Source: Desulfosediminicola ganghwensis (GTDB lineage: Bacteria; Desulfobacterota; Desulfobulbia; Desulfobulbales; Desulfocapsaceae). Taken from it: a DNA stretch of 64,000 nt. Position numbers and translations under genes: made by a program. The DNA lies in NCBI RefSeq assembly GCF_005116675.2, contig NZ_CP050699.1:4397001-4461000 (forward strand), written 5' to 3'. The notes under the pieces were generated by a model. That model saw only the letters and a program-made list of their open reading frames with translations. It was not told the DNA's origin and did not search any database. How positions within the stretch are numbered: the stretch's first letter is position 1; every line of letters begins with the position of its first letter. Shown here piece after piece: positions 1-64,000 of the stretch.

Positions 1-396
1 TAAGGTACGTTACAGAGTAAGATACTGAGCACTAAAGCTAGATATCTGAGTCGCAACATTTATCAGCCTCTTTGTGGTTGCTCAAACGTACAAGCCGAAC
101 CACCTCTAACCCGAATTTCTCATCAAGAAAGTCTTTCGCAGATAGAAGCCCAGGCCGTGGAGCTGTAGAGAGTTACCACTCATGGCCTATAACGAAGGCT
201 CTGCGGAAAATCTCTTCACCCGCAGGGTGACCTTTTTTGACTTGAAACGAAAAGCGCTCTGATTTTATAACAATTCAAACAGTTCAGTGTAGCAACCATT
301 TGAGATTCAATTTAAAAAGGTCATGAGAAGTTCTGGATAAAGCTGATCCGACTTGTTGGAGTTTTCAATGAAGAAAGCGATTCCGCGGACCAACTA
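1..396. other. Intergenic stretch at left edge, no recognised gene
   Basis: No convincing coding region is seen. Short open stretches on the minus strand read like protein for about 40 codons but have no start or ribosome-binding site and I do not recognise them. The only structured element is a small hairpin followed by a T run at 216-236. The stretch lies downstream of the minus-strand secreted protein gene that ends at 397. Confidence 0.4.
216..236 (+). terminator. Possible rho-independent terminator
   Basis: TCACCC, loop GCA, GGGTGA, followed by CCTTTTTT. The stem is only 6 bp, so the call is weak. It would serve a plus-strand transcript entering from the left of the window. Confidence 0.3.
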
Positions 397-2415
397 CTAA
401 GGCATCCGTACGAGAGACGTGCCTGTACCACTATTATTTGTCGTATTTATATCGCCCTCTGCATTAATGGTAGCAGTCCAGCTAATAGATTCATTGTCAT
501 AAAATGGTACCTCCCAAGGCACTTTAATTTTAACAGTTTCGCCTGGTGCAATCGGCGCAATTGTCCTGGATATTGTCTCATCAATTGTGTCAAGGCTGGT
601 CAGGTTCGCCTCCAGCACGAGAGTTCCCTCGGCTACATCAGGCCCATTATTCGTTATGTAAACTGATAAATTTTTAGTAGTCCCCCCAAGGGCTCTTCTT
701 GGTACCTTGAAACTATCCAGGGCCAGATCATATTCCTCCTCCCCTGCCGGTGGTTCAGTACCGGGCCCTTCCCCCTCATACTCAATAAATAGAGTGGCGT
801 TGTAGATTGCCGTGGGCTTTCGATCACCTTTTATATACACTGCAAGGTCGAAATCTTCAGTCAAAGGCAGGCCGTTAACAGTAAGTTGATTGCCATCAGC
901 GTCTGTTTTCACACTCCCATCATCATTATAGGCCAACTCATTGACACCGTTAGGACTTGTCCATCCCTGACTCCAGAGTAGCGGTGAATTCTCACCTTCA
1001 AAGTCAAGCAAATCGAGTACTGTCGTCGTTGTATCACCTACTTTATACTTAACGTATTGTGATGTATAAGGGGTTGGGAGGCAATCAATAGAAGGCATTT
1101 CAAGGCCTGGAAGGTCCTGACCAAATTTATTTGCCTTCAAACGCCAGCGCGGGCCGCTTACATAATTGCCATCAACAAAATAATCCCCAAATGGATCACG
1201 ATCGGTGGTTGTGTACCAGGCATTGGTAAAACCTTCGAGCAAATCCTCTGAATATGGTACCGGATCGGTTTCCTTTTCACCAAGTTTGGCAGCAAAGGCC
1301 GGATTTTTGAAAACTGTACCTTGACCGATAAAATCGCCATCGCCCTCATAACAGTCCCTGGTTGAAATCCATCGATCACCAGCGAGTTCGTATCCAGGCA
1401 TTCGACCGGTTGCACCTTCATTTTCCATATCTTCCGGCCGTACCTGATCGTTTGGATTGTTTGTTATCAGGTGTTCAATATGCAATTCAGCCCGGATCAC
1501 CTGGTAATTGGTATTTGGATTGTCTTTCCACTCCTGAGGCAATTGCAGGCGTGCATACAACCGTATATCATTCGGCCGTTTAACCATGCTACCGAAACGA
1601 TAAAGTGGCTTGCCATCATCTTTTTTAGTGATGGAGTAATCTCTGCTTACCGCAATATCTTTACGAACATCAGACTCGTTCGGTATCAGGTCGGGATAGC
1701 CGTCATCTCCCATGGTAAGCGGTGTTGTTGTGATAATGCCCTCTTCTACCAGATATAAGTTATTATCCAGCACACCTTCTTCACAGGTGGAACCATCAAG
1801 CATAGGTTCACCGGTCGCCGGATTATAGAGTGGACTTTGCTCACCGGTCTCGGGATCTGCATATTTATACGGTATCGTTTCGTAGCACGATTTTATGTGC
1901 TCAAGTACGGTAAAATGTTCAGTTGAACATTTTATCATGTTACCCCCAAGGCCTGCACACCAGGTGCCAAACTGCGCTTTAACCTTAAACGTGTCAGTTT
2001 TTGCATTTGATACCATCAGCCCTACAACCTCTCCATTCGAGACAACGTCCCCAACCCAGCCTTCGGCGTAATCATCATCTCTTTCTTTTTGTGCCCCACC
2101 AACAAAGTCAGCGTAATAATAGCCGAATTCACTATCGACAGGATAGAGCGTTGTTCCCGAATCTTCAAATGGCTGTGCCTCTGATGGACAGCTATTGGTA
2201 ATTCCACATATGATCGTGGGGTCCTGCAAATATGTAGATCCTCCAAAACCGCCTTGTACGTTATCCATGGAGAATACATGTTTTACAGAGTGTGTTACAA
2301 TCTCTGCTTCAGAATTGCTCGGCACTGCCAAAAATAGCACACCCGGCAGAACCAATACGGCATTGAACAGAATGATATTAACATGGGCACGCTTTTTCAA
2401 AAAAGATTGCTTCAT
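397..2415 (-). CDS. Secreted protein with C-terminal CARDB-like domain
   Basis: 672-residue exported protein of unknown function. Residues 1-37 form a signal peptide (basic start, hydrophobic core, cut near SNSEA). Residues 560-670 look like a CARDB/Ig-like adhesion fold, with the typical phrases ITNNGPDVAEG and IAPGETVKIKVPW. The long middle part (40-550) is acidic, rich in Asp, Gly and Asn, and has about eight scattered Cys, which suits a disulfide-bonded extracellular protein; I recognise no domain in it. There is no PEP-CTERM tail, LPXTG or CXXCH motif. The ATG is preceded by a G-rich run that can act as ribosome-binding site. It stands alone on the same strand as the giant cytochrome gene, about 2 kb away, so a shared cell-surface role is possible but unproven. 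Confidence 0.8.
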   Translation of the reverse strand: MKQSFLKKRAHVNIILFNAVLVLPGVLFLAVPSNSEAEIVTHSVKHVFSMDNVQGGFGGSTYLQDPTIICGITNSCPSEAQPFEDSGTTLYPVDSEFGYYYADFVGGAQKERDDDYAEGWVGDVVSNGEVVGLMVSNAKTDTFKVKAQFGTWCAGLGGNMIKCSTEHFTVLEHIKSCYETIPYKYADPETGEQSPLYNPATGEPMLDGSTCEEGVLDNNLYLVEEGIITTTPLTMGDDGYPDLIPNESDVRKDIAVSRDYSITKKDDGKPLYRFGSMVKRPNDIRLYARLQLPQEWKDNPNTNYQVIRAELHIEHLITNNPNDQVRPEDMENEGATGRMPGYELAGDRWISTRDCYEGDGDFIGQGTVFKNPAFAAKLGEKETDPVPYSEDLLEGFTNAWYTTTDRDPFGDYFVDGNYVSGPRWRLKANKFGQDLPGLEMPSIDCLPTPYTSQYVKYKVGDTTTTVLDLLDFEGENSPLLWSQGWTSPNGVNELAYNDDGSVKTDADGNQLTVNGLPLTEDFDLAVYIKGDRKPTAIYNATLFIEYEGEGPGTEPPAGEEEYDLALDSFKVPRRALGGTTKNLSVYITNNGPDVAEGTLVLEANLTSLDTIDETISRTIAPIAPGETVKIKVPWEVPFYDNESISWTATINAEGDINTTNNSGTGTSLVRMP

Positions 2416-4391
2416 GGTTATTCCCCCCCGCCATCAGACAATTTTTATCAAATTAAAACTTTGCAAACCTTCATATTTAAACTCATAGCATTTTTTACAC
2501 TGGCCACCGGAGACTTCCATCCCCCCCGGTGGCCTTATTAAAGGAACTTTAACATACTCATTCTCAAGCCATATTTAAGAGAATATCAGTCGCGATCTGG
2601 CCTCCGACAATAACATTGATATGTTTGTCCCAAAAACCTTTTCAAAATACGAAAACGAGCATGACCTCTATTCATCATGCTATTATGTGTTTAGTACAGT
2701 TCCTTCATTCGCATATTCTCGCACGATAGAATTATCAGACTACTGGTCAAATGATTAATATAAATATGTCAAAATTATAAATTCCTGAAATTTGTTCGCT
2801 GTAACGTTGCCGCAAATTATACGTCAATGAAATTAGATTATTATTTTGACGTGTATAAAGCACCATATGACAAGGGTTACAGCACCTGAAGTATTTCCCA
2901 TAGGCCAGGTCCACCACTCGAAAGCATTCCAAAATTCATTATTTTTCCATAATTTAACCCCATGCCGATAAAGTGCAGGCCATCTTTTTAGCCCAACGTT
3001 CTGTCACTGCTTTCCCAAACATCTTCCATGAGACCTGAGACAGCAGGCACTACCAAAATCACTCACACTGCATCAAAGTGACAGGCAGGCTCCGTCCGGT
3101 TGGGTTCTGCTTCTCTGTGTTACAGCCACATGCTTCATGCAGCTTCCAGTAGGTGTAAATGGCAGTCAGCTGTTCCATCTTCTTGACGCAAGGTGCTTCA
3201 GTGTGGTGTCTGGTGCTCTTTTTGCCGTTAGGATACATATTCGATTACTAGGCCTTAACAATTACACCGCCGGAGGGTGTGGCGATTGTCACACCTTTAT
3301 TTTTATAGTTGTAAGGTACAATCTGATTACCCAACATAAATGAGAGTTTGAAGATGCTATTTCCCGGAGTCAAAGTACGTAGCCAGCAATTATGCCGACA
3401 ATCACCGTACTCTTTAACAATAAAGACCAAGGGTGAATAACTGCTTTATATAAAAAACAATCCTTCAAACCCAATAATCTGACAATTTATTCCCCAGTAT
3501 TTTTCAACCTATAGGAGTGCCACAACGACGGAGTTGACTTTGCCATACTTTACCACATGGTGGTGATTAAACATTTGGCTCAAGCAATTATTTCCAACTA
3601 TATTTCTCGGTTTAATTGACGATTAATTCATGCTTTAATGGTATATTTTTCTGCAATATTTTGTCAAAACAATCTCTTAAAAAATTTTAAACAACTCGCC
3701 ATTACAACGTAGTATTTCAACATTTAACTTATCACATTCACATCACTTATCTCTTTATTTACGCCCGGAACAATTTACAATATTTTCAAAATCTAGCCTT
3801 CTTTAATGAGACGAATAGTTCATCGACTGACAGACACCTGAATAGGACTTTTTCACCAAGTTATAATAAAATGCTTCAACTGGGATGTGAGGACCAGATC
3901 GATTGATTTGCAACAGCCACATCCCACATTAATCCAGGTTACCCAATCCATATATCTTCTATTTCTTTGTTATTCTTTCAACTTTACCCTCGTTTTGATA
4001 TTTATTGAGAGGGACTCCCCATGTGACATTTCTAACTTTTCATAATTCTCCAATACCAACCCTGCAATGTAGAGACGCCTCGAGAAGGTTTTTTATTTCT
4101 TCAACTGGTCAGAAGTGCCAGAATAACAGCCAAGAAGATGAATTCTCAGTGGTAGATTAATCAGCTGTACCCCTACCGCTGTAACCCAACTCCTTCCCTG
4201 GAGCCATGACGATCGGTTGTTCTTCCTGCCTGCGTTTGGTGAGTGTACGAAATTACGCACTTGGAATGCATCACTCTCGTGGAAAAAACGTGTGGATGGT
4301 TGAGGCAAAGCTCAATTTAGCTTTAAATCTTACAATACATTACAAACAGCTCGTTGTCCGGGAGCTTGGCGCCCGGTACACCTTCCATCAT
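2416..4391. other. 2-kb AT-rich intergenic region
   Basis: This stretch separates the start of the secreted protein gene from the end of the TPR-barrel gene; both are on the minus strand. It is AT-rich (especially 3560-3760) and shows no open frame that looks like a real protein. A 59-codon minus-strand frame at 3059-3238 is hydrophilic and Cys-containing but has no ribosome-binding site and no recognisable domain. A single CGDCH string in a plus-strand frame near 3280-3295 is probably chance. The region may hold old remnants or regulatory DNA; I see nothing firm beyond the hairpin at 2502-2534. Confidence 0.4.
2502..2534. promoter_or_regulatory. 9-bp inverted repeat upstream of the secreted protein gene
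   Basis: GGCCACCGG and its exact complement CCGGTGGCC flank a 15-base loop that includes a run of C. The site lies 87-119 bases upstream of the ATG at 2415 on the minus strand. It has no T tract in the minus direction, so it could be a leader hairpin or an operator rather than a terminator. Function is not known. Confidence 0.3.
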
Positions 4392-6452
4392 TTAAATACT
4401 CAGGTAATACCCTAAATAGATGTAATATTCGTCACTCTGTTCATCAATATCACCATTTCTGAACAACCACCAATAGCCTCCTTCAAATTCCAGGGTAACT
4501 CTGTTTGTTAGCCTGTATTCGAGCCGCAATTCGGGTCCAACCTCAAACGTCTCCGGATTTTCCTTCTTATACTTTTGGTATTTTAGGTCTAATCCGGGAG
4601 CAAACAGCAGCTTGTCACCCATCCTGAATCGACTGTACAGCTGAGAGGCATAGGCATCACAGTAGGTTGTATCGCTGTAATTCAGTTTTGCTGTCCAGAT
4701 GTCATCGGCAAAAAGGAGTCCTACTCCGGTGACTTGTACAAGGTAATACAGCTCGTCATCTGTACCTTCAAATCCCTCCACACCTCCAGACGTTTCTGAA
4801 TCCCCGAGATTTGACCAGGCCACGTCAAATCCTATCTGATACGAATCGTTTATGATATGGTAGAGACCCAGATGAGCTGAGGTGCTGTCGACACTCCGAT
4901 CCTTCGCAAACTGAAGGATCTCCTCCTCATTGTATTGCACAAGCAATTCATCGAGACCGTATACATCCTGGCCAATCAATGCGTTACGTGTGGTTAGAAA
5001 AGGACTTTGTCTGTATTCTCCAGAAACACTGACTGTGGTGTCCTTGTTGAAGTTGAAATTTGCAGTGAAGAGAGCCAGGCTCAATTCCCTGTGATGCAGA
5101 TCGTAATCGGCTAGAAGTAAAAATGTCTTTACCTGATCAATATACCGTGTCTCTCCCCCTACCCCTTCCCGATCTGTTACACCATCGGCCTCCTGATAGA
5201 GGTAAAAGGTGTTAAACTCCCACCTCCCCTCCCAAAGCTGGTAATCCAGGTTCACCCCATAGAATATGGTATCGGTGTCTATCTCTTCATAAGAGGAGAT
5301 CACAGGGAATCCACCGATGAGATTCAAGGTATATTCCGCCCCCATCGGTAGTGATAACTCACCACCGTCATACCTCCCATAGACACCTCCCTTGTTGGCA
5401 TAACTTCGCCCCACTCTCGCCCTGCCATATCCCGTTTTGGCCTCTCCTTCCAAATACAACGAACTGACTCTTCCCCGGTCCTCCCCATCATTGTTCAAAG
5501 TCAATTCATAGCCTGAATCGATCACTCCCCTAAACACATAAACCGGATTCTCGGCAAGATATCTAAGATTAGCATCAGTGGTCACAAGGGATACATCATG
5601 TTCAAAATCTTCATCTTCAAATTTGTATCCTTCCTGTTCCAGAAATTGGGACATTTCTCCATAGAACTGATTACTCCAGTGCTCAGCCAGGCTAGCAGCA
5701 TACAGACCTTGATCATGCCAACCATCCAGGATCACATTGAGTTTTCTTTGCACCCCTTCTCTATTATCCCCTTCAGGATAGAGCTGAAGATACCGTTGAT
5801 ACTCCGCTTTGGCATGGGCATACTGTTTATTGTTGAAACGCGCATCAGCGAGATGCTCCTGTGCATCCTCCCTAATGCCAGGATCAGTTGCCCTCTCAGT
5901 CAGCTTTGTATAGAGTTGAATGGCTTTCCCCAACTCGCCTTTATTCTCGCTTTCCACTGCTGTGAGCAATATTTCTTGTGCCTCATTCAGTGGTATATCA
6001 TAATGATTCACTGGATCATGATGGGCAGTGCGCTTTAGCAACACGACCTCAACCGAACGATAATCATTTCCCTGCCTTACCTCGAAACGTGATTCATCTT
6101 GAAAAGATACCTGCAAATACGGTTCACCACCCTTAGTCCCAGTATATTGAACCCTGATATTCCTGAAAGGGACGATCCTTGATTCGCTGTTTAAGCTCAC
6201 AAAATCTGCAATAGTTGCGCTGGAAACAGGAGCGAGGCGAATAAAAATTTCATCTCCTTCAGAAATGGGAGTGGTACTCACATATCTCATTGGAAAGGTC
6301 AAATGTATGTGAATAACAAGATTACCTGCCTCCCTGCTGATCCTGACATCATCAATGACAGACTCTTTCGCCAGTGAACTTTTCACTGAAAATGCCACGG
6401 CCCAGAAGAATATGAAAACGCACACAATCAGCCTTTCTCTGGTTGTTATCAC
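4392..6452 (-). CDS. TPR-containing outer-membrane beta-barrel protein
   Basis: 686 residues. A signal peptide (about 1-28, cut near SSLAKE) is followed by a beta-rich AMIN-like region (30-145), TPR-like helices (150-250, with the spaced A..LYTKL and A.AEYQRYLQLYP patterns), then a long region of alternating strands rich in Tyr, Trp, Asp and Gly (about 290-686) that looks like an outer-membrane barrel. The layout (TPR then barrel) resembles polysaccharide exporters and Slam-type lipoprotein exporters, but I cannot assign a family. The start is GTG with AGGG seven bases upstream. It lies 33 bases downstream of the 53-haem cytochrome gene, so the two are almost certainly co-transcribed. I infer that it exports, anchors or electrically connects the cytochrome across the outer membrane. 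Confidence 0.75.
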   Translation of the reverse strand: MITTRERLIVCVFIFFWAVAFSVKSSLAKESVIDDVRISREAGNLVIHIHLTFPMRYVSTTPISEGDEIFIRLAPVSSATIADFVSLNSESRIVPFRNIRVQYTGTKGGEPYLQVSFQDESRFEVRQGNDYRSVEVVLLKRTAHHDPVNHYDIPLNEAQEILLTAVESENKGELGKAIQLYTKLTERATDPGIREDAQEHLADARFNNKQYAHAKAEYQRYLQLYPEGDNREGVQRKLNVILDGWHDQGLYAASLAEHWSNQFYGEMSQFLEQEGYKFEDEDFEHDVSLVTTDANLRYLAENPVYVFRGVIDSGYELTLNNDGEDRGRVSSLYLEGEAKTGYGRARVGRSYANKGGVYGRYDGGELSLPMGAEYTLNLIGGFPVISSYEEIDTDTIFYGVNLDYQLWEGRWEFNTFYLYQEADGVTDREGVGGETRYIDQVKTFLLLADYDLHHRELSLALFTANFNFNKDTTVSVSGEYRQSPFLTTRNALIGQDVYGLDELLVQYNEEEILQFAKDRSVDSTSAHLGLYHIINDSYQIGFDVAWSNLGDSETSGGVEGFEGTDDELYYLVQVTGVGLLFADDIWTAKLNYSDTTYCDAYASQLYSRFRMGDKLLFAPGLDLKYQKYKKENPETFEVGPELRLEYRLTNRVTLEFEGGYWWLFRNGDIDEQSDEYYIYLGYYLSI

Positions 6453-6485
6453 TGTTTTCCCTCGAAATATTTTTCTGCTAAGTGA

Positions 6486-9400
6486 TTACATTTTATGACA
6501 TTTGCTACACTGATTGTTTGTACCCGGATGATCAGCAGGCATCCCCCCGGGACCAGTTGCGGTATGGCATGAAATGCATGAACCGAGAACATAATCGTGA
6601 TCAACATCACTGGGAATCCACCCATTAGTGGTATGACACCCACTACAATCATCACTACTCCGCAAATGACCTGACGGTTTTCCCTGGGCTGTGGTGCCAT
6701 TATGGCAACTTGCGCATGCCCCAATCACCTCCGAGTGTTCGACCACTGCCGGTTGCCAACCGCGAACTGTATGACAGGCATCGCAGTTGTTGCTGCTGCT
6801 TATGTGATTCGCAGGCTTGCCCACCGCAGTACTGCCGTTATGGCAGTTGGCACACGATCCCAGTACCTCCGAATGATCCACGTTAGCTGGAACCCAGCGA
6901 CTGGTGCTGTGACAGGCATCGCAACCATTGCTGCTGCTTATGTGGTCCGCAGGCTTGCCCACCGCCGTACTGCCGTTATGACAGTTGGCACACGATCCCA
7001 GTACCTCCGAATGATCCACGTTGGCTGGAACCCAGCGACTGGTGCTGTGACAGGCATCGCAACCATTGCTGCTGCTTATGTGATCCGCAGGCTTGCCCAC
7101 CGCCGTACTGCCGTTATGGCAGTTGGCACACGATCCCAGTACCGCCGAATGATCGACGTTGGCTGGAACCCAACGACTGGTGCTGTGACAGGCATCGCAG
7201 GTATTGCTGCTGCTTATGTGATTCGCAGGCTTGCCCACCGCCGTACTGCCGTTATGGCAGTTGGCACACGATCCCAGTACCGCCGAATGATCGATGTTAG
7301 CTGGAACCCAGCGACTGGTGCTGTGACAGGCATCGCAGGTATTGCTGCTGCTTATGTGATTCGCAGGCTTGCCCACCGCCGTACTGCCGTTATGGCAGTT
7401 GGCACACGATCCCAGTACCGCCGAATGATCGACGTTGGCTGGAACCCAGCGGCTGGTGCTGTGACAGGCATCACAGGTATTGCTGCTGCTTATGTGGTCC
7501 GCAGGCTTGCCCATCGCCGTACTGCCGTTATGGCAGTTGGCACACGATCCCAGTACCGCCGAATGATCGACGTTGGCTGGAACCCAGCGACTGGTGCTGT
7601 GACAGGCATCGCAACCATTGCTGCTGCTTATGTGATCCGCAGACTTGCCCACCGCCGTACTGCCGTTATGGCAGTTGGCACACGATCCCAGTACCGCGGA
7701 ATGATCGACGTTGGCTGGAGCCCAGCGGCTCGTGCTATGACAGGCACCGCAGTTGTTGCTGCTCGGGATGTGCGAGGCGGGTTTACCCGGGGCCTGGCTA
7801 CCGTTATGGCAACTGGCGCAACCACCCGTTACGGCCGAATGATCGACGTTGGCTGGCACCCAGCGACTGGTGCTGTGACAGGCGCCGCAGTTATTGCTGC
7901 TTGGGATATGCGAGGCGGGTTTGCCCGGGGCCTGGCTACCGTTATGGCAACTGGCACAACTCCCCGTTACAGCCGAATGATCGACGTTAGCTGGAGCCCA
8001 GCGACTGGTGCTGTGACAGGCGCCGCAGTTATTGCTGCTTGGGATATGCGAAGCTGGCTTGCCCGGAGCCTGGCTACCGTTATGGCAACCGGCGCAACCA
8101 CCCGTTACGGCCGAATGATCAACATTGGCTGGAGCCCAGCGACTGGTGCTGTGACAGGCGCCGCAATTATTGCTGCTTGGGATATGCGAAGCTGGCTTGC
8201 CCGGAGCCTGGCTACCGTTATGGCAACCGGCGCAACCACCCGTTACGGCCGAATGATCAACATTGGCTGGAACCCAGCGGCTGGTGCTGTGACAGGCACC
8301 GCAGCTATTGCTGCTCGGGATATGCGAAGCTGGCTTGCCCGGAGCCTGGCTACCGTTATGGCAACCGGCGCAACCACCCGTTACGGCGGAATGATCAACA
8401 TTGGCTGGAACCCAGCGGCTGGTGCTGTGACAGGCGCCGCAGTTATTGCTGCTCGGGATGTGGGAAGCTGGCTTGCCCGGAGCCTGGCTACCGTTATGGC
8501 AACCGGCGCAACCACCCGTTACGGCGGAATGATCAACATTGGCTGGAACCCAGCGGCTGGTGCTGTGACAGGCACCGCAGTTATTGCTGCTCGGGGGGTG
8601 CGAAGGGGGTTTGCCTGGGGCCTGGCTACCATTATGACATCCTGCACAACTTCCCTTTACAGCAGAGTGATCCATATGCGCTGGTGACCAGCGGTTTGTA
8701 TTGTGGCAACCTTCACAATCGTTACTGATCTTTGTATGTGTCAGGGGTTTGCCTGGAGCACTACTACCGTTATGGCAACCTCCACAGCTACCTGTTACTG
8801 CAGAATGATCAACATTGGCTGGCGTCCATTGTTTTGTACCATGACAGTCATCACAATTATTATTTGTCGTAATATGTGAAACAGGTAGCCCTTGAACCAG
8901 TCTGCCATTGTGACAACTCTCACAATTGCCGGACACCCTTGAGTGATCCATACGAACCCGCCGCCAAGGACTCGTCAAGTGGCAGTCGCCACAATTATTC
9001 ATGTCGTTGGAGTGCGTCACAGGCTTGCCCGTTGCCAGGTAACCATCATGGCAACGTATGCATGCACCAGTTAAAGCAGCATGATTTACTCGTATATCAG
9101 TCCACCGTTTGGTTGTGTGACAATCGTCGCACGATACCGCGGTGACGAGATGTCTGACCGGTTTTCCTTTAGCTAAACGATCATCATGACACTCACGGCA
9201 CGGCCCGCGCACCTCCCAATGATCCATTTTAAACAGATCCCAGGAGATTGTGTTGTGGCAACTTTCACAGCGGCTCGAAACGAGAAGGTGTACTACTGAA
9301 TTTCGTTGGGCGACCCTTTCAAGATGACAATCAACACATGGACCTGAAACAGCATTATGATCTACTGCCGTCATACTCCACCTGGCGGTAGTATGACAAT

Positions 9401-10256
9401 CCCCACACTGTTCTGAAGCGATCATATGGTTCAAGTTCTTTCCAGGCGCTATCTTGCCGTTATGGCAATCCCCGCATGCACCTTCCACCAACGAGTGGTC
9501 AACCTTGGTCCACCTCCAGTTTCTGAACCAATGACAATCATCGCACTGTCCTGAAACACGTATATGATTCTCAGTCTTTCCGGGTGCTGTCTTGCCGTTA
9601 TGACAATCGTCGCATGCACCTCGTACCGAAGAGTGGTCAACCTTAATCGGGTGCCAGTCATTGACTGCATGACAACCTTCACACCGATCAGAAGCAGGAA
9701 TATGGTTTTTCCCCTTGCCGATCGCTATCTTCCTATCGTGACAACTGCTACATGCGCCCACCAATCCATTGTGGTCGACCTTTATCGGGTGCCAGTCATT
9801 GATCGCATGACAAGCATCACAATCATCTGAAGTACGTATGTGGTTCTCAGCTTTCCCGAATGCGATCTCTCCATCATGGCAACTGTAGCATTCACCAAGT
9901 ATCGCAGTGTGGTCGACTTTTATCGGGTGCCAGTCTGTAAACGTATGGCAGAGATAACAGTCGGGTTTGGACTGAATATGGTGTTCGTGTTTTGCTTCCG
10001 CAATTTCCCCATTGTGACATTCGGAGCAATTTTTTCGACTGATCCTCTCATGATAGAAATCAAAGTCCCCATTGTCCGGGTCAATATGGCAGAAATCACA
10101 TTGCTTTTCGGTAACCGGATGTGCCACCTCCAAGAAGTCTGCCACATTAATGCCCCATGATCTATTCGCCGGAATCAGAAAAAAGACACATGCAATTCCA
10201 ACAAATAAAAACACCTCTCCCAGTGATTTCAATCCAAACGCTGAAGACCTCTCCAC
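6486..10256 (-). CDS. Giant repeat multihaem c-type cytochrome, 53 CXXCH
   Basis: 1256 residues with a signal peptide (about 1-35) and, by direct count, 53 CXXCH haem-binding motifs (first Cys at 53, last at 1250). From the second motif on, every motif starts exactly 23 residues after the previous one, with no insertion or deletion over 52 motifs. Each 23-residue unit also has one further His (in GKP..H or VDH), enough for bis-His ligation. A conserved Trp (STSRW) occurs in every second unit. Units 22-49 are nearly identical in sequence. The start is GTG behind AGGGGAG. There is no transmembrane segment besides the signal and no lipobox, so the protein is periplasmic or extracellular. It is co-oriented with the TPR-barrel gene 33 bases downstream. 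A role in long-range electron transfer is inferred; substrate and direction are unknown. Confidence 0.93.
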   Translation of the reverse strand: MERSSAFGLKSLGEVFLFVGIACVFFLIPANRSWGINVADFLEVAHPVTEKQCDFCHIDPDNGDFDFYHERISRKNCSECHNGEIAEAKHEHHIQSKPDCYLCHTFTDWHPIKVDHTAILGECYSCHDGEIAFGKAENHIRTSDDCDACHAINDWHPIKVDHNGLVGACSSCHDRKIAIGKGKNHIPASDRCEGCHAVNDWHPIKVDHSSVRGACDDCHNGKTAPGKTENHIRVSGQCDDCHWFRNWRWTKVDHSLVEGACGDCHNGKIAPGKNLNHMIASEQCGDCHTTARWSMTAVDHNAVSGPCVDCHLERVAQRNSVVHLLVSSRCESCHNTISWDLFKMDHWEVRGPCRECHDDRLAKGKPVRHLVTAVSCDDCHTTKRWTDIRVNHAALTGACIRCHDGYLATGKPVTHSNDMNNCGDCHLTSPWRRVRMDHSRVSGNCESCHNGRLVQGLPVSHITTNNNCDDCHGTKQWTPANVDHSAVTGSCGGCHNGSSAPGKPLTHTKISNDCEGCHNTNRWSPAHMDHSAVKGSCAGCHNGSQAPGKPPSHPPSSNNCGACHSTSRWVPANVDHSAVTGGCAGCHNGSQAPGKPASHIPSSNNCGACHSTSRWVPANVDHSAVTGGCAGCHNGSQAPGKPASHIPSSNSCGACHSTSRWVPANVDHSAVTGGCAGCHNGSQAPGKPASHIPSSNNCGACHSTSRWAPANVDHSAVTGGCAGCHNGSQAPGKPASHIPSSNNCGACHSTSRWAPANVDHSAVTGSCASCHNGSQAPGKPASHIPSSNNCGACHSTSRWVPANVDHSAVTGGCASCHNGSQAPGKPASHIPSSNNCGACHSTSRWAPANVDHSAVLGSCANCHNGSTAVGKSADHISSSNGCDACHSTSRWVPANVDHSAVLGSCANCHNGSTAMGKPADHISSSNTCDACHSTSRWVPANVDHSAVLGSCANCHNGSTAVGKPANHISSSNTCDACHSTSRWVPANIDHSAVLGSCANCHNGSTAVGKPANHISSSNTCDACHSTSRWVPANVDHSAVLGSCANCHNGSTAVGKPADHISSSNGCDACHSTSRWVPANVDHSEVLGSCANCHNGSTAVGKPADHISSSNGCDACHSTSRWVPANVDHSEVLGSCANCHNGSTAVGKPANHISSSNNCDACHTVRGWQPAVVEHSEVIGACASCHNGTTAQGKPSGHLRSSDDCSGCHTTNGWIPSDVDHDYVLGSCISCHTATGPGGMPADHPGTNNQCSKCHKM
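6717..7682 (-). repeat. Tandem 138-bp repeat block B (7 units)
   Basis: Seven consecutive 138-bp units encode haem motifs 36-49 of the giant cytochrome. The unit type is CANCHNGSTAVGKPADH then CDACHSTSRWVPANVDH. Units 1-6 are almost identical at the DNA level; the second half of the last unit diverges. The Leu-Gly before the next motif and the CDACH motif separate this block from block A. Confidence 0.9.
7683..8648 (-). repeat. Tandem 138-bp repeat block A (7 units)
   Basis: Seven consecutive 138-bp units encode haem motifs 22-35. The unit type is CAGCHNGSQAPGKPASH then CGACHSTSRWVPANVDH. Units are nearly identical to each other but clearly distinct from block B, so the two blocks were amplified or homogenised separately. 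Haems 1-21 upstream keep the same 23-residue spacing but have diverged sequences. Confidence 0.9.
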
Positions 10257-10714
10257 AGCCCTCTCCCCTTGGTGTTTGGATATTCCCTTCAGGACAACTG
10301 CTTGCCAGCTACCTGTTTACGCTTTCCACTTTATGTCGATTAATTAAAACCATGAAATGTTCTTCGACGAGGACAAGACGCCCCATGAACCTCTCTGGCA
10401 CATTCATTGTGTATCACAAACCGTACAATGAATTCCCCGGTCGACGCCTATTGCTCCAAGGCCTGTTTACCCTCAAAATGACGCCTTGGACATCCCGGCA
10501 AGAATTGTTACTATATAGAATTGGCTACTACATTTTTCGATGCCATTCCGAATGGTACAGACATGTTATCGATGAATTCAAGTCATAATTGTCACCTTCA
10601 AAACCGTAAAAACGTTTTTACCCGCATTTCTAATCCCTTCAGGCAGCACAGGTTTTGTAGTTTTTGCGAATGAACCATAATGGCCTGCGGAGTCTACAAT
10701 TAGCAAACAGGCTT
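10257..10714. other. Intergenic region upstream of the cytochrome gene
   Basis: No convincing gene. It should contain the promoter of the cytochrome/TPR-barrel operon and the end of the MCE operon transcript. A perfect 16-bp palindrome, GTAAAAACGTTTTTAC, is at 10606-10621. I could not place a clear sigma-70 or sigma-54 promoter by eye. Confidence 0.4.
10606..10621. promoter_or_regulatory. 16-bp perfect palindrome
   Basis: GTAAAAACGTTTTTAC is fully self-complementary with no loop, which suits a dimeric protein-binding site better than a hairpin. It lies about 95 bases after the lipoprotein gene and about 350 bases upstream of the cytochrome start. It could be an operator for the cytochrome operon or part of a terminator for the MCE operon. 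Confidence 0.3.
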
Positions 10715-11350
10715 TTAGCCCAGAATCTGCGCCAGTGTAACAATATTCAACTCAGCCAATTTCCTGGCAACTACCCTGCTGAAGTCAGTTACCACTCTGT
10801 TTTGCGCAGCCACCCTGCTTGCCATTCCCCTGCCTGTTACATCTTCTGTCATAACCGTTTTATTGCGACTTAATGGTGTGCCGTTAGCATCATAGATTGT
10901 CCAATATGCCACAAACACTGCAGTTCCATTTGCGGAAAAGTCGAACCTGCCTATCTCCACCTGCACCCGAAACTTCGGATGAGCTGAGATTGAATTCTCA
11001 AAATCATACACCTTCGCTGTACCCAATAGTGTTGACAGGTTTGCCATGAGCACACGTGCTACATTTTTATCCAACGGTTCCGCCCAATGGTCAAAATCGT
11101 GAACAAGCACCTCTACTCCCTCCTGCCTGCCGATTATCTGGCTGCGGTCCAGGTAGTTGGAAATGGTTACCGGGCCCACCATGACGGAGATATCGCTGCC
11201 AACTATAACTTCACCCGTTATCGTATCTGATATTTCATCTATCGACCTAAGCATAAAAAAGGATGTTGGTTCACTTTTACCGGTACAGCCAGTTAGCATC
11301 GTCACAGATAGAATGCAGGCCAGACTGATGTTTTTGGGCCAGTACATCAT
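10715..11350 (-). CDS. ABC-type transport auxiliary lipoprotein (PqiC/YmbA-like)
   Basis: 211 residues. A lipoprotein signal ends in the lipobox LTGC near residue 22, followed by the family pattern TSFFMLRSI and the VGPVTISNYLDRSQI segment. This family is the outer-membrane lipoprotein partner of MCE-type lipid transporters. It is the last gene of the four-gene operon and its start overlaps the end of the MlaD-like gene by four bases (ATGA type). Two adjacent ATGs could serve as start; AGGTGG lies just upstream. Likely anchors the periplasmic MCE assembly to the outer membrane. Confidence 0.85.
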   Translation of the reverse strand: MMYWPKNISLACILSVTMLTGCTGKSEPTSFFMLRSIDEISDTITGEVIVGSDISVMVGPVTISNYLDRSQIIGRQEGVEVLVHDFDHWAEPLDKNVARVLMANLSTLLGTAKVYDFENSISAHPKFRVQVEIGRFDFSANGTAVFVAYWTIYDANGTPLSRNKTVMTEDVTGRGMASRVAAQNRVVTDFSRVVARKLAELNIVTLAQILG

Positions 11351-12384
11351 GATCCACCTCGCCGTGATTTTTGTTTCCCCTGCAAGAGGGACTCGGGATG
11401 TCTTTCCAGATATTCACCAAGTTCGCGTATGGACTTCGCCCCGGCTGCCATTTCGTCAAGTACTCTGCCAAGCTTGAAACGAACCTCCGAGTCTCCAAGC
11501 AGTTTCTCTGCTGTAGCCAGGGTTGTACTTGCATCATCGAAAGCCTGCTGGGCTGAAGATAAGGCTGCATGAATCTCGCTTGTTACAGGGCCGACCTCAC
11601 TATTGAGACTATCAAGCAACATGTTTGTGCTTGCTGTTATACTATTTATGTCCTTTGCAACTGCGCTCAGCACCTCAGTCAATTTACCACCAACAGTACC
11701 GGTCTGTTTCTGGAGATCACCAACGAACTGATTTGTATCTGTTACCAAAGAGTTGACATTTTCAAGTAGTTCACTCAAGCCATTTACCAGTTGCTCAAAA
11801 TTCTCTTTTTCCATCACCGTTCGTAACATTCTGGTAATTTCTTCAACATTTTCAACAATATCTTTGATGGGTAAATCTCTGAAGGTCTCGCTCAATTTGG
11901 TTAACGACGATTTGACAGTCGGAATCTCTGTATATTCCGAGTCAATCCCACGTAATCGAACTTCAGTATCAGGCAGAAAATCAATTTGGATATAATATTG
12001 ACCGGTCACAAATGATTGAATATCAAGTCTGGCTCTCAAACCTTTTTCGATCAATCTCTTGATATTGCCATGCAGCTCTGCCCTTCGTCCTCCCTGAGTA
12101 TGGAACTTTTGCGGATCAACTTCTACTATTATCGGAATATCCACCTGAAGCGTCTCAGCTGAGGCCTGCAGGGTAATCGATTTCACCGAGCCGATTTCAA
12201 CGCCGCGAAATTTTACTGGTGCACCCACATTCAATCCTGCGACATTATCATCAAAAAACATAATAAACTGATATCTTTTCTTAAAGAAATTGCCGCTACT
12301 GAATATAAGAATAGAACTGAGCAGCAATGCGATCGCCGCAACAACAAAACCACCTATTACCGCACTGTTTACACGCTTAGCCAT
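11347..12384 (-). CDS. mlaD: MlaD-family MCE protein
   Basis: 345 residues. One N-terminal transmembrane anchor (about 10-32) precedes an MCE domain (about 40-120) with the typical phrase GLNVGAPVKFRGVEIGSV. A long helical, coiled-coil-rich tail (about 170-320) is typical of tube-forming PqiB/MlaD relatives. MCE proteins form hexameric rings that shuttle phospholipid between the inner and outer membranes. It sits between the ATPase gene upstream and the lipoprotein gene downstream. The symbol is by family; substrate and direction cannot be read from the sequence. Confidence 0.9.
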   Translation of the reverse strand: MAKRVNSAVIGGFVVAAIALLLSSILIFSSGNFFKKRYQFIMFFDDNVAGLNVGAPVKFRGVEIGSVKSITLQASAETLQVDIPIIVEVDPQKFHTQGGRRAELHGNIKRLIEKGLRARLDIQSFVTGQYYIQIDFLPDTEVRLRGIDSEYTEIPTVKSSLTKLSETFRDLPIKDIVENVEEITRMLRTVMEKENFEQLVNGLSELLENVNSLVTDTNQFVGDLQKQTGTVGGKLTEVLSAVAKDINSITASTNMLLDSLNSEVGPVTSEIHAALSSAQQAFDDASTTLATAEKLLGDSEVRFKLGRVLDEMAAGAKSIRELGEYLERHPESLLQGKQKSRRGGS

Positions 12385-12416
12385 CAGCTATTCACTCCAT
12401 ATGCTGCAATCTATTA

Positions 12417-13211
12417 TCACAACTGTTTTTCATCACCCGCAGGATAATCAGACTCATTAACTTCCCCTCGCCTGAGAAATCTCTGCACTCTGATATCTTC
12501 ACTTTCTTCAAGCAGTTTACGAGGATCACCAGTCGCAATCATTGTACGGCTTTCCGCATCCAAGAAAACACTGTTACTGCCAATCGCGAATATTGAAGCA
12601 AGCTCGTGGGTCACGACCACCACTGTGGTGTTCAGGCTGTCGCGGAGTTGCAAAATCAGGTCGTCGAGCCTTCTGGCACTTTCCGGGTCAAGACCTGCTG
12701 AAGGTTCATCAAAAAAGAGCAATTGAGGATCCAGCGCCAGTGCTCTGGCAAGGCCGGCCCTTTTTCTCATTCCACCACTGATCTCGGCCGGATAGAAGTC
12801 TTCAAACCCGGCCAACCCCACCAGGGCAAGTTTTAACGATGCCTGCCTGCGAATATCCCCTGGTGAAAGAGGAGTATACTGTTGCAGCGGCAAAGCGACA
12901 TTTTCCTCCAGCGTCATTGAACTCCAGAGTGCGCCACTCTGGTAGAGTATACCGAACCTTCTCATCATCTCACTCATCTCAGACTCATCACTCTGCCACA
13001 GGCTCTTATCCCCATAGTATATATCGCCCTTAGCCGGCCTTTTGAGCCCTATCATATGCTTAAGGAGAGTGCTCTTGCCACAGCCAGATCCTCCCATAAT
13101 GATGAAAATATCACCCTGCCTGATAGTGAAATTCAAATCACGCATAACCACGAAGTCCCCATAGGCCATGGTGAGATTTGAGACGATTATTTCAGACTTG
13201 CTCTCTGTCAT
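12417..13211 (-). CDS. mlaF: ABC transporter ATPase, MlaF family
   Basis: 264 residues. Walker A is GGSGCGKST, the signature is SGGMRKRAGLARALA with the SGGM variant common in MlaF, and Walker B is LLFFDEPSAGLDP; the switch His is in VVTHE. The length is usual for the family. It energises the MlaE-type permease encoded immediately upstream (gap 26 bases) in the MCE operon. Confidence 0.93.
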   Translation of the reverse strand: MTESKSEIIVSNLTMAYGDFVVMRDLNFTIRQGDIFIIMGGSGCGKSTLLKHMIGLKRPAKGDIYYGDKSLWQSDESEMSEMMRRFGILYQSGALWSSMTLEENVALPLQQYTPLSPGDIRRQASLKLALVGLAGFEDFYPAEISGGMRKRAGLARALALDPQLLFFDEPSAGLDPESARRLDDLILQLRDSLNTTVVVVTHELASIFAIGSNSVFLDAESRTMIATGDPRKLLEESEDIRVQRFLRRGEVNESDYPAGDEKQL

Positions 13212-13237
13212 ACCAACTGTTTTCTACTCCCCGCCTG

Positions 13238-14365
13238 TCAGATGCCCAATATCGAGCAGGCTATAATGATGATCGCCGTGTCAACGATTATCGCGACTAT
13301 TGAAGTAACCACCGCCGATGTGGTTGCATCGCCCACCGCAGATGCATCACTACCGCATTCAAGGCCACGCAAACATCCAGCCAAAGATATCAGCACCCCG
13401 AAAGTTGTACCTGAAAATAACCCAATGAAGAGGTCGTTTAACGTCACTGCTTCACTTACCCGGCTGAAATAGACCACTGAGTTGATATCATACACTCCAA
13501 CAGCAACTGCTCCGCCACCGATGATACCCATCAGATTTGCAAAGAGAGTCAGTAGCGGCATCATCATCGTCAATGCAATCATCCTTGGTAGCACCAAAAA
13601 TTCAACGGGAGAAATACCAAGTGTTTTCAAGGCGTCAATCTCCTCGTTCACCACCATGGTCCCCAGCTGGGCGGCAAAAGCAGCTCCGGTCCTGCCGGCC
13701 ATGATAATACCCGTCATGACCGCACCCATTATTCTCACTGTTGCTATGCCGACCAAATCAGCGACATATACCTGCGCTCCGAAAAGTTTGAGCTGCATAA
13801 CGCCTACAAAAGCCAGGATGACTCCAAAAAGGAAACTTATCAAAGACACTATCGGGACTGCATATACACCCGTTTCCTGCAAGAATATGCCAAAATCACT
13901 CCAACGAAACTGAATCCGGCCACAGAAAAATCGCCAAACCGGAAACGTAACCTCACCAATAAAGGAGAGTATCTTTTGTATAGATTTGAGGAAATAAATG
14001 GCGTCTTCGCCAATTCTTTCGAAAAATGGCCGGGTGGTCTGCCCTCGCTCTGCCCCCTCCTTTTTTGGTACTTCCTTCGAGAGCGTGTACAGTTGTTGAA
14101 CCCCTTCCGGCAATCCGCTGAGATTCAATTCTACACCCACTGCATGCAGTTGTTCTTCCAGATCTATGATAAAGGTCAGTAAGCAGGTATCCCAGCTCAA
14201 GAGTTCGGCAGAATCAAAAGATACCTTAACTATGGAACCTTGACGCATCTCGCCGACAACGTCAGCAACAGCTGGCGTTTTATCTACCATGTGCCAGTTT
14301 CCAGTCAGTTTCAATATCAGTTCTGAACCGCCAGGACTCAAGAACTCTATTGTCGCTTCTTTCAT
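13238..14365 (-). CDS. mlaE: MlaE-family permease with N-terminal STAS-like domain
   Basis: 375 residues. Residues 1-100 form a STAS-like domain, then five or so membrane segments of the MlaE/YrbE permease fold follow (about 150-375), with the conserved stretch TGIIMAGRTGAAFAAQLG and the EEIDAL motif. The STAS domain, usually a separate protein (MlaB) in enteric bacteria, is fused here, as in many non-enteric homologues. First gene of the operon; the ATG follows GGAGAAGG closely. Inner-membrane component of retrograde or anterograde lipid transport. Confidence 0.92.
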   Translation of the reverse strand: MKEATIEFLSPGGSELILKLTGNWHMVDKTPAVADVVGEMRQGSIVKVSFDSAELLSWDTCLLTFIIDLEEQLHAVGVELNLSGLPEGVQQLYTLSKEVPKKEGAERGQTTRPFFERIGEDAIYFLKSIQKILSFIGEVTFPVWRFFCGRIQFRWSDFGIFLQETGVYAVPIVSLISFLFGVILAFVGVMQLKLFGAQVYVADLVGIATVRIMGAVMTGIIMAGRTGAAFAAQLGTMVVNEEIDALKTLGISPVEFLVLPRMIALTMMMPLLTLFANLMGIIGGGAVAVGVYDINSVVYFSRVSEAVTLNDLFIGLFSGTTFGVLISLAGCLRGLECGSDASAVGDATTSAVVTSIVAIIVDTAIIIIACSILGI

Positions 14366-14692
14366 GCCTTCTCCGGTCGATTATCGGCTGTAATAAAAAA
14401 GATCAGTGCCACTATTATATCGAACTCGGTGAAACCTTTAAGTACAATATTGATGCCTTAATTAGTTAGGCCCCAACCTCTGTGTCTTCTTTCCCGCCTT
14501 TCCAACACCTTAGCCGAACAAACGTTACTTTAAGGAAAAAACGACGCACCAAAGAACACACGTTATGTTTACTCAGAAAGTGTACAAACCAATCGCGAGA
14601 CAACACAGAGGAAGTTTCATAAGGACAGGCAAACAAAAGAATTGTATGTATTCGCGGATGATTGCCTGTTGGTGAAGAAAAAAGATGGCGCG
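14366..14692. other. Intergenic region upstream of the MCE operon
   Basis: About 330 bases without a gene between mlaE and the RAM-domain gene, both on the minus strand. It should hold the MCE operon promoter and the end of the upstream transcript. No clear hairpin terminator or operator is visible. Confidence 0.4.
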
Positions 14693-14968
14693 TTACATGC
14701 CTACTGAAAACATCGCATCGAGGTCATGTTGCGAAAACGCTTTAAATGCCAGCATAGTTTCGGTATTTTCTATGCCTTCAATAGACCGCATCTGATCAGT
14801 GACAAGTACTGCTAGATCATCGTTTGTCTTTACCCTGATAATTGCAACAAGATCATAACTCCCACTTACAGAGTAAACTTCTGACACTCCACTGATATTG
14901 ACCATCTTTTGTGCAACATCAGATATACCTGTTCTTTTGGCCTTTATGAGTATTATTGCGGTAACCAT
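14693..14968 (-). CDS. Stand-alone Lrp/AsnC ligand-binding (RAM) domain protein
   Basis: 91 residues covering just the RAM domain: VTAIILIKAKR, the central GVSEVYSVSGSYDLVAIIRV and the C-terminal helix with TETMLAFKAFS. No DNA-binding helix-turn-helix is present. Such stand-alone RAM proteins bind small ligands such as amino acids and may modulate full-length Lrp regulators. I chose the ATG at 14968 rather than a start 39 bases upstream because it has GGAG eight bases before it and matches the usual N-terminus of the family. Confidence 0.85.
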   Translation of the reverse strand: MVTAIILIKAKRTGISDVAQKMVNISGVSEVYSVSGSYDLVAIIRVKTNDDLAVLVTDQMRSIEGIENTETMLAFKAFSQHDLDAMFSVGM

Positions 14969-15092
14969 ATCTCTCACTCCATTTTTTTTCAGATGCAGTT
15001 TTGACACTCTTCATAAAACAATGAAGCGAAGATATAATCGAATATCCTCGCCTCTGCAATGTCACGCTAATATTCAATTATTAATCTTGTTT

Positions 15093-15632
15093 TTATCGCT
15101 TTTTCCTGCGTCTCGTAACCAGAGCGGCCATACCGGCACCCATGAGGAGTATCGTTGCGGGCTCAGGTATTGGTTCTGTTTTTTCCAGGCTTAAAAAGCT
15201 CAGGTGACTTACCGCATTTTGCATATCAAAGTCCGCTCCATTCCAAGTCACCAGGCCGTCACCATCATCCTGCATCGCATAGCTTATTTTACCTGTCTTA
15301 ACGATGTAATAATCCCAATTGTCAGTCAACCCTGGATCATAACCCGTGAGAACATTCGTCTCTGGATATATATTTGCGATTTTAGCAACAAAGTCTAAAT
15401 CTGGATCATCGTACTCCAACCCGAGAAGTGCCTCTACCCAGTTCTCCTCTGCCGCTAAGCTGTTGTTATTGAGATCCATTGGATTAATATCATTCCCATC
15501 CCAACCGATAGGTGAACAGGATGAGTACATAGTCAAATCTGTCGTATCAATATCGCCTATAAGCGAGTCGGCATAAACATTCGTGCCGATCAACGCTCCC
15601 CCAACCACTGCTACAATCAGTGTTTTTTTCAA
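15093..15632 (-). CDS. PEP-CTERM sorting domain protein
   Basis: About 179 residues with a signal peptide (KKTLIVAVVGGALIGTNVYA) and a C-terminal exosortase signal: PEP, a hydrophobic segment (ATILLMGAGMAALV) and a basic end (TRRRKKR). The middle has no domain I recognise. PEP-CTERM proteins are cleaved and placed on the surface or in exopolysaccharide by exosortase, which is not in this window. The start is inferred as TTG at 15632, five bases after GGGGGAG; longer reading to an ATG at 15689 would spoil the signal peptide. A palindrome about 200 bases upstream may control it. Confidence 0.85.
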   Translation of the reverse strand: MKKTLIVAVVGGALIGTNVYADSLIGDIDTTDLTMYSSCSPIGWDGNDINPMDLNNNSLAAEENWVEALLGLEYDDPDLDFVAKIANIYPETNVLTGYDPGLTDNWDYYIVKTGKISYAMQDDGDGLVTWNGADFDMQNAVSHLSFLSLEKTEPIPEPATILLMGAGMAALVTRRRKKR

Positions 15633-15830
15633 CACGACTCCCCCTTTTTCAATGAATTGTTGCCGATAAAAGCAGGTGTTGAAGTTCAATATTGCGGTTC
15701 AACTCAGAAGCCGTCAATACACCACTTCAACAAAGCCCTGCTGCGGCATATTTCTTTCAAAACTTCGGAATTGCGCAAGAATTTCAGATAACAGGGATAG
15801 CTTTACAGTAAAAATTGCAGATGGGAATTC

Positions 15831-15847
15831 GTCGATAGATTATCGAC
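15831..15847. promoter_or_regulatory. Palindromic operator-like site GTCGATA-N3-TATCGAC
   Basis: Perfect 7+3+7 dyad, about 200 bases upstream of the PEP-CTERM gene. The same 15-base core (TCGATA-N3-TATCGA) recurs at 17863-17877, which makes a shared regulator plausible. The spacing resembles CRP/FNR-family dyads, but the regulator is unknown. Confidence 0.4.
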
Positions 15848-15906
15848 AACATTGAATCTACTTACGTGTTAGGTTTTTGGCAATATAAAATATTTTCTTA
15901 CTCAAC

Positions 15907-15946
15907 TTAATTGGCCTCCTTCCCTTTGTGACAGGAGGCCAATTAA
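15907..15946. terminator. Hairpin terminator after msrAB
   Basis: A 14-bp perfect stem (TTAATTGGCCTCCT and its complement) with a 12-base loop lies 33 bases after the msrAB stop. No strong T run follows on the minus strand, but the stem is long and the position is right. Confidence 0.55.
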
Positions 15947-15978
15947 CCAACTTTTCCATTGCCCTTTATTCACAATGT

Positions 15979-17073
15979 TTACCTGAACAGCTCGGCGAAC
16001 TCTGGGTATCCTTCACTCACCAGGGATTCGGCGGGCACGAAACGCAGTGACGCCGAATTTATGCAATAGCGCAAACCCGTTGGCGGCGGACCATCATCAA
16101 ATACATGGCCCAAATGCGAATCCGCTTTTTTGCTGCGCACTTCAATGCGAGTCATGAAAAAGGACCTGTCCTCGTGTTCCACTACATTACCTGGCACCAG
16201 GGGACGGGTAAAACTGGGCCAACCAGTCTTGGAGTCGTACTTGTCCAAAGAACTGAAAAGAGGCTCTCCGGATACTACATCCACATAAATACCAGGTTTT
16301 TTGTTATCCCAATACTCGTTTTTAAATGCAGGTTCCGTACCGTCTTCCTGGGTGACCTTGTACTGCATCGGAGTCAGGCGTTCTTTCAATATTTCCTTAC
16401 TGGGTCGAGTCGCGCTCGTCATGTCATCATCCTTCCAGTGGTTATTGAGAAACTCATCCCGCCCTGACCGGGATCTGTAAAACTTGTAGCGAATCGGATT
16501 GTTTTTATAGTAGTCCTGATGATACTCTTCTGCTGGCCAGAATTCAGCGGCAGGCAAAATTGGCGTGACAATCGGCTTATCAAACCGACCAGCTGCGTCC
16601 AATTCTTCTTTTGAACGTACCGCCAGCCCTCTTTGCGTCTCATCGTAATAAAAAATGCCGGTTGTATATTCCCTGCCCCGGTCAACAAATTGCCCACCGG
16701 CATCCGTGGGGTCGATCTGTCTCCAGAAAACATCAATCAAAGTGGCATAATCAACTTTTGCCGGATCATATCGTACCTGAACAACCTCGATATGCCCTCC
16801 AGCCCCATAATTCTTATATGTCGGATTAGGTGTCGACCCCCCTGCATAGCCAGATACTACAGAATGCACTCCGTCCAGCTCTTCAAAAGGTTTTTCCATA
16901 CACCAGAAACAACCACCGGCAAACATCGCCTTAGCACTGCCGGTTGGTACTATTTTGTCAGATGCCTTTTCACCCTGTCCCAGCCCGGTTAATACAATCA
17001 CTGCTATTACTGCAACAACCAGTACCATCAGGGAATAGATCGATCCTTTCAACACTTTTCCTCCGTTTTTCAA
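15979..17073 (-). CDS. msrAB: Peptide methionine sulfoxide reductase MsrA-MsrB fusion
   Basis: 364 residues. A single N-terminal hydrophobic segment (about 8-32) points to membrane anchoring or export. The MsrA domain (about 45-200) has the catalytic GCFWCME; the MsrB domain (about 225-350) has [16 protein letters not shown] and the catalytic Cys in [11 protein letters not shown]. The usual MsrB zinc CXXC pairs are absent, as in the non-zinc subgroup. It reduces both S- and R-methionine sulfoxide and so repairs oxidised proteins, probably in the periplasm. Single-gene unit, preceded by the truncated haemoglobin gene on the same strand. Confidence 0.95.
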
Positions 17074-17246
17074 TTCACTGCCTGGTAGAACCTCACCTTC
17101 TCACTGTTAATAATTATTACTAATTGAACTTTTACAATTGTACTTAAAAAAAGATGCAAGACGGAAAATAATTATTCCATCTCCATGCAGGAATGTTTGT
17201 GGCAGATTAAACGACAGGAAAGAGCACAACACAGGCCCTCTATTTT

Positions 17247-17693
17247 TTACTTGAACGTACTTGTCACCAATACAGGCAACCCCTTAACCTGCTGCTGACA
17301 GGTAATTCGAATTTTTTCAGCAGGTGTCCTGAATCTTTCCAGTAATTTTTTTTTCAGATTATTTTCAATTGGATGTTGCTGAAGTGCTTTCTGCATACAA
17401 GCCAGCCACAAATCTCGTTCTCTGTAACCAATATCAAAAAAGAGATGAATTTCTGCTAGATTGGCTCTACCGAATTTTTCTGCATACAAAGACGGCCCTC
17501 CAAACCACCCGCAAAGAAAAAGAGTCAGGTTTTCCCTTGTTTCACTCAGATCAACAGGATGCATATCGCGAATGAGCTGAGCCTCCGGCGCCTTCTCCAT
17601 GATATCATAGAAGCGGTTACATAGAACTCTCACTCCCTCAACACCGCCCACTAATTGAAAAATCGTCTTTGAATGTTTTGCTCCGATGCTCAT
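17247..17693 (-). CDS. Group II truncated haemoglobin
   Basis: 148 residues from the ATG at 17693. It follows the group II globin pattern: GGVEGVRVLCNRFYDIM, the HPVDLSETRENL helix, GWFGGPSLY and the proximal His in IHLFFDIG. Such globins bind O2 or NO and are linked to protection against oxygen or nitrosative stress. A longer reading from 17735 adds 14 residues that do not look like globin, and a GGGGG run precedes the ATG chosen. It neighbours msrAB, consistent with an oxidative-stress pair, and starts 170 bases from a palindromic site. Confidence 0.88.
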   Translation of the reverse strand: MSIGAKHSKTIFQLVGGVEGVRVLCNRFYDIMEKAPEAQLIRDMHPVDLSETRENLTLFLCGWFGGPSLYAEKFGRANLAEIHLFFDIGYRERDLWLACMQKALQQHPIENNLKKKLLERFRTPAEKIRITCQQQVKGLPVLVTSTFK

Positions 17694-17861
17694 AACACCC
17701 CCATGAAGCTGCTGAGTTGGTGACGGCGCCAACATTAGAAAAACAGACTAGATCTTTTGTTATATCCTTCTTCGCTCCTGACAAGATTGTAACCCTTCAT
17801 TTCAACCACTTCAAAAGCAGACCAGCGTTTTATTGCCTAGCATGAGCAAATATTTCAAATA

Positions 17862-17878
17862 GTCGATACCTTATCGAA
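17862..17878. promoter_or_regulatory. Second TCGATA-N3-TATCGA dyad
   Basis: GTCGATA-CCT-TATCGAA, in the divergent region between the truncated haemoglobin gene and the tandem binding-protein gene. It shares the 15-base core with the site at 15831-15847 and is also followed by AACAT-like sequence. Confidence 0.4.
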
Positions 17879-18020
17879 ACATATAGATTTCTTCTGACGA
17901 AACCGCTAATCTGGAATGAGACTTCGAGGATATGCTACAGTTCAGGGTCCCCACATAGCCAGGACACAACAACCACTCAGAGCCTGGTGCCTGAACCTTT
18001 ATTCTGTTGAAGGGATAATT

Positions 18021-19799
18021 ATGACCGGCTTTCCTGCGCCAAAAATAATTGTACACTCAGTTCTCATCTGTATTTTCAGCCTAATGCTCTGCGGCTATGC
18101 AAACGGCAGCAAAAGAGGAACTGTGGCCTTGGTAATGAAATCTCTAGCCAATCCTTTTTTTTCACAGATGGCTGAAGGAGCTGGAAGCAAAGCCAATGAG
18201 CTCGGCATAAAGTTAGATACATTCGGCCTTGAACGAGAAACCGATATTGAACAGCAGATCAGCATCATGGAGCACCTTATCGCTCTTAATTACGGTGCCA
18301 TCCTGCTCGCTCCTGCTGATTCCAAGCGGTTGATACCTGTTTGCAAAAAAGCAGCCAGCAGAAATATTCCGGTAATCATAATTGATAATCCACTCCATGC
18401 GCCGACTATGAAAGACCATGGAGTGGAACTTCCGTTTATCGGCCCCGATAACTACAGGGGAGGACTACTCATTGGCAACTATGTCAAAGATAAACTCAAT
18501 AGTACAGGCAGGGTTATTATCCTGAAAGGCATTTTCGGTGTTGAAAATTCTGAAAAACGGAAAGCCGGTATTGTTCAAGCCCTGACCGATAACAGCTCTA
18601 TAGAGATAGCGGCAGCGGCCCACGGCAACTGGCACACCGATGTAGCACTGTCTAAAATCACCGAGTTGCTTGTAGTACACCAGAATATCGACGCCATTAT
18701 CTGCCTAAACGACGCCATGGCGATTGGTGCCATGCAGGCTTTAGATTTGCTTGGTCTTCCGCCCGAAACACTCATCACCGGCTATGATAATACCGAAATT
18801 GTCAGAACAGAACTTCGAAATGGCCGGATACACGCAACCATTGATCATCGCCCGGACCTGATGGGCGCATGCGGTGTGGAGAAGGCGGTCAGTATCCTGC
18901 AGAATAAACAGTCTCCCCCCACCACCGAGATCACTGTTGAGCTGGTATCTCATGAATCTTTTGGCAAAAAAATTGCCTTCAGTGTTTCAACGACTGAAAA
19001 TCCATTTTTTGAATCCCTTGTAGCCTCAGCCAAAAATGCAGCAAACCTCCACGGTATACACCTTACAATTCTTGATGCTCATAACCTGGACGCCCAGCAA
19101 TTAGTCGATATCAACACCGCCCTGCTCCAGCAGATAGATCTTCTTATCGTCAATCCCACCAACAGCGAATATATTCGCTCGGGCCTTGAAACAGCAGAAA
19201 ACAAAAATATCCCAATTATTACTGTTGATAGAAAAGTTACCGGAGCGAATGTGCTTTGTCACATCGAATCGGATAATACCGCCGGCGGGAGATTGGCTGC
19301 CAGCTATCTTGCCAACCACCTGGAAGGCCCGGGTTACATTGCTGAAATCGAAGGAATACCAGGTACCTCTGCAGCATTGGAGCGTGGCACCGGTTTTAAT
19401 GAAGAACTTGCCAAACATCCTAACCTCACTGTGCAGACCAGAGAAGTTGCTGATTTCGATCGTGAAAAGGCAAAAGATATTACTCTTCGCCTGATTGACA
19501 GCAAGACTACAATCGACGGGATCTTCGCTCATAATGACGACATGATACTGGGAGTACTCGATGCATACGACGAAAAGGGCATTGTGCCACCTGCGGTTCT
19601 TATTGGCTTTGATGGCATTCCCGAAGCAAAAGCTAAAGTACTCACCAAACGTTTGAGCGCCACCATAATACAGCAGCCCGGTAAAATGGGCAGACTTGCC
19701 CTGCAGACCGCTGCTGGATTTTTCCGCCAGCAGCCAATACCCAACACAATCTCTATAGAACTCAACCTCTTCACTCAACAGTCAGCAACGACACCATAA
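18021..19799 (+). CDS. Tandem periplasmic sugar-binding protein (two RbsB-like domains)
   Basis: 592 residues. After a signal peptide (about 1-30), two complete type-1 periplasmic binding domains follow in one chain: the first from about residue 34 (VALVMKSLANPFFSQMAEGA) and the second from about 315 (IAFSVSTTENPFFESLVASA). Each has its own late D-x-IxxxND-like ligand segment (AIICLNDAMAIGAM; GIFAHNDDMILGVL). Single-domain members of this family bind ribose, other sugars or autoinducer-2. No permease or ATPase gene is nearby; a hybrid histidine kinase starts 85 bases downstream, so a sensing role is more likely than uptake. The start is the ATG at 18021 with AAGGG six bases upstream; the longer frame from 17916 has no export signal at its end. 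Confidence 0.88.
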   Translation: MTGFPAPKIIVHSVLICIFSLMLCGYANGSKRGTVALVMKSLANPFFSQMAEGAGSKANELGIKLDTFGLERETDIEQQISIMEHLIALNYGAILLAPADSKRLIPVCKKAASRNIPVIIIDNPLHAPTMKDHGVELPFIGPDNYRGGLLIGNYVKDKLNSTGRVIILKGIFGVENSEKRKAGIVQALTDNSSIEIAAAAHGNWHTDVALSKITELLVVHQNIDAIICLNDAMAIGAMQALDLLGLPPETLITGYDNTEIVRTELRNGRIHATIDHRPDLMGACGVEKAVSILQNKQSPPTTEITVELVSHESFGKKIAFSVSTTENPFFESLVASAKNAANLHGIHLTILDAHNLDAQQLVDINTALLQQIDLLIVNPTNSEYIRSGLETAENKNIPIITVDRKVTGANVLCHIESDNTAGGRLAASYLANHLEGPGYIAEIEGIPGTSAALERGTGFNEELAKHPNLTVQTREVADFDREKAKDITLRLIDSKTTIDGIFAHNDDMILGVLDAYDEKGIVPPAVLIGFDGIPEAKAKVLTKRLSATIIQQPGKMGRLALQTAAGFFRQQPIPNTISIELNLFTQQSATTP

Positions 19800-19883
19800 C
19801 AGGTTCAGGCATTGTATGTATGTTTCATAATATTACTGCAAGATTTGATATGCGGTTGGATAACGAACTGATAAGGAATCGCA

Positions 19884-22172
19884 GTGTTTCGTTCTATAAA
19901 CAGTAAATTTTATGCGGTGGTCGTACTGCTGATACTATCTTTTAGCCTCGGCTATATGATCCTCGCATATTCACGACATCAGCAGTTGAAAAGTGCTGAA
20001 ATTATTCGAGAGGCCATTCTGCTCGAGCACGATATGACCGAGCTGAACACACTTTTTCTTGAAGCCCGGCTCTGGGAAAAAAACATATTCAGACAACAGG
20101 AGCATCAGGCACATGCCAATTTTGGATCACATATCGAGGAGATCAGGGAACTGCTCGACCGGCTTGGCAAAAAGGAAATCCCCGAATCAACTCAAATTAC
20201 CATCAGGCAGATCATCCTGAACATTGACACCTACAAATCGGATATCAGTAAGCTCATGCAACTCAGCACGAACAAGAGCCTCCATGAAACACGCATGGAA
20301 TCCAATTACAGATCGTTGGCCTCCATCATCCTCAACAGCAGCAGAACAGATTTTTTGAAGCCATTATTTAACCTCACCCATTTTTTCATAACCTACAGGG
20401 CAACCAGGGACCTGCAAACTTTTCAAGCCCTGAAACTAGTCACAAAATCGCTCGAAAAGAAAGTTCGCACAAATGGCCCGTCAGACATTCGCATGGAGGA
20501 CTATCTACAGACGTTTGAGCAATTACTCAATGAAAGCTATGCAATGGAGTTGGAAATTAAGGCCATCAACTCTTTACTGGAAGAAAACAATCGTTACCTG
20601 CAGGACCACTTTCTTGAAATATCGGAGATATCGAACAACCTGCTACAGGAAAGTCTCGAGAAATCTGACACTCTCCGCCAGGAATTTCAAAGCTTTTTCG
20701 TTATATCTTCAATACTTGGTACTTTCCTGGTGATATTTACCCTGCTCATAATATTCAGAAACATCATCACCCCTATACGTTCCATTGCAACTGTCATGCA
20801 TAATGTGAAACGTGGAAAAATCAGTGAAAGATTTACAGGCGGAGGCAATAGAAAGGATGAGCTTAATCGCTTTGGTTATTCTTTTAATGAGATGCTCGAT
20901 ACTCTGGAAAATAACAATCGCCGCCTCAGAGGTTATCAGAGGGAGCTCGAAAACAAAATTCAGGAGCTCTCCGCCCGCGAAAAAGAGCAGCAGCGCCTTA
21001 CCAGACAACTCCAACGCGCTGAAAAAATGGAAGCGATAGGAACCCTGGCTGGGGGAGTAGCGCACGATTTGAACAACATCTTAAGCGGAGTAGTCAGTTA
21101 TCCTGAACTACTTCTACTTGATATGCCCAAGGACAGCCCATACCGTGACTCTATTGAGATAATCCACGACTCAGGCCAAAAGGCAGCCGCGATAGTTCAG
21201 GATCTGCTTACCCTGGCACGGCGTGGAGTTGCTGTAACAAAGGTCGTCAATCTCAATGAGATTATAGAAGAATATCTCAGAAGCCCTCACCATCGTAAAC
21301 TTGTCATGCAGTACAATGAAATAGTTTTCGAAACTGATCTGGCCCCCGACCTCTTTAACATTACAGGTTCCCCCATACACCTTTCTAAAACAGTTATGAA
21401 CCTGATCTCAAACGGTGCCGAGGCTATCAGTGGCATGGGAAGGATATCCATTCATACTGAAAATAGATATATTTCCACCCCCATTGTTGGCTACGATAAT
21501 GTAAAACAGGGTGATTATGTCGTTCTTTCTGTAAGTGACAGCGGTAGCGGTATAGCCCCCAAAGACCTGGAACGTATTTTCGAGCCGTTTTTCACCAAAA
21601 AAGTTATGGGCATAAGCGGCACCGGCCTTGGGCTGGCTGTGGTTTGGGGAACCATCAAGGATCACAATGGCTATATTGATGTTGAGTCAGAACCCGGCAA
21701 GGGAACGACATTTTCGCTCTATTTCCCTGTGTCCCGCGAAGAAATTGCAGAAGAGGAAATCACCCCTTCAATCAAGACACTCATGGGCAAAGGAGAGCGT
21801 ATTCTTATTGTAGACGACATTGAGACTCAACGAACTATCGCCACCTCCATGCTGAAAAAACTTGGCTACCAGACTACTTCGGTGGCAAGTGGAGAAGAGG
21901 CTATCGAATTTATCAAACACAATACGATCGAACTGATACTCCTCGATATGCTGATGCCGCCTGGCATGGACGGACTCGAAACATATACAAAAATTCTCAA
22001 AATCAAGCCTGACCAGCCGGCGATCATCGCCAGCGGTTACTCGGAAACGGAGCGTGTAAAAGAGGCAGAAAAACTCGGTGCTGCACTTTATATTAAAAAG
22101 CCATATTCCCTGGCTGATATTGGCAAAGCAGTTCAGAAAGCCCTTGCCTCATCCGGCTCAACACAGGATTAA
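19884..22172 (+). CDS. Hybrid sensor histidine kinase with C-terminal receiver
   Basis: 762 residues, GTG start behind AAGGAA. Order: transmembrane helix (about 9-28), long helical periplasmic sensor (30-270), second transmembrane helix (about 272-293), HAMP (295-345), coiled coil, HisKA with phospho-acceptor His in [13 protein letters not shown], HATPase with N, G1 and G2 boxes ([22 protein letters not shown]), then a receiver (about 640-755) with the Asp in [14 protein letters not shown]. The helical sensor domain could contact the tandem binding protein encoded just upstream, as LuxP-LuxQ or TorT-TorS pairs do. No output regulator follows; the receiver may pass phosphate to a distant HPt protein. 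Confidence 0.92.
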
Positions 22173-22335
22173 GAGATTCTGCGGATGACTCAGGCTTTAC
22201 TAATAAGCTGGTCGTTCTCTTCAAGACAAAAAGCTACCGACAAATCAAACTTCTTGAAGACATTCCATTTACGGTCAATATTAATATGCATAAGAGATGT
22301 CATATCGACCGAAGGGACTATACAAAAAGAGAGTT

Positions 22336-23046
22336 CTACCGATATTGTTCCGTTTCAGCAAGACGCCTGGTAACATTCTCCAGCCAGCTTTGCTGTTTTT
22401 CCGGTTCATATACAAAGGAAGTCTGATTATCAAAGTCGCTGTGGTCATTGCTTGACATCGCAATGGCCTTTTTCGAAGCAAGGCGCACTTTATCCCTGAG
22501 TTTATCCTCCACCTCCTGGACAGTACTACCATATATAGTTTTAGCGTTGAATGATTGCTGAACCCTCTCATTGAGCTTCCGCGCCGACAATTCAGTCAGG
22601 GCAAAATGAATCTGTTCATGCTCCAGGATATATTCCACCCTGTTTTCGGCAACACCCGTATTCCACCAAGAACAATATGGCTCAAATATAGCCTGATACC
22701 TTACATTACTCAGGGTTCCCACATACTCCTTGCCTTGCTTTTCTGTTGCTTTCGATCGTATGCGCGTATCAGCGGCTGTTTGAATTGAAATACAGGAACG
22801 TGCCTGGACATGGTGCACAACATTACCTGGTCCTCGATCCAGTGCTTCAGCCTTAAAGTCCTCGATTTTTAATTGACGATAGGCAAAACTGTTATCGCGT
22901 ACCGCATATTTGCTGCCCTTAGACAGAACATTCTCGGAGCCTCTGTCACTCACTCCACCACAACCCATCAAGGCAATATTCACAATCCCAGCCACAATCG
23001 CGCAACGAAACTTCAACAACCTGCCTCCACTCGACACACCTTTCAA
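22336..23046 (-). CDS. DUF922-like lipoprotein with HExxH motif
   Basis: 236 residues. A lipoprotein signal ends in the lipobox ALMGC near residue 29. The middle contains HEQIHFALTE (about 140-150), an HExxH metallopeptidase-like motif in the setting seen in DUF922 proteins, which are predicted secreted zinc proteases. A Trp-rich PYCSWW stretch precedes it. The C-terminal part is charged and helical. Activity is not demonstrated for the family. Single gene, convergent with the hybrid kinase gene and divergent from the TPR-methyltransferase gene. Confidence 0.7.
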   Translation of the reverse strand: MKGVSSGGRLLKFRCAIVAGIVNIALMGCGGVSDRGSENVLSKGSKYAVRDNSFAYRQLKIEDFKAEALDRGPGNVVHHVQARSCISIQTAADTRIRSKATEKQGKEYVGTLSNVRYQAIFEPYCSWWNTGVAENRVEYILEHEQIHFALTELSARKLNERVQQSFNAKTIYGSTVQEVEDKLRDKVRLASKKAIAMSSNDHSDFDNQTSFVYEPEKQQSWLENVTRRLAETEQYR

Positions 23047-23396
23047 TTGATAACGCCCGTGCTCCCGTATTACTGTTAACAGTCGGTAGGCTCTTCAGAT
23101 TCTAATAGAAAACCCTGATAGCAATACCATAATGTGGCGACTTTTCCACAAAGATCTCACCCCTAACAACCTATTTTTCCACGCATTATTCGCATCAATT
23201 TGATATTTAACAATAAATCCCATAAAAATTTAAAATCCATGCTCTTCGTTGTTTCCAGTCGTGGCCTAGCCGGAAAATTTGTTGCTAATATGTTGTAAAC
23301 GAGCTAAAACTCCTACTTTGTCGCACTCTAAAGCCGACGATGTTCGAGCCTTTTGGCATTATCAACAAACGACCCCACATCCTCGACTGCCGCATT
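23047..23396. other. Divergent promoter region
   Basis: 350 bases between the lipoprotein gene (minus) and the TPR-methyltransferase gene (plus). AT-rich; it should hold both promoters. No repeat or operator stands out. Confidence 0.35.
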
Positions 23397-24695
23397 ATGA
23401 GCAATCTTCAATCTCTTTTTTCCGAAGCCATACACTTACATCAACAAGGCCTGCTCGAAGAAGCGATAGCCAAGTATCAGGCCATTCTTCAGTCACTTCC
23501 GGTCAATGTGAATGTTCTTGGAAACTTAGGTCTTGCCTGTCGGGATCTTGGCGATCTTTCAGCCGCTCTCAGGTATTGCAGGCGCGCTGCCGATGCTGCT
23601 CCTGATGATTCATCCCAACAACTCAATCTTGGGGCAGTATATGAATCCATGGGCCAGCCGGATGATGCCCGCAATTGCTATCAAAAAGCGCTAACTTTGA
23701 CACCTGGTAATCCCAAAGCCCTCAACAACCTGGGAAAATTGCTTCATATGCAGGGAAATACTGAGCAAGGGCTCAAGCTCATCCGGGAATCTGTTGCCAT
23801 AGAACCGAATTCCCCACTCGCCCTCAACAATTTAGGGGTGATATTGAGCTCTCTTGGCCAAATCAAAACAGCCATTAAATATACAGAAAGAAGTCTGTCA
23901 CTCGCCCCACGCCATCCTGAAACGCTCTACAATCTCGCCGGGCTCTACAACTGTGAAGAACGCTACCCTGAGGCTGCGCAACTCCTTGAGCAGCTTCTCG
24001 AATTGCAATCTGATCACGAATCAGCACGACACATGCTTGCTGCGGCCCGCGGTAAAGTAACCAATGCCGCTCCCAAGCAATATATTGTCGAGACGTTTGA
24101 TAAATATGCCCATAAATTTGACCATCATCTAACAGAGTCACTGGGTTACGATGCTCCTGAAACACTTGCAACAATGACCCGTGAGTTTCTGGCCACCAAT
24201 GAGCACAGCAGCTTTACGCGGGGAATAGACCTGGGCTGTGGGACCGGTCTTTCGGGTGCTGCCTTTTCGCCGCTTACTGCCAGTCTCACCGGGGTAGATC
24301 TGTCACCGCTGATGCTTGAGCAAGCTCGGGAGAAAAACCTCTACCAGCAACTCGAATGTCAGGAAGTTATCGAATTCCTGCAGGGGGACAGGAATTGTTA
24401 TGACCTCTTTATAGCGACGGATGTACTGATTTATATTGGCAATCTCGAACCATTTTTTGCCGCGATCCAAGCCCGTTCTGAAAATTGCAGTATAATTGCC
24501 TGCTCAATCGAACGTCTTGAAGGTGACGGTGAGTATAAGCTCTGCACTTCCGGCAGATACGCCCACTCACGAGACTATCTCAATACGCAGGCCGAAAAAT
24601 TTGGTTTCACCTGCGTTGCCCATAGAGACCACACAATTCGTAAAGAAAACGGCAAATGGATCGTCGGAGATCTTTTCCTGTTGCAAATTAAATAA
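23397..24695 (+). CDS. TPR-repeat SAM-dependent methyltransferase
   Basis: 432 residues from the ATG at 23397 (an ATG at 23340 would add 19; neither has a good ribosome-binding site). Residues 1-210 hold about six TPR units (A..KYQAILQ.LP, ALNNLGKLLHMQG and similar). Residues 225-430 form a class I methyltransferase with motif I IDLGCGTGLSG and motif II GVDLSPLMLEQA. The YDLFIATDVLIYIG segment is typical of type-12-like methyltransferases. The substrate is unknown; the TPR part probably binds a protein or glycan partner. Stands alone. Confidence 0.88.
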   Translation: MSNLQSLFSEAIHLHQQGLLEEAIAKYQAILQSLPVNVNVLGNLGLACRDLGDLSAALRYCRRAADAAPDDSSQQLNLGAVYESMGQPDDARNCYQKALTLTPGNPKALNNLGKLLHMQGNTEQGLKLIRESVAIEPNSPLALNNLGVILSSLGQIKTAIKYTERSLSLAPRHPETLYNLAGLYNCEERYPEAAQLLEQLLELQSDHESARHMLAAARGKVTNAAPKQYIVETFDKYAHKFDHHLTESLGYDAPETLATMTREFLATNEHSSFTRGIDLGCGTGLSGAAFSPLTASLTGVDLSPLMLEQAREKNLYQQLECQEVIEFLQGDRNCYDLFIATDVLIYIGNLEPFFAAIQARSENCSIIACSIERLEGDGEYKLCTSGRYAHSRDYLNTQAEKFGFTCVAHRDHTIRKENGKWIVGDLFLLQIK

Positions 24696-24942
24696 TTTTC
24701 CTGTGAAATTGCATTCATGCCCTTTGGCCAGACACAGCTGCTATTGACCGTTGTGTAATCGCTTCCCCAAATTCCCGGCCGCTTTCGGTGTCTCATACTT
24801 TTTCTCTCTTTCTGGCTATTAACCGGGCATGTTATACTCAAAAAAGTAGAAAATACTCAGTACGGAATATGTAGTTCTCACGAACCGTCACTTTGCAGCC
24901 TGTCCAGTTACGCAATTCCTTAACACTTTATGAGGGGTAGCA

Positions 24943-26319
24943 ATGGGTCATTTTGAGGTGGTAATACTCGGTACAGGAACCGCTGGACAGACAGCTGCCC
25001 ACCATCTCGCCGGGGAGGGGCTGAACGTTGCCATTGTAGAGTCCAGTTCGACTCCGGGCGGCACATGCGCCCTTTTTGGCTGCCAGGCAAAGAAATGGCT
25101 CTATGAAGTCACCGAAACAGTAGCACGCTGCAACCACCTCAGGGGATTGGGGATTACAGCTCCACCACAGGTAAACTGGCAGGAGATCATTGCCGCAAAA
25201 AACAGGTTTACTTCAAAGGTTCCTGAAAATACTGTTAAGAGTCTCGCCGGGAGCAAAATAACCTACTTCAACGCGCAAGGTTCTCTCATCGATACAAATC
25301 GTGTACAAGTCGGAACTGACACTATCCAGGCCGATTTTATTATCCTCGCCACCGGCGCAACTCCTCGTCCATTGTCCCTGAAGGGCCACGAGCATATCTG
25401 CACCAGCAACGACTTTCTCGATTTCCCCCAACTCCCGCCCCGGATCGCTTTCATCGGCGGTGGCTTTATCTCATTTGAGTTTGCCCACTTTGCCGCACGC
25501 CTTGGCAGCTCTAAAGGGCAAATTCATATCATATTACGGAGTTCTAATGCCCTCAGGTCATTCGATTCTGAAATGGTTGATCTCCTCACTATCGCATCAG
25601 AACAAGAAGGGATTCAAATCCACACCGAGGCTCAGGTTGAGTCTGTAACCCAAAACAAGAGCGGATATCGTATCCTACTGACTTCCGGTGAAAGTATTGA
25701 AGTTGATCGTGTCGTGCACGGGGCAGGCAGGGTTGCTAATATCTCCCAACTCAATCTGGCCAACGCCGGAATTGAGGCATCACCCCAGGGCATCCCTGTC
25801 AATTCGCACATGCGCTCCTCTGTACCAAATATTTATGCCATCGGAGATTGTGTCAATTCTCCGCAGTTAGCCAGGGTTGCCGATCAGGAAGCCCATATTG
25901 CCGCCAGAAACATTATCGCCAGCCGCGAAGGAAGTACAAAAAAATCTCAGATGGACTATGGCAGTACGCCAATAGTTCTTTTTACCTATCCACAACTTGC
26001 CATGGTCGGTAAAACTGAAGACCAGCTCAAACAGGAGCAGACACGATACTGGAAGAGTTACTCCTCCAACCTTGCCTGGCCCACCTACCGCAGAATCGGC
26101 ATGCGCAATGCCGCATTTAAAATCCTGGTGGATAACTCGGGTAAATTCCTGGGAGCACATATCCTATCCGATAACGCTACAGGACTGATCAATACCATCA
26201 AACAGGCGATGATAGACGATATATCAGTCTCCCATCTCCACGAATGCAACATATTGGCACCGTATCCTTCCAGGGAGAGTGATCTGATATACATGCTTGC
26301 ACCATTGCTGGATGACTAG
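24943..26319 (+). CDS. Pyridine nucleotide-disulfide oxidoreductase
   Basis: 458 residues of the glutathione reductase/lipoamide dehydrogenase family. FAD-binding GTGTAGQTAA at the start, redox-active disulfide CALFGC (CX4C) at about residues 45-50, NAD(P)-binding GGGFISFE (about 175), second FAD motif YAIGDC (about 300), and the dimerisation domain to the end. The C-terminal active-site pair usually written HPT..E reads YPSRES here, so the catalytic His is replaced by Tyr. This argues against a standard lipoamide dehydrogenase and for a related thiol oxidoreductase of unknown substrate. GAGGGG precedes the ATG. Stands about 50 bases upstream of a small zinc-ribbon gene. Confidence 0.88.
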   Translation: MGHFEVVILGTGTAGQTAAHHLAGEGLNVAIVESSSTPGGTCALFGCQAKKWLYEVTETVARCNHLRGLGITAPPQVNWQEIIAAKNRFTSKVPENTVKSLAGSKITYFNAQGSLIDTNRVQVGTDTIQADFIILATGATPRPLSLKGHEHICTSNDFLDFPQLPPRIAFIGGGFISFEFAHFAARLGSSKGQIHIILRSSNALRSFDSEMVDLLTIASEQEGIQIHTEAQVESVTQNKSGYRILLTSGESIEVDRVVHGAGRVANISQLNLANAGIEASPQGIPVNSHMRSSVPNIYAIGDCVNSPQLARVADQEAHIAARNIIASREGSTKKSQMDYGSTPIVLFTYPQLAMVGKTEDQLKQEQTRYWKSYSSNLAWPTYRRIGMRNAAFKILVDNSGKFLGAHILSDNATGLINTIKQAMIDDISVSHLHECNILAPYPSRESDLIYMLAPLLDD

Positions 26320-26368
26320 TCTCGACACCCGTTTTTCCTGACTCGAACCTTATTGGAGGAGTTTCCTG

Positions 26369-26569
26369 ATGCGTAACAAAGTCATAAAGATAGAATTTGA
26401 AGACCAGTTCAGGACCTGCCCGACTTGCGGTTACAGAGATGGTTTTCATTCCATGTTTCAACGTGAGGCAGAAACAGTCAAATGGCTTTTCATCTGCCCC
26501 GCCTGCCACGATATTTTCGATATAGGACTTACCGCCACCGAATCCTCAGATACCCGGATTAATGAATAG
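26369..26569 (+). CDS. Small zinc-ribbon protein
   Basis: 66 residues with two CXXC pairs (CPTC at about 17-20, CPAC at about 46-49), the arrangement of a zinc ribbon. A strong GGAGGAG lies before the ATG. No function can be assigned; the charged ends suggest a soluble protein. Probably co-transcribed with the oxidoreductase gene 50 bases upstream. Confidence 0.7.
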   Translation: MRNKVIKIEFEDQFRTCPTCGYRDGFHSMFQREAETVKWLFICPACHDIFDIGLTATESSDTRINE

Positions 26570-26981
26570 AATATGATCGCTCTTTTTGTTTTCCCATAAA
26601 TATGGTGAGCGGGAATGGGAGACAGCTGAGCCTCGAGATGCGGATATGAGTTTTCCTCCACAGACACCCGGCTGACTGCACAGCATGCGACATAATCGTT
26701 TTACAAATTACCAATCTGCGCCCATGGCTAAAATAAACCATCCTCACCTTGACTCCATTTCGCTCCACCGCCTGCACCCATATATATATTGAGACCATTC
26801 TGCCACCCTTCCCCTCTCTCTGCACCTTGTGATAATGTAAAAAGAACCCGCACTATTTGCCCGTCAGGAAATGGGCCGGAAATTCTGTTAAAGACCACAA
26901 TCGAGCGAACAAATCCTAGACTTATTATCATGTACTCAACACAAATTCTCAGGTAGTTGGTTTATAGCGCAGCCACAAAAA
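26570..26981. other. Intergenic region before the degraded signalling cluster
   Basis: About 410 bases with no gene that I can support. It may include lost N-terminal coding sequence of the kinase remnant that follows, but no protein-like frame joins it. Confidence 0.35.
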
Positions 26982-27400
26982 ATGGACGGATCCCAGCAAA
27001 TCATAATGAACCTCCAGAAAACACTGGGGAAGACGGATGTCGCACTCGGTACCATCAACGAGGCCATTGTCTGGACCAACCAGGAAGGCAGCATACTCTG
27101 GTGTAACAGTCCATTCGATTTGCTCGTCTGTCGCAATCACATTGCGGTGCTCGGCCAATCTTTTACCGAGGTAATTAATGAAAACCCTGAAGCCAGAGCA
27201 CAGGAACTGGCCATGATTGAGGCTGAGGAAGCGAACCGGGCCAAAAGCGATTTCCTCGCCCGTATCAGCCACGAAATCCGCACACCGCCCATGCCCAGGA
27301 ATCTGATAAAAAGGCCAGTCTCGAGGCAGGCTTTAATGCGCATCTGGTTAAACCCGTTTCAAAAAAAGTATTCATCGATACCATCACGTCTTTAACCTGA
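26982..27400 (+). pseudogene. Hybrid histidine kinase remnant with internal deletion
   Basis: The first 100 codons hold a PAS-like piece (GTINEAIVWTNQEGSILWCN) and the start of a HisKA domain (ANRAKSDFLARISHEIRTP). Straight after HEIRTP the sequence jumps, in another frame, to the end of a receiver domain: TAHAQESDKKASLEAGF and then the LVKPVSKK stretch. The intervening kinase core and most of the receiver are gone (roughly 320 residues by comparison with the intact hybrid kinase at 35534). The join lies at a short shared ACACCG/TCACCG string, so a microhomology deletion is likely. The original gene headed the HPt/RR/anti-sigma cluster downstream. Confidence 0.75.
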
Positions 27401-27418
27401 ACCACCTGAGAGGAGAAA

Positions 27419-27721
27419 ATGGCAGCCATGACAGTTTATGTAGACATAGACCTCAAGGAGATCATCCCCCTTTTCCTTGAAAGCCGTCAGGAAGATATCG
27501 TCAAGATGAGGAGAGCGATTACCGAGTGTGACTTCGATAAAGTTGCAAGGATCGGTCACACCCTCAAGGGCGTCGGCGGAGGGTACGGTTTTGACTTCAT
27601 TACCGACATTGGCAGAGAGATTGAAAGCGCCGCCAAAGATGAGAACAGCCAGGTTATCAGCAAGCTTGTCAAGACCATGGAAGAATCTTTGGCCAATATC
27701 GAGATCATCTACGAAGAGTAA
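27419..27721 (+). CDS. Histidine phosphotransfer (HPt) protein
   Basis: 100 residues forming a four-helix HPt domain; the phospho-acceptor His sits in RIGHTLKGVGGGYGF (about residue 46). A GAGGAG ribosome-binding site precedes the ATG. It would relay phosphate from a hybrid kinase receiver to a response regulator. Its neighbours on both sides are broken, so it is now an orphan or serves another kinase, for example one of the intact hybrid kinases elsewhere. Confidence 0.85.
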   Translation: MAAMTVYVDIDLKEIIPLFLESRQEDIVKMRRAITECDFDKVARIGHTLKGVGGGYGFDFITDIGREIESAAKDENSQVISKLVKTMEESLANIEIIYEE

Positions 27722-27726
27722 ATCTC

Positions 27727-28506
27727 ATGTCACTTCAGGCCGAATAGATACGTATCGTCGATGACAGCAGGGAAAACAGGGAACTACTTCGGGTAATACG
27801 CACCCGGCAGGGATACACGCTGTTTGAAGCAAAACGGTGAAGAAGCCCTGGTAATTGCCGGCAATGACTATATAGATCTGATCCTGGTCGATATAGTCAT
27901 GCCTGTTAAAGACGGTTTCAGTTGCCCTGGCGTTGCAACCACACGCTCAAATCCTGGCATCCGGGCGAACCACACTCTATATTCTCAGAACCCTCAGAAG
28001 TTCTACGCAGTCTCGATCAGTATTATCCCCTTGAACGCTTTAATCGGTACTTCACCATAGTCTACCTGATTCCTGATACGTAAACAGGCAACTACCGGTA
28101 CTGTAATGGCGGCCATCCGCAGCCTATTGTTTTACGTCAAAGCGGAAAATTCGAATTTCTTGAAAAGGGTGGTCCTATAATAGGTTTCAGTAATATTTTA
28201 CCTTTTGAGCAGGGTGAAGGACAATTTTTCATCGGTGACCGCCTCGTTCTCTATACCGATGGCATTATCGAGTCTGTAAATGAGGCGGGGGAAGAATTCG
28301 GCAGGGAACGCTTAAACGCAACGCTCTTTAAATCAAAGTCAGCCAGTCTCAGAACCTCTTGTGACAACATATTGCTTAATCTCAAAGAATTTACAAATAA
28401 TTCCGAACCATTCGACATCATATCACTTTTCGCTCTGGAATACAGAGAACAGGCTGGTTTCAGGCACTACCTGGGCGTAATCTGCCTATCGGCAATTCAC
28501 ATGTAA
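27727..28506 (+). pseudogene. Broken response regulator with PP2C (SpoIIE/RsbU-type) phosphatase
   Basis: Starts as a receiver (IRIVDDSRENRELLRVI) but has an in-frame TAG at codon 7, a frameshift near 27830, and resumes as GEEALVIAGNDYIDLILVDIV.MPVKDGF. The text then jumps to the later half of a PP2C phosphatase: EPSEVLRSLDQYYPLERF, NRYFTIVYLIPDT, a TAA, then CNGGHPQPIVLRQ and GDRLVLYTDGIIES. So it has at least two stops, frameshifts and a large internal deletion. The intact ancestor would have been a receiver-controlled phosphatase acting on an anti-sigma antagonist. Confidence 0.75.
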
Positions 28507-28509
28507 CCC

Positions 28510-28935
28510 ATGAAACCGCCAACTCTTCATATCACCATCGAAGGTGATATGGCCGAGGTGCAATGAGTCGACGTAACCTCAAGATCAATAGCACTCCACT
28601 TCGGTCTGCCAATACCAGTTGCAGACGAAGTTGAGATAGCCGTAGTTCAAGGCGTGAACAACACCATAGAGCGTGCCTACTCAAACAAACCCGGCTCCGA
28701 GGTAACCATTTCTAGTATAAAGAATATAGATTATCTCTCCATCGAGATACACGACACTGGGCTTGTCATGGCCGATTTTTCCATATCTGAACTGAAGTTT
28801 GATCCTGAAGATCCGGAACCTTTACCTGATGGCGGTATGGGGTTGTTTATCCTCAACCAGACAATTGATAAAATTGAATATTTCACCGATGAGAAATACA
28901 ACATTCTTTGTATGCAAAAGAACATCATCAGGTAA
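28510..28935 (+). pseudogene. RsbW-like anti-sigma factor kinase with in-frame TGA
   Basis: 142 codons of HATPase_c_2 type: start LHITIEGDMAEVQ, then a TGA at codon 19, then VDVTSRSIALHFGLPIPVADE, the N box VVQGVNNTIERAY, DTGLVMAD and GGMGLFILNQTID. Homologues usually have an Arg or similar residue at the stop, so this is decay rather than selenocysteine. A shorter internal start could still give a truncated product lacking the first strand. Last gene of the degraded cluster; a terminator follows at once. Confidence 0.65.
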
Positions 28936-28975
28936 AGGCAGTGCAGGCTAGAGGGCCGCTTTTCACTGCCTTTTT
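28934..28975 (+). terminator. Rho-independent terminator after the anti-sigma remnant
   Basis: Perfect 10-bp stem AAAGGCAGTG / CACTGCCTTT with a 20-base loop and a T5 tail, overlapping the stop codon of the remnant. The rest of the stretch to 29297 holds no gene and should contain the promoter of the FBPase gene. Confidence 0.75.
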
Positions 28976-29297
28976 CTGGCTAAACAACACTATCCCCGAC
29001 GAACCCCACCGGCTGGTCAACGAAGAAATGTACGTCATTATAAGACGATAAGCCCAGATAACGTACATACATCTACGTTCTTTGCCCACAACACGCTATC
29101 TTCTTAACAGACCAGTATACTAAGGAATATTGCGTCGATTTCCACCAATTCAATTTGCGACAATATGGTGCAAATGCTAGAATAGGCAACAGTTAAAGTT
29201 AATTTCAGCAGCAACGATTTCGCTATTGGCCAATGTGCTGCGTGCTAACCCTATCTCCTATTCTTTAGTCCAATCAGGTTTTTTTGGAGGCCTCTTA

Positions 29298-31205
29298 ATG
29301 GTCACGCCCAATACGGATATTTCAGATAATACAGATACAAATACGACAGCCCCCCGTCAACAGCCCCAGGGCCACATTAAGGTTGGCGAGATTGACCAGC
29401 TTGTCAATAAGCTGCTGCAGCTGGAAAGTGCCTTGAACGCCAATATCCCTACCACCCTATGGATCAGCGACCTCCATGGCGAAGGAGACAGGTTTAAATC
29501 CATTTTGCGCGGCCGATTCGGCATGCTTTATCAGACCTGCCGGGAAGCCTTGCCAAATACCTTCAGCTCGGAAAAAATCCAGTACCTGGTCCGCATAATC
29601 CGCAGAAATGAGTATTTCAAGGATGAAGCCATCACCATGGATATTCAGGATACCATCCTCTGTCTGGTGGAGGTGCTGAAATACAAAATTTCCAACAGGA
29701 TGTACCAGGTTCACGAGATCATCAAACCTGAATTCCGTGACGCCATTACCCGCCTGCTTGCCGGCCTGCCCGTACCTGACCCTATATTTGAAGAAGAGAT
29801 CATCTCCCGCAGGCTCATCGCTCATCTCTCTGTGGCTGTACGGGATATCCTGCTCGACAGAATAGAGGTAGTCGGTGATATTTTCGACCGGGGCGCCCAG
29901 CCGGATAAAATTATCCGTATCCTCTCATCCCCCTATTACCGTGGGATTGTCGACTATGTATACGGCAATCATGACATCCTCTGGATGGGTGCAGCCTCAG
30001 GCAACCTTTCTCTCATAGCAGAGACACTCCGCATAACCTGTCGCTACGATCATTTTGAACTGATGAACCGTTTAAAGTTCGACACCCGCCGCCTGGCAGA
30101 GTTTGCCTCGGCCACCTACCCTGCTGAAAAAGTAACCGGCAAATTCAAAGCCAGGACTGATCTTGGCCGCTCCATGGAAAAAGCGCTGGCAATTATTCAG
30201 TTCAAACTGGAAGAACGTACAATTCGTGATAATCCCGAATATGATATGTCTTCCAGGCTCTGGCTCGAGAAGCTTGCCTCCATGCTGGCGGCTGGCGATA
30301 CCAAAGGGTTGAACGACAACCATTTCCCCACCATTAATAGAGGAGATCCACTGGCTCTGACTGACGAGGAGCAGGAAATTATAGATGATCTGGCTCAACA
30401 GTTTGCCACCAACACCAAACTCAAACGTTTGCTCGGCTATTTTTTCACCGATGGAAAAACCTACCATATCCACAGCAACACCCTGAATATCCACGCGTTG
30501 GTGCCATCCACTGCCGACGGACAATTCGACGAGTTTATGGGCCGCCGGGGAAAGAACCTGCTCGACAACATTCAGGATATGATTGGCAGGGTTGGCAAAA
30601 ATTATCTGGAGGGCAAACAGCAGGTAAAGCGTGATCAGGATCTGTTTTTCTATCTCTGGTGCGGACCTAAGTCACCCTTCTTCGGCAAACACGCCATGAA
30701 AACCTTCGAACGCTATTTCCTGCTCGACCCGGAATCGCATGTTGAAAACACGCTTTACTGGAAGGACAATATGCAGACCAAAGCCTTCAAGAAAAAACTC
30801 CTGGAAGAATTCGGTGTACAGCGTGTGGTCTTTGGTCACACACCGGTTAATTATATGAAAGGAGCAAGAATGGCCAGCGAAGACGGTGTTGCCATCAACG
30901 TGGACGGTGGTTTTGCAGAAGCCTACTATAATCGTGGCCACTCACTGGTGCACACGCCCCACCAGCTTTACGGCATAATCCTCCCCACACCAACCGAGAT
31001 CAAGGAGGCAATGCAAAAGCTCGAATCGGCCCCACTTGATATTGAGCTGATTGACGAATTCAGCCACCCCATGAAGATCAGGGATACCATTGAGGGCAAA
31101 GCTCTGATGGAACAACGGGATAAAATCATGCAGAAAATTCGAGAATTCGCCACAATCAATGGACATGGCCAAACCTCTACCACAGAAACCGCAGCACGGG
31201 ACTAA
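29298..31205 (+). CDS. fbp: Class III fructose-1,6-bisphosphatase
   Basis: 635 residues, close to the usual length of the class III (Firmicutes-type) enzymes. The calcineurin-like metal site is complete: [10 protein letters not shown] (DxH), [20 protein letters not shown], and later [14 protein letters not shown]. It hydrolyses fructose-1,6-bisphosphate to fructose-6-phosphate in gluconeogenesis, in the cytoplasm. The ATG at 29298 has GGAGG seven bases upstream; an upstream in-frame start at 29226 lacks one. A GlpX-like gene follows after nine bases, so the two are one operon. Confidence 0.93.
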
Positions 31206-31214
31206 ATTACAATC

Positions 31215-32162
31215 ATGAATACCAACTACGGAATGGAAATTGTTCGGGCAACGGAAATCGCAGCTCTTACCGCCGCCCGAATGCAGGGCCTGGGCGACCA
31301 CGATGATATTCTCAACACCACCCGTGCCGCAATCATCAAGACCTTGAATCGAATAAATGTGGACGGCACTATTATCAACGACCGTTTTAACGATCGTGAA
31401 GATATCATCCCCCTGCCCAGAAAAATCGGCCGGGGAGGCGAAAAATCTGATGTAATGGCGATCGCTCTGGAGGGTTATCACAACGCCTCAGACGGTAGAA
31501 ACAACGTTACATCTTTTGCCGCCATTACCACAGCAGGATCGATTCAATCGGTCCCCAATCTGGCGATGTACAAGATTGTCGTCGGGCCAGGAGTCGGCAA
31601 CGTTATTGACATCAACCAGCCGCCGATCGTCAACGTCAAACGCACAGCCCGTGCATTACGTAAATATACAGAAAATGTAACGGTCTGCATTCTTAACCAG
31701 GCAAGGCACCACCAACTCATCCGGGAAGTTCGCAGCTGCGGTGCACGCATCAAGCTGATTGACGAGGGAGAAATCTCAGGCTGTCTTGCTGCCATCACCG
31801 GCCAGAAAGCTGATATTTACATGGGATATGGCTACGCACCCGAGGGTGCCATGGTCGCCGCAGCCATCAGTTGCCTCGGGGGATACTTTGAAGGTAAGAT
31901 TTTTTATGAAAATGACCGCGACAGAGCCCTGGCCGCAGAACACGGTATCAAGGACTTCGACAAGACCTTCAGGGCCCAGGATCTGATAGGCAGTAAAGAG
32001 GTCGCTATTGCCGCAACTGGCGTTACTGACGGAGAATTCCTTGAAGGCGTACAATTCACGTCCAATGGCGCAGTAACCTATTCCTTCATTGCCCGAGGCG
32101 AGACCCATACCAACCGTAAGCTTGAATCACGGCACTTCTTCGACTACAAACCAGTTTTTTAG
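31215..32162 (+). CDS. GlpX-like (class II FBPase family) protein lacking key metal ligands
   Basis: 315 residues that align with GlpX over the full length (EIVRATEIAALTAARMQGLGD, NVDGTIIN, KIVVGPGVGNVID, YAPEGAMVAAAISCLGG). However, compared by eye with E. coli GlpX, the metal ligands Asp33, Glu57 and Asp85 correspond to Leu33, Arg57 and Ile83 here; the DPIEGT motif reads IALEGY. Only the ligands equivalent to Glu88 and Glu213 remain. Standard FBPase activity is therefore doubtful. Position right after an intact class III FBPase gene suggests a regulatory, structural or altered-substrate role in the same pathway. Confidence 0.8.
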   Translation: MNTNYGMEIVRATEIAALTAARMQGLGDHDDILNTTRAAIIKTLNRINVDGTIINDRFNDREDIIPLPRKIGRGGEKSDVMAIALEGYHNASDGRNNVTSFAAITTAGSIQSVPNLAMYKIVVGPGVGNVIDINQPPIVNVKRTARALRKYTENVTVCILNQARHHQLIREVRSCGARIKLIDEGEISGCLAAITGQKADIYMGYGYAPEGAMVAAAISCLGGYFEGKIFYENDRDRALAAEHGIKDFDKTFRAQDLIGSKEVAIAATGVTDGEFLEGVQFTSNGAVTYSFIARGETHTNRKLESRHFFDYKPVF

Positions 32163-32467
32163 CTTGATTATTGTAGAAAATAGAATGCAAAATGCAGAGT
32201 AGAAGAGAATAAACGCTTTGCATTTTGTTCTATCGCGCTTGTTTCATGTTGTTTTGTACTGAATATCTCTTTATTATCAATTTGACACGTTCGTTCCGAT
32301 AGTACCCGTGTAACATCACGGCCAGGGAAAAGGGAGAGGCCAAGCTCGCCTGGGCATTTGTTTCAGCTTCAGGTCCATTCGCCGTTTGCATCTCCTGAAC
32401 CAGGAAGCAAAGCTGTACCCACTACCTTGCTGAACCATGTGCATATTGCATGGAAGAGGAGACTTGT
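32163..32467. other. Intergenic region with a long hairpin, upstream of the hydrogenase
   Basis: An inverted repeat at 32180-32196 and 32219-32233 (15 bp with a two-base bulge, AT-rich) lies just after the GlpX-like gene and may terminate that operon. The remainder should carry the hydrogenase promoter. No other gene is seen. Confidence 0.5.
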
Positions 32468-33403
32468 GTGAAGCCCACTCTATTCTGGTTACAAGGTGCA
32501 GGCTGTGGCGGGGACACTGTGGCCCTGCTCAACGCCGAATCGCCTGACATTATCGAAACTCAGGATGCCCTGCGCTTCGAAATACTCCACCATCCTTTCT
32601 TCTCCGACAGAAATGCAGATTCATCTGTAATTATTGACCAAATATCGTCAGGGCAAATCAAGTTAGACGTTTTTTGCCTGGAAGGTGCAATCACACTCGG
32701 GCCTGAAGGAACCGGCATGTTTCAGACGGTCCAGGGTCGGCCGAAGCACGAGATCATTCGCATCCTCGCCTCCAATGCACGACTTGTCTTTGCCATCGGC
32801 ACCTGTGCATCTTACGGAGGAATCAGCCACGCCTGTGATCCCGACGCCATCGGCCTGCAGTTTACAGGTGACCAGGCAGGAGGATTTCTCGGCAAAGATT
32901 TCAGGAGCTTAGACGGATTCCCTGTTATCAACCTGCCTGGCTGCCCCGTGCACCCCACAGTACTGATAGGTGCCGTCAGCGGTTATCTCCATGCCAACGA
33001 CTTGCCTTTAAACGAATTCCAGGCTCCTCTCGAGTACTATTCCATGCTGGTCCATCAGGGATGCACCAGAAACGAGTACCATGAATTTCGAGTTGAAGAG
33101 ACCGACTTTGGTCAAACGGGCTGCCTGTTTTATCATCTCGGCTGTCATGGCCCACTCGCCCACGGCCCCTGCAATAAACTGCTCTGGAACAACCGTAACT
33201 GCAAAACCAGAAACGGTGTACCATGTTTTGGCTGCACTCAGCCTACTTTTCCAAAACCTGAGCCATTTTTCCAGACACCTAACATTGCAGGCTTGCCTAT
33301 AAATCTTCCAGATGGCGTAGACAGGCCACACTACCTTGCCTACAAAGGTATGGCAGCCGCCGCTGCACCCGAAAGATTGAAACAAAGAAAGTCGAGGGTC
33401 TGA
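32468..33403 (+). CDS. [NiFe] hydrogenase small subunit, group 2-like
   Basis: 311 residues without a Tat signal, as in cytosolic group 2 enzymes (cyanobacterial HupS/HupU type). Iron-sulfur ligands visible: QGAGCGGD at the start (the second Cys of the usual CxxC is Asp; cyanobacterial HupS has Asn), GTCASYGG, LPGCPVHP, VHQGC, GC..LGC and PCNKLLWNNRNC.PCFGC. Phrases such as GLQFTGDQAGGFLGKDF are characteristic of this group. I chose the GTG at 32468, six bases after AGAGGAG, over the ATG at 32450, which has no ribosome-binding site. It overlaps nothing and the large-subunit gene starts two bases after its stop. Confidence 0.88.
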   Translation: MKPTLFWLQGAGCGGDTVALLNAESPDIIETQDALRFEILHHPFFSDRNADSSVIIDQISSGQIKLDVFCLEGAITLGPEGTGMFQTVQGRPKHEIIRILASNARLVFAIGTCASYGGISHACDPDAIGLQFTGDQAGGFLGKDFRSLDGFPVINLPGCPVHPTVLIGAVSGYLHANDLPLNEFQAPLEYYSMLVHQGCTRNEYHEFRVEETDFGQTGCLFYHLGCHGPLAHGPCNKLLWNNRNCKTRNGVPCFGCTQPTFPKPEPFFQTPNIAGLPINLPDGVDRPHYLAYKGMAAAAAPERLKQRKSRV

Positions 33404-33404
33404 G

Positions 33405-34976
33405 ATGAACAGAACCGCATCCAGCGTTATCAATATGCCAATCAATCGTGTTCAGGGAGATCTCGAACTTGCTCTTGAGGTTCAAGCCAACAAGGTTACC
33501 AACGCCTGGTCTTCCTCTACGCTTTATCGTGGCTTTGAAAATATGCTCAAAGGCCGTGGTGCTCGTGATGGACTGGTCATCACCCCAAGAGTGTGCGCTC
33601 TCTGCTCCACCGCCCATCTTTTCGCAGCAGTCACCGCACTTGAACAGATCTGCGATGTCACTCCACCCAACAACGCAATCCTGGTTCGTAATATTTGCCT
33701 GTTGGCTGAGCATGTGCAGAGTGATATCCGGCATGGAGTACTCTCCTTTTTCAAAGATTTCATGAATCCCGCCTATGCCGGGCTGCCACTTTATGAGGAG
33801 GCGTGCAGGAGATACGCATCCCTCCGTGGTGAATCCGTCATCGAAACAATACGTATGACCAAGAAGATCCTCGAGGTTGTCGCAATTTTCGGTGGTCAAT
33901 GGCCTAACTCATCGTTCATGGTACCCGGAGGCATTGCCGGTATTCCCTCTTTTAACGATCTGGTCAGCTGCCAATATATCGTCAACCTGTTCCGCAGCTG
34001 GTATGAGCAGCGTATCCTCGGATGCACCATCGAACGCTGGTCCGAAGTACGCAGTGAAATCGACCTGCAGCGCTGGATGAACGAACAGGAAGCTCACTTC
34101 AACAGCGACCTTGGCTTTTTCATCCGTTTCTCTCATATGATCAGGCTTCACGAACTCGGCGCTGGCAATGGTAATTTCATGAGCTTCGGTCATCCCCATT
34201 TACCAAACCAGGCCCCCGGAACTCATGTTCAACCAGGCAATGAACATGACTCCGGTATACACACCGACTCCTCCAATACCCTCGGCATTGACACTCATTT
34301 TGGAGCTGGGGTCATAATCGACAACATTTTTCACCCTTTTGACCAAAGCAAGATCAGCGAACACGTGGCCTATTCCCATTTCAAGGACTATAACGGTGGC
34401 AGACATCCTTCCGAAGGGATTACTGATCCTGTAACTGCGCGCTATGAAAAAGTGAAATATTCGTATGCCAAAGCGCCACGCTACGATGAGTTGCCCGTCG
34501 AAACAGGGCCGCTGGCTCACATGCTGGTGAGCAGGAATCCGCTCTTTACCGATATTGCCAGATCACGGGGCCCAAATGTCTACCTGCGCGAGATGGCCCG
34601 TATTGTCAGGCCCGCCATACTGCTGCCAAAAATGCACACATGGCTTGAGCAGATTGACGCCAAAGCCCCCTATTACACTACCGTCGGTTCCATACCAGAT
34701 GGTAAAGGTCACGGGCTCATCGGTGCCAGTCGGGGAGCACTTGGTCACTGGGTTGAAATAGAGAACTCGCGCATAAAACGATATCAGATTATCACCCCGA
34801 CCAGCTGGAATGGTTCACCACGGGACCAAAACAGCATTCCTGGCCCCTGGGAAAGTGCGGTTATCGGAACCTCTATAGAAAATAGAGACAACCCTATCGA
34901 GGTAGAACATATTATCCGCTCTTTTGACCCTTGCCAGTCCTGCTCGGTCCATACCGCTCAAAAGGCCAAAAGGTAG
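33405..34976 (+). CDS. [NiFe] hydrogenase large subunit, group 2-like
   Basis: 523 residues. Active-site motifs: L1 RVCALCSTAH (usual RxCGxC, with Ala for Gly) and L2 DPCQSCSVH near the C-terminus, giving the four nickel-binding Cys. Conserved GGQWPNSSFMVPGG also fits. The N-terminal proton-gate motif, RIEGH or RVEGD in the family, reads RVQGD: Gln17 replaces the Glu equivalent to E. coli Hyd-1 Glu28. Only seven residues (TAQKAKR) follow the last ligand, a short but cleavable tail; a maturation protease gene lies 11 bases downstream. The enzyme would bind H2 in the cytoplasm, with altered proton transfer. Confidence 0.9.
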   Translation: MNRTASSVINMPINRVQGDLELALEVQANKVTNAWSSSTLYRGFENMLKGRGARDGLVITPRVCALCSTAHLFAAVTALEQICDVTPPNNAILVRNICLLAEHVQSDIRHGVLSFFKDFMNPAYAGLPLYEEACRRYASLRGESVIETIRMTKKILEVVAIFGGQWPNSSFMVPGGIAGIPSFNDLVSCQYIVNLFRSWYEQRILGCTIERWSEVRSEIDLQRWMNEQEAHFNSDLGFFIRFSHMIRLHELGAGNGNFMSFGHPHLPNQAPGTHVQPGNEHDSGIHTDSSNTLGIDTHFGAGVIIDNIFHPFDQSKISEHVAYSHFKDYNGGRHPSEGITDPVTARYEKVKYSYAKAPRYDELPVETGPLAHMLVSRNPLFTDIARSRGPNVYLREMARIVRPAILLPKMHTWLEQIDAKAPYYTTVGSIPDGKGHGLIGASRGALGHWVEIENSRIKRYQIITPTSWNGSPRDQNSIPGPWESAVIGTSIENRDNPIEVEHIIRSFDPCQSCSVHTAQKAKR

Positions 34977-34987
34977 GACATTCGCCT

Positions 34988-35443
34988 ATGCGTATCCGCA
35001 TAATCTGTATAGGAAACAGATTCTTCCAACCGGATAGCGGTGGTCCCCGTGTTCACGATATACTGCTTGGAATGGAGTTCCCTGCTGCGGTGGAATGTAT
35101 TGATGGTGGGTTACATGGGCTCAACCTACTGCTATTGCTTGAGGACGTAGACCACGTCATCTTTGTAGATTCTGTTGAAGGCTTTCTGCCGGAAGAAGTG
35201 AATGAAGGAGTGGTCATTGTTGAAGATCCGGTATTTGACCTGGAATACCAGGAAAATCACGACCACAACTCAGGCCTGGCATACTTGTTACGCACTGCTC
35301 CACTCGTAGTCGAATCTGCCATGCCGGGAATCTATCTGGTAGGGGTGGAGGGTTTTCCAAGTTCAAGGCTCTGCGAAGAAGCTGCCCGAAAATGCCGGAT
35401 ACTTGCCCTGACTCTCCTCAAATCCACAGCAATAAAGGCATAA
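34988..35443 (+). CDS. Hydrogenase maturation endopeptidase (HyaD/HupD-like)
   Basis: 151 residues from the ATG at 34988. Pattern of the family: IICIGNRFFQPDSGGPRV at the start, CIDGGLHGLNLLLLLED in the middle and a His-rich ENHDHNSGL segment that supplies the third metal ligand. It removes the C-terminal tail of the large subunit after nickel insertion. It follows the large-subunit gene directly, which supports processing of the unusual short tail. A longer frame from 34931 overlaps the large subunit and lacks family similarity. Confidence 0.85.
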   Translation: MRIRIICIGNRFFQPDSGGPRVHDILLGMEFPAAVECIDGGLHGLNLLLLLEDVDHVIFVDSVEGFLPEEVNEGVVIVEDPVFDLEYQENHDHNSGLAYLLRTAPLVVESAMPGIYLVGVEGFPSSRLCEEAARKCRILALTLLKSTAIKA

Positions 35444-35533
35444 ACTCAAGGCAGGGTGTAGTGACCGAGACCTCACCTCGATATTTCATGTTGAGATGAG
35501 TAACTGCCCCATCGCTTTACACATAAATAGAAT

Positions 35534-36928
35534 ATGGACAAGGAACTCAAAGACAAGTATCAAAAACTTCTCGTGGAAAACCAGATACTCTTGCAGGAAC
35601 TGCTTGTTGCCAGGAAAGCCGCCGACATAACGGCTGACCTCGTCGCTGAACAGTTTGCCAATCTTGATGTCGTGGTAAAAGACCTCGACACCCGTGCGCG
35701 AAATGAAAAAAACCTACGAGAGGAGATGAGCCTGGCACGACGTGAGGCTGAAGCGGCCAACGTGGCCAAAAGTGATTTTCTGGCCAACATGAGTCACGAG
35801 ATCAGGACACCGATGAATGGAATTATCGGCATGACAGACCTGGTGCTTGGCACCCTGCTCGATGAAAATCAGCGGCAGTCCCTGAACCTTGTTAAACGTT
35901 CAGCCAACCGTCTCCTGCAGGTAATCAACGACATCCTCGACTTTTCCAAAATTGAATCCGGCAAAATGCGTCTGGATCCGGTGGATTTCGACCTCAAGGA
36001 TTTACTGGACAACTGTATGGCGATGTTTGCCCTTTCGGCGAAAGAAAAAGGTATCTCACTCAAGTGCAAACAAAGCCCTGATCTGCCCAGATATATCCGC
36101 ACCGACTCCATACGACTTATGCAGATTCTGATCAACCTGATCTCGAACGGGGTTAAATTTACCGACAGAGGCACTGTAACCCTTGAAGTTTCCTGCCTGA
36201 ACCATAAAGCTGGCAACGAAGCCTATATAAAATTCAGCGTGATAGATACAGGTATAGGCATAGAGCCCCACAAACAAAATCTCATATTCGAATCATTTAG
36301 CCAGGCAGACTCATCCATGACCAGAAAATATGGTGGTACAGGACTCGGCCTGGCAATATCTTCTAAACTTTCAGAGTTGATGGGCAGCAGGATTTATCTG
36401 GAATCCACCCCTGGTGAAGGATCAATATTCTGGTTTGTCTCAATCGTTGAATTGGTACCGGAAAAAAATAACGAGATCGCCTCTGCCACTTCACTGATCA
36501 GCCCCCCGGACAATGCAGTACGACTGCCACCCGGAATACGAGTCTTGCTCGCTGAAGATGAACCTATCAATCAGACCCTCGCTGTCGCTTTGCTCACCAA
36601 AATGGGCACTTCTGTAACAGCAGTCTCTGATGGCCTGGCAGTGTTACGCGAGATTTCTGCAAACAGCTATGATCTGGTACTTATGGATCTCCAGATGCCG
36701 AAGCTGAATGGTTTTGATACCACCAGAGCTATACGGGAACTCGACGGCCCTGCAGCTATTACTCCCATAGTTGCTCTCACCGCGCATGCACGTGCAGAAG
36801 ACAGGCAAAAATGTCTTCAGGCAGGCATGGATGATTACCTGAGTAAACCCATAGACTTCGCCCAGCTCGAAACCACTCTCTACCGACAACTCAGCCACCG
36901 CAAAGTCATGCTCCTGGAGACCGATTAA
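35534..36928 (+). CDS. Soluble hybrid histidine kinase with receiver
   Basis: 464 residues, no membrane segment. Residues 1-85 are a coiled coil, followed by HisKA (ANMSHEIRTPMNGIIGM, about 90), HATPase ([27 protein letters not shown]) and a receiver (about 335-455; LVLMDLQMPKLNGF, with Lys in LSKPIDF). With no sensor domain of its own it needs a partner for input. It lies 90 bases after the hydrogenase protease gene and is co-oriented, so the hydrogenase may be that partner (inference). It could phosphorylate the orphan HPt at 27419 or a distant one. Confidence 0.9.
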   Translation: MDKELKDKYQKLLVENQILLQELLVARKAADITADLVAEQFANLDVVVKDLDTRARNEKNLREEMSLARREAEAANVAKSDFLANMSHEIRTPMNGIIGMTDLVLGTLLDENQRQSLNLVKRSANRLLQVINDILDFSKIESGKMRLDPVDFDLKDLLDNCMAMFALSAKEKGISLKCKQSPDLPRYIRTDSIRLMQILINLISNGVKFTDRGTVTLEVSCLNHKAGNEAYIKFSVIDTGIGIEPHKQNLIFESFSQADSSMTRKYGGTGLGLAISSKLSELMGSRIYLESTPGEGSIFWFVSIVELVPEKNNEIASATSLISPPDNAVRLPPGIRVLLAEDEPINQTLAVALLTKMGTSVTAVSDGLAVLREISANSYDLVLMDLQMPKLNGFDTTRAIRELDGPAAITPIVALTAHARAEDRQKCLQAGMDDYLSKPIDFAQLETTLYRQLSHRKVMLLETD

Positions 36929-37064
36929 TACATTCTTTGAACTTTCCTTCAGTTCCGGAACTCTTGCAGAGATAATCTCACCGGGTATTATAGTGCATAA
37001 AATTATACCCACACGTATCGCTATCTAATTAACCTAATAGAACTCTTAGCTAAGGAGAACAGTC

Positions 37065-37727
37065 ATGTCCAAAGCAGACGGTCCCAAAGGCGCTATCTTA
37101 CAACGAGATAAAAAAACCTACGCCATCGTCCCACGTATACCTGCAGGTGTGATCACCCGGGAAAACCTCAAAGCCATCACAGATGTGGTTGATAAGTACG
37201 ATATCCCAATTGTAAAAATCACCTCCGGACATCGTTTGGCTCTTGTTGGTATGCCTGAAGAACAGATTATGCCGATTTATGAAGATCTCGGTATGATTGA
37301 AGGCAAGGCAATGGAGCTTTGTCTCCACTATGTACAGGCCTGCCCGGGAACCGAAGTGTGTAAATTCGGTATCCAGGATTCCCTTGGCTTTGGTATGAAG
37401 CTTGAGGAAATATTCTCCGGTATCGAGATGCCTGCCAAATTTAAAGTGGGTGTATCGGGCTGCCCATTTCTTTGCGCAGAGAGCCTGGTCCGTGACCTCG
37501 GCCTGATTGGCAAGAAAAAAGGCTGGACTCTGGTATTCGGCGGAAACTCCGGTCGAAAAGTACGTGAAGCCGACGTGCTGGCTGAAGATCTGTCTGAAGA
37601 CGAAGCTATCGAACTGTCACGTAAATGCATTGACTTCTATAAGGCGAATGCAAAAAAGAAAGAACGTGCCAGCACCTTCGTCGCCCGAATTGGTGTTGAA
37701 GAGCTTAAAAAGGCGGTTCTCCAATAG
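37065..37727 (+). CDS. Small assimilatory-type sulfite reductase (siroheme/[4Fe-4S])
   Basis: 220 residues, the length of the low-molecular-mass sulfite reductase of Desulfovibrio. A ferredoxin-like nitrite/sulfite reductase half-domain (AIVPRIPAGVITRENL) is followed by the siroheme-[4Fe-4S] Cys set CPGTEVC and SGCPFLC (CX5C...CX3C). It reduces sulfite or related species with six electrons in the cytoplasm; the true physiological role of these small enzymes is uncertain. A good AAGGAG lies before the ATG. Single-gene unit ended by a strong hairpin. Confidence 0.9.
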   Translation: MSKADGPKGAILQRDKKTYAIVPRIPAGVITRENLKAITDVVDKYDIPIVKITSGHRLALVGMPEEQIMPIYEDLGMIEGKAMELCLHYVQACPGTEVCKFGIQDSLGFGMKLEEIFSGIEMPAKFKVGVSGCPFLCAESLVRDLGLIGKKKGWTLVFGGNSGRKVREADVLAEDLSEDEAIELSRKCIDFYKANAKKKERASTFVARIGVEELKKAVLQ

Positions 37728-37839
37728 CCTGTAGGAGTAATACGCAGTTTCACTATGAGGTAATGCCAGAATCTGCGAGGCTGGCACCGTCTGCACGTGC
37801 CAGAATTCCGAAGCTATCCGCCACATCTGGAACTCGCGC

Positions 37840-37888
37840 AAACGACAAAAGGCCGGCACGTTCATCACGTGTCGGCCTTTTGTCGTTT
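37840..37888. terminator. Strong bidirectional terminator hairpin
   Basis: A 21-bp stem with one G-T pair and a 7-base loop (TTCATCA). The arms begin with AAACGACAAAA and end with TTTTGTCGTTT, so both strands get an A-rich lead and T-rich tail. It lies 110 bases after the sulfite reductase stop, between convergent genes. Confidence 0.75.
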
Positions 37889-37962
37889 AAAGCTGATATA
37901 TTACTACGCTCCGTAGAGCATCAACTCATCACGGAGCTGCAGTCATCTGAAGAGATGATCTG

Positions 37963-37999
37963 AAAGCGAGCCACTTGCTCCAGGCCTGAAGCTCGCTTT
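37963..37999. terminator. Second hairpin terminator between convergent genes
   Basis: Perfect 9-bp stem AAAGCGAGC / GCTCGCTTT with TTTTGTT following on the plus strand. It is 12 bases from the nhaA stop and can end either transcript. Confidence 0.65.
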
Positions 38000-38010
38000 T
38001 GTTACTACTG

Positions 38011-39207
38011 TCACTGCTGTACTTCGTTATCTTTCAAGGTGGATTTCAAGAGTAAATACCCGAAAATACCCGAGGCAAGGGAACCGATTATGATTCCAAG
38101 GCGTTCATCAAATACCAGTGCCATATCCGCAGCCCCCTCAAAAGCCAGCGAACCGATAAAGAGACTCATGGTAAAACCGATACCACAAAGCGCCGCTGTA
38201 GCGTAGAGTGACTTGAAATTCATGCCTTTCGGCATATCGGCCCAGCCCATTTTAATAGCGGCCCAGCAGAATCCGAAAACACCAATCTGCTTACCAAAGA
38301 AAAGTCCCAGAGCAACACCCACCGGAACTCCATGCAGGAGGTGCTCGGCGGTCATGCCGGAGACGCTGATACCTGCGTTAGCGAATGCAAAGACCGGCAG
38401 AACCAGGAATGCGACAGTTGTGTGCAGATCATGCTCGAGTTCCTTCAGCGGAGAACTCTCAGGGTTTGTCTTATCTCTAAGCGGAATGAACATCGCCATC
38501 AAAACACCGGCCAGCGTCGCATGAACACCGGATTTCAGCATACAGGTCCAGAGTATGATGCCGATAATGAGATACGGACTCTTAGATGCCACCCCACGCT
38601 TATTGAGCACGTAGAGAATAGGCAGACAAAGAGCAACCGCAACCAGTGCCGCTATAGAGAGCTCTGAGGTATAGAACAAAGCAATAATGAGAATCGCCCC
38701 AACGTCATCAAAAATTGCCAGTGAAGTAAGGAACACCTTGAGCGCAATCGGTACTCTGGAACCAAGTAAAGAGAGCACACCGAGCGCAAAAGCAATATCG
38801 GTGGCGGCCGGAATTGCCCAACCTTTCATTGCCACCGGGTCGCCGGAGTTAAAAAAGATGTAAACAAGGGCAGGGATGGCCATACCGCCAATTGCGCCAA
38901 TACCCGGCAGAATGATATTACGCTTATCGGCCAGTTCGCCTTCAAGCACCTCCCGCTTCAGCTCCAGCCCGACCAGAAAGAAAAAGACAGCCATCAGACC
39001 ATCGTTAATCCACAGCAGCAGTGGTTTGGCAATATCCAATGCACCAATCCGCACCTGCACGGGGGTGCCCAACAACATGTCGTAATAGATCTTCAACGGT
39101 GAGTTCGCTAGAATTACAGCCAGTGCCGCTGCGAACATCAGCGTGAGACCTCCCGCTGACTCCAGCTTAAAAAACTTCGATATGAACGAATCCTTCTCGT
39201 TTATCAT
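38011..39207 (-). CDS. nhaA: Na+/H+ antiporter NhaA
   Basis: 398 residues with about 12 membrane segments. Family motifs: [42 protein letters not shown] (with the ion-binding Asp), and [19 protein letters not shown] with the paired Asp (equivalent to Asp163/Asp164 in E. coli). It exports sodium in exchange for protons across the inner membrane, which fits a marine or salt-exposed life. I chose the ATG at 39207, with GGAG six bases upstream; an upstream TTG is less likely. Confidence 0.95.
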
Positions 39208-39665
39208 TTGGTTCTCCAATTCATTTTTTCATGAGCCTAATTCTCTGGTAAAAATCAAGATACTTTGAGAATAGCTTAATTCCTTATTCCAATATCAACT
39301 CTTATGTGGGTAGGTTTTAAATTTACGTGAATTGCAAATCAACTCCCCAATATACTAGCATCGATAAGCCTGACTATCCATGCCAGCCGGCGAATTTGTC
39401 CCTGAATTTTTTCAAAAACTTACTCTATCAATGCCTGTACTCTCAATCTTCAATCACGGCCTGAACCGGATTCTCACTCCATCTGCCTCAAAAGCATCTG
39501 CTAACCTGCATGTGACCATATAACCTGCCATTCCATTGACAAAAGAAGATCCGCCTCCCCGCGTTCTTCTCTTTCAAGTGCAATATGCTAAGGCATATGA
39601 TAATAATTACCGACAGAGTTCCTGAAACATATATAGTGCTATCCACAGATGCCACGGATGAAAAT
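39208..39665. other. Divergent promoter region of nhaA and the pentapeptide lipoprotein
   Basis: About 460 bases. It should hold both promoters. I looked for a sodium or lithium riboswitch before nhaA and saw no convincing structure, only a weak ATTCTC/GAGAAT hairpin near 39250. A plus-strand frame reaches back to 39585 but has no export signal before the ATG at 39666. Confidence 0.35.
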
Positions 39666-40556
39666 ATGGTTTGCAAAGCCTCAATATTATATCTGCTAGC
39701 AGCGATGATGCTTATCTCCGGCTGCGGTCCTAACACTGTCTCGCAGATGAAAAAGGCAGGCATATCGCCGCTTAATGCGAATTCTGTAGAGACATTGATC
39801 ATTGACCAGACGTTACATTTCGAAGCTCGTGATTTTAATGCAAACCTTTCTTTTCATAATGGAGGCATGCTGAGCGCCCGTAACAATGCAAATGCTACAG
39901 ATACCGGCACCTGGGATATAACCACCGAAAACATGCTCTGTTTAACATTCAAAACATGGTACTTCGGCGATACGAACTGTTACACTCTCTACTTGGAAGA
40001 AGACCAGCAGCGTTACATCCTCTTCACCAAAAACGGAGCCAGATATTACACTGTAAAACGCCTCAACGCAAGCAAAGTCGGAAGGTTGAGGCCAAAAGAC
40101 ATGACGAAAACACATGTTACAAATCGTAACACACCTCTTAATAGCCCCAATATACAATACGATTCAGATACCAACGGGGCCATGTCGTCCTCTCACCCAA
40201 ACAGGTCGGAATTCAAATTTTTAGTTGCTTCCACTGCCCGGGATTGTCCGGGATGTGATCTGTCGGGACTCGACTTGAGCGAGTCAGATCTTTCAGACGC
40301 GATATTGTCAAAAGCCATTCTATCAGGTACAAATCTCCATTCATCGGATCTTCGCCGGGCTGACCTTTCAGGCGCCGACCTCTCCGGTGCAAATCTTACA
40401 GCAGCCAACCTAAGTAAAGCGACGCTCAGAAACTGCAATCTTCGTAATGCCGATCTCAGCGGAGCCAATCTTACCATGGCCGATTTCACCGGTTCAGACG
40501 TAACCGGAACCATATTCCAGGCCACCCACCTGGACAGAACTACAGGAATACACTGA
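39666..40556 (+). CDS. Pentapeptide-repeat lipoprotein
   Basis: 296 residues. Lipoprotein signal with lipobox LISGC near residue 20. The middle (about 40-130) resembles a DUF995-like beta domain (DTGTWDITTENMLCLTFKTWY). The C-terminal third is a run of about 18 pentapeptides of the A(D/N)LSG type (SGTNLHSSDLRRADLSGAD), which forms a right-handed beta helix. Location is probably the outer membrane, facing the periplasm. Function unknown. The dnaE ATG lies only three bases after its stop, so translation may be coupled, although the genes have no obvious common role. Confidence 0.82.
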   Translation: MVCKASILYLLAAMMLISGCGPNTVSQMKKAGISPLNANSVETLIIDQTLHFEARDFNANLSFHNGGMLSARNNANATDTGTWDITTENMLCLTFKTWYFGDTNCYTLYLEEDQQRYILFTKNGARYYTVKRLNASKVGRLRPKDMTKTHVTNRNTPLNSPNIQYDSDTNGAMSSSHPNRSEFKFLVASTARDCPGCDLSGLDLSESDLSDAILSKAILSGTNLHSSDLRRADLSGADLSGANLTAANLSKATLRNCNLRNADLSGANLTMADFTGSDVTGTIFQATHLDRTTGIH

Positions 40557-40559
40557 CCT

Positions 40560-43500
40560 ATGTCTGCAGGTTTTACCCATCTACATGTCCATACCCAGTA
40601 CAGTCTTCTTGACGGTGCCATCCGCCTTCCTGATCTTTTGAAAAAATGTAAAGAGTACGGTATGGAAAGCGTGGCTATCACCGATCACGGTGCCATGTTC
40701 GGCGCGCTTGAATTCTATACTAAGGCCAAAAAGGCAGGCATCAAACCGATAGTTGGTTGCGAGTTATATATCGCCCCGGAAGACAAGACCTTCAAGAAAC
40801 CGGTTGATGGCCAGATCGCCTACCATATTGTACTGCTGGCCATGAACATCACCGGTTACCAGAACCTCATGAAAATGGCCAGTGTGGCCCAGCATGAAGG
40901 TTTTTACTACAAGCCAAGAATCGATATGGAAACCCTGCGAGAGCATAACGAAGGGGTTATCGCACTCACCGCCTGCCTTCATGGCCAGATTCCATATCTC
41001 ATCGGCAAAAAGGACATGGCAGGAGCACGGGCCAAAACCCGTGAGCTACTGGATATCTTCGGTGACCGGCTCTATTTTGAACTGCAGGAGAACGGTATTC
41101 CCGAGCAGGACCCCGTCAACAGGGGGCTCATGCAGCTCAGTAAAGAGTTTGATGTCAAGCTGGTGGCTACCAATGACTGCCACTACCTTAACCGCGAAGA
41201 GGCACATGCCCATGAGGTGCTGCTCTGCATCCAGACCGGTAAGACCATCAACGACCCGAAGCGTTTTCGTTTCTCCACCGACGAGTTTTACTTCAAATCT
41301 CCGGATACTATGCGCAAGGCCTTCTCCTACTGCCCGGAGGCAATAGCCAACACCCAGGAGGTAGCTGAGCGTTGTAACCTTGAGATAGATTTCGGCAATT
41401 ACTATTTCCCCGATTTCCCTGTACCTGAGGGAGAGACCCTGGATTCCATGTTCATTCAGGCCTGTGAGGATGGGCTGAAAAAACGATTCGCCAAGATGCG
41501 TGAATCAGAAGAGGGCCTCACGCCCGAGAAGGAACAGGAATATCGAAAACGTCTCGATATAGAGATAGGCGTTATCAATACCATGGGTTTTCCCGGCTAC
41601 TTCCTCATCGTCGCCGACTTCATCAACTGGGCACTCGATAATGATATCCCAGTAGGTCCCGGACGTGGCTCAGGCGCTGGAAGCCTTGCCGCCTACTGTA
41701 TGGGTATCACCAATCTTGACCCCATGCCCCACGGACTTATTTTTGAGCGTTTCCTCAACATCGAACGAAAATCGATGCCTGACTTCGACATCGACTTCTG
41801 CATGGATCGACGCGGCGAGGTCATTGACTATGTGCGAAAGAAATATGGTGGTGCCAAATATGTGGCCCAGATCGTCACGTACGGAACAATGAAGGCGCGC
41901 GGAGTAATCCGCGACGTAGGCCGGGCATTGGACATCCCTTTTAGTGACGTTGACAAGATTGCCAAACTGGTACCGGACCAACTCAAGATGACGCTCGAAA
42001 AGGCACTTATTGAAGAGCCGCGACTGCAGGAGGCAGCCAATCAGGATCCACGGGTTAACGAGCTGATCACTGTCTCCAGAACACTTGAAGGTTTGGCACG
42101 TCACACAGGCACCCACGCCGCAGGTGTCGTTGTTTCGCCAGGTCCCATGACCAGGTTCCTGCCCACCTGCCGTGGCAGTAATGAAGAAACAGTCACTCAG
42201 TATGACATGAAACATACCGAGATGACCGGCCTGATTAAATTTGATTTTCTTGGTCTCAAGACCCTCACGGTAATCGATAAGGCTGTCAAACATATCAAAT
42301 CGGACATAGGTATCGATCTTGACATCGACACCATCCCGCTGGACGATTCGAAAACCTTTAAACTTCTCTGCGACGGCGACGCCCAGGGCGTGTTCCAGCT
42401 GGAGAGTTCCGGCATGCGTGAACTGCTGGTGAAGATGGCGCCCGAACAGTTCAGCGACCTGGTCGCACTGGTCGCCCTCTACCGTCCCGGCCCGCTCGAC
42501 TCCGGTATGGTTGACGACTTCGTGGAAACCAAGCATGGCCGTGCCACAGCCAACTATCCGCTGCCCCAGATTAAACCCGTTCTTGAAGAGACATACGGTG
42601 TTATCGTCTATCAGGAACAGGTCATGAAGATTGCCAATATCCTGGCCAGTTACTCCCTGGGCGATGCGGATATTCTCCGGCGGGCCATGGGTAAGAAGAT
42701 CCCCGAAGTCATGGACGAAGAGAAAGTAAAGTTCATGAAGGGCGCTCTGGCCAATAAGATCGATGAGAAGAAAGCTGAATATATCTTCGATTTAATGGCC
42801 AAATTTGCTGGATACGGTTTTAACAAGTCCCACTCAGCCGCCTATGCTCTGGTCTCTTACCAGACTGCCTACCTGAAGGCACACTACCCTGCCCAGTTCA
42901 TGGCCGCTCTGCTCAGTTGCGATATGACCAACACCGATAAGGTGGTCATGTATATCAGCGAGTGCAAGGAACATGACATTGAAGTACTTCCTCCCGATGT
43001 AAACGAGAGTTTCAAAGACTTTACGGTTATCGATGACCGGGTTCGTTTTGGCCTGGCCGCTGTGAAAAATGTTGGTGAATCCGCCCTCGACTCGATTATC
43101 GAAGAGCGCGAATCAAACGGCAAATTTTCCTCTCTTTCGAATTTCTGCAACAGGGTTGATTCCCGAAGGGTTAATTCAAGGGTAATCGAAGCATTGATCA
43201 AATCAGGCGCTATGGACTCCCTGGGGTGGAAGAGATCCCAGTATTTTGCCATTATCGACAAGGCCATGGAACAGGCAAAGGCTGTACAGCGCGATCTGCA
43301 AAGTGGTCAAATGTCCCTTTTTGGGGTAGCCCAGGAGGTTGGCGAGAAGACAGAAGTAAATGAAATCCTGCCACCGGATATCCCCGAGTGGGATGAGCGC
43401 ACCAGACTGGCCCGAGAAAAGGAAACCGTAGGTTTTTACATCACGGGCCATCCGCTCGACGATGCCCTGCCGGAAATTCGTTCGGTTACCGATGCGGATA

Positions 43501-44093
43501 TTCAGGGACTTGAGAACTGGGGTGATGAACAACCGGTTCGTGTTGGCGGCCTGATCAAGACCTGCAAGTATCACAAAACCAAGAAAGGTGACCCCATGGC
43601 CTTTCTCACGATGGAAGATATTCTGGAAACAGTTGAGGTAGTGGTATTCCCAAGCGCCTACCCACATTGCGAGCACCTCTTGCAGTCGTCCGACCCGGTA
43701 GTGGTCCAGGGAACTGTGCAGCAGGATGAGCGCGGGCCCAAGATTCTGGCGGAAAACATCGATACCCTCACTGATGCCCGGGAAAAATATACCGAAATGG
43801 TCAAGGTAAAGCTTGATGCGGACAAGATCAGCAGAAAGCAGATCGAGCAGGTCAAAAAGACCCTCTACCAGTTCCACGGCTCCTGCCCGTTGCGACTCAC
43901 CTTGCACTTCCCCGGCAGAGGCGAGGTGGATATCGATCCCCCCCAGGACCTCACTATCAGGCCATGCCGGGAACTGACAGACCGGATGAAAGAAATTCTC
44001 GAATTCAATGCGGTCAGTTTCACCCGTAAACCAATTATGCTGACACCCCGCAAAAAGAAACAGTGGGGAAACGGTAAACCAGCTGGCAATTAA
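40560..44093 (+). CDS. dnaE: DNA polymerase III alpha subunit
   Basis: 1177 residues, usual length. N-terminal PHP domain (HLHVHTQYSLLDGA), polymerase core with the catalytic Asp pair in PDFDIDFCMDRR (about 405-416), tau- and beta-binding regions, the helix-hairpin-helix, and an OB fold (about 990-1070, VRVGGLIKTCKYHKT). It replicates the chromosome. It has no clear ribosome-binding site; coupling to the gene upstream is likely. A terminator follows. Confidence 0.97.
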   Translation: MSAGFTHLHVHTQYSLLDGAIRLPDLLKKCKEYGMESVAITDHGAMFGALEFYTKAKKAGIKPIVGCELYIAPEDKTFKKPVDGQIAYHIVLLAMNITGYQNLMKMASVAQHEGFYYKPRIDMETLREHNEGVIALTACLHGQIPYLIGKKDMAGARAKTRELLDIFGDRLYFELQENGIPEQDPVNRGLMQLSKEFDVKLVATNDCHYLNREEAHAHEVLLCIQTGKTINDPKRFRFSTDEFYFKSPDTMRKAFSYCPEAIANTQEVAERCNLEIDFGNYYFPDFPVPEGETLDSMFIQACEDGLKKRFAKMRESEEGLTPEKEQEYRKRLDIEIGVINTMGFPGYFLIVADFINWALDNDIPVGPGRGSGAGSLAAYCMGITNLDPMPHGLIFERFLNIERKSMPDFDIDFCMDRRGEVIDYVRKKYGGAKYVAQIVTYGTMKARGVIRDVGRALDIPFSDVDKIAKLVPDQLKMTLEKALIEEPRLQEAANQDPRVNELITVSRTLEGLARHTGTHAAGVVVSPGPMTRFLPTCRGSNEETVTQYDMKHTEMTGLIKFDFLGLKTLTVIDKAVKHIKSDIGIDLDIDTIPLDDSKTFKLLCDGDAQGVFQLESSGMRELLVKMAPEQFSDLVALVALYRPGPLDSGMVDDFVETKHGRATANYPLPQIKPVLEETYGVIVYQEQVMKIANILASYSLGDADILRRAMGKKIPEVMDEEKVKFMKGALANKIDEKKAEYIFDLMAKFAGYGFNKSHSAAYALVSYQTAYLKAHYPAQFMAALLSCDMTNTDKVVMYISECKEHDIEVLPPDVNESFKDFTVIDDRVRFGLAAVKNVGESALDSIIEERESNGKFSSLSNFCNRVDSRRVNSRVIEALIKSGAMDSLGWKRSQYFAIIDKAMEQAKAVQRDLQSGQMSLFGVAQEVGEKTEVNEILPPDIPEWDERTRLAREKETVGFYITGHPLDDALPEIRSVTDADIQGLENWGDEQPVRVGGLIKTCKYHKTKKGDPMAFLTMEDILETVEVVVFPSAYPHCEHLLQSSDPVVVQGTVQQDERGPKILAENIDTLTDAREKYTEMVKVKLDADKISRKQIEQVKKTLYQFHGSCPLRLTLHFPGRGEVDIDPPQDLTIRPCRELTDRMKEILEFNAVSFTRKPIMLTPRKKKQWGNGKPAGN

Positions 44094-44128
44094 CCCAAAG
44101 TTCTCATCAGCATTTTGCCCAAATAAGG

Positions 44129-44166
44129 AAAAGGGCTGCCCCTCGTTGAGGAGCAGCCCTTTTTTC
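44129..44166. terminator. Terminator between dnaE and the zinc-ribbon gene
   Basis: AAAAGGGCTGC / GCAGCCCTTTT stem, extended inside by CCTC/GAGG, then a T run on the plus strand. The A-rich start makes it usable from the minus strand as well, where the next gene ends at 44197. Confidence 0.8.
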
Positions 44167-44196
44167 CTTTAAGGCACTATCATTTCAGGCCTCTGA

Positions 44197-44787
44197 TCAG
44201 CCAAACCGTAACCCACACTCAGGACATTCACTGTTCTGGCTGGGAACAAAACTGGTATTGCAGGCAGGGCAGACGGTAGAAGCCGCATTCTCATCAAAAA
44301 CAGCATCGGCCACCTGCAGATCACTCTCTTTTAAGCCAGTGGTTTGCAGATACTCTTTTTCGAGTATTGCCACCGCTTCACTGGCATCGGTTGCTCTGAC
44401 CACCAACTGGAGGTCCGGACCGCCTCAGCCCTTGGCGCATCCAGCGGCGTCACCATTCAAAAGTGCCGGGATACGGTCTTTGCCCAGCAGGATCTGATAC
44501 GGTTTCAAATCCCTGAGTTTTCCTTCACGGATGGCTACCATAGACTCGCCATCCGCAATCTCCATCGAGCGGGCAGTAAACCCTTGTTCTTTGCTCGTAA
44601 GCAGACCCAACCGCTCTTCACCTGATATGAGCTCTACCTGGCAATGAACACACCGTTCTACATCCAGGCGATACTCCTCATTGCACTTTGGGCAGTAGCT
44701 CATCTCCAGATCAACACCGAGCCGGACGGCATCAGGATTCCCCCGTTTTGCCTCTTTTTTTTCCAATCCAAACAGTTTTTTAAACAT
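44197..44787 (-). CDS. Zinc-ribbon/DUF2007-like protein, candidate selenoprotein (TGA at codon 121)
   Basis: Read through one in-frame TGA, the frame gives 196 residues: an N-terminal zinc ribbon (CPKC..CVHC, about 32-50), a DUF2007-like alpha/beta domain (YQILLGKDRIPALLNGDAAG, then LQLVVRATDASEAVAILEKEYL) and a C-terminal zinc ribbon (CPAC..CPEC). The TGA (44425-44427) falls inside the domain, in the motif CAKG-TGA-GGPDLQ, exactly where a second Cys would make a CX3C redox pair. The reading frame, composition and domain continue unbroken on both sides. Alternatives are a real nonsense mutation or two genes. The second half alone starts in mid-domain and has no ribosome-binding site. If read as selenocysteine, this is a CxxxU protein of unknown function. 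Confidence 0.7.
44398..44415 (-). promoter_or_regulatory. Possible bacterial SECIS hairpin after the TGA
   Basis: Starting ten bases after the TGA, the minus strand reads GACC-T-CC-AGTT-GG-T-GGTC: a 4-bp stem, a T-T mismatch, 2 bp and a loop with G in its second position, about 17 bases from the TGA. Position and loop fit the loose bacterial SECIS pattern, but the stem is short. Confidence 0.25.
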
Positions 44788-44812
44788 GTTTACCAGTTGC
44801 GGTTAAGGACGT

Positions 44813-44838
44813 ATGGGAGAAGCACATCCTTCTCCCAT
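44813..44838. terminator. Hairpin after hslU
   Basis: Perfect 10-bp stem ATGGGAGAAG / CTTCTCCCAT with a 6-base loop, 8 bases after the hslU stop on the minus strand. It has no T run, so it may be an mRNA processing or attenuation hairpin before the zinc-ribbon gene. Confidence 0.45.
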
Positions 44839-44845
44839 GAATATA

Positions 44846-46252
44846 TTACAGAATATATCGGCTCAGGTCCTGATCCTGAACAATATCTCCGAGCTGCTCG
44901 CGCACATACTCACCGGTGACAGTGAATACTTCGTTGCCCAATTCAGATGCCTCAAAAGAGAGTTTATCGAGCACGCGCTCAAGCACTGTATGCAGTCGAC
45001 GCGCACCGATCTCCTCGGTTTTCTCATTGACCTGAACGGCGATATCGGCCAGCTCTTCGATACCGTCCGGAGTGAACAGCAACTCGATCCCTTCAGTCGC
45101 CATCAAAGCTACATACTGTTTGGTGAGAGCATTTTCAGGCTCGGTAAGGATACGGATGAATTCGTCCCTGCCAAGAGACTGCATCTCGACCCTGATCGGG
45201 AAGCGTCCCTGCAACTCAGGAATAAGATCAGAAGGCTTGGCCACATGGAAGGCACCACTGGCGATAAATAGAATGTGGTCGGTCTTTACCATGCCATACT
45301 TGGTGGAAACAGTTGCCCCCTCGACAATCGGCAGTAAATCGCGCTGCACACCTTCCCGGGAAACCTCAGGACCGTGGCCCCCTGATGAGCGGGAAGCGAT
45401 TTTATCGATCTCGTCGAGGAAGACAATACCTGACTGCTCGGTTCGTCGCAGAGCCTCTTTGGTAACCTTATCCATGTCAACCATTCGCTCCACTTCTTCC
45501 TTGGTAAGTGCTTCCATCGCCTCGGGAATCTTCATCTTATGATTCTTTTTCTTGCGCGGAAACATTCTGGAAAACGCGTCCTGGAGGTTATTCTGCATAT
45601 CCTCGAGGCCTGAGGTGGTTCCCATTATCTCGATTGTCGGGGTTGACTTGGACTCCTCTAAAGCCAGCTCGACCTCCCGCTCATCGAGTTTACCATCTCG
45701 CAACATCTGACGGAATTTTTCGCGGGTGGAGTTATCCTGGGCCGGCGCACTGGTGGCAGGGAGCTGATAATCAGGCATGGTGAAGGAACCCTCGCCATCC
45801 GGCCCGGTTGAAGAGGCGGATGCCGGACTAGGGGGCAGGAGCAGATCAAGGATCTTATCTTCGGCGCTTGCCTCAGCGATACCCTGAATTCGTTTTTTCT
45901 CTTCATCCTTGACCATACTAATGCCCAACTCCACCAGGTCTCGTATCATCGACTCGACATCGCGACCGACATAGCCAACCTCGGTGAATTTTGACGCCTC
46001 CACCTTGATGAACGGCGATTGCGCGAGAGTCGCCAGGCGCCTGGCAATCTCTGTCTTACCGACACCGGTTGGCCCTATCATAATGATATTTTTCGGCATA
46101 ATCTCTTCACGCAATGGTGAAGGCACCTGCCGTCTACGCCATCTGTTTCTGAGGGCAATTGCCACAGATCGCTTGGCATCGGCCTGGCCGATTATGTATT
46201 TATCCAGCTCTGCCAGTATCTCTTTAGGGGTAAGTGAATCGTTTGGTTTCAT
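44846..46252 (-). CDS. hslU: HslU ATPase of the HslUV protease
   Basis: 468 residues. Walker [16 protein letters not shown] (about 55), variable I-domain (about 115-240), Walker [11 protein letters not shown], sensor [18 protein letters not shown] with the Arg finger, and the C-terminal docking end SRYIL. This AAA+ unfoldase feeds proteins to HslV. Its ATG overlaps the hslV stop (ATGA), so they are translationally coupled. Confidence 0.97.
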
Positions 46253-46779
46253 ATTTTCTCAACAACAATTGATTGATTAGTGTAAACGCAGATTGAGCCG
46301 GCGATCTCAAGACTGGTCCTGGCGATCTCTTCTGCTCCCAGATCACTTTTCTGCACCAGGGCAAGTGCTGCCGCCTGGGCGTATGGACCGCCTGATCCAA
46401 TTGCCAGAACGCCATTATCCGGCTCGATGACATCTCCGGTGCCGCTGAGCAGCAAGGAATGGTCCTTATCCACGGCAATGATCATTGCCTCCAGCCTTCT
46501 GAGCATTTTGTCCATTCGCCAGTCTTTGGCAAGTTCAACAGATGCGCGCATGAGATTACCGTTATACTGCTCCAGCTTCTGCTCGAGCTTCTCAAAAAGG
46601 GTAAAGGCATCTGCAGTAGCACCGGCAAAACCAACTATTACCTGGTCTTTATACAAACGGCGTACTTTACGGGCATCGTGTTTCATGACGGTGTTGCCTA
46701 AAGAGACCTGGCCGTCACCTGCGATTACGACTTCGCCTTTATGCCGTACCGCCAGAATTGTTGTTGATCTGATTTTCAT
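46249..46779 (-). CDS. hslV: HslV peptidase
   Basis: 176 residues. The catalytic Thr is exposed in [12 protein letters not shown] after removal of the first residues (Thr6 or Thr7 here); GDGQVSLG and [15 protein letters not shown] are the family motifs. It forms the double-ring protease that works with HslU. Lies between xerC and hslU on the minus strand, a common arrangement. Confidence 0.96.
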
Positions 46780-46846
46780 TATGAACCTTTAGTGTTTGAG
46801 AATTGATCCCTTTCACTACAATTATGTTTTTATAAGATATTTTCGA

Positions 46847-47752
46847 TCACTCTCCAGTGGAGAGCGGGTGCGCTTTGTCGTAGACATCCGTCAGATGATC
46901 GAGGGTGAGGTGGGTATAACGCTGGGTCGTGGACAAACTTGCGTGGCCCAAAAGCTCCTGAACTGAACGCAAATCCGCCCCCATCTCAAGCATGTGGGTG
47001 GCAAATGAATGCCGCAATGCATGAGGGGTGACTATCTGGGTTATCCCGGCCCTTTCTCCATAAGCCCGGACGAAACGTTCTACACTGCGAGCAGTGAGCC
47101 TACCTCCCCTGTTATTCAAAAACAGGGCCTCAGTAGCTGCTTGTTTTCCCCTTGCAGCACAAGCGAAGAGCAGGTGCTGACGCAATGGAAGCCATGCATT
47201 CAAAGCTTCCAGGGCAGGTCTTCCAACAGGAACAATTCGCTCCTTATTTCCTTTGCCCCTCACCTTAAGCACTTCCTCATTGAAATCAAGATCTGTTAAA
47301 TTTCGGGAAACAAGCTCGGAAACACGCATGCCTGTCGAGTAGAGCAACTCGAGCATCGCTGTATCACGCAGACGAAACGTATCCTCCTCTCCCGGTGCCT
47401 CGAGAAGGGCAAACGTTTCATCCACTGTCAGGAATACCGGAATAGCCTGGCCGACCTTCGGCCCGGTGACTCCGATCAGAGGATCCGCCTTGATCACTTT
47501 ATTACGGATCAGGAACCTGAAAAAAGAACGGAGAGCTGATAACTTTCTGCCAACTGTTGCACCACTGTTGACACCATGCATGCTCACCACAAATGAACGC
47601 ACCTGGTTTGAATCTATCTGACGGACTTCAGGATCTTCTCCTAGAAAACGCATAAACTCATGGAGGTCACGGCTATAACCGCTTATAGTGTGCTCAGAAT
47701 ATCCCTTTTCAACTTCGAGCCAACGAACGAATTGTCTGATAGCCTTATGCAT
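46847..47752 (-). CDS. xerC: Tyrosine recombinase XerC
   Basis: 301 residues. N-terminal SAM-like core-binding domain (GYSEHTISGYSRDLHEF) and catalytic domain with Arg in STGMRVSEL, HALRHSFATHML and the nucleophile Tyr in TTQRYTHL. It resolves chromosome dimers at dif. No dif-like or att site is visible nearby. Followed closely by hslV and hslU. Confidence 0.93.
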   Translation of the reverse strand: MHKAIRQFVRWLEVEKGYSEHTISGYSRDLHEFMRFLGEDPEVRQIDSNQVRSFVVSMHGVNSGATVGRKLSALRSFFRFLIRNKVIKADPLIGVTGPKVGQAIPVFLTVDETFALLEAPGEEDTFRLRDTAMLELLYSTGMRVSELVSRNLTDLDFNEEVLKVRGKGNKERIVPVGRPALEALNAWLPLRQHLLFACAARGKQAATEALFLNNRGGRLTARSVERFVRAYGERAGITQIVTPHALRHSFATHMLEMGADLRSVQELLGHASLSTTQRYTHLTLDHLTDVYDKAHPLSTGE

Positions 47753-48018
47753 AATGTGTCTTAATGAGCTACAGTGATGGGTTTGAGGGGTAAAAGTCTG
47801 CCCCTGATTTTCCTCTTTATGGTAAAAACAACACAGGCCGCAGTAAGATTCATAGAATCAACCCTTGCATGGATAAGAACGGGTCGATATATTCACAGCG
47901 GAAATCAGTATGGGGATTTCTGTAGTAACTAATCCCGGATAAAACTGTATAACTGGTCTCTTTCTATACAGAATAGAGGCGAGGTTCAACCGTTTTCCCG
48001 AACCTTCGGACTAACGTT

Positions 48019-48267
48019 ATGGCAAAAAAAACATTTGAAGCCGCACTCTCGCGTCTTGAGCAGATCACTCAGGAGCTGGAAGAAGGTGAATTGAGCCTCG
48101 ACAAGAGCCTCAAAAAATTTGACGAAGGTATTCAGCTGGCAAAGTTCTGCAATGAACAACTCGACCAGGCCAAGGCCAAGGTAGAACTGTTGCTTGAGAA
48201 AGACGGAGAAATAGAAGCTGTACCATTTACAGAGAGCAACAGTGAACATCAAGACCTACCTGAGTAA
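48019..48267 (+). CDS. xseB: Exodeoxyribonuclease VII small subunit
   Basis: 82 residues with the family pattern [23 protein letters not shown] and [15 protein letters not shown], a helical coiled coil. It binds XseA (not in this window) and helps degrade single-stranded DNA. First gene of the xseB-ispA-dxs operon and overlaps ispA by 26 bases. Confidence 0.95.
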
Positions 48268-49138
48268 CCAGAAAGCTGTAGTTGAGAGAGCCCTCGAGCA
48301 ATATATGCTTGTGGCTGACGGCCCGTTTGCCGCACACTTTGAGGCAATGCGCTACAGCCTTTTTGCCGGAGGGAAACGGTTACGACCAATTCTTTGCCTG
48401 GCGGCAGGACAAGCCGTAAGCGGTGAAACCGACAACAGCGAAAACCTGTTGCCCATTGCCTGCGCCCTTGAATGTATACATACCTACTCGCTGATCCACG
48501 ATGATCTGCCCGCCATGGATGATGACGATCTGAGACGCGGCAAGGCGACAAATCATGTTCTTTACGGTGAAGCTGGAGCAATACTTGCCGGTGACGGGCT
48601 GCTTACCTATGCGTTCGATCTATTGAGCAATGAACGTCTTGGGAATTTAGATGCCGCACGGCGCTTAAAAATTATCAATATCATTGCCAGGGCAGCCGGC
48701 CCTGAGGGAATGGTTGGCGGTCAGGCACTCGATATCGCAAGCGAAAACACCAGTTACCCCTTCGAAGTACTGCAAACCATCCATCGCAATAAGACTGGCG
48801 CGCTTATCACCGGATCTATCCAGGCTGGCGCGATCGCCTCCCACTGCTCTGAAGATGAATTGCGGCAGCTCACAGCTTATGGAGATAATGTGGGTCTCGC
48901 CTTCCAGATTATTGACGATCTGCTCGATGCCACTGCCACCACTGAAGAACTCGGCAAAACCGCCGGCAGTGATGAAGAACGCGGCAAAGCGACATACCCT
49001 GCCTACTTTGGCATAGAAAAAACCAGATCCCTTGCCAGACAGGCCGTTGATCGTGCACTCGAATCACTGACCGGGTTTGACAACCAGGCCGAACCGTTAC
49101 GCGCCCTGGCAAGATATATTTACACACGTGGAAATTGA
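48242..49138 (+). CDS. ispA: Polyprenyl (farnesyl/geranylgeranyl) diphosphate synthase
   Basis: 298 residues, GTG start inside xseB. First Asp-rich motif [14 protein letters not shown] and second motif FQIIDDLLD, plus [14 protein letters not shown] and the GGQALDI segment. It condenses IPP with allylic diphosphates for quinone and cell-wall lipid carriers. It sits directly before dxs, the usual isoprenoid pairing. Confidence 0.95.
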
Positions 49139-49297
49139 CATATGGCGACCGGATAGTCTGTTTTTTCCGAGTAGACAAAGGCTTCTGACTTGCAGATGCC
49201 TAAAGTTGTAGTACACTGACCTGATTGGAAACCGATTTTCTGCTTTATACGCCGACATTGCCCCAATAACGATGCCGGCTCTGCTTCTTTTAACGAC

Positions 49298-51220
49298 ATG
49301 CTTACCACACTCACACAAGATCCGGAGACACTACTGCTTCCGAAGGTAGATTCCCCGAAAGACATACGCGATTTCTCCCTCGACGAGCTAACCGCTCTGG
49401 CACAGGAGATTCGGGATACCATCATCCAGACAGTCTCCAAAACTGGTGGGCATCTTGCACCAAGTCTCGGTGTTGTTGAATTAACAATTGCCCTGCACTA
49501 CATATTTGACAGTCCAAACGACAAGCTTATCTGGGATGTTGGCCATCAATCCTATGCGCACAAGCTACTCACCGGACGTCGGCAACAGTTTGCCACCCTA
49601 CGGCAGTATAAAGGTATGAGCGGCTTTCCTAAATTCAGTGAAAGCGAGTACGATGCCTTCGAGACCGGCCACAGTTCCACCTCGATTTCAGCCGCACTCG
49701 GCATGAACGTTGCCAAAAGTCTCAATGGCAGCAATAAAAAAGCTATCGCTATTATCGGTGACGGCTCCATGACCGCAGGTATGGCATTTGAAGCATTGAA
49801 CCATGCCGGTCATCTCAATAAGGACCTGATCGTTATCCTCAATGATAACGAAATGTCCATCTCTCCAAATGTTGGTGCCCTCTCCAGCTTTCTCAGCCGC
49901 AAACTCACCGGCCGCACAATGCGCCGGGTAAAAAACCATATTGAAGAACGCCTCACCGCTATCCCCAATGTAGGTGAAAACATTCTCAGCATTCTGAAAA
50001 AGAGTGAAGAATCGTTTAAGTCGTTCTTTACTCCCGGTATGCTCTTTGAGGCTTTCAAATTTGATTATATCGGCCCGATCCTCGGCCACGATTATGAAGA
50101 GCTAATTCCGGCCCTGCGCAGCGCACGTGACAATTATCACGGTCCAACCCTGATTCACGTCCTTACCACCAAGGGCAAAGGGTACGAACCTGCTGAGAAG
50201 AACCCTGGAGCCTATCACGGTGTCGGCCCCTTCAGCATTGAAACAGGTAAACCCCATGCGTCAAAGGGTGGTGTCAACTACACCAAGGTCTTCGGCAAGA
50301 CCATTTGTGACATGGCCGAACAGGATGACCGAATCACCGCCATCTCTGCTGCCATGGTCGCCGGGACAGGCCTTTCCGGATTTGCCGAACAATTTCCCGA
50401 TAGGTTCTTCGACGTAGGCATTGCCGAACAGCACGCGGTGACATTTGCAGCCGGGATGGCCACTGAAGGTAAACGCCCTGTGGTCGCGATCTACTCAAGC
50501 TTTCTGCAACGGGCCATGGACCAGATCATCCACGATGTGTGTATCCCAAATCTGCCAGTAACCTTCGCCATAGACAGAGCCGGCGTAGTTGGCGATGACG
50601 GCCCGACACATCACGGCGTATTCGATGTCTCTTTTCTGCGCTTTATCCCTAATCTGGTTTTTATGGCGCCGAAAGATGAGGAAGAGTTGCAACACATGCT
50701 CTATACCGCCGTCAATTACGATGGTCCGGCTGCTGTGCGTTATCCTCGCGGTGCCGGTGAAGGTGTTGAGATGAGCGATGATCTCAAGGAGATGGAAATC
50801 GGCCGAGGCGAACTGCTCCTGGAAGGCGATGATGTGCTCCTGCTGCCGGTGGGCAACAGGGTTGCTCCGGCAATGGTTGCCGCGGCACGACTTGAAGAAC
50901 TCGGATTTTCAGTAGCGGTTATCAACCCTCGCTTTATCAAACCGCTCGACAACGACCTGATCTGCAGCCTGGCTGAAAAAACAGGTAGAATCGTTACTAT
51001 AGAAGACAGTGTTATTGCCGGCGGCTTTGGTTCGAGTATCCTGGAACTTCTCAGCAGTAAAGGGATGCACCATGTTCAATGCAGATTACTCGGCTACCCG
51101 GACAATTTCATAGAGCACGGCCCCCAAAGCACCCTCTGGAAAAATTCTCATCTGGATTCCGTATCAATCCTTCATGCCGCTCTCAGGATTATGGATAAAG
51201 ATCCACTCAAGTATCTCTAA
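49298..51220 (+). CDS. dxs: 1-deoxy-D-xylulose-5-phosphate synthase
   Basis: 640 residues, usual length. Thiamine diphosphate motif GDGSMTAGMAFEALNHAG with later NDNEMSIS, the catalytic Glu region DVGIAEQHAVTFAAGMA and the DRAGVVGDDGPTHHG segment are all present. It makes DXP from pyruvate and glyceraldehyde-3-phosphate, the first step of the MEP pathway. The gap to ispA is about 160 bases without an obvious terminator. Confidence 0.97.
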   Translation: MLTTLTQDPETLLLPKVDSPKDIRDFSLDELTALAQEIRDTIIQTVSKTGGHLAPSLGVVELTIALHYIFDSPNDKLIWDVGHQSYAHKLLTGRRQQFATLRQYKGMSGFPKFSESEYDAFETGHSSTSISAALGMNVAKSLNGSNKKAIAIIGDGSMTAGMAFEALNHAGHLNKDLIVILNDNEMSISPNVGALSSFLSRKLTGRTMRRVKNHIEERLTAIPNVGENILSILKKSEESFKSFFTPGMLFEAFKFDYIGPILGHDYEELIPALRSARDNYHGPTLIHVLTTKGKGYEPAEKNPGAYHGVGPFSIETGKPHASKGGVNYTKVFGKTICDMAEQDDRITAISAAMVAGTGLSGFAEQFPDRFFDVGIAEQHAVTFAAGMATEGKRPVVAIYSSFLQRAMDQIIHDVCIPNLPVTFAIDRAGVVGDDGPTHHGVFDVSFLRFIPNLVFMAPKDEEELQHMLYTAVNYDGPAAVRYPRGAGEGVEMSDDLKEMEIGRGELLLEGDDVLLLPVGNRVAPAMVAAARLEELGFSVAVINPRFIKPLDNDLICSLAEKTGRIVTIEDSVIAGGFGSSILELLSSKGMHHVQCRLLGYPDNFIEHGPQSTLWKNSHLDSVSILHAALRIMDKDPLKYL

Positions 51221-51294
51221 ATCACTTTCCGGGCGGCTCCTGCTGCCCGTTATCCGGCACAGCAGCGACGTCAGTCATCTATCGTAATCAGTCA

Positions 51295-51924
51295 ATGAAA
51301 ATCCTTATCGTATCTGACATCGTCAACGAGACAATACTGGAATACAAGGATGGTCAGCCATTTCTGGCCGGCATTGATCTGATTATCAGTTGTGGTGATC
51401 TTCCGCCTGAATACCTCACCTCCCTGCGAAGCCGATACGATGTACCGCTCTTTTATGTGCTCGGCAATCATGATCTGAGATATCAGACCTCGCCACCAGT
51501 AGGCTGCCGCAAAATTGACCGGAGATTTATAGAATATAACGGACTGCGAATATTAGGTTTTTCAGGTAGCCGCTGGTATAATGGCAACCAGAATCAATAT
51601 ACAGAGAGACAGATGACTGGTTTTATTCGTAAGATGTGGTTTACACTCTGGCGAAAAAAAGGTTTCGATATCCTTGTCAGCCACGCCTCACCGCGCTATA
51701 TCAATGATGCGGAGGACAGATGCCACAGGGGATTCCATAGCTTCAGGCAGCTTATTAACCGTCACCAGCCCCGATACCATCTACATGGACATATCCACAA
51801 GCTTTTCGACAACGAATCTGATCGTTTTGCCACTCTTGGGGAAACTGAGATAATAAATTGCTATGACTACTACATCCTCGAAATCGAGCCCTCTTGCGCG
51901 ACTGAAACAACTGATCACAGGTAA
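51295..51924 (+). CDS. Calcineurin-like metallophosphoesterase
   Basis: 209 residues. Metal-site motifs ISCGDL, GNHD and HGHIH are present, and SHASP near the centre. The first motif, normally DxH, reads SDIVNE, so the His is missing, as in some family branches. The substrate (nucleotide, cyclic nucleotide or other phosphate ester) cannot be told. The next gene starts inside its 3' end (62-base overlap), so the two are probably coupled. Confidence 0.82.
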   Translation: MKILIVSDIVNETILEYKDGQPFLAGIDLIISCGDLPPEYLTSLRSRYDVPLFYVLGNHDLRYQTSPPVGCRKIDRRFIEYNGLRILGFSGSRWYNGNQNQYTERQMTGFIRKMWFTLWRKKGFDILVSHASPRYINDAEDRCHRGFHSFRQLINRHQPRYHLHGHIHKLFDNESDRFATLGETEIINCYDYYILEIEPSCATETTDHR

Positions 51925-52990
51925 GGGAGCCGCCCCAAAAGACCAACTGCAAAACTTTGGCGAGCGCCAGGAAAATGAGCAGGCTTACGACTCTGTAGAC
52001 CGTGGCACATCCCTGATCCCGCTCGACAGGATTGTCGGCAGCGTCGGCCGATACCGTGATTTTGACAGCCAGTTTAACCCGAAGAGAGCCGAGGTCTCCC
52101 GGGAGCGCATCAATGCCATCTCCGAAAGAATGCGAAACGGTCGTTCCCTGCCGCCAATTTCGCTTTACCAGATCAAGGATGATTACTTTATTCTTGATGG
52201 TCACCACCGGGTAACCGCCGCCAAAAATCTGGGCCATACCCATATCAAGGCCTGTATTCTTGAGCTACTGCCATCCTCGAATACTATTGAAAACAGGCTC
52301 TACATCGAGCGTACCGAATTCAGGGATGAAGCTGGGCTCGCCAATACACTTGACCTTACTGAACTCGGCAAATTCTCCCGCCTGAAATGGCAGATAGAAC
52401 AACACAGAGAATTTCTCGCCAGCCAGAGTCATCAGGAGGTCAGCTACAAGCAGGCGGCCGCTGACTGGTACCGCACCATTTATCAACCACTGGCCACGCT
52501 TATTGCCAAAAGCGGTCTGGTGAAGTCCTTTCCAGGTCGAACTGTCGATGACCTCTATCTCTATATTTCCTTGCATCAATGGGAGAAAGGCAGTAACAGG
52601 AAATACGGTATCGGTATCGATAAACTTATCCCCAAGGACATGGAAGAATTTCGCAGAAAAATGGCAGAACATACCGAACAGGAATACCCGGAGATGCGAC
52701 GGGAAATCATCGCCTTTATCCTGCTGAACGTGGATGGTCAATACGAGCAGCGAATATTCGACAAGCTGGCGGAGCTGGATGAAGTGCGGGAGATCCACTC
52801 TGTACACGGGTCAATCGATATCATCATCAAGGTCGTGCTGACCCGTGACCTGCTCTCATCAGATGCGGAACTGCTTACCCAGTTTCTGCTCTCGACCATC
52901 AGGCAGTGGAAAGGCGTACTCGCCACCCAGACATTACTGCCCGGGATGGCGATCGTCAAAGGACCACGGGGGGGAAACAACTCACTGTAG
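51863..52990 (+). CDS. ParB-like nuclease domain fused to C-terminal RAM domain
   Basis: 375 residues with an unusual domain set: ParB/sulfiredoxin-like N-terminal domain (about 60-150; IPLDRI, RSLPPISLYQI, DGHHRVTAAKNLG), a helical middle (about 150-270; WYRTIYQPLATLI, FPGRTVDDLYLYIS) that resembles DUF4032, and an Lrp/AsnC-type RAM domain (about 280-365; IIAFILLNVDG, IHSVHGSIDIIIKVVL). The RAM end suggests ligand control. There is no clear helix-turn-helix, so it need not be a chromosome-partition ParB. It overlaps the phosphoesterase gene upstream. Confidence 0.8.
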   Translation: MTTTSSKSSPLARLKQLITGKGAAPKDQLQNFGERQENEQAYDSVDRGTSLIPLDRIVGSVGRYRDFDSQFNPKRAEVSRERINAISERMRNGRSLPPISLYQIKDDYFILDGHHRVTAAKNLGHTHIKACILELLPSSNTIENRLYIERTEFRDEAGLANTLDLTELGKFSRLKWQIEQHREFLASQSHQEVSYKQAAADWYRTIYQPLATLIAKSGLVKSFPGRTVDDLYLYISLHQWEKGSNRKYGIGIDKLIPKDMEEFRRKMAEHTEQEYPEMRREIIAFILLNVDGQYEQRIFDKLAELDEVREIHSVHGSIDIIIKVVLTRDLLSSDAELLTQFLLSTIRQWKGVLATQTLLPGMAIVKGPRGGNNSL

Positions 52991-52993
52991 GGC

Positions 52994-54007
52994 TTAGCCT
53001 ATCTTGAAATATCCCTTGTACCAGTCAACAAACTTGGCCACACCGTACTCAAGCGTGGTACCCGGAGTGTAGTCCATGTCCCGCACCAGATCATCCACAT
53101 TGGCATAGGTGGCCGGCACATCCCCCGGCTGCATGGGAAGGAAGTTCTTATCCGCTTTTCTGCCCAGACAATTCTCCAGTACCTCGATATAACGAAGTAA
53201 CTTTTCCTTACTGTTGTTTCCGATGTTGTAGACTCGCCATGGGCAATATGAACTTCCTGGATCAGGTGCGTCTCCACGCCAATCAAAATTCGGTTCAGCA
53301 GTCTTGAAAATTACCCGGAAGACACCTTCTACGATATCGTCTATATAAGTAAAATCCCTTTCCATATTGCCGTTATTGAAGACGTTGATCGGCTCGCCGG
53401 CAAGAATAGCCTTGGTAAAAAGGAAGAGGGCCATATCGGGGCGTCCCCATGGTCCATACACTGTGAAAAAACGAAGGCCGGTAGTTGGTAGCCCGAAGAG
53501 ATGGCTATAAGTATGTGCCATCAGCTCGTTGGCTTTCTTGGAAGCCGCATAGAGGGATACAGGATGATCGACATTATCATGGACCGAAAACGGCATTTTG
53601 GTGTTCGCTCCATACACCGAACTGGAGGAGGCATACACAAAATGCTTTACACCCGAGTGGCGGCAACCTTCAAGCAGGTTAACGAAACCGACCAGGTTTG
53701 AATCCACATACGAATGGGGATTGATGAGCGAATATCGAACTCCGACCTGGGCTGCCAGGTTGACCACCGCATCAAATGAATGCTCCTGAAACAGTTTCTC
53801 CATGGCAGGCCGGTCTGATATATCCATATCAAGATGGGTGAAGCTCTCACCCTCAGCCAGTGCGGCCATACGGTCGCGCTTTAACTGCGGATCGTAGTAA
53901 TCATTCACATTATCGAGACCATAAACCTCAACCCCGTTGTCCTGCAGCTTTTTACAAAGATGCGCGCCAATAAAACCGGCTGCACCGGTAACCATTACCT
54001 TTTGCAT
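52994..54007 (-). CDS. NAD-dependent epimerase (UDP-glucuronate 4-epimerase-like)
   Basis: 337 residues of the extended short-chain dehydrogenase type. NAD-binding TGAAGFIGAHL, catalytic Ser region YASSSSVYG and YAASK, and RFFTVYGPWGRPDMA, which is typical of UDP-glucuronate/UDP-galacturonate epimerases. It makes sugar nucleotides for lipopolysaccharide or capsule in the cytoplasm. Convergent with the ParB-like gene (stop codons three bases apart). Confidence 0.88.
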   Translation of the reverse strand: MQKVMVTGAAGFIGAHLCKKLQDNGVEVYGLDNVNDYYDPQLKRDRMAALAEGESFTHLDMDISDRPAMEKLFQEHSFDAVVNLAAQVGVRYSLINPHSYVDSNLVGFVNLLEGCRHSGVKHFVYASSSSVYGANTKMPFSVHDNVDHPVSLYAASKKANELMAHTYSHLFGLPTTGLRFFTVYGPWGRPDMALFLFTKAILAGEPINVFNNGNMERDFTYIDDIVEGVFRVIFKTAEPNFDWRGDAPDPGSSYCPWRVYNIGNNSKEKLLRYIEVLENCLGRKADKNFLPMQPGDVPATYANVDDLVRDMDYTPGTTLEYGVAKFVDWYKGYFKIG

Positions 54008-54166
54008 GGTAATCTCCCGCGTCTATGATGAAGGTACATGATGAGTGTGTCTTTGGGGGAATACGCCGGGCTGTTCTATCTGTTCGCCCGGCTTGGGCTG
54101 TCGGATTGCAGACTGTACCGGCCGGTACAATTCGACCGGTACTTAAAATGTATCAGTGGATTGGGG
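54008..54166. other. Hairpin-rich spacer between aldolase and epimerase genes
   Basis: Two dyads: GCCGGGC/GCCCGGC near 54065-54093 and the perfect 14-bp palindrome GTACCGGCCGGTAC at 54115-54128 with a further CCGGTAC nearby. They may end the aldolase transcript or bind a regulator of the epimerase gene. No T run is present. Confidence 0.35.
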
Positions 54167-55438
54167 CTAGTCGTCAAAATCTCCTTCCGGGCCTTTGTCG
54201 ACATCGAGAGTGCTGGCTCTCTCTATGATCTTTTCCCTGCTCCACTCGGAGAGTTCCTCTATAATTTCCGCTTTCGGGCCAAGATCATAGCTGCCTTCTT
54301 CAAGCAGCAGATCTTTTGCGATGGTTGCGGTACCTTCAGCATTAAATACCCCTGTCAGCATCTGGTAGACGAACTCCTCTACCCGCTTGGCCATACGATC
54401 TCGGACAGGTTTCTCCTGGGCCATAATGCGTATTTCAAATGGCAGGTTCAACTTCTTGTAATTCCCGCCCTTCCAACCCTGTGAATCGGCATATGCCACC
54501 ATTTCCTGCCAAAGCACATCCGATACACCTTCAGTTGAAATTTTCTTGAAGTTACCGTTACCGTCGAGAATGGCATTACCATCATCGTTCACTTCAAGTC
54601 CCCAACTGACCATCTGCAGCGCTGTCGCGACATTGGCCTTAGTGGTGTGGGTCTGCCCGGCAATGGCCCGTAATTTTTCTGAACTGTTACCACTGGTACC
54701 ATGCTGAGCACCGGAAACACCGTATGGTTCCAAGGCCTTGTGGATCTCCGCAGTGAGGCCAACCTGAATCCCCTGCCCGCTCGCTTCCAGGCCGTGGGTA
54801 GTACCGTTGTTCAAGGCAATCCAGTCGGCTGCTATTCCATAGGCGTTCAGACCCTTGATGAGAAACGATGCGTCAGCAATAGTGGAAAGGCCCTGCTCTC
54901 CCTTGATCTCTCCGACCTCGGTTTCAAGCCCGGCCCAGGAAGGGATCAGACTGTTCAATTCAATATTGGCCAACAGATTCAGATCATCGGCCATATGAGA
55001 GGCGTCTACGGCAATGGAAGTTATTCCGGCATCGAACATTGACGGAATCTCCATTTTGGCGTACGCCATATCCGCATCATTCTTGATCCCGTAATGATCG
55101 GCGTGAATCGCTACCGGCACCGTCACATCAAGCTCGTTGCAGAGTGCATCAACCTGTCTGGCGATATTGTAAAAGTTCACCGGGCAGTAGGTACTTTCGG
55201 ATTTGGCGATTTCAATGATTATCGCCGCATCAGCACGCTGTGCGGCCTGAAGTGCACCGCGAATGACAATATGGCTTCTGCCATTGGCCGCAATGGTCAT
55301 GGCCTTACCCTTGGCGAGCATAGCCCGATCGATTACTTTACCACTGACGATCAAGGCCTGGGAATTCGGAAATAACCTGGTAATGTTCGGTGGCCTGCCT
55401 ATACTCAACACTTTCTTATATTCTTCCGAGAGACTCAT
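54167..55438 (-). CDS. Class II fructose-bisphosphate aldolase (divergent, long form)
   Basis: 423 residues. Metal/substrate motifs VPVAIHADHYGI and the later NNGTTHGLE and GAQHGTSGNSS fit zinc-type ketose-bisphosphate aldolases. It is longer than the usual 300-350 residues and has a C-terminal helical extension. It would interconvert fructose-1,6-bisphosphate with the two triose phosphates, in line with the FBPase genes at 29 kb. The ATG at 55438 has GGAGG five bases upstream; an upstream start adds 22 unlikely residues. Confidence 0.85.
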   Translation of the reverse strand: MSLSEEYKKVLSIGRPPNITRLFPNSQALIVSGKVIDRAMLAKGKAMTIAANGRSHIVIRGALQAAQRADAAIIIEIAKSESTYCPVNFYNIARQVDALCNELDVTVPVAIHADHYGIKNDADMAYAKMEIPSMFDAGITSIAVDASHMADDLNLLANIELNSLIPSWAGLETEVGEIKGEQGLSTIADASFLIKGLNAYGIAADWIALNNGTTHGLEASGQGIQVGLTAEIHKALEPYGVSGAQHGTSGNSSEKLRAIAGQTHTTKANVATALQMVSWGLEVNDDGNAILDGNGNFKKISTEGVSDVLWQEMVAYADSQGWKGGNYKKLNLPFEIRIMAQEKPVRDRMAKRVEEFVYQMLTGVFNAEGTATIAKDLLLEEGSYDLGPKAEIIEELSEWSREKIIERASTLDVDKGPEGDFDD

Positions 55439-55631
55439 ATTCTCCTCCATACTCGATATATATCTTCGACAAAAATGCTCCATGCACACAGATGAATGCG
55501 CCAACCCTGCAACGCATGGAAAACAATAAAATGTTTATCTAATCTTATTTATACTGCACCTACGGCAAGATTACCAGAGACATTAGTTGTCAGTTTTATT
55601 GGTTATTCACCGAGATTGCCTAACAATACCG

Positions 55632-56395
55632 TCAACCCTCTTTAAAGTCGCTGAACTTCTTTTTGCCGAAGAACCAGACACACACCAGACTGACCTCGTA
55701 GAGGATAATCAAGGGAATTGCCATCATCAGCTGATTGACTACATCAGGGGTCGGAGTGAGTATTGCGGCAATTATAAAGTTAACCAGAATCGCATACTTT
55801 CGATTTCTATTGAGAAAGGCTGTATCAATAACCCCAACTTTGGCAAGAAAAACCATGAGAATGGGCATTTCAAAGATTGCACCAAAGGCAAGTAGCAATC
55901 GTATGGCCAGTGAGAAATACTCACTCACGGCCGGCATCGAGGTCAGGAACTCGTTGCTGTAACCAACCAGAAAGCGAAAAGCCGGTGGGAATACTACCAG
56001 ATAACCGAATACCGCACCTGCAAGAAAACACACAGTGGAGACGCAGGTAAATGGAATTAAGACTTTCTTTTCGTGTTTATAAAGACCGGGCGCGATAAAA
56101 CGCCAGATTTGGGAGAAGATGACCGGACTGGCCAGGAGAATACCACAGACAAGGGCAAGTTTTAGATAAAAAAAAACCCTTCCTGGTATGAGGTGAAAAT
56201 GACTGAAGAGCCTTCAGGCAGCACTTCTGTAAGGGGTTTCAGAAACCAGTGTCCAATAGGCTCTATTACTGCGTACGATGCGCAAAAACCGGCAAATACG
56301 GCAGCGAAAGCGAAAATCAGGCATGATCGAAGCTCACGCAGATGTTCCGTCAGGGCCTGGGCCTCAAATTTGTCTTTTGTATTGTTTTGATCCAT
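55632..56395 (-). CDS. tatC: TatC, twin-arginine translocase subunit, split by a frameshift
   Basis: Two frames together give a full TatC of about 255 residues. The first (77 residues) has LTEHLRELRSCLIFAFAA, the TatC start, and stops right after GFFF. The second resumes with YLKLALVCGILLASP and runs to the C-terminus (GYLVVFPPAFRFLVG; ILTPTPDVVNQLMMAIPL). The break falls in a run of nine T on the coding strand (56169-56177); one extra T restores the frame. This may be a sequencing error, a recent mutation, or transcriptional slippage on the T run. TatC forms the core of the Tat pore for folded proteins. Same strand as the aldolase gene, about 190 bases downstream. Confidence 0.85.
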
Positions 56396-56575
56396 TAGGT
56401 TCGGTATAGAATTACGTTCGGGTTATCGCTTGTATTTTAGCAAAAAACCAATATCCTGATACAATTTCTGACTGCACACCCTGATTACCATCTGCCGGAG
56501 GAATTTGCAATCCCCGTCACCAGGTTGAAACATAGAGTAATCATCCATCAAGCGAACAGGCAATTAATAAAGACA

Positions 56576-56845
56576 ATGTGCGAATGGTTTGTATACATCC
56601 TCAAATGCTCCGACGATAGTCTCTACACAGGAGTCACCACCGATCTTGAGCGAAGAACAAAGGAACACAACTCACCATCAGGCGGTGCCCGGTATACCAG
56701 ATCACGCAGGCCTGTTGAACTGGTATACTCTGAAAGGTGCAATAATCGCAGCATGGCCTGCGGCAGAGAATACCGCATAAAACAGCTTACTCGCGCTCAA
56801 AAGCAATTACTTATTGCCCAGCCCCCAACTGCATCCCTCCCCTGA
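56576..56845 (+). CDS. GIY-YIG domain endonuclease-like protein
   Basis: 89 residues from the ATG at 56576. The UvrC-type GIY-YIG fold is clear: FVYILKCSDDSLYTGVTTDL, Arg in RRTKEH, and Glu in GREYRIKQL. Small GIY-YIG proteins of this YhbQ-like size are common; their role is not firmly known. The start upstream (56525) adds residues without family match. Confidence 0.85.
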   Translation: MCEWFVYILKCSDDSLYTGVTTDLERRTKEHNSPSGGARYTRSRRPVELVYSERCNNRSMACGREYRIKQLTRAQKQLLIAQPPTASLP

Positions 56846-57017
56846 TCAACCACCGCCGCTTCCGAATTCACACAAGCGGGTTTAACATCTTGTGCAATCC
56901 TTAAAGGTATTATAGAGTTAAGCGATACGTTACGAAGCTCTACGAAACACTCGGATAAATTATTTTACTACGGATGCTGAACCCTCAAGGCTAAGCTCTC
57001 AATACCTCGCGCGGACT

Positions 57018-58397
57018 ATGTTTCAAATTCTTGTCATTGATGACGAACGGAGCATGCGGGATTTTCTTAAAATCCTGCTTACAAAAGAAGGCCACCAGGT
57101 AGTTACCACTGCCAATGGCGAAAAAGGACTGGAATATTTACAGGACAATCGATGCGATCTGGTGATTACCGACATTCGCATGCCAGGCATGAGTGGGCTG
57201 GAACTCCTGGAGGCTGTGAAAGAGGAGACGCCTGATTTACCCGTAATCATGATCACCGCCTTTGCCTCACCCAATGATGCGGTCCAGGCCATGAAGTACG
57301 GAGCCTTCGATTATATTAGCAAACCGTTCAACGTCGATGAGATAAAATCAGTCATCGCCTCGGCTATCAAGCAGAGTGGTGGAGAAACGAGCGAAAGCAC
57401 GAGTGACTCTTTTCCCGGCATAATTGGCCAAAGTCGGGAAATGGTGAAAATCTTCGACATGATAAAGAGAGTTGCTCCCACTCCTGCCAATGTGCTCATC
57501 TACGGTGAATCCGGAACGGGTAAAGAGCTTGTCGCTCAGGCAATTCATCGGCTCAGCAAAGTCGCAAACAATCATTTTATACCGATCACCTGCAGCGCTA
57601 TTCCCGAAGAGTTGATGGAAAGCGAACTTTTCGGCCACGTCAAAGGTTCCTTTACCGGTGCCATCAATGATAAACTCGGTCTTTTCGAGGTTGCGAATAA
57701 TGGCACTGCCTTTCTCGACGAGATCGGTGAACTTAGCCCGATCATCCAGACCAAATTACTTCGCGTGCTGCAGGAAAGGGAGATCAAACCTGTTGGCGGT
57801 AACATCTTCCAGAAAATCAATGTACGGATCATAGCCGCCACCAACAGGGTGCTCGAAGACGAAATCAGCGCAGGCAGATTCCGCGAAGATCTTTTCTATC
57901 GACTGGCAGTCGTGCCGATCAGGGTTCCTCCCCTCAGGGAAAGAAAAAGCGATGTACCTTTGCTTGTTCAGCACTTTCTGGAAAAATACTCAAATCTCCT
58001 TGACAAGGAAGTTCATGAAATTTCCAGTTATGCCATGCAGGTACTGATGAATTATGATTTCCCTGGCAATGTCAGAGAGCTGGAAAACATCATCGAACGT
58101 GGTGTAGCTCTCGAAAGCTCAAATATAATCCTGCCAGAGAACCTCACCCTGCCCGGAGCAAAGGTGGCACCACCCTCTGGAAATGTGGAGGATACCGGTA
58201 ACGGGACATTACGCGCAATCACCAGCGAGGAAGAACTCTACCATCTTGGTCTTGAAAAGGTTTTGGCAAATATGGAGAAACTCTTTATTTCCCATGCACT
58301 CGATAAAACCAATCACTCCAAGATGCGAGCCGCCGATCTGTTAAAAATCAGCTTTCGCTCGTTTCGCTATAAAGTAAAGAAGTACGACATACAATAA
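57018..58397 (+). CDS. NtrC-family sigma-54 response regulator (PilR-like)
   Basis: 459 residues. Receiver (1-120; phospho-acceptor Asp in DLVITDIRMPG), sigma-54 AAA+ domain (about 140-370; Walker A GESGTGKELVAQAIH, HVKGSFTGAINDK with Ser in place of Ala in the GAFTGA loop, NGTAFLDEIGEL) and a Fis-type helix-turn-helix at the end (AADLLKISFRSFRYKVKKY). It activates sigma-54 promoters when phosphorylated. The PilS-like kinase gene starts six bases after its stop, so they are a cognate pair; the PilR label rests on that partner. Confidence 0.93.
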   Translation: MFQILVIDDERSMRDFLKILLTKEGHQVVTTANGEKGLEYLQDNRCDLVITDIRMPGMSGLELLEAVKEETPDLPVIMITAFASPNDAVQAMKYGAFDYISKPFNVDEIKSVIASAIKQSGGETSESTSDSFPGIIGQSREMVKIFDMIKRVAPTPANVLIYGESGTGKELVAQAIHRLSKVANNHFIPITCSAIPEELMESELFGHVKGSFTGAINDKLGLFEVANNGTAFLDEIGELSPIIQTKLLRVLQEREIKPVGGNIFQKINVRIIAATNRVLEDEISAGRFREDLFYRLAVVPIRVPPLRERKSDVPLLVQHFLEKYSNLLDKEVHEISSYAMQVLMNYDFPGNVRELENIIERGVALESSNIILPENLTLPGAKVAPPSGNVEDTGNGTLRAITSEEELYHLGLEKVLANMEKLFISHALDKTNHSKMRAADLLKISFRSFRYKVKKYDIQ

Positions 58398-58403
58398 CAG
58401 TGC

Positions 58404-60101
58404 ATGACGTTTAAAGACATTTTTCAGCTTTCCAGGCAAAGCGACACCGTAGACCAGATACTCCGCTCCCAGCTCTTATGGATGCTACTGCTCAGAGTTG
58501 TGCTCTACACAATGTTGAGTGGTCTATCTATCTACTTCGGCAGCACAAATCTCGACATTATCCTGATGCCGTCTGAATTTCTGCTGCTGTTACTTTTAGC
58601 TGTCTACCTGACTACTATTTTTTCTGCCTATTACCTGGTAGCTGCTCAAACCCATCTAGCCCGGTTCGGTTTTGTCCAGAACTTGCTGGATACCCTGTTT
58701 GCTACCCTGCTGATATACTATACCGGTATCTCACACTCCATATTCTCTTCCATCTACTTCTTCCCGATTATTGCCGGCGGCCTTGTTCTCCCGCGTAAAG
58801 GCGGGATGATCGCCGCTGCTTCATCAACGCTGCTCTACGGGCTTATTCTTACCTTTGAAGTCTACGGCTATTACCCGAGCTATCTGTTGCGTCTTGGTTT
58901 TATCGGTGAAACAGATGCCATGGTCAACCTCAACCACTTTTCTATTCATGGGCTCACCTTTTTTCTTGCCGCAATTCTGAGCGCTCTGTTTAGTAGGCGT
59001 ATCCGTAAAACAGAAGATGCGCTCTCTACATCACTGCGAAACTACGAACAGCTTGCTGTTCTTTACAAACAAATCTTCGATAACATTGCCACAGGCATCA
59101 TAACCATTGACGGTGCCAACTTTATAACTTCCGCCAATAAAGCAACCAGTGACATCACAGGTTATCCTGTTACTGCACTGGTAGGAAACAGATTGACCCG
59201 ATACTTCCCCACTCTTGCGCTCTCTTCTCCGCGCCTCAGACAATCCACCGACTTTACGACCAATGACAACGAGCGGATACGCCTTGGCTATTCCTATGTC
59301 GAGTTGACCACCACCAAAGAAAACGGCGTGGCCCGCTCCGACAATCACAAGATTATTACTCTTCGGGATATCAGTGAAATCGAGCAACTCGAACGGCAGA
59401 TGCGCCAAGCCGAAAAACTCGCCGCCATCGGTATGATGAGCGCCGGCATCGCCCATGATTTCCGCAATCCACTTACTGCCATTTCCGGCTCTGCCCAGAT
59501 CCTTGCCGACGAGTTCTGCAGGGAGGGGAGTGAAAACCAGTCCAACTATGAGCTGGCTAATATAATTCTTCGCGAGTCCAGCCGGCTGATCGATACAATT
59601 GGCGACTTCCTCAAGTTCTCCCGCCCCGAGGAGTTGACCAGGGAATGGTTTTCACTCAAGGGTTGTCTTGATGAAGTGATGCAGGTGTGCCATGCAGACC
59701 CCACCTGGCCGCTATCTGCCAGAATTGAAGTGCTGTTTGACGAGACCGTGGATATCTGGGCTGACCGGAAGCAGATGTTTACCGTGCTCAATCACCTGAT
59801 TCAAAACGCCAGGTCGTTCTGCCCGCCGGGCAGGGAACTCATTGAAGTCAGCGCCTTTGAAACGCAGGATCAGCAGGGAGCAGAAATCATTCTGGTGGAA
59901 ATCAGTGATAACGGCAGCGGTGTTCCCAGGGAAAACATTGAGAAGATCTTTGATCCTTTTTTCACCTCCAGGGCTGACGGCACCGGCCTGGGCCTTGCCA
60001 TCGTCATGCAGGTAATGCAGGACCACAACGGGTCTATCAGAGTAGCCGATAATGTTTACGGCGGCGCCAAGTTCCTGCTGTCCCTGCCGGTACCTGCCTG
60101 A
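58404..60101 (+). CDS. Membrane sensor histidine kinase (PilS-like)
   Basis: 565 residues. About six membrane helices (25-200, PilS-like [18 protein letters not shown]), a PAS domain (about 215-320), HisKA with His in [16 protein letters not shown] and HATPase ([30 protein letters not shown]). No receiver. It would control the sigma-54 regulator directly upstream. No pilin or type IV pilus gene is in the window, so the pilus link is by similarity only. Confidence 0.9.
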
Positions 60102-60397
60102 TCCCCCCATATACCGGGCAAAAGCTATTCACCAGCCGAGCCCCTATTTCCCCTCAGGCTCAACCATCTGCCGCCTGAAGTTCTCTTTGCAGGAACATCC
60201 TGCCGAATACACCCTCGACAAGCCGGGCTGGATGTGGGCTAAGCAGTTCTTCAGTTCATCGATATCTTTCGTAAATTTCAAGCAGCAACGTCCAACCCTA
60301 CCAATCCCGATCTCAATGCGACCGGCGCCACCTTGGCACCGCAACCGGGTGGGGACATGTATCACCAAGCGTGTTGACTGTTCTACTAGCTGTTCTA

Positions 60398-63300
60398 TTA
60401 ACTGTTCAGCCAGGTAAGAGCTTCAGTCATGGTGTTCTGATCAAACTTGAGGCGAAGCTTCAGATATACGCCGCTTGCCGTATACGTGCTCTGCGAGAAG
60501 TCTTCATCGTGGAATCCCATAAAATTGTAACCCAGGCTGGCCCAAAGATTGTTCGCAAAAAGATAACCGATCGAGGCTCCGGAACTGTAATCGAACTGAC
60601 CGCTGTTCCATGAGTGCAGCACGCTGCCGTGCAGACCGAGGTCCCAGCGGCTGTTCAGGTTATAGCGTGTCTCCAGGGCGACCAGGTCGGTAAAGCCGCC
60701 ATAGTGTGAGTCATCGATGTTTTCACGGACATATTTCAAACCATAGTAGGGAGCGATCTGCCAGCTACGACTGGGCTTGTAGTTGCCCTGCAGGTTGTTG
60801 ATAAATCGCCACGCCTTGTCGTCATGCTGGGAACTTTCATCCCGCTCGTATATGGCGTCCAACCGATTCAGGATAATCCAGCGACTCTCGCGGGGCCGGT
60901 AGGCCAGGCCGAGGGTCAGCTCCTGCTCGTTGCTCGTAGCACCGTCAGCACTGTCCGTGTAATACCCGGTATATCTGGCTGAGGCGGACATACCTTTGCG
61001 GATCTGACCGATCAGGCTTGAAATCACGCCGTACTTATCTTCGTCGTCACCGTGGCGGAATTCCAACCGGTTGTCCCAGGACCAGCTCTTTTGCTGGTAG
61101 CTGGCGCCCAGCGAGACAGCTGTGAAATCCTCATCGCTGCCATGGGCGTCAGGGACATCCACGTCAAAATCGTAGCTGTCAGCTTCCTTGATGGTGTAGC
61201 TGCGATCGAGGCTGGCGTCCACGCTCCAGTTCTCGCTCACTTGCCAGGTCTGGCCAAGGCCGAACAGGGCGAAGAGCCGTTCTCCATTCTCATTGAGCTG
61301 CCGTTCAATGGTGGTCTGTGCGTCGCTGCCGCGCCAGGGTGATGCCTTGATACCGGCCCTCGTCCCCTCGCTGGTTACATCATCCCCCCAGCTGAATTCC
61401 TGTTCGGCAAACAGGCTGACCTGCTTGCTTATCCGGTAATCGGCCCCGAACAGGGTCTGGGTGGGATAATCGGTATTTTCGTTCTTACCGCCAAGCGATT
61501 GATCGTGCTGGGCACGCAGGGTCAGTTTGCGGTCGGCGGTGGTCCAGTTGCCGCCGGTCAGCAGCTGCTGACTGTGCTTGCTGCTGCCATCCCCGAGACT
61601 ATCCCTGGCGTCACGGACACCGGCACTGATCGAGAACCGGTCATACTCCAGGTCGCCGCCAAGCTCCACCACATCCCGCTGGGCATCGGTGGTCAGGTTG
61701 TCCTCATGATAGGCCAGCGCTGAGATCGATGCCTCATCATTGATGCGGTAGCTCCCCTCGGCGCCATACTTGCGGGTTCCCGACTCACTGCCGTTCTGCT
61801 GCCCTAGCCCGAACTCCTCATCCTGTTCACGAAAATAGACACTCCCCTGCAGCGTGCTGGACGTGTGCATATACTCGACGAGATAGGCCTCGCCGTTTTG
61901 ATCCAGGGAAGCATCCTCGGTGTCGGTGGTGGCTGCTTCCAGCCGCAGACTGTTGTTTGCGTTGAACCGGATAGTGGCGTCGACACCGTACAAATCACCC
62001 TCGTCGACACCGGAGTCTTCATGGATCAGAGAAGCACCTACCTCCAGCTTCTGGTCCAACATTTTGACTGCCGCACGCCCGCCGTAATTGAACTCACTCT
62101 GGTTCGAGGTCCTGGTTTCGTAGTCGGCAACGATGAAGATCGGGTTGAAGCTTTCGTCCTTGCTGGCGATGGGCCGCTTGAAAAAGAGTGTGCCGTCCCC
62201 GTAATCGATGTTGTAATCGATGTGCCGCTGCATGGTCTGGGAACTGAGGATCTTCTCGCTCTGAAACCGATCCCGGGTCTCGATGACGATCGTCTCCGAG
62301 TTGATGACCAGATCCTGATGGGACAGGTAATAGCGCCCGGAAGTTCCATCGCCGCGAATCTCGTCCTTCACAAACCCCTGCCTGGTGTCGGCCGCGAACA
62401 GGTTGAACTCGATCTTTTCGCCCTGCAGTTCCGATTTAAAGCCGTTCATGCTGCGGCTGTAGCGGGACAGCTCGGTTTGGGTCAGGCCGGTCTGCATGTC
62501 GCCAAAGAGGGCATAGAATTGATTTTTTTCCAGCTTCACGTAGATCTTACGGGCGCTGGCGGCCTCGTAGCTCTGCTGGGTCTCGTCTCCGTAGAGGGGA
62601 TAGTAGCTATCCGGATCGATGATCTGGTACAGGCTGTCGCCATCCAACTCCTCCTTGTCGGAATCATAGGCCACGGTCAACAGCCATTCACCCTTGATGG
62701 CGCCCTTGGCAAAAAACTTGATCCGGCCGTCCTCGTAGAAATGGTCGTCGACCTCCGCCTCATCCAGGCTGACCTGGTTGCCGGAGAGGGTGTTGTAGCC
62801 CAGCGTCCCTTCGGCAAAGCCGACCAGGATCCACTCCCGGGCGACCGGTTTCAACCAGGCGCTGATCTCTTCAGTCTCATCTTCCAGCGGCAGACGGACC
62901 ACTGCCTCACCGGATTGCGGGGTCGGTTCCAGAATGATCCTGGCAACCCCGTCCGGGCCGACCTGATATTTTGGCCTGTCGGTATCAAGGCTGCTGTTTT
63001 TTTCCGACTTGTCGATCAATTGACTGTAGGGCGGCTCGACCGAGAATTCTCCGATCATGCCGCTGCTGACCGGATAGCCGTCCCGGTCGGTGAGGCGCAC
63101 CGCAATCACCGGCGGGGTCTTGCCGTCTGCAACCAGGGTCGATTGATCCTTGACCAGCTCGGCATGGGCTGGTCCGAACGAGTAGTGGACCAGGCGGGTC
63201 AACTGCTCGACCAGCTTGCCATTCGCATCGTACAGATCGGCTGTCAGGTTATTGTCGCCCTTGTTGATACCGATCCCGCGCCAGATGGAGACCGCTGTCG

Positions 63301-64000
63301 AACCGGCCTGGTTTGCAGTGGTGCCTTCAAAGGCCAACGGACTGACATCCCGGCCGTCGAGCCGCAGTTTGACCTTCAGCCCGGCGGCGTGTTTGATGGC
63401 GGCCTTGATACTCGGGATCGCCGGTGTTTTGCCCGGCTGCGGCCAGAGCCATTCCGTACCCGCATCGGCGTTTGCCAGCCACGCCTTGTCGTAGGCCGGC
63501 ATTTTCTCAGGATCCGGCAGGTCCTTTTCCGGCAGCTCACCATCCGCACCAGGCCGCAGACCGACGGTCTCCGTCTGCTGCAGGCCGCTATTGTCCTTGG
63601 CTAGATCCAGGATTTGTGTATTATCAATCCGTTTTCCTTCGTTCCGGATCAGATTGTCGACCATCGGGGTTCTCTGGTTCTGCTGTGCCGGGGAGTTGAA
63701 GGTCAAAATGGTGCGGAGCGCCATTTCCTGCGGCGCGCCCACGCCAACCCTGGTCTTCAGGGTGATCTCCCCGTGCCAGCCGGCAAGCCCGTCACCCAGC
63801 CGGTAAGTCAGAACCGGTGGTTTCCCTCCCGGATCATCTATTGCCTGGTCACCAAGGCGGCTGCTGCCGGTGAGATACTCAAGCCCTTTGGGCAAAATGA
63901 CGCTAAGCCGCAGGTTCTTCAGGTCAACCTGGCTGATCCCCAGCGGGATCTGCCATGAAACGATATCTTCATCAAGCGTGCTGTTCAGTTCGATAGTGAC
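60398..64000 (-). CDS. Very large outer-membrane beta-barrel protein with Ig-like N-terminal part (5' end outside window)
   Basis: At least 1200 residues; the frame stays open to the right edge, so the start lies beyond 64000. The visible N-terminal part includes invasin-like Ig domains (KDQSTLVADGKTPPVIAVRLTD, GVARIILEP), then a conserved segment (FAEGTLGYN, IKFFAKGAIKGEWLLTVAYDS, YYPLYGDETQQSYEAASARK) typical of a family of giant DUF11-type outer-membrane proteins, then a C-terminal barrel of long Tyr/Trp-rich strands to the end (VYLKLRLKFDQ). GC content is clearly higher than in neighbouring genes, which suggests acquisition or a different expression class. Role in adhesion or transport is not known. 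Confidence 0.85.
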   Translation of the reverse strand, partial: VTIELNSTLDEDIVSWQIPLGISQVDLKNLRLSVILPKGLEYLTGSSRLGDQAIDDPGGKPPVLTYRLGDGLAGWHGEITLKTRVGVGAPQEMALRTILTFNSPAQQNQRTPMVDNLIRNEGKRIDNTQILDLAKDNSGLQQTETVGLRPGADGELPEKDLPDPEKMPAYDKAWLANADAGTEWLWPQPGKTPAIPSIKAAIKHAAGLKVKLRLDGRDVSPLAFEGTTANQAGSTAVSIWRGIGINKGDNNLTADLYDANGKLVEQLTRLVHYSFGPAHAELVKDQSTLVADGKTPPVIAVRLTDRDGYPVSSGMIGEFSVEPPYSQLIDKSEKNSSLDTDRPKYQVGPDGVARIILEPTPQSGEAVVRLPLEDETEEISAWLKPVAREWILVGFAEGTLGYNTLSGNQVSLDEAEVDDHFYEDGRIKFFAKGAIKGEWLLTVAYDSDKEELDGDSLYQIIDPDSYYPLYGDETQQSYEAASARKIYVKLEKNQFYALFGDMQTGLTQTELSRYSRSMNGFKSELQGEKIEFNLFAADTRQGFVKDEIRGDGTSGRYYLSHQDLVINSETIVIETRDRFQSEKILSSQTMQRHIDYNIDYGDGTLFFKRPIASKDESFNPIFIVADYETRTSNQSEFNYGGRAAVKMLDQKLEVGASLIHEDSGVDEGDLYGVDATIRFNANNSLRLEAATTDTEDASLDQNGEAYLVEYMHTSSTLQGSVYFREQDEEFGLGQQNGSESGTRKYGAEGSYRINDEASISALAYHEDNLTTDAQRDVVELGGDLEYDRFSISAGVRDARDSLGDGSSKHSQQLLTGGNWTTADRKLTLRAQHDQSLGGKNENTDYPTQTLFGADYRISKQVSLFAEQEFSWGDDVTSEGTRAGIKASPWRGSDAQTTIERQLNENGERLFALFGLGQTWQVSENWSVDASLDRSYTIKEADSYDFDVDVPDAHGSDEDFTAVSLGASYQQKSWSWDNRLEFRHGDDEDKYGVISSLIGQIRKGMSASARYTGYYTDSADGATSNEQELTLGLAYRPRESRWIILNRLDAIYERDESSQHDDKAWRFINNLQGNYKPSRSWQIAPYYGLKYVRENIDDSHYGGFTDLVALETRYNLNSRWDLGLHGSVLHSWNSGQFDYSSGASIGYLFANNLWASLGYNFMGFHDEDFSQSTYTASGVYLKLRLKFDQNTMTEALTWLNS

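Follow-up and report, generated by a model that had tools for sequence, protein, structure and literature searches.

The window analysed here is a stretch of 64,000 nucleotides from Desulfosediminicola ganghwensis. On its minus strand, a gene at 6486..10256 with a GTG start codon encodes a 53-haem cytochrome of 1256 aa, assigned from the ORF list and Pfam Cytochrome_C7. It is preceded by a purine-rich stretch resembling a ribosome-binding site (10260..10270, minus strand, recognised by eye), and residues 1 to about 35 (10152..10256, minus strand) contain a hydrophobic stretch which by eye represents a probable signal peptide. A second gene (4392..6452), overlooked in the preliminary description of the locus, is located 33 bp downstream on the same strand. 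It encodes a 686 aa protein composed of a probable signal peptide, an N-terminal domain, a TPR-like region and a probable outer-membrane beta-barrel, and has its own ribosome-binding-like stretch (6459-6463). Two plus-strand ORFs that overlap the cytochrome gene, 6702-8687 and 8039-8728, look like shadow frames of its repeats. Scanning the window for Rfam families and tRNAs yielded no match, and promoter and terminator scans showed no excess over shuffles.

The 1256 aa protein contains 53 CXXCH motifs. As described before, the register is exact from motif 2 to motif 53: the first of the 52 intervals is 24 residues long and the other 51 are 23 residues long. Over the whole protein this corresponds to 23.7 aa per haem. 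A His is present at unit position 17 in all 52 complete units. The statement that each unit has one extra His is exact for 47 of them, but units 2 (two), 3, 5, 7 and 21 carry six further ones. Counted from the motifs, a His lies 7 residues upstream in 52 of 53 cases and 8 residues upstream of motif 2; motif 1 is served by His46. When cleavage after residue 35 is assumed, the mature protein comprises 106 Cys (53 x 2), the only Cys outside the CXXCH motifs being that in the probable signal peptide, and 112 His (53 proximal, 53 distal and 6 others). Since both counts and the His positions fit, the protein has the capacity for 53 bis-His haems. With the same cleavage site, the calculated masses are about 127.6 kDa for the apoprotein and about 32.7 kDa for 53 haems. 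Its repeats are indeed of the c7 type: PF14522 (Cytochrome_C7) matched in 27 stretches with 231.7 bits (cut-off 24.8; E 4.9e-70). The DmsE model reached 169.1 bits, short of its cut-off of 192.2; this score and the 53 motifs, compared to ten haems, ruled out the DmsE/MtrA decahaem family.

The repeat proper comprises 46 aa and two haems, with a W-type half preceding a GK-type half. Motifs 2-22 (residues 77-559; 8580..10028, minus strand) belong to mostly diverged units with a spacing of exactly 23. They are followed on the same strand by two recent blocks of near-identical 138-bp two-haem units: block A with six (units 11-16, residues 560-835; 7752..8579) and block B with seven (units 17-23, residues 836-1157; 6786..7751). 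Diverged units and motif 53 (residues 1158-1256; 6486..6785) form the C-terminus. Near-copies account for 13 of the 25 two-haem units, and neighbours within the blocks share 91-97% of their DNA sequence, which supports the growth of the array by two-haem duplication. Because these units are recent near-copies, their equal spacing is inherited. The register is informative in the diverged two-haem units 1-9 near the N-terminus, where mean aa identity amounts to 42% (30% outside the ligand columns) and the spacing is exactly 23 throughout. Eleven adjacent comparisons of recent copies revealed 47 synonymous and 21 non-synonymous codon differences; since the change is mostly synonymous, the protein looks selected. 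Assembly collapse of the repeats is unlikely, provided that long reads were used, because the longest exact repeat measures 121 bp and the genome was assembled into one 5.65-Mb contig.

Whole-protein matches at E <= 0.001 were found in 22 of 58 relatives, the own genome included, with 24-35% identity outside it. The basic spacing of 23 is shared by homologues with other numbers of repeats: six were counted, with 23, 29, 33, 37, 41 and 73 haems. In five of them, all from genome G058, intervals of 24, 26, 27 or 28 break the register, and a His at -7 is present at 18/23, 28/33, 71/73, 35/37 and 37/41 motifs. The sixth, the 29-haem homologue from G318, has an unbroken core in which 24 consecutive intervals equal 23, the longest seen here besides the 51 of the window protein. 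The argument that a strict register implies a regular superhelix is therefore weakened by the G058 homologues, which interrupt the spacing yet mostly keep the His at -7, although the straight G318 core speaks in its favour. The matches inspected in G041, G043, G045 and G054 are large cytochromes with from 42 to at least 94 motifs. They were set aside because their spacing differs: even in the best case, 18 of 41 intervals measure 23 residues. Omitted from the register comparison were L023 (44 motifs, alternating 17 and 22, His at -7 in 1/44) and L024 (25 and 16 motifs, mixed spacing). The G060 homologue contains N runs that interrupt it, so that only pieces of 11 and 8 motifs could be counted. 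In a partial coverage of the literature, no paper on a 23-residue repeat spacing in multihaem cytochromes was found.

AlphaFold2 models were of low confidence both for a length of 12 haems (60-row alignment, mean pLDDT 47.1) and for six units (63-row alignment, mean pLDDT 43.8). A PDB search with the single sequence returned nothing at E <= 1. A profile of the cytochrome family matched 23 chains, of which only the first two are used here: 9eov_A, labelled MtrC (E 7.9e-8), and 6r2q_A (E 5.3e-6). The tail of these matches is driven by composition, as artificial ATP-binding proteins at E 0.026-0.077 show. In the same profile search no solved nanowire was matched significantly; 7tfs_A, the OmcE filament, was found at E 1.7 only. 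If single-chain haem wires of this kind exist as a family (see below), the window protein, with 51 intervals of exactly 23, would be the member most likely to have a strictly repeating haem structure. Its near-perfect register recommends it for structure determination.

The partner protein is probably an outer-membrane beta-barrel. Its residues 158-232 (5757..5981, minus strand) constitute a TPR/YfiO-like region, with matches below cut-off to PF13525 (E 5.5e-5) and TIGR03302 (E 1.9e-10), and the probable barrel extends from about residue 250 to the end (4392..5705, minus strand). Segments of alternating hydrophobicity exceed those in shuffles with z 2.8 on a crude score (z range 1.4 to 2.8). 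Outer-membrane proteins often end in a terminal or near-terminal F. Four homologues of the partner do so, ending in GYR plus a short tail; the window protein ends in GYYLSI, without terminal F. An AMIN-like N-terminus was a by-eye impression without Pfam support and was discarded. The partner gene had no match in plasmid records.

The two genes occur together. The five barrel loci lie in four genomes (the window, two loci in G058, G060 and G318). At each of them, a 23-register cytochrome precedes the barrel gene on the same strand; between the two, G318 has a 160-aa ORF matching the N-terminal part of the barrel profile. Among 395 genomes of the phylum, the cytochrome profile (E <= 1e-20) matches two, and the full-length barrel profile the same two. 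At E <= 0.001, the barrel profile matched 73 phylum genomes; 71 of these were not counted as homologues, as their matches reached at most 38.6 bits and concerned mostly the TPR part. Because the TPR/beta-barrel gene adjoins, an outer-membrane conduit is favoured over the free extracellular nanowire implied by the preliminary description. Such a nanowire would be exported by the TPR-barrel or pass through it, and would act alone or polymerise outside. With 53 haems in one chain and almost no other sequence, the protein would be suited to this role, and TPR-plus-barrel proteins serve as export devices in other systems, although the match of the partner to Pfam TPR_Slam is weak (E 0.048; 14.5 bits vs a cut-off of 35.2). 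Since, moreover, no solved nanowire significantly matches the cytochrome profile and the sequence shows no recognisable assembly interface, we regard a free nanowire as distinctly improbable.

Three SPOR domains at the N-terminus of the G318 cytochrome (E 2.7e-22) suggest that the start of this homologue is held at the peptidoglycan, and two homologous barrel proteins carry SPOR domains as well. No paper on a SPOR domain joined to a multihaem cytochrome was found, again with partial literature coverage. These domains tie the system to the peptidoglycan and would suit an electron store, i.e. a periplasmic capacitor on the peptidoglycan side that buffers electrons, with the barrel responsible for secretion or anchoring. 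Storage has also been raised in the available part of PMC10734462, and the lack of a detectable PCC3-type inner-membrane feed (see below) would agree with it. However, a probable outer-membrane barrel accompanies the cytochrome at five of five loci, and neither window protein matches SPOR at E <= 0.1 (Pfam), so that a store appears unlikely.

In the four other barrel loci, the pair has company. An inner-membrane protein with two WX3HX13H motifs and one SGXXG motif is encoded at all four, and also in G059; an Fe-S/FAD-type protein is encoded at 4/4 and an 18-21-haem cytochrome at 3/4. According to the accessible portion of PMC5566968, two WX3HX13H plus SGXXG represent the inner-membrane signature of PCC3/PCC4. 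In the genome of the window, a PCC3-type inner-membrane protein is absent at E <= 1 with both a single sequence and a 5-row profile, and one 21-haem periplasmic cytochrome used as query had no match at E <= 0.001. Within the window, this query matched the 53-haem cytochrome and, at E 0.22, one further stretch, and no remnants were detected at E <= 1 with inner-membrane, Fe-S/FAD, ankyrin and small N-terminal queries. The missing matches for these two partners, together with the lack of matches to either window gene in three other genomes of the genus (E <= 0.001), could mean that a PCC3-type cluster was transferred, lost its inner-membrane protein and periplasmic cytochrome, and left the pair behind as a non-functional remnant. 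This is very hard to reconcile with 1256 intact codons, 53 intact sites, the mostly synonymous change among recent repeat copies, two intact genes each with a ribosome-binding-like stretch and the absence from the window of any remnant of the missing genes at E <= 1, and we give it hardly any weight.

The pair probably constitutes a two-component porin-cytochrome conduit of PCC3-like type, whose haem wire is a single chain and which lacks the usual inner-membrane feed. The 686-aa protein would be located in the outer membrane. Once exported, the 53-haem protein, with bis-His ligation of every haem, would thread through it or dock on it as a continuous haem chain with minimal peptide and carry electrons between periplasm and outside; export, barrel location, threading, electron transport and any direction of flow are inferred. 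The haem number, and hence reach or capacity, would change in two-haem steps by tandem duplication of 138 bp. Since no PCC3-type inner-membrane protein and no 18-21-haem cytochrome were found, the wire would have to be fed by other multihaem cytochromes of the organism. Nine of 11 inspected places (of 13 outside the 53-haem gene) hold ORFs with 3 to 11 CXXCH motifs, and the genome has two matches to Cytochrom_C_asm (c-type maturation). A broader view is possible, though rather doubtful: a family of single-chain, genetically length-tunable haem wires that would begin at the peptidoglycan, with a SPOR anchor in one homologue, and cross a dedicated TPR/SPOR beta-barrel. Here, such a wire would form a self-contained two-gene conduit in which general periplasmic cytochromes, and no dedicated inner-membrane partner, supply the electrons. 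If the conduit reading is right, a single gene specifies a covalently continuous haem chain that lengthens or shortens by two haems at a time, and the homologues with 23 to 73 haems provide a natural length series for studying electron transport as a function of length. That the locus consists of two genes suggests that a minimal conduit may need no more than barrel and wire, the inner-membrane part being swappable, and the peptidoglycan-binding domains of the homologue are a testable clue to the orientation of the wire.

The closest known systems are the PCC3 clusters (He et al., 2017, PMC5566968; for Gallionellaceae, PMC10734462), which are functionally unverified according to the consulted part of PMC12442390. 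As far as the available text of PMC5566968 goes, PCC3 likewise has a repeat-rich, peptide-minimal cytochrome of many haems, next to an outer-membrane porin to which the probable barrel of the window may correspond. Its cytochromes use 22-39 residues per haem, and the 23.7 aa of the window protein lie near the low end. The extracellular one has a median of 34 and up to 85 haems; this wide variation is paralleled among the window homologues. Four loci related to the window carry the PCC3/PCC4 inner-membrane signature. The covalently continuous wire is the best reading of the window protein, but single-chain wires have already been proposed there for PCC3 cytochromes. PCC3 porins are reported to have up to 42 transmembrane regions, a point against the comparison; the partner is likened to them by gene position and probable barrel nature. 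In contrast to PCC3, the window locus has two genes only, and its genome lacks a detected inner-membrane protein or periplasmic 21-haem cytochrome, both of them defining components of PCC3. A TPR-like region, as in the window barrel, and SPOR domains, as in two homologues, are absent from the descriptions in the accessible part of PMC5566968, which does not contain the word 'tetratricopeptide'. The SPOR-anchored start suggested for the G318 homologue would sit uneasily with the published label 'extracellular'. MtrAB, MtoAB and PioAB, with decahaem cytochromes of the DmsE family, also join a haem chain to an outer-membrane barrel, and 6r2q_A, the second-best solved match of the profile, is a chain of the Mtr complex (so named in the available part of PMC12133095); they have 10 haems compared to 53, and the uniform 23-residue units belong to the window protein. 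The OmcKL conduit, likened by description only, consists of porin and cytochrome with no adjoining gene for a periplasmic cytochrome in the portion of PMC10553843 at hand. Fifty-three haems are no record, as 85 and 86 are in print: Desulfuromonas acetexigens has an 86-haem cytochrome, again likened by description, which is reported in the same part of PMC12133095 to be expressed, not in a complex. The nanowires OmcS, OmcE and OmcZ are, according to the available section of PMC12954529, bis-His haem chains for long-range transport as well, but they are polymers of 4-, 6- and 8-haem subunits with no significant sequence match to the window protein, which would achieve its length in one chain.

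The 53-haem cytochrome, here termed the wire, is encoded at 6486-10256 on the minus strand. The preliminary description had claimed 53 CXXCH motifs with a 23-residue register from motif 2 to motif 53. The minus-strand translation bears this out: 1256 aa without interruption contain 53 CXXCH motifs, and the interval between them is 24 once (the first) and 23 in all 51 other cases. Position 17 of the unit, 7 residues ahead of the next motif, is His in 52/52 complete units. Motif 1 is preceded by His46 at -7, while motif 2 has its His at -8 instead, and 52 of the 53 motifs thus have a His at -7. If the signal peptide is assumed to span residues 1-35, the 106 Cys of the mature protein make up exactly 53 pairs, and its 112 His divide into 53 proximal, 53 distal and 6 others. 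Chance is no contender as the source of this register.

The actual repeat is a two-haem unit of 46 aa. Units 11-16 and 17-23 form two blocks of recent copies whose neighbours are 91-97% identical at the DNA level. Their equal spacing proves little because it was inherited by copying. Units 1-9 are old: mean aa identity is 42%, or 30% without the ligand columns. That they nevertheless keep a spacing of exactly 23 suggests a constraint. Codon differences in the recent blocks (47 synonymous vs 21 non-synonymous, summed over 11 adjacent comparisons) are as would be expected for a protein under selection. Collapse of the repeats during assembly, which would make the count unreliable, would be unlikely with long reads because the longest exact repeat in the gene is 121 bp and the genome is a single contig of 5,653,142 bases.

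A scan of named genomes for wire relatives yielded three loci (L022, L023 and L024). L022, from the Proteobacteria MAG WH4.bin33 (G058), encodes four cytochromes in a row with 23, 33, 73 and 37 motifs. The interval is 23 in 12/22, 22/32, 47/72 and 25/36 cases, respectively, and a His at -7 is found in 18/23, 28/33, 71/73 and 35/37 motifs. The other intervals are 24, plus a few of 26-28. In the last two proteins of this tandem array (512-16543), the C-terminus consists of a proline-rich stretch and then a Gly/His tail. At a second locus of the same genome (C135), a cytochrome with 41 motifs has the 23 interval in 32/40 cases and His at -7 in 37/41. In G318, a genome from the window's phylum, a cytochrome with 29 motifs shows the 23 interval in 24/28 cases, all 24 in one unbroken run. 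The proposed search for homologues with other repeat numbers at the same underlying spacing has thus been successful (23, 29, 33, 37, 41 and 73 motifs). Both proteins from the window's phylum, the wire and the G318 cytochrome, have an uninterrupted register in their cores. Judged from these sequences, strictness is not required by the wire family as a whole because all five G058 cytochromes interrupt the register. L023 (44 motifs, spacing alternating between 17 and 22) and L024 (mixed spacing) are more distant from the wire. Wire-like matches at E <= 0.001 occur in 22 of 58 relatives (own genome counted) and reflect a more remote resemblance to large cytochromes that are spaced differently. 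Very large cytochromes from same-order genomes (L034-L036: G054 C22, G043 C80) are irregularly spaced without a 23 register: The G054 one has at least 94 CXXCH motifs in part of a 4471-aa open frame, the G043 one 86.

The partner gene (4392-6452, 686 aa) lies on the wire's strand. It starts 33 bp past the wire stop codon, is preceded by a ribosome-binding-like stretch and encodes a protein with weak TPR/YfiO matches. A homologue was found in two of the three genomes carrying L022, L023 and L024, and a partner profile search of the phylum added one further, in G318. At all five barrel loci (window, G058 C126, G058 C135, G060 and G318), the partner ("barrel") gene lies downstream of a cytochrome gene with the 23 register and shares its strand. 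Beside the 33 bp in the window, the gap amounts to 2 bp in G058 C135, 516 bp in G058 C126 and 70 bp in G060. In G318, a 160-aa ORF matching the N-terminal part of the barrel profile lies in between. A search of 395 genomes from the phylum with the full-length barrel profile finds two (851.1 and 611.7 bits), and the remaining 71 genomes matched score at most 38.6 bits. The wire profile (E <= 1e-20) picks the same two of the 395. Four of the five barrel proteins end with GYR and a short tail that has F in the last position or next to it; the window protein ends with GYYLSI. Alternating segments in the C-terminal 470 residues exceed those in shuffles (z 2.8 for the window; 2.3, 2.4, 2.7 and 1.4 for the others). 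Both features point indirectly to a putative beta-barrel.

The four non-window barrel loci and the more distant G059 locus encode a protein with two WX3HX13H and one SGXXG. This is the published signature of PCC3 and PCC4 inner-membrane proteins (PMC5566968). All four also encode an Fe-S/FAD pyridine-nucleotide reductase-like protein (by look; Pfam was run on the G318 member only), and three, with G058 C135 as the exception, an 18-21-haem cytochrome. PCC3 clusters are described with this same set of genes, for a porin, an extracellular and a periplasmic cytochrome and an inner-membrane protein (PMC5566968). Ankyrin-repeat proteins are encoded in such clusters upstream of the inner-membrane protein (L096 11412-13523 in G318, Sel1 and ankyrin by Pfam; L032 10346-11992 in G060, by eye). 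The 29-haem cytochrome of G318 (L096 5212-8712) has three SPOR domains at its N terminus (E 2.7e-22), which would give a haem wire a peptidoglycan-binding tail. The barrel proteins of G318 and G060 contain SPOR domains as well. Since SPOR binds peptidoglycan and precedes the haems in G318, the N-terminal end of a SPOR-bearing wire may lie on the periplasmic side.

In the window's genome, a PCC3-type inner-membrane protein was found neither with the single G060 sequence nor with a five-row profile (both E <= 1), whose matches in its own source genomes arise by construction. The G060 query detects distant members, since it reached those of G058 and G059 at 27-33% identity. A 21-haem cytochrome was not found in this genome with one query (E <= 0.001), and the window contains no detectable remnants of the missing cluster genes. 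Over some 2 kb between the barrel gene and a DUF11/CARDB-like gene (2416-4391, GC 0.395), there is no long ORF, no Rfam match and no remnant of the PCC3-type genes. The DUF11/CARDB-like gene (397-2415) encodes a large exported-looking protein with sub-threshold DUF11/CARDB matches; another, at 60398-64000, resembles it by eye only. Elsewhere, putative [NiFe]-hydrogenase small and large subunit genes followed by a probable maturation protease gene (32450-35443) are preceded by a gene that probably encodes a class II fructose bisphosphatase (31215-32162), all by eye. Wire and barrel have no match in the three other same-genus genomes (E <= 0.001). In two of these genomes, the genes past the Mla-like operons differ; G002, without an Mla match at the limit set, was left out. 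The window's genome has matches for c-type maturation and further multihaem cytochromes: ORFs with 3 to 11 motifs are present at 9 of the 11 places inspected, from 13 outside the wire gene.

Wire and partner probably form a reduced PCC3-like conduit, in which the 53-haem chain would thread or dock on the putative outer-membrane barrel protein. Solved cytochrome wires span ~8 A per haem, and a typical cell envelope is narrower than ~40 nm. If extended accordingly, the chain would measure roughly 40 nm and exceed the envelope width. AlphaFold2 returned a mean pLDDT of 47.1 and 43.8 (two jobs).

Cytochromes with 85 (PMC5566968) and 86 haems (PMC12133095) have been published. Single-chain wires were proposed for PCC3 (PMC5566968), and its cytochromes, as modelled with AlphaFold2, are described as elongated and largely linear (PMC10734462). 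The window pair differs from PCC3: Because two defining parts, the PCC3-type inner-membrane protein and the periplasmic 21-haem cytochrome, were sought in its genome and not found, it is not classed as PCC3. Within partial literature coverage, no paper was found on a 23-residue cytochrome repeat or on SPOR with multihaem cytochromes. To the extent covered by the searches, what is new is how far the register runs unbroken, the arrangement of only two genes and the tie to TPR/SPOR barrel proteins. The porin-cytochrome conduit OmcKL is a precedent for a conduit without an adjacent periplasmic cytochrome gene (PMC10553843), and the window pair likewise stands without such a gene beside it.
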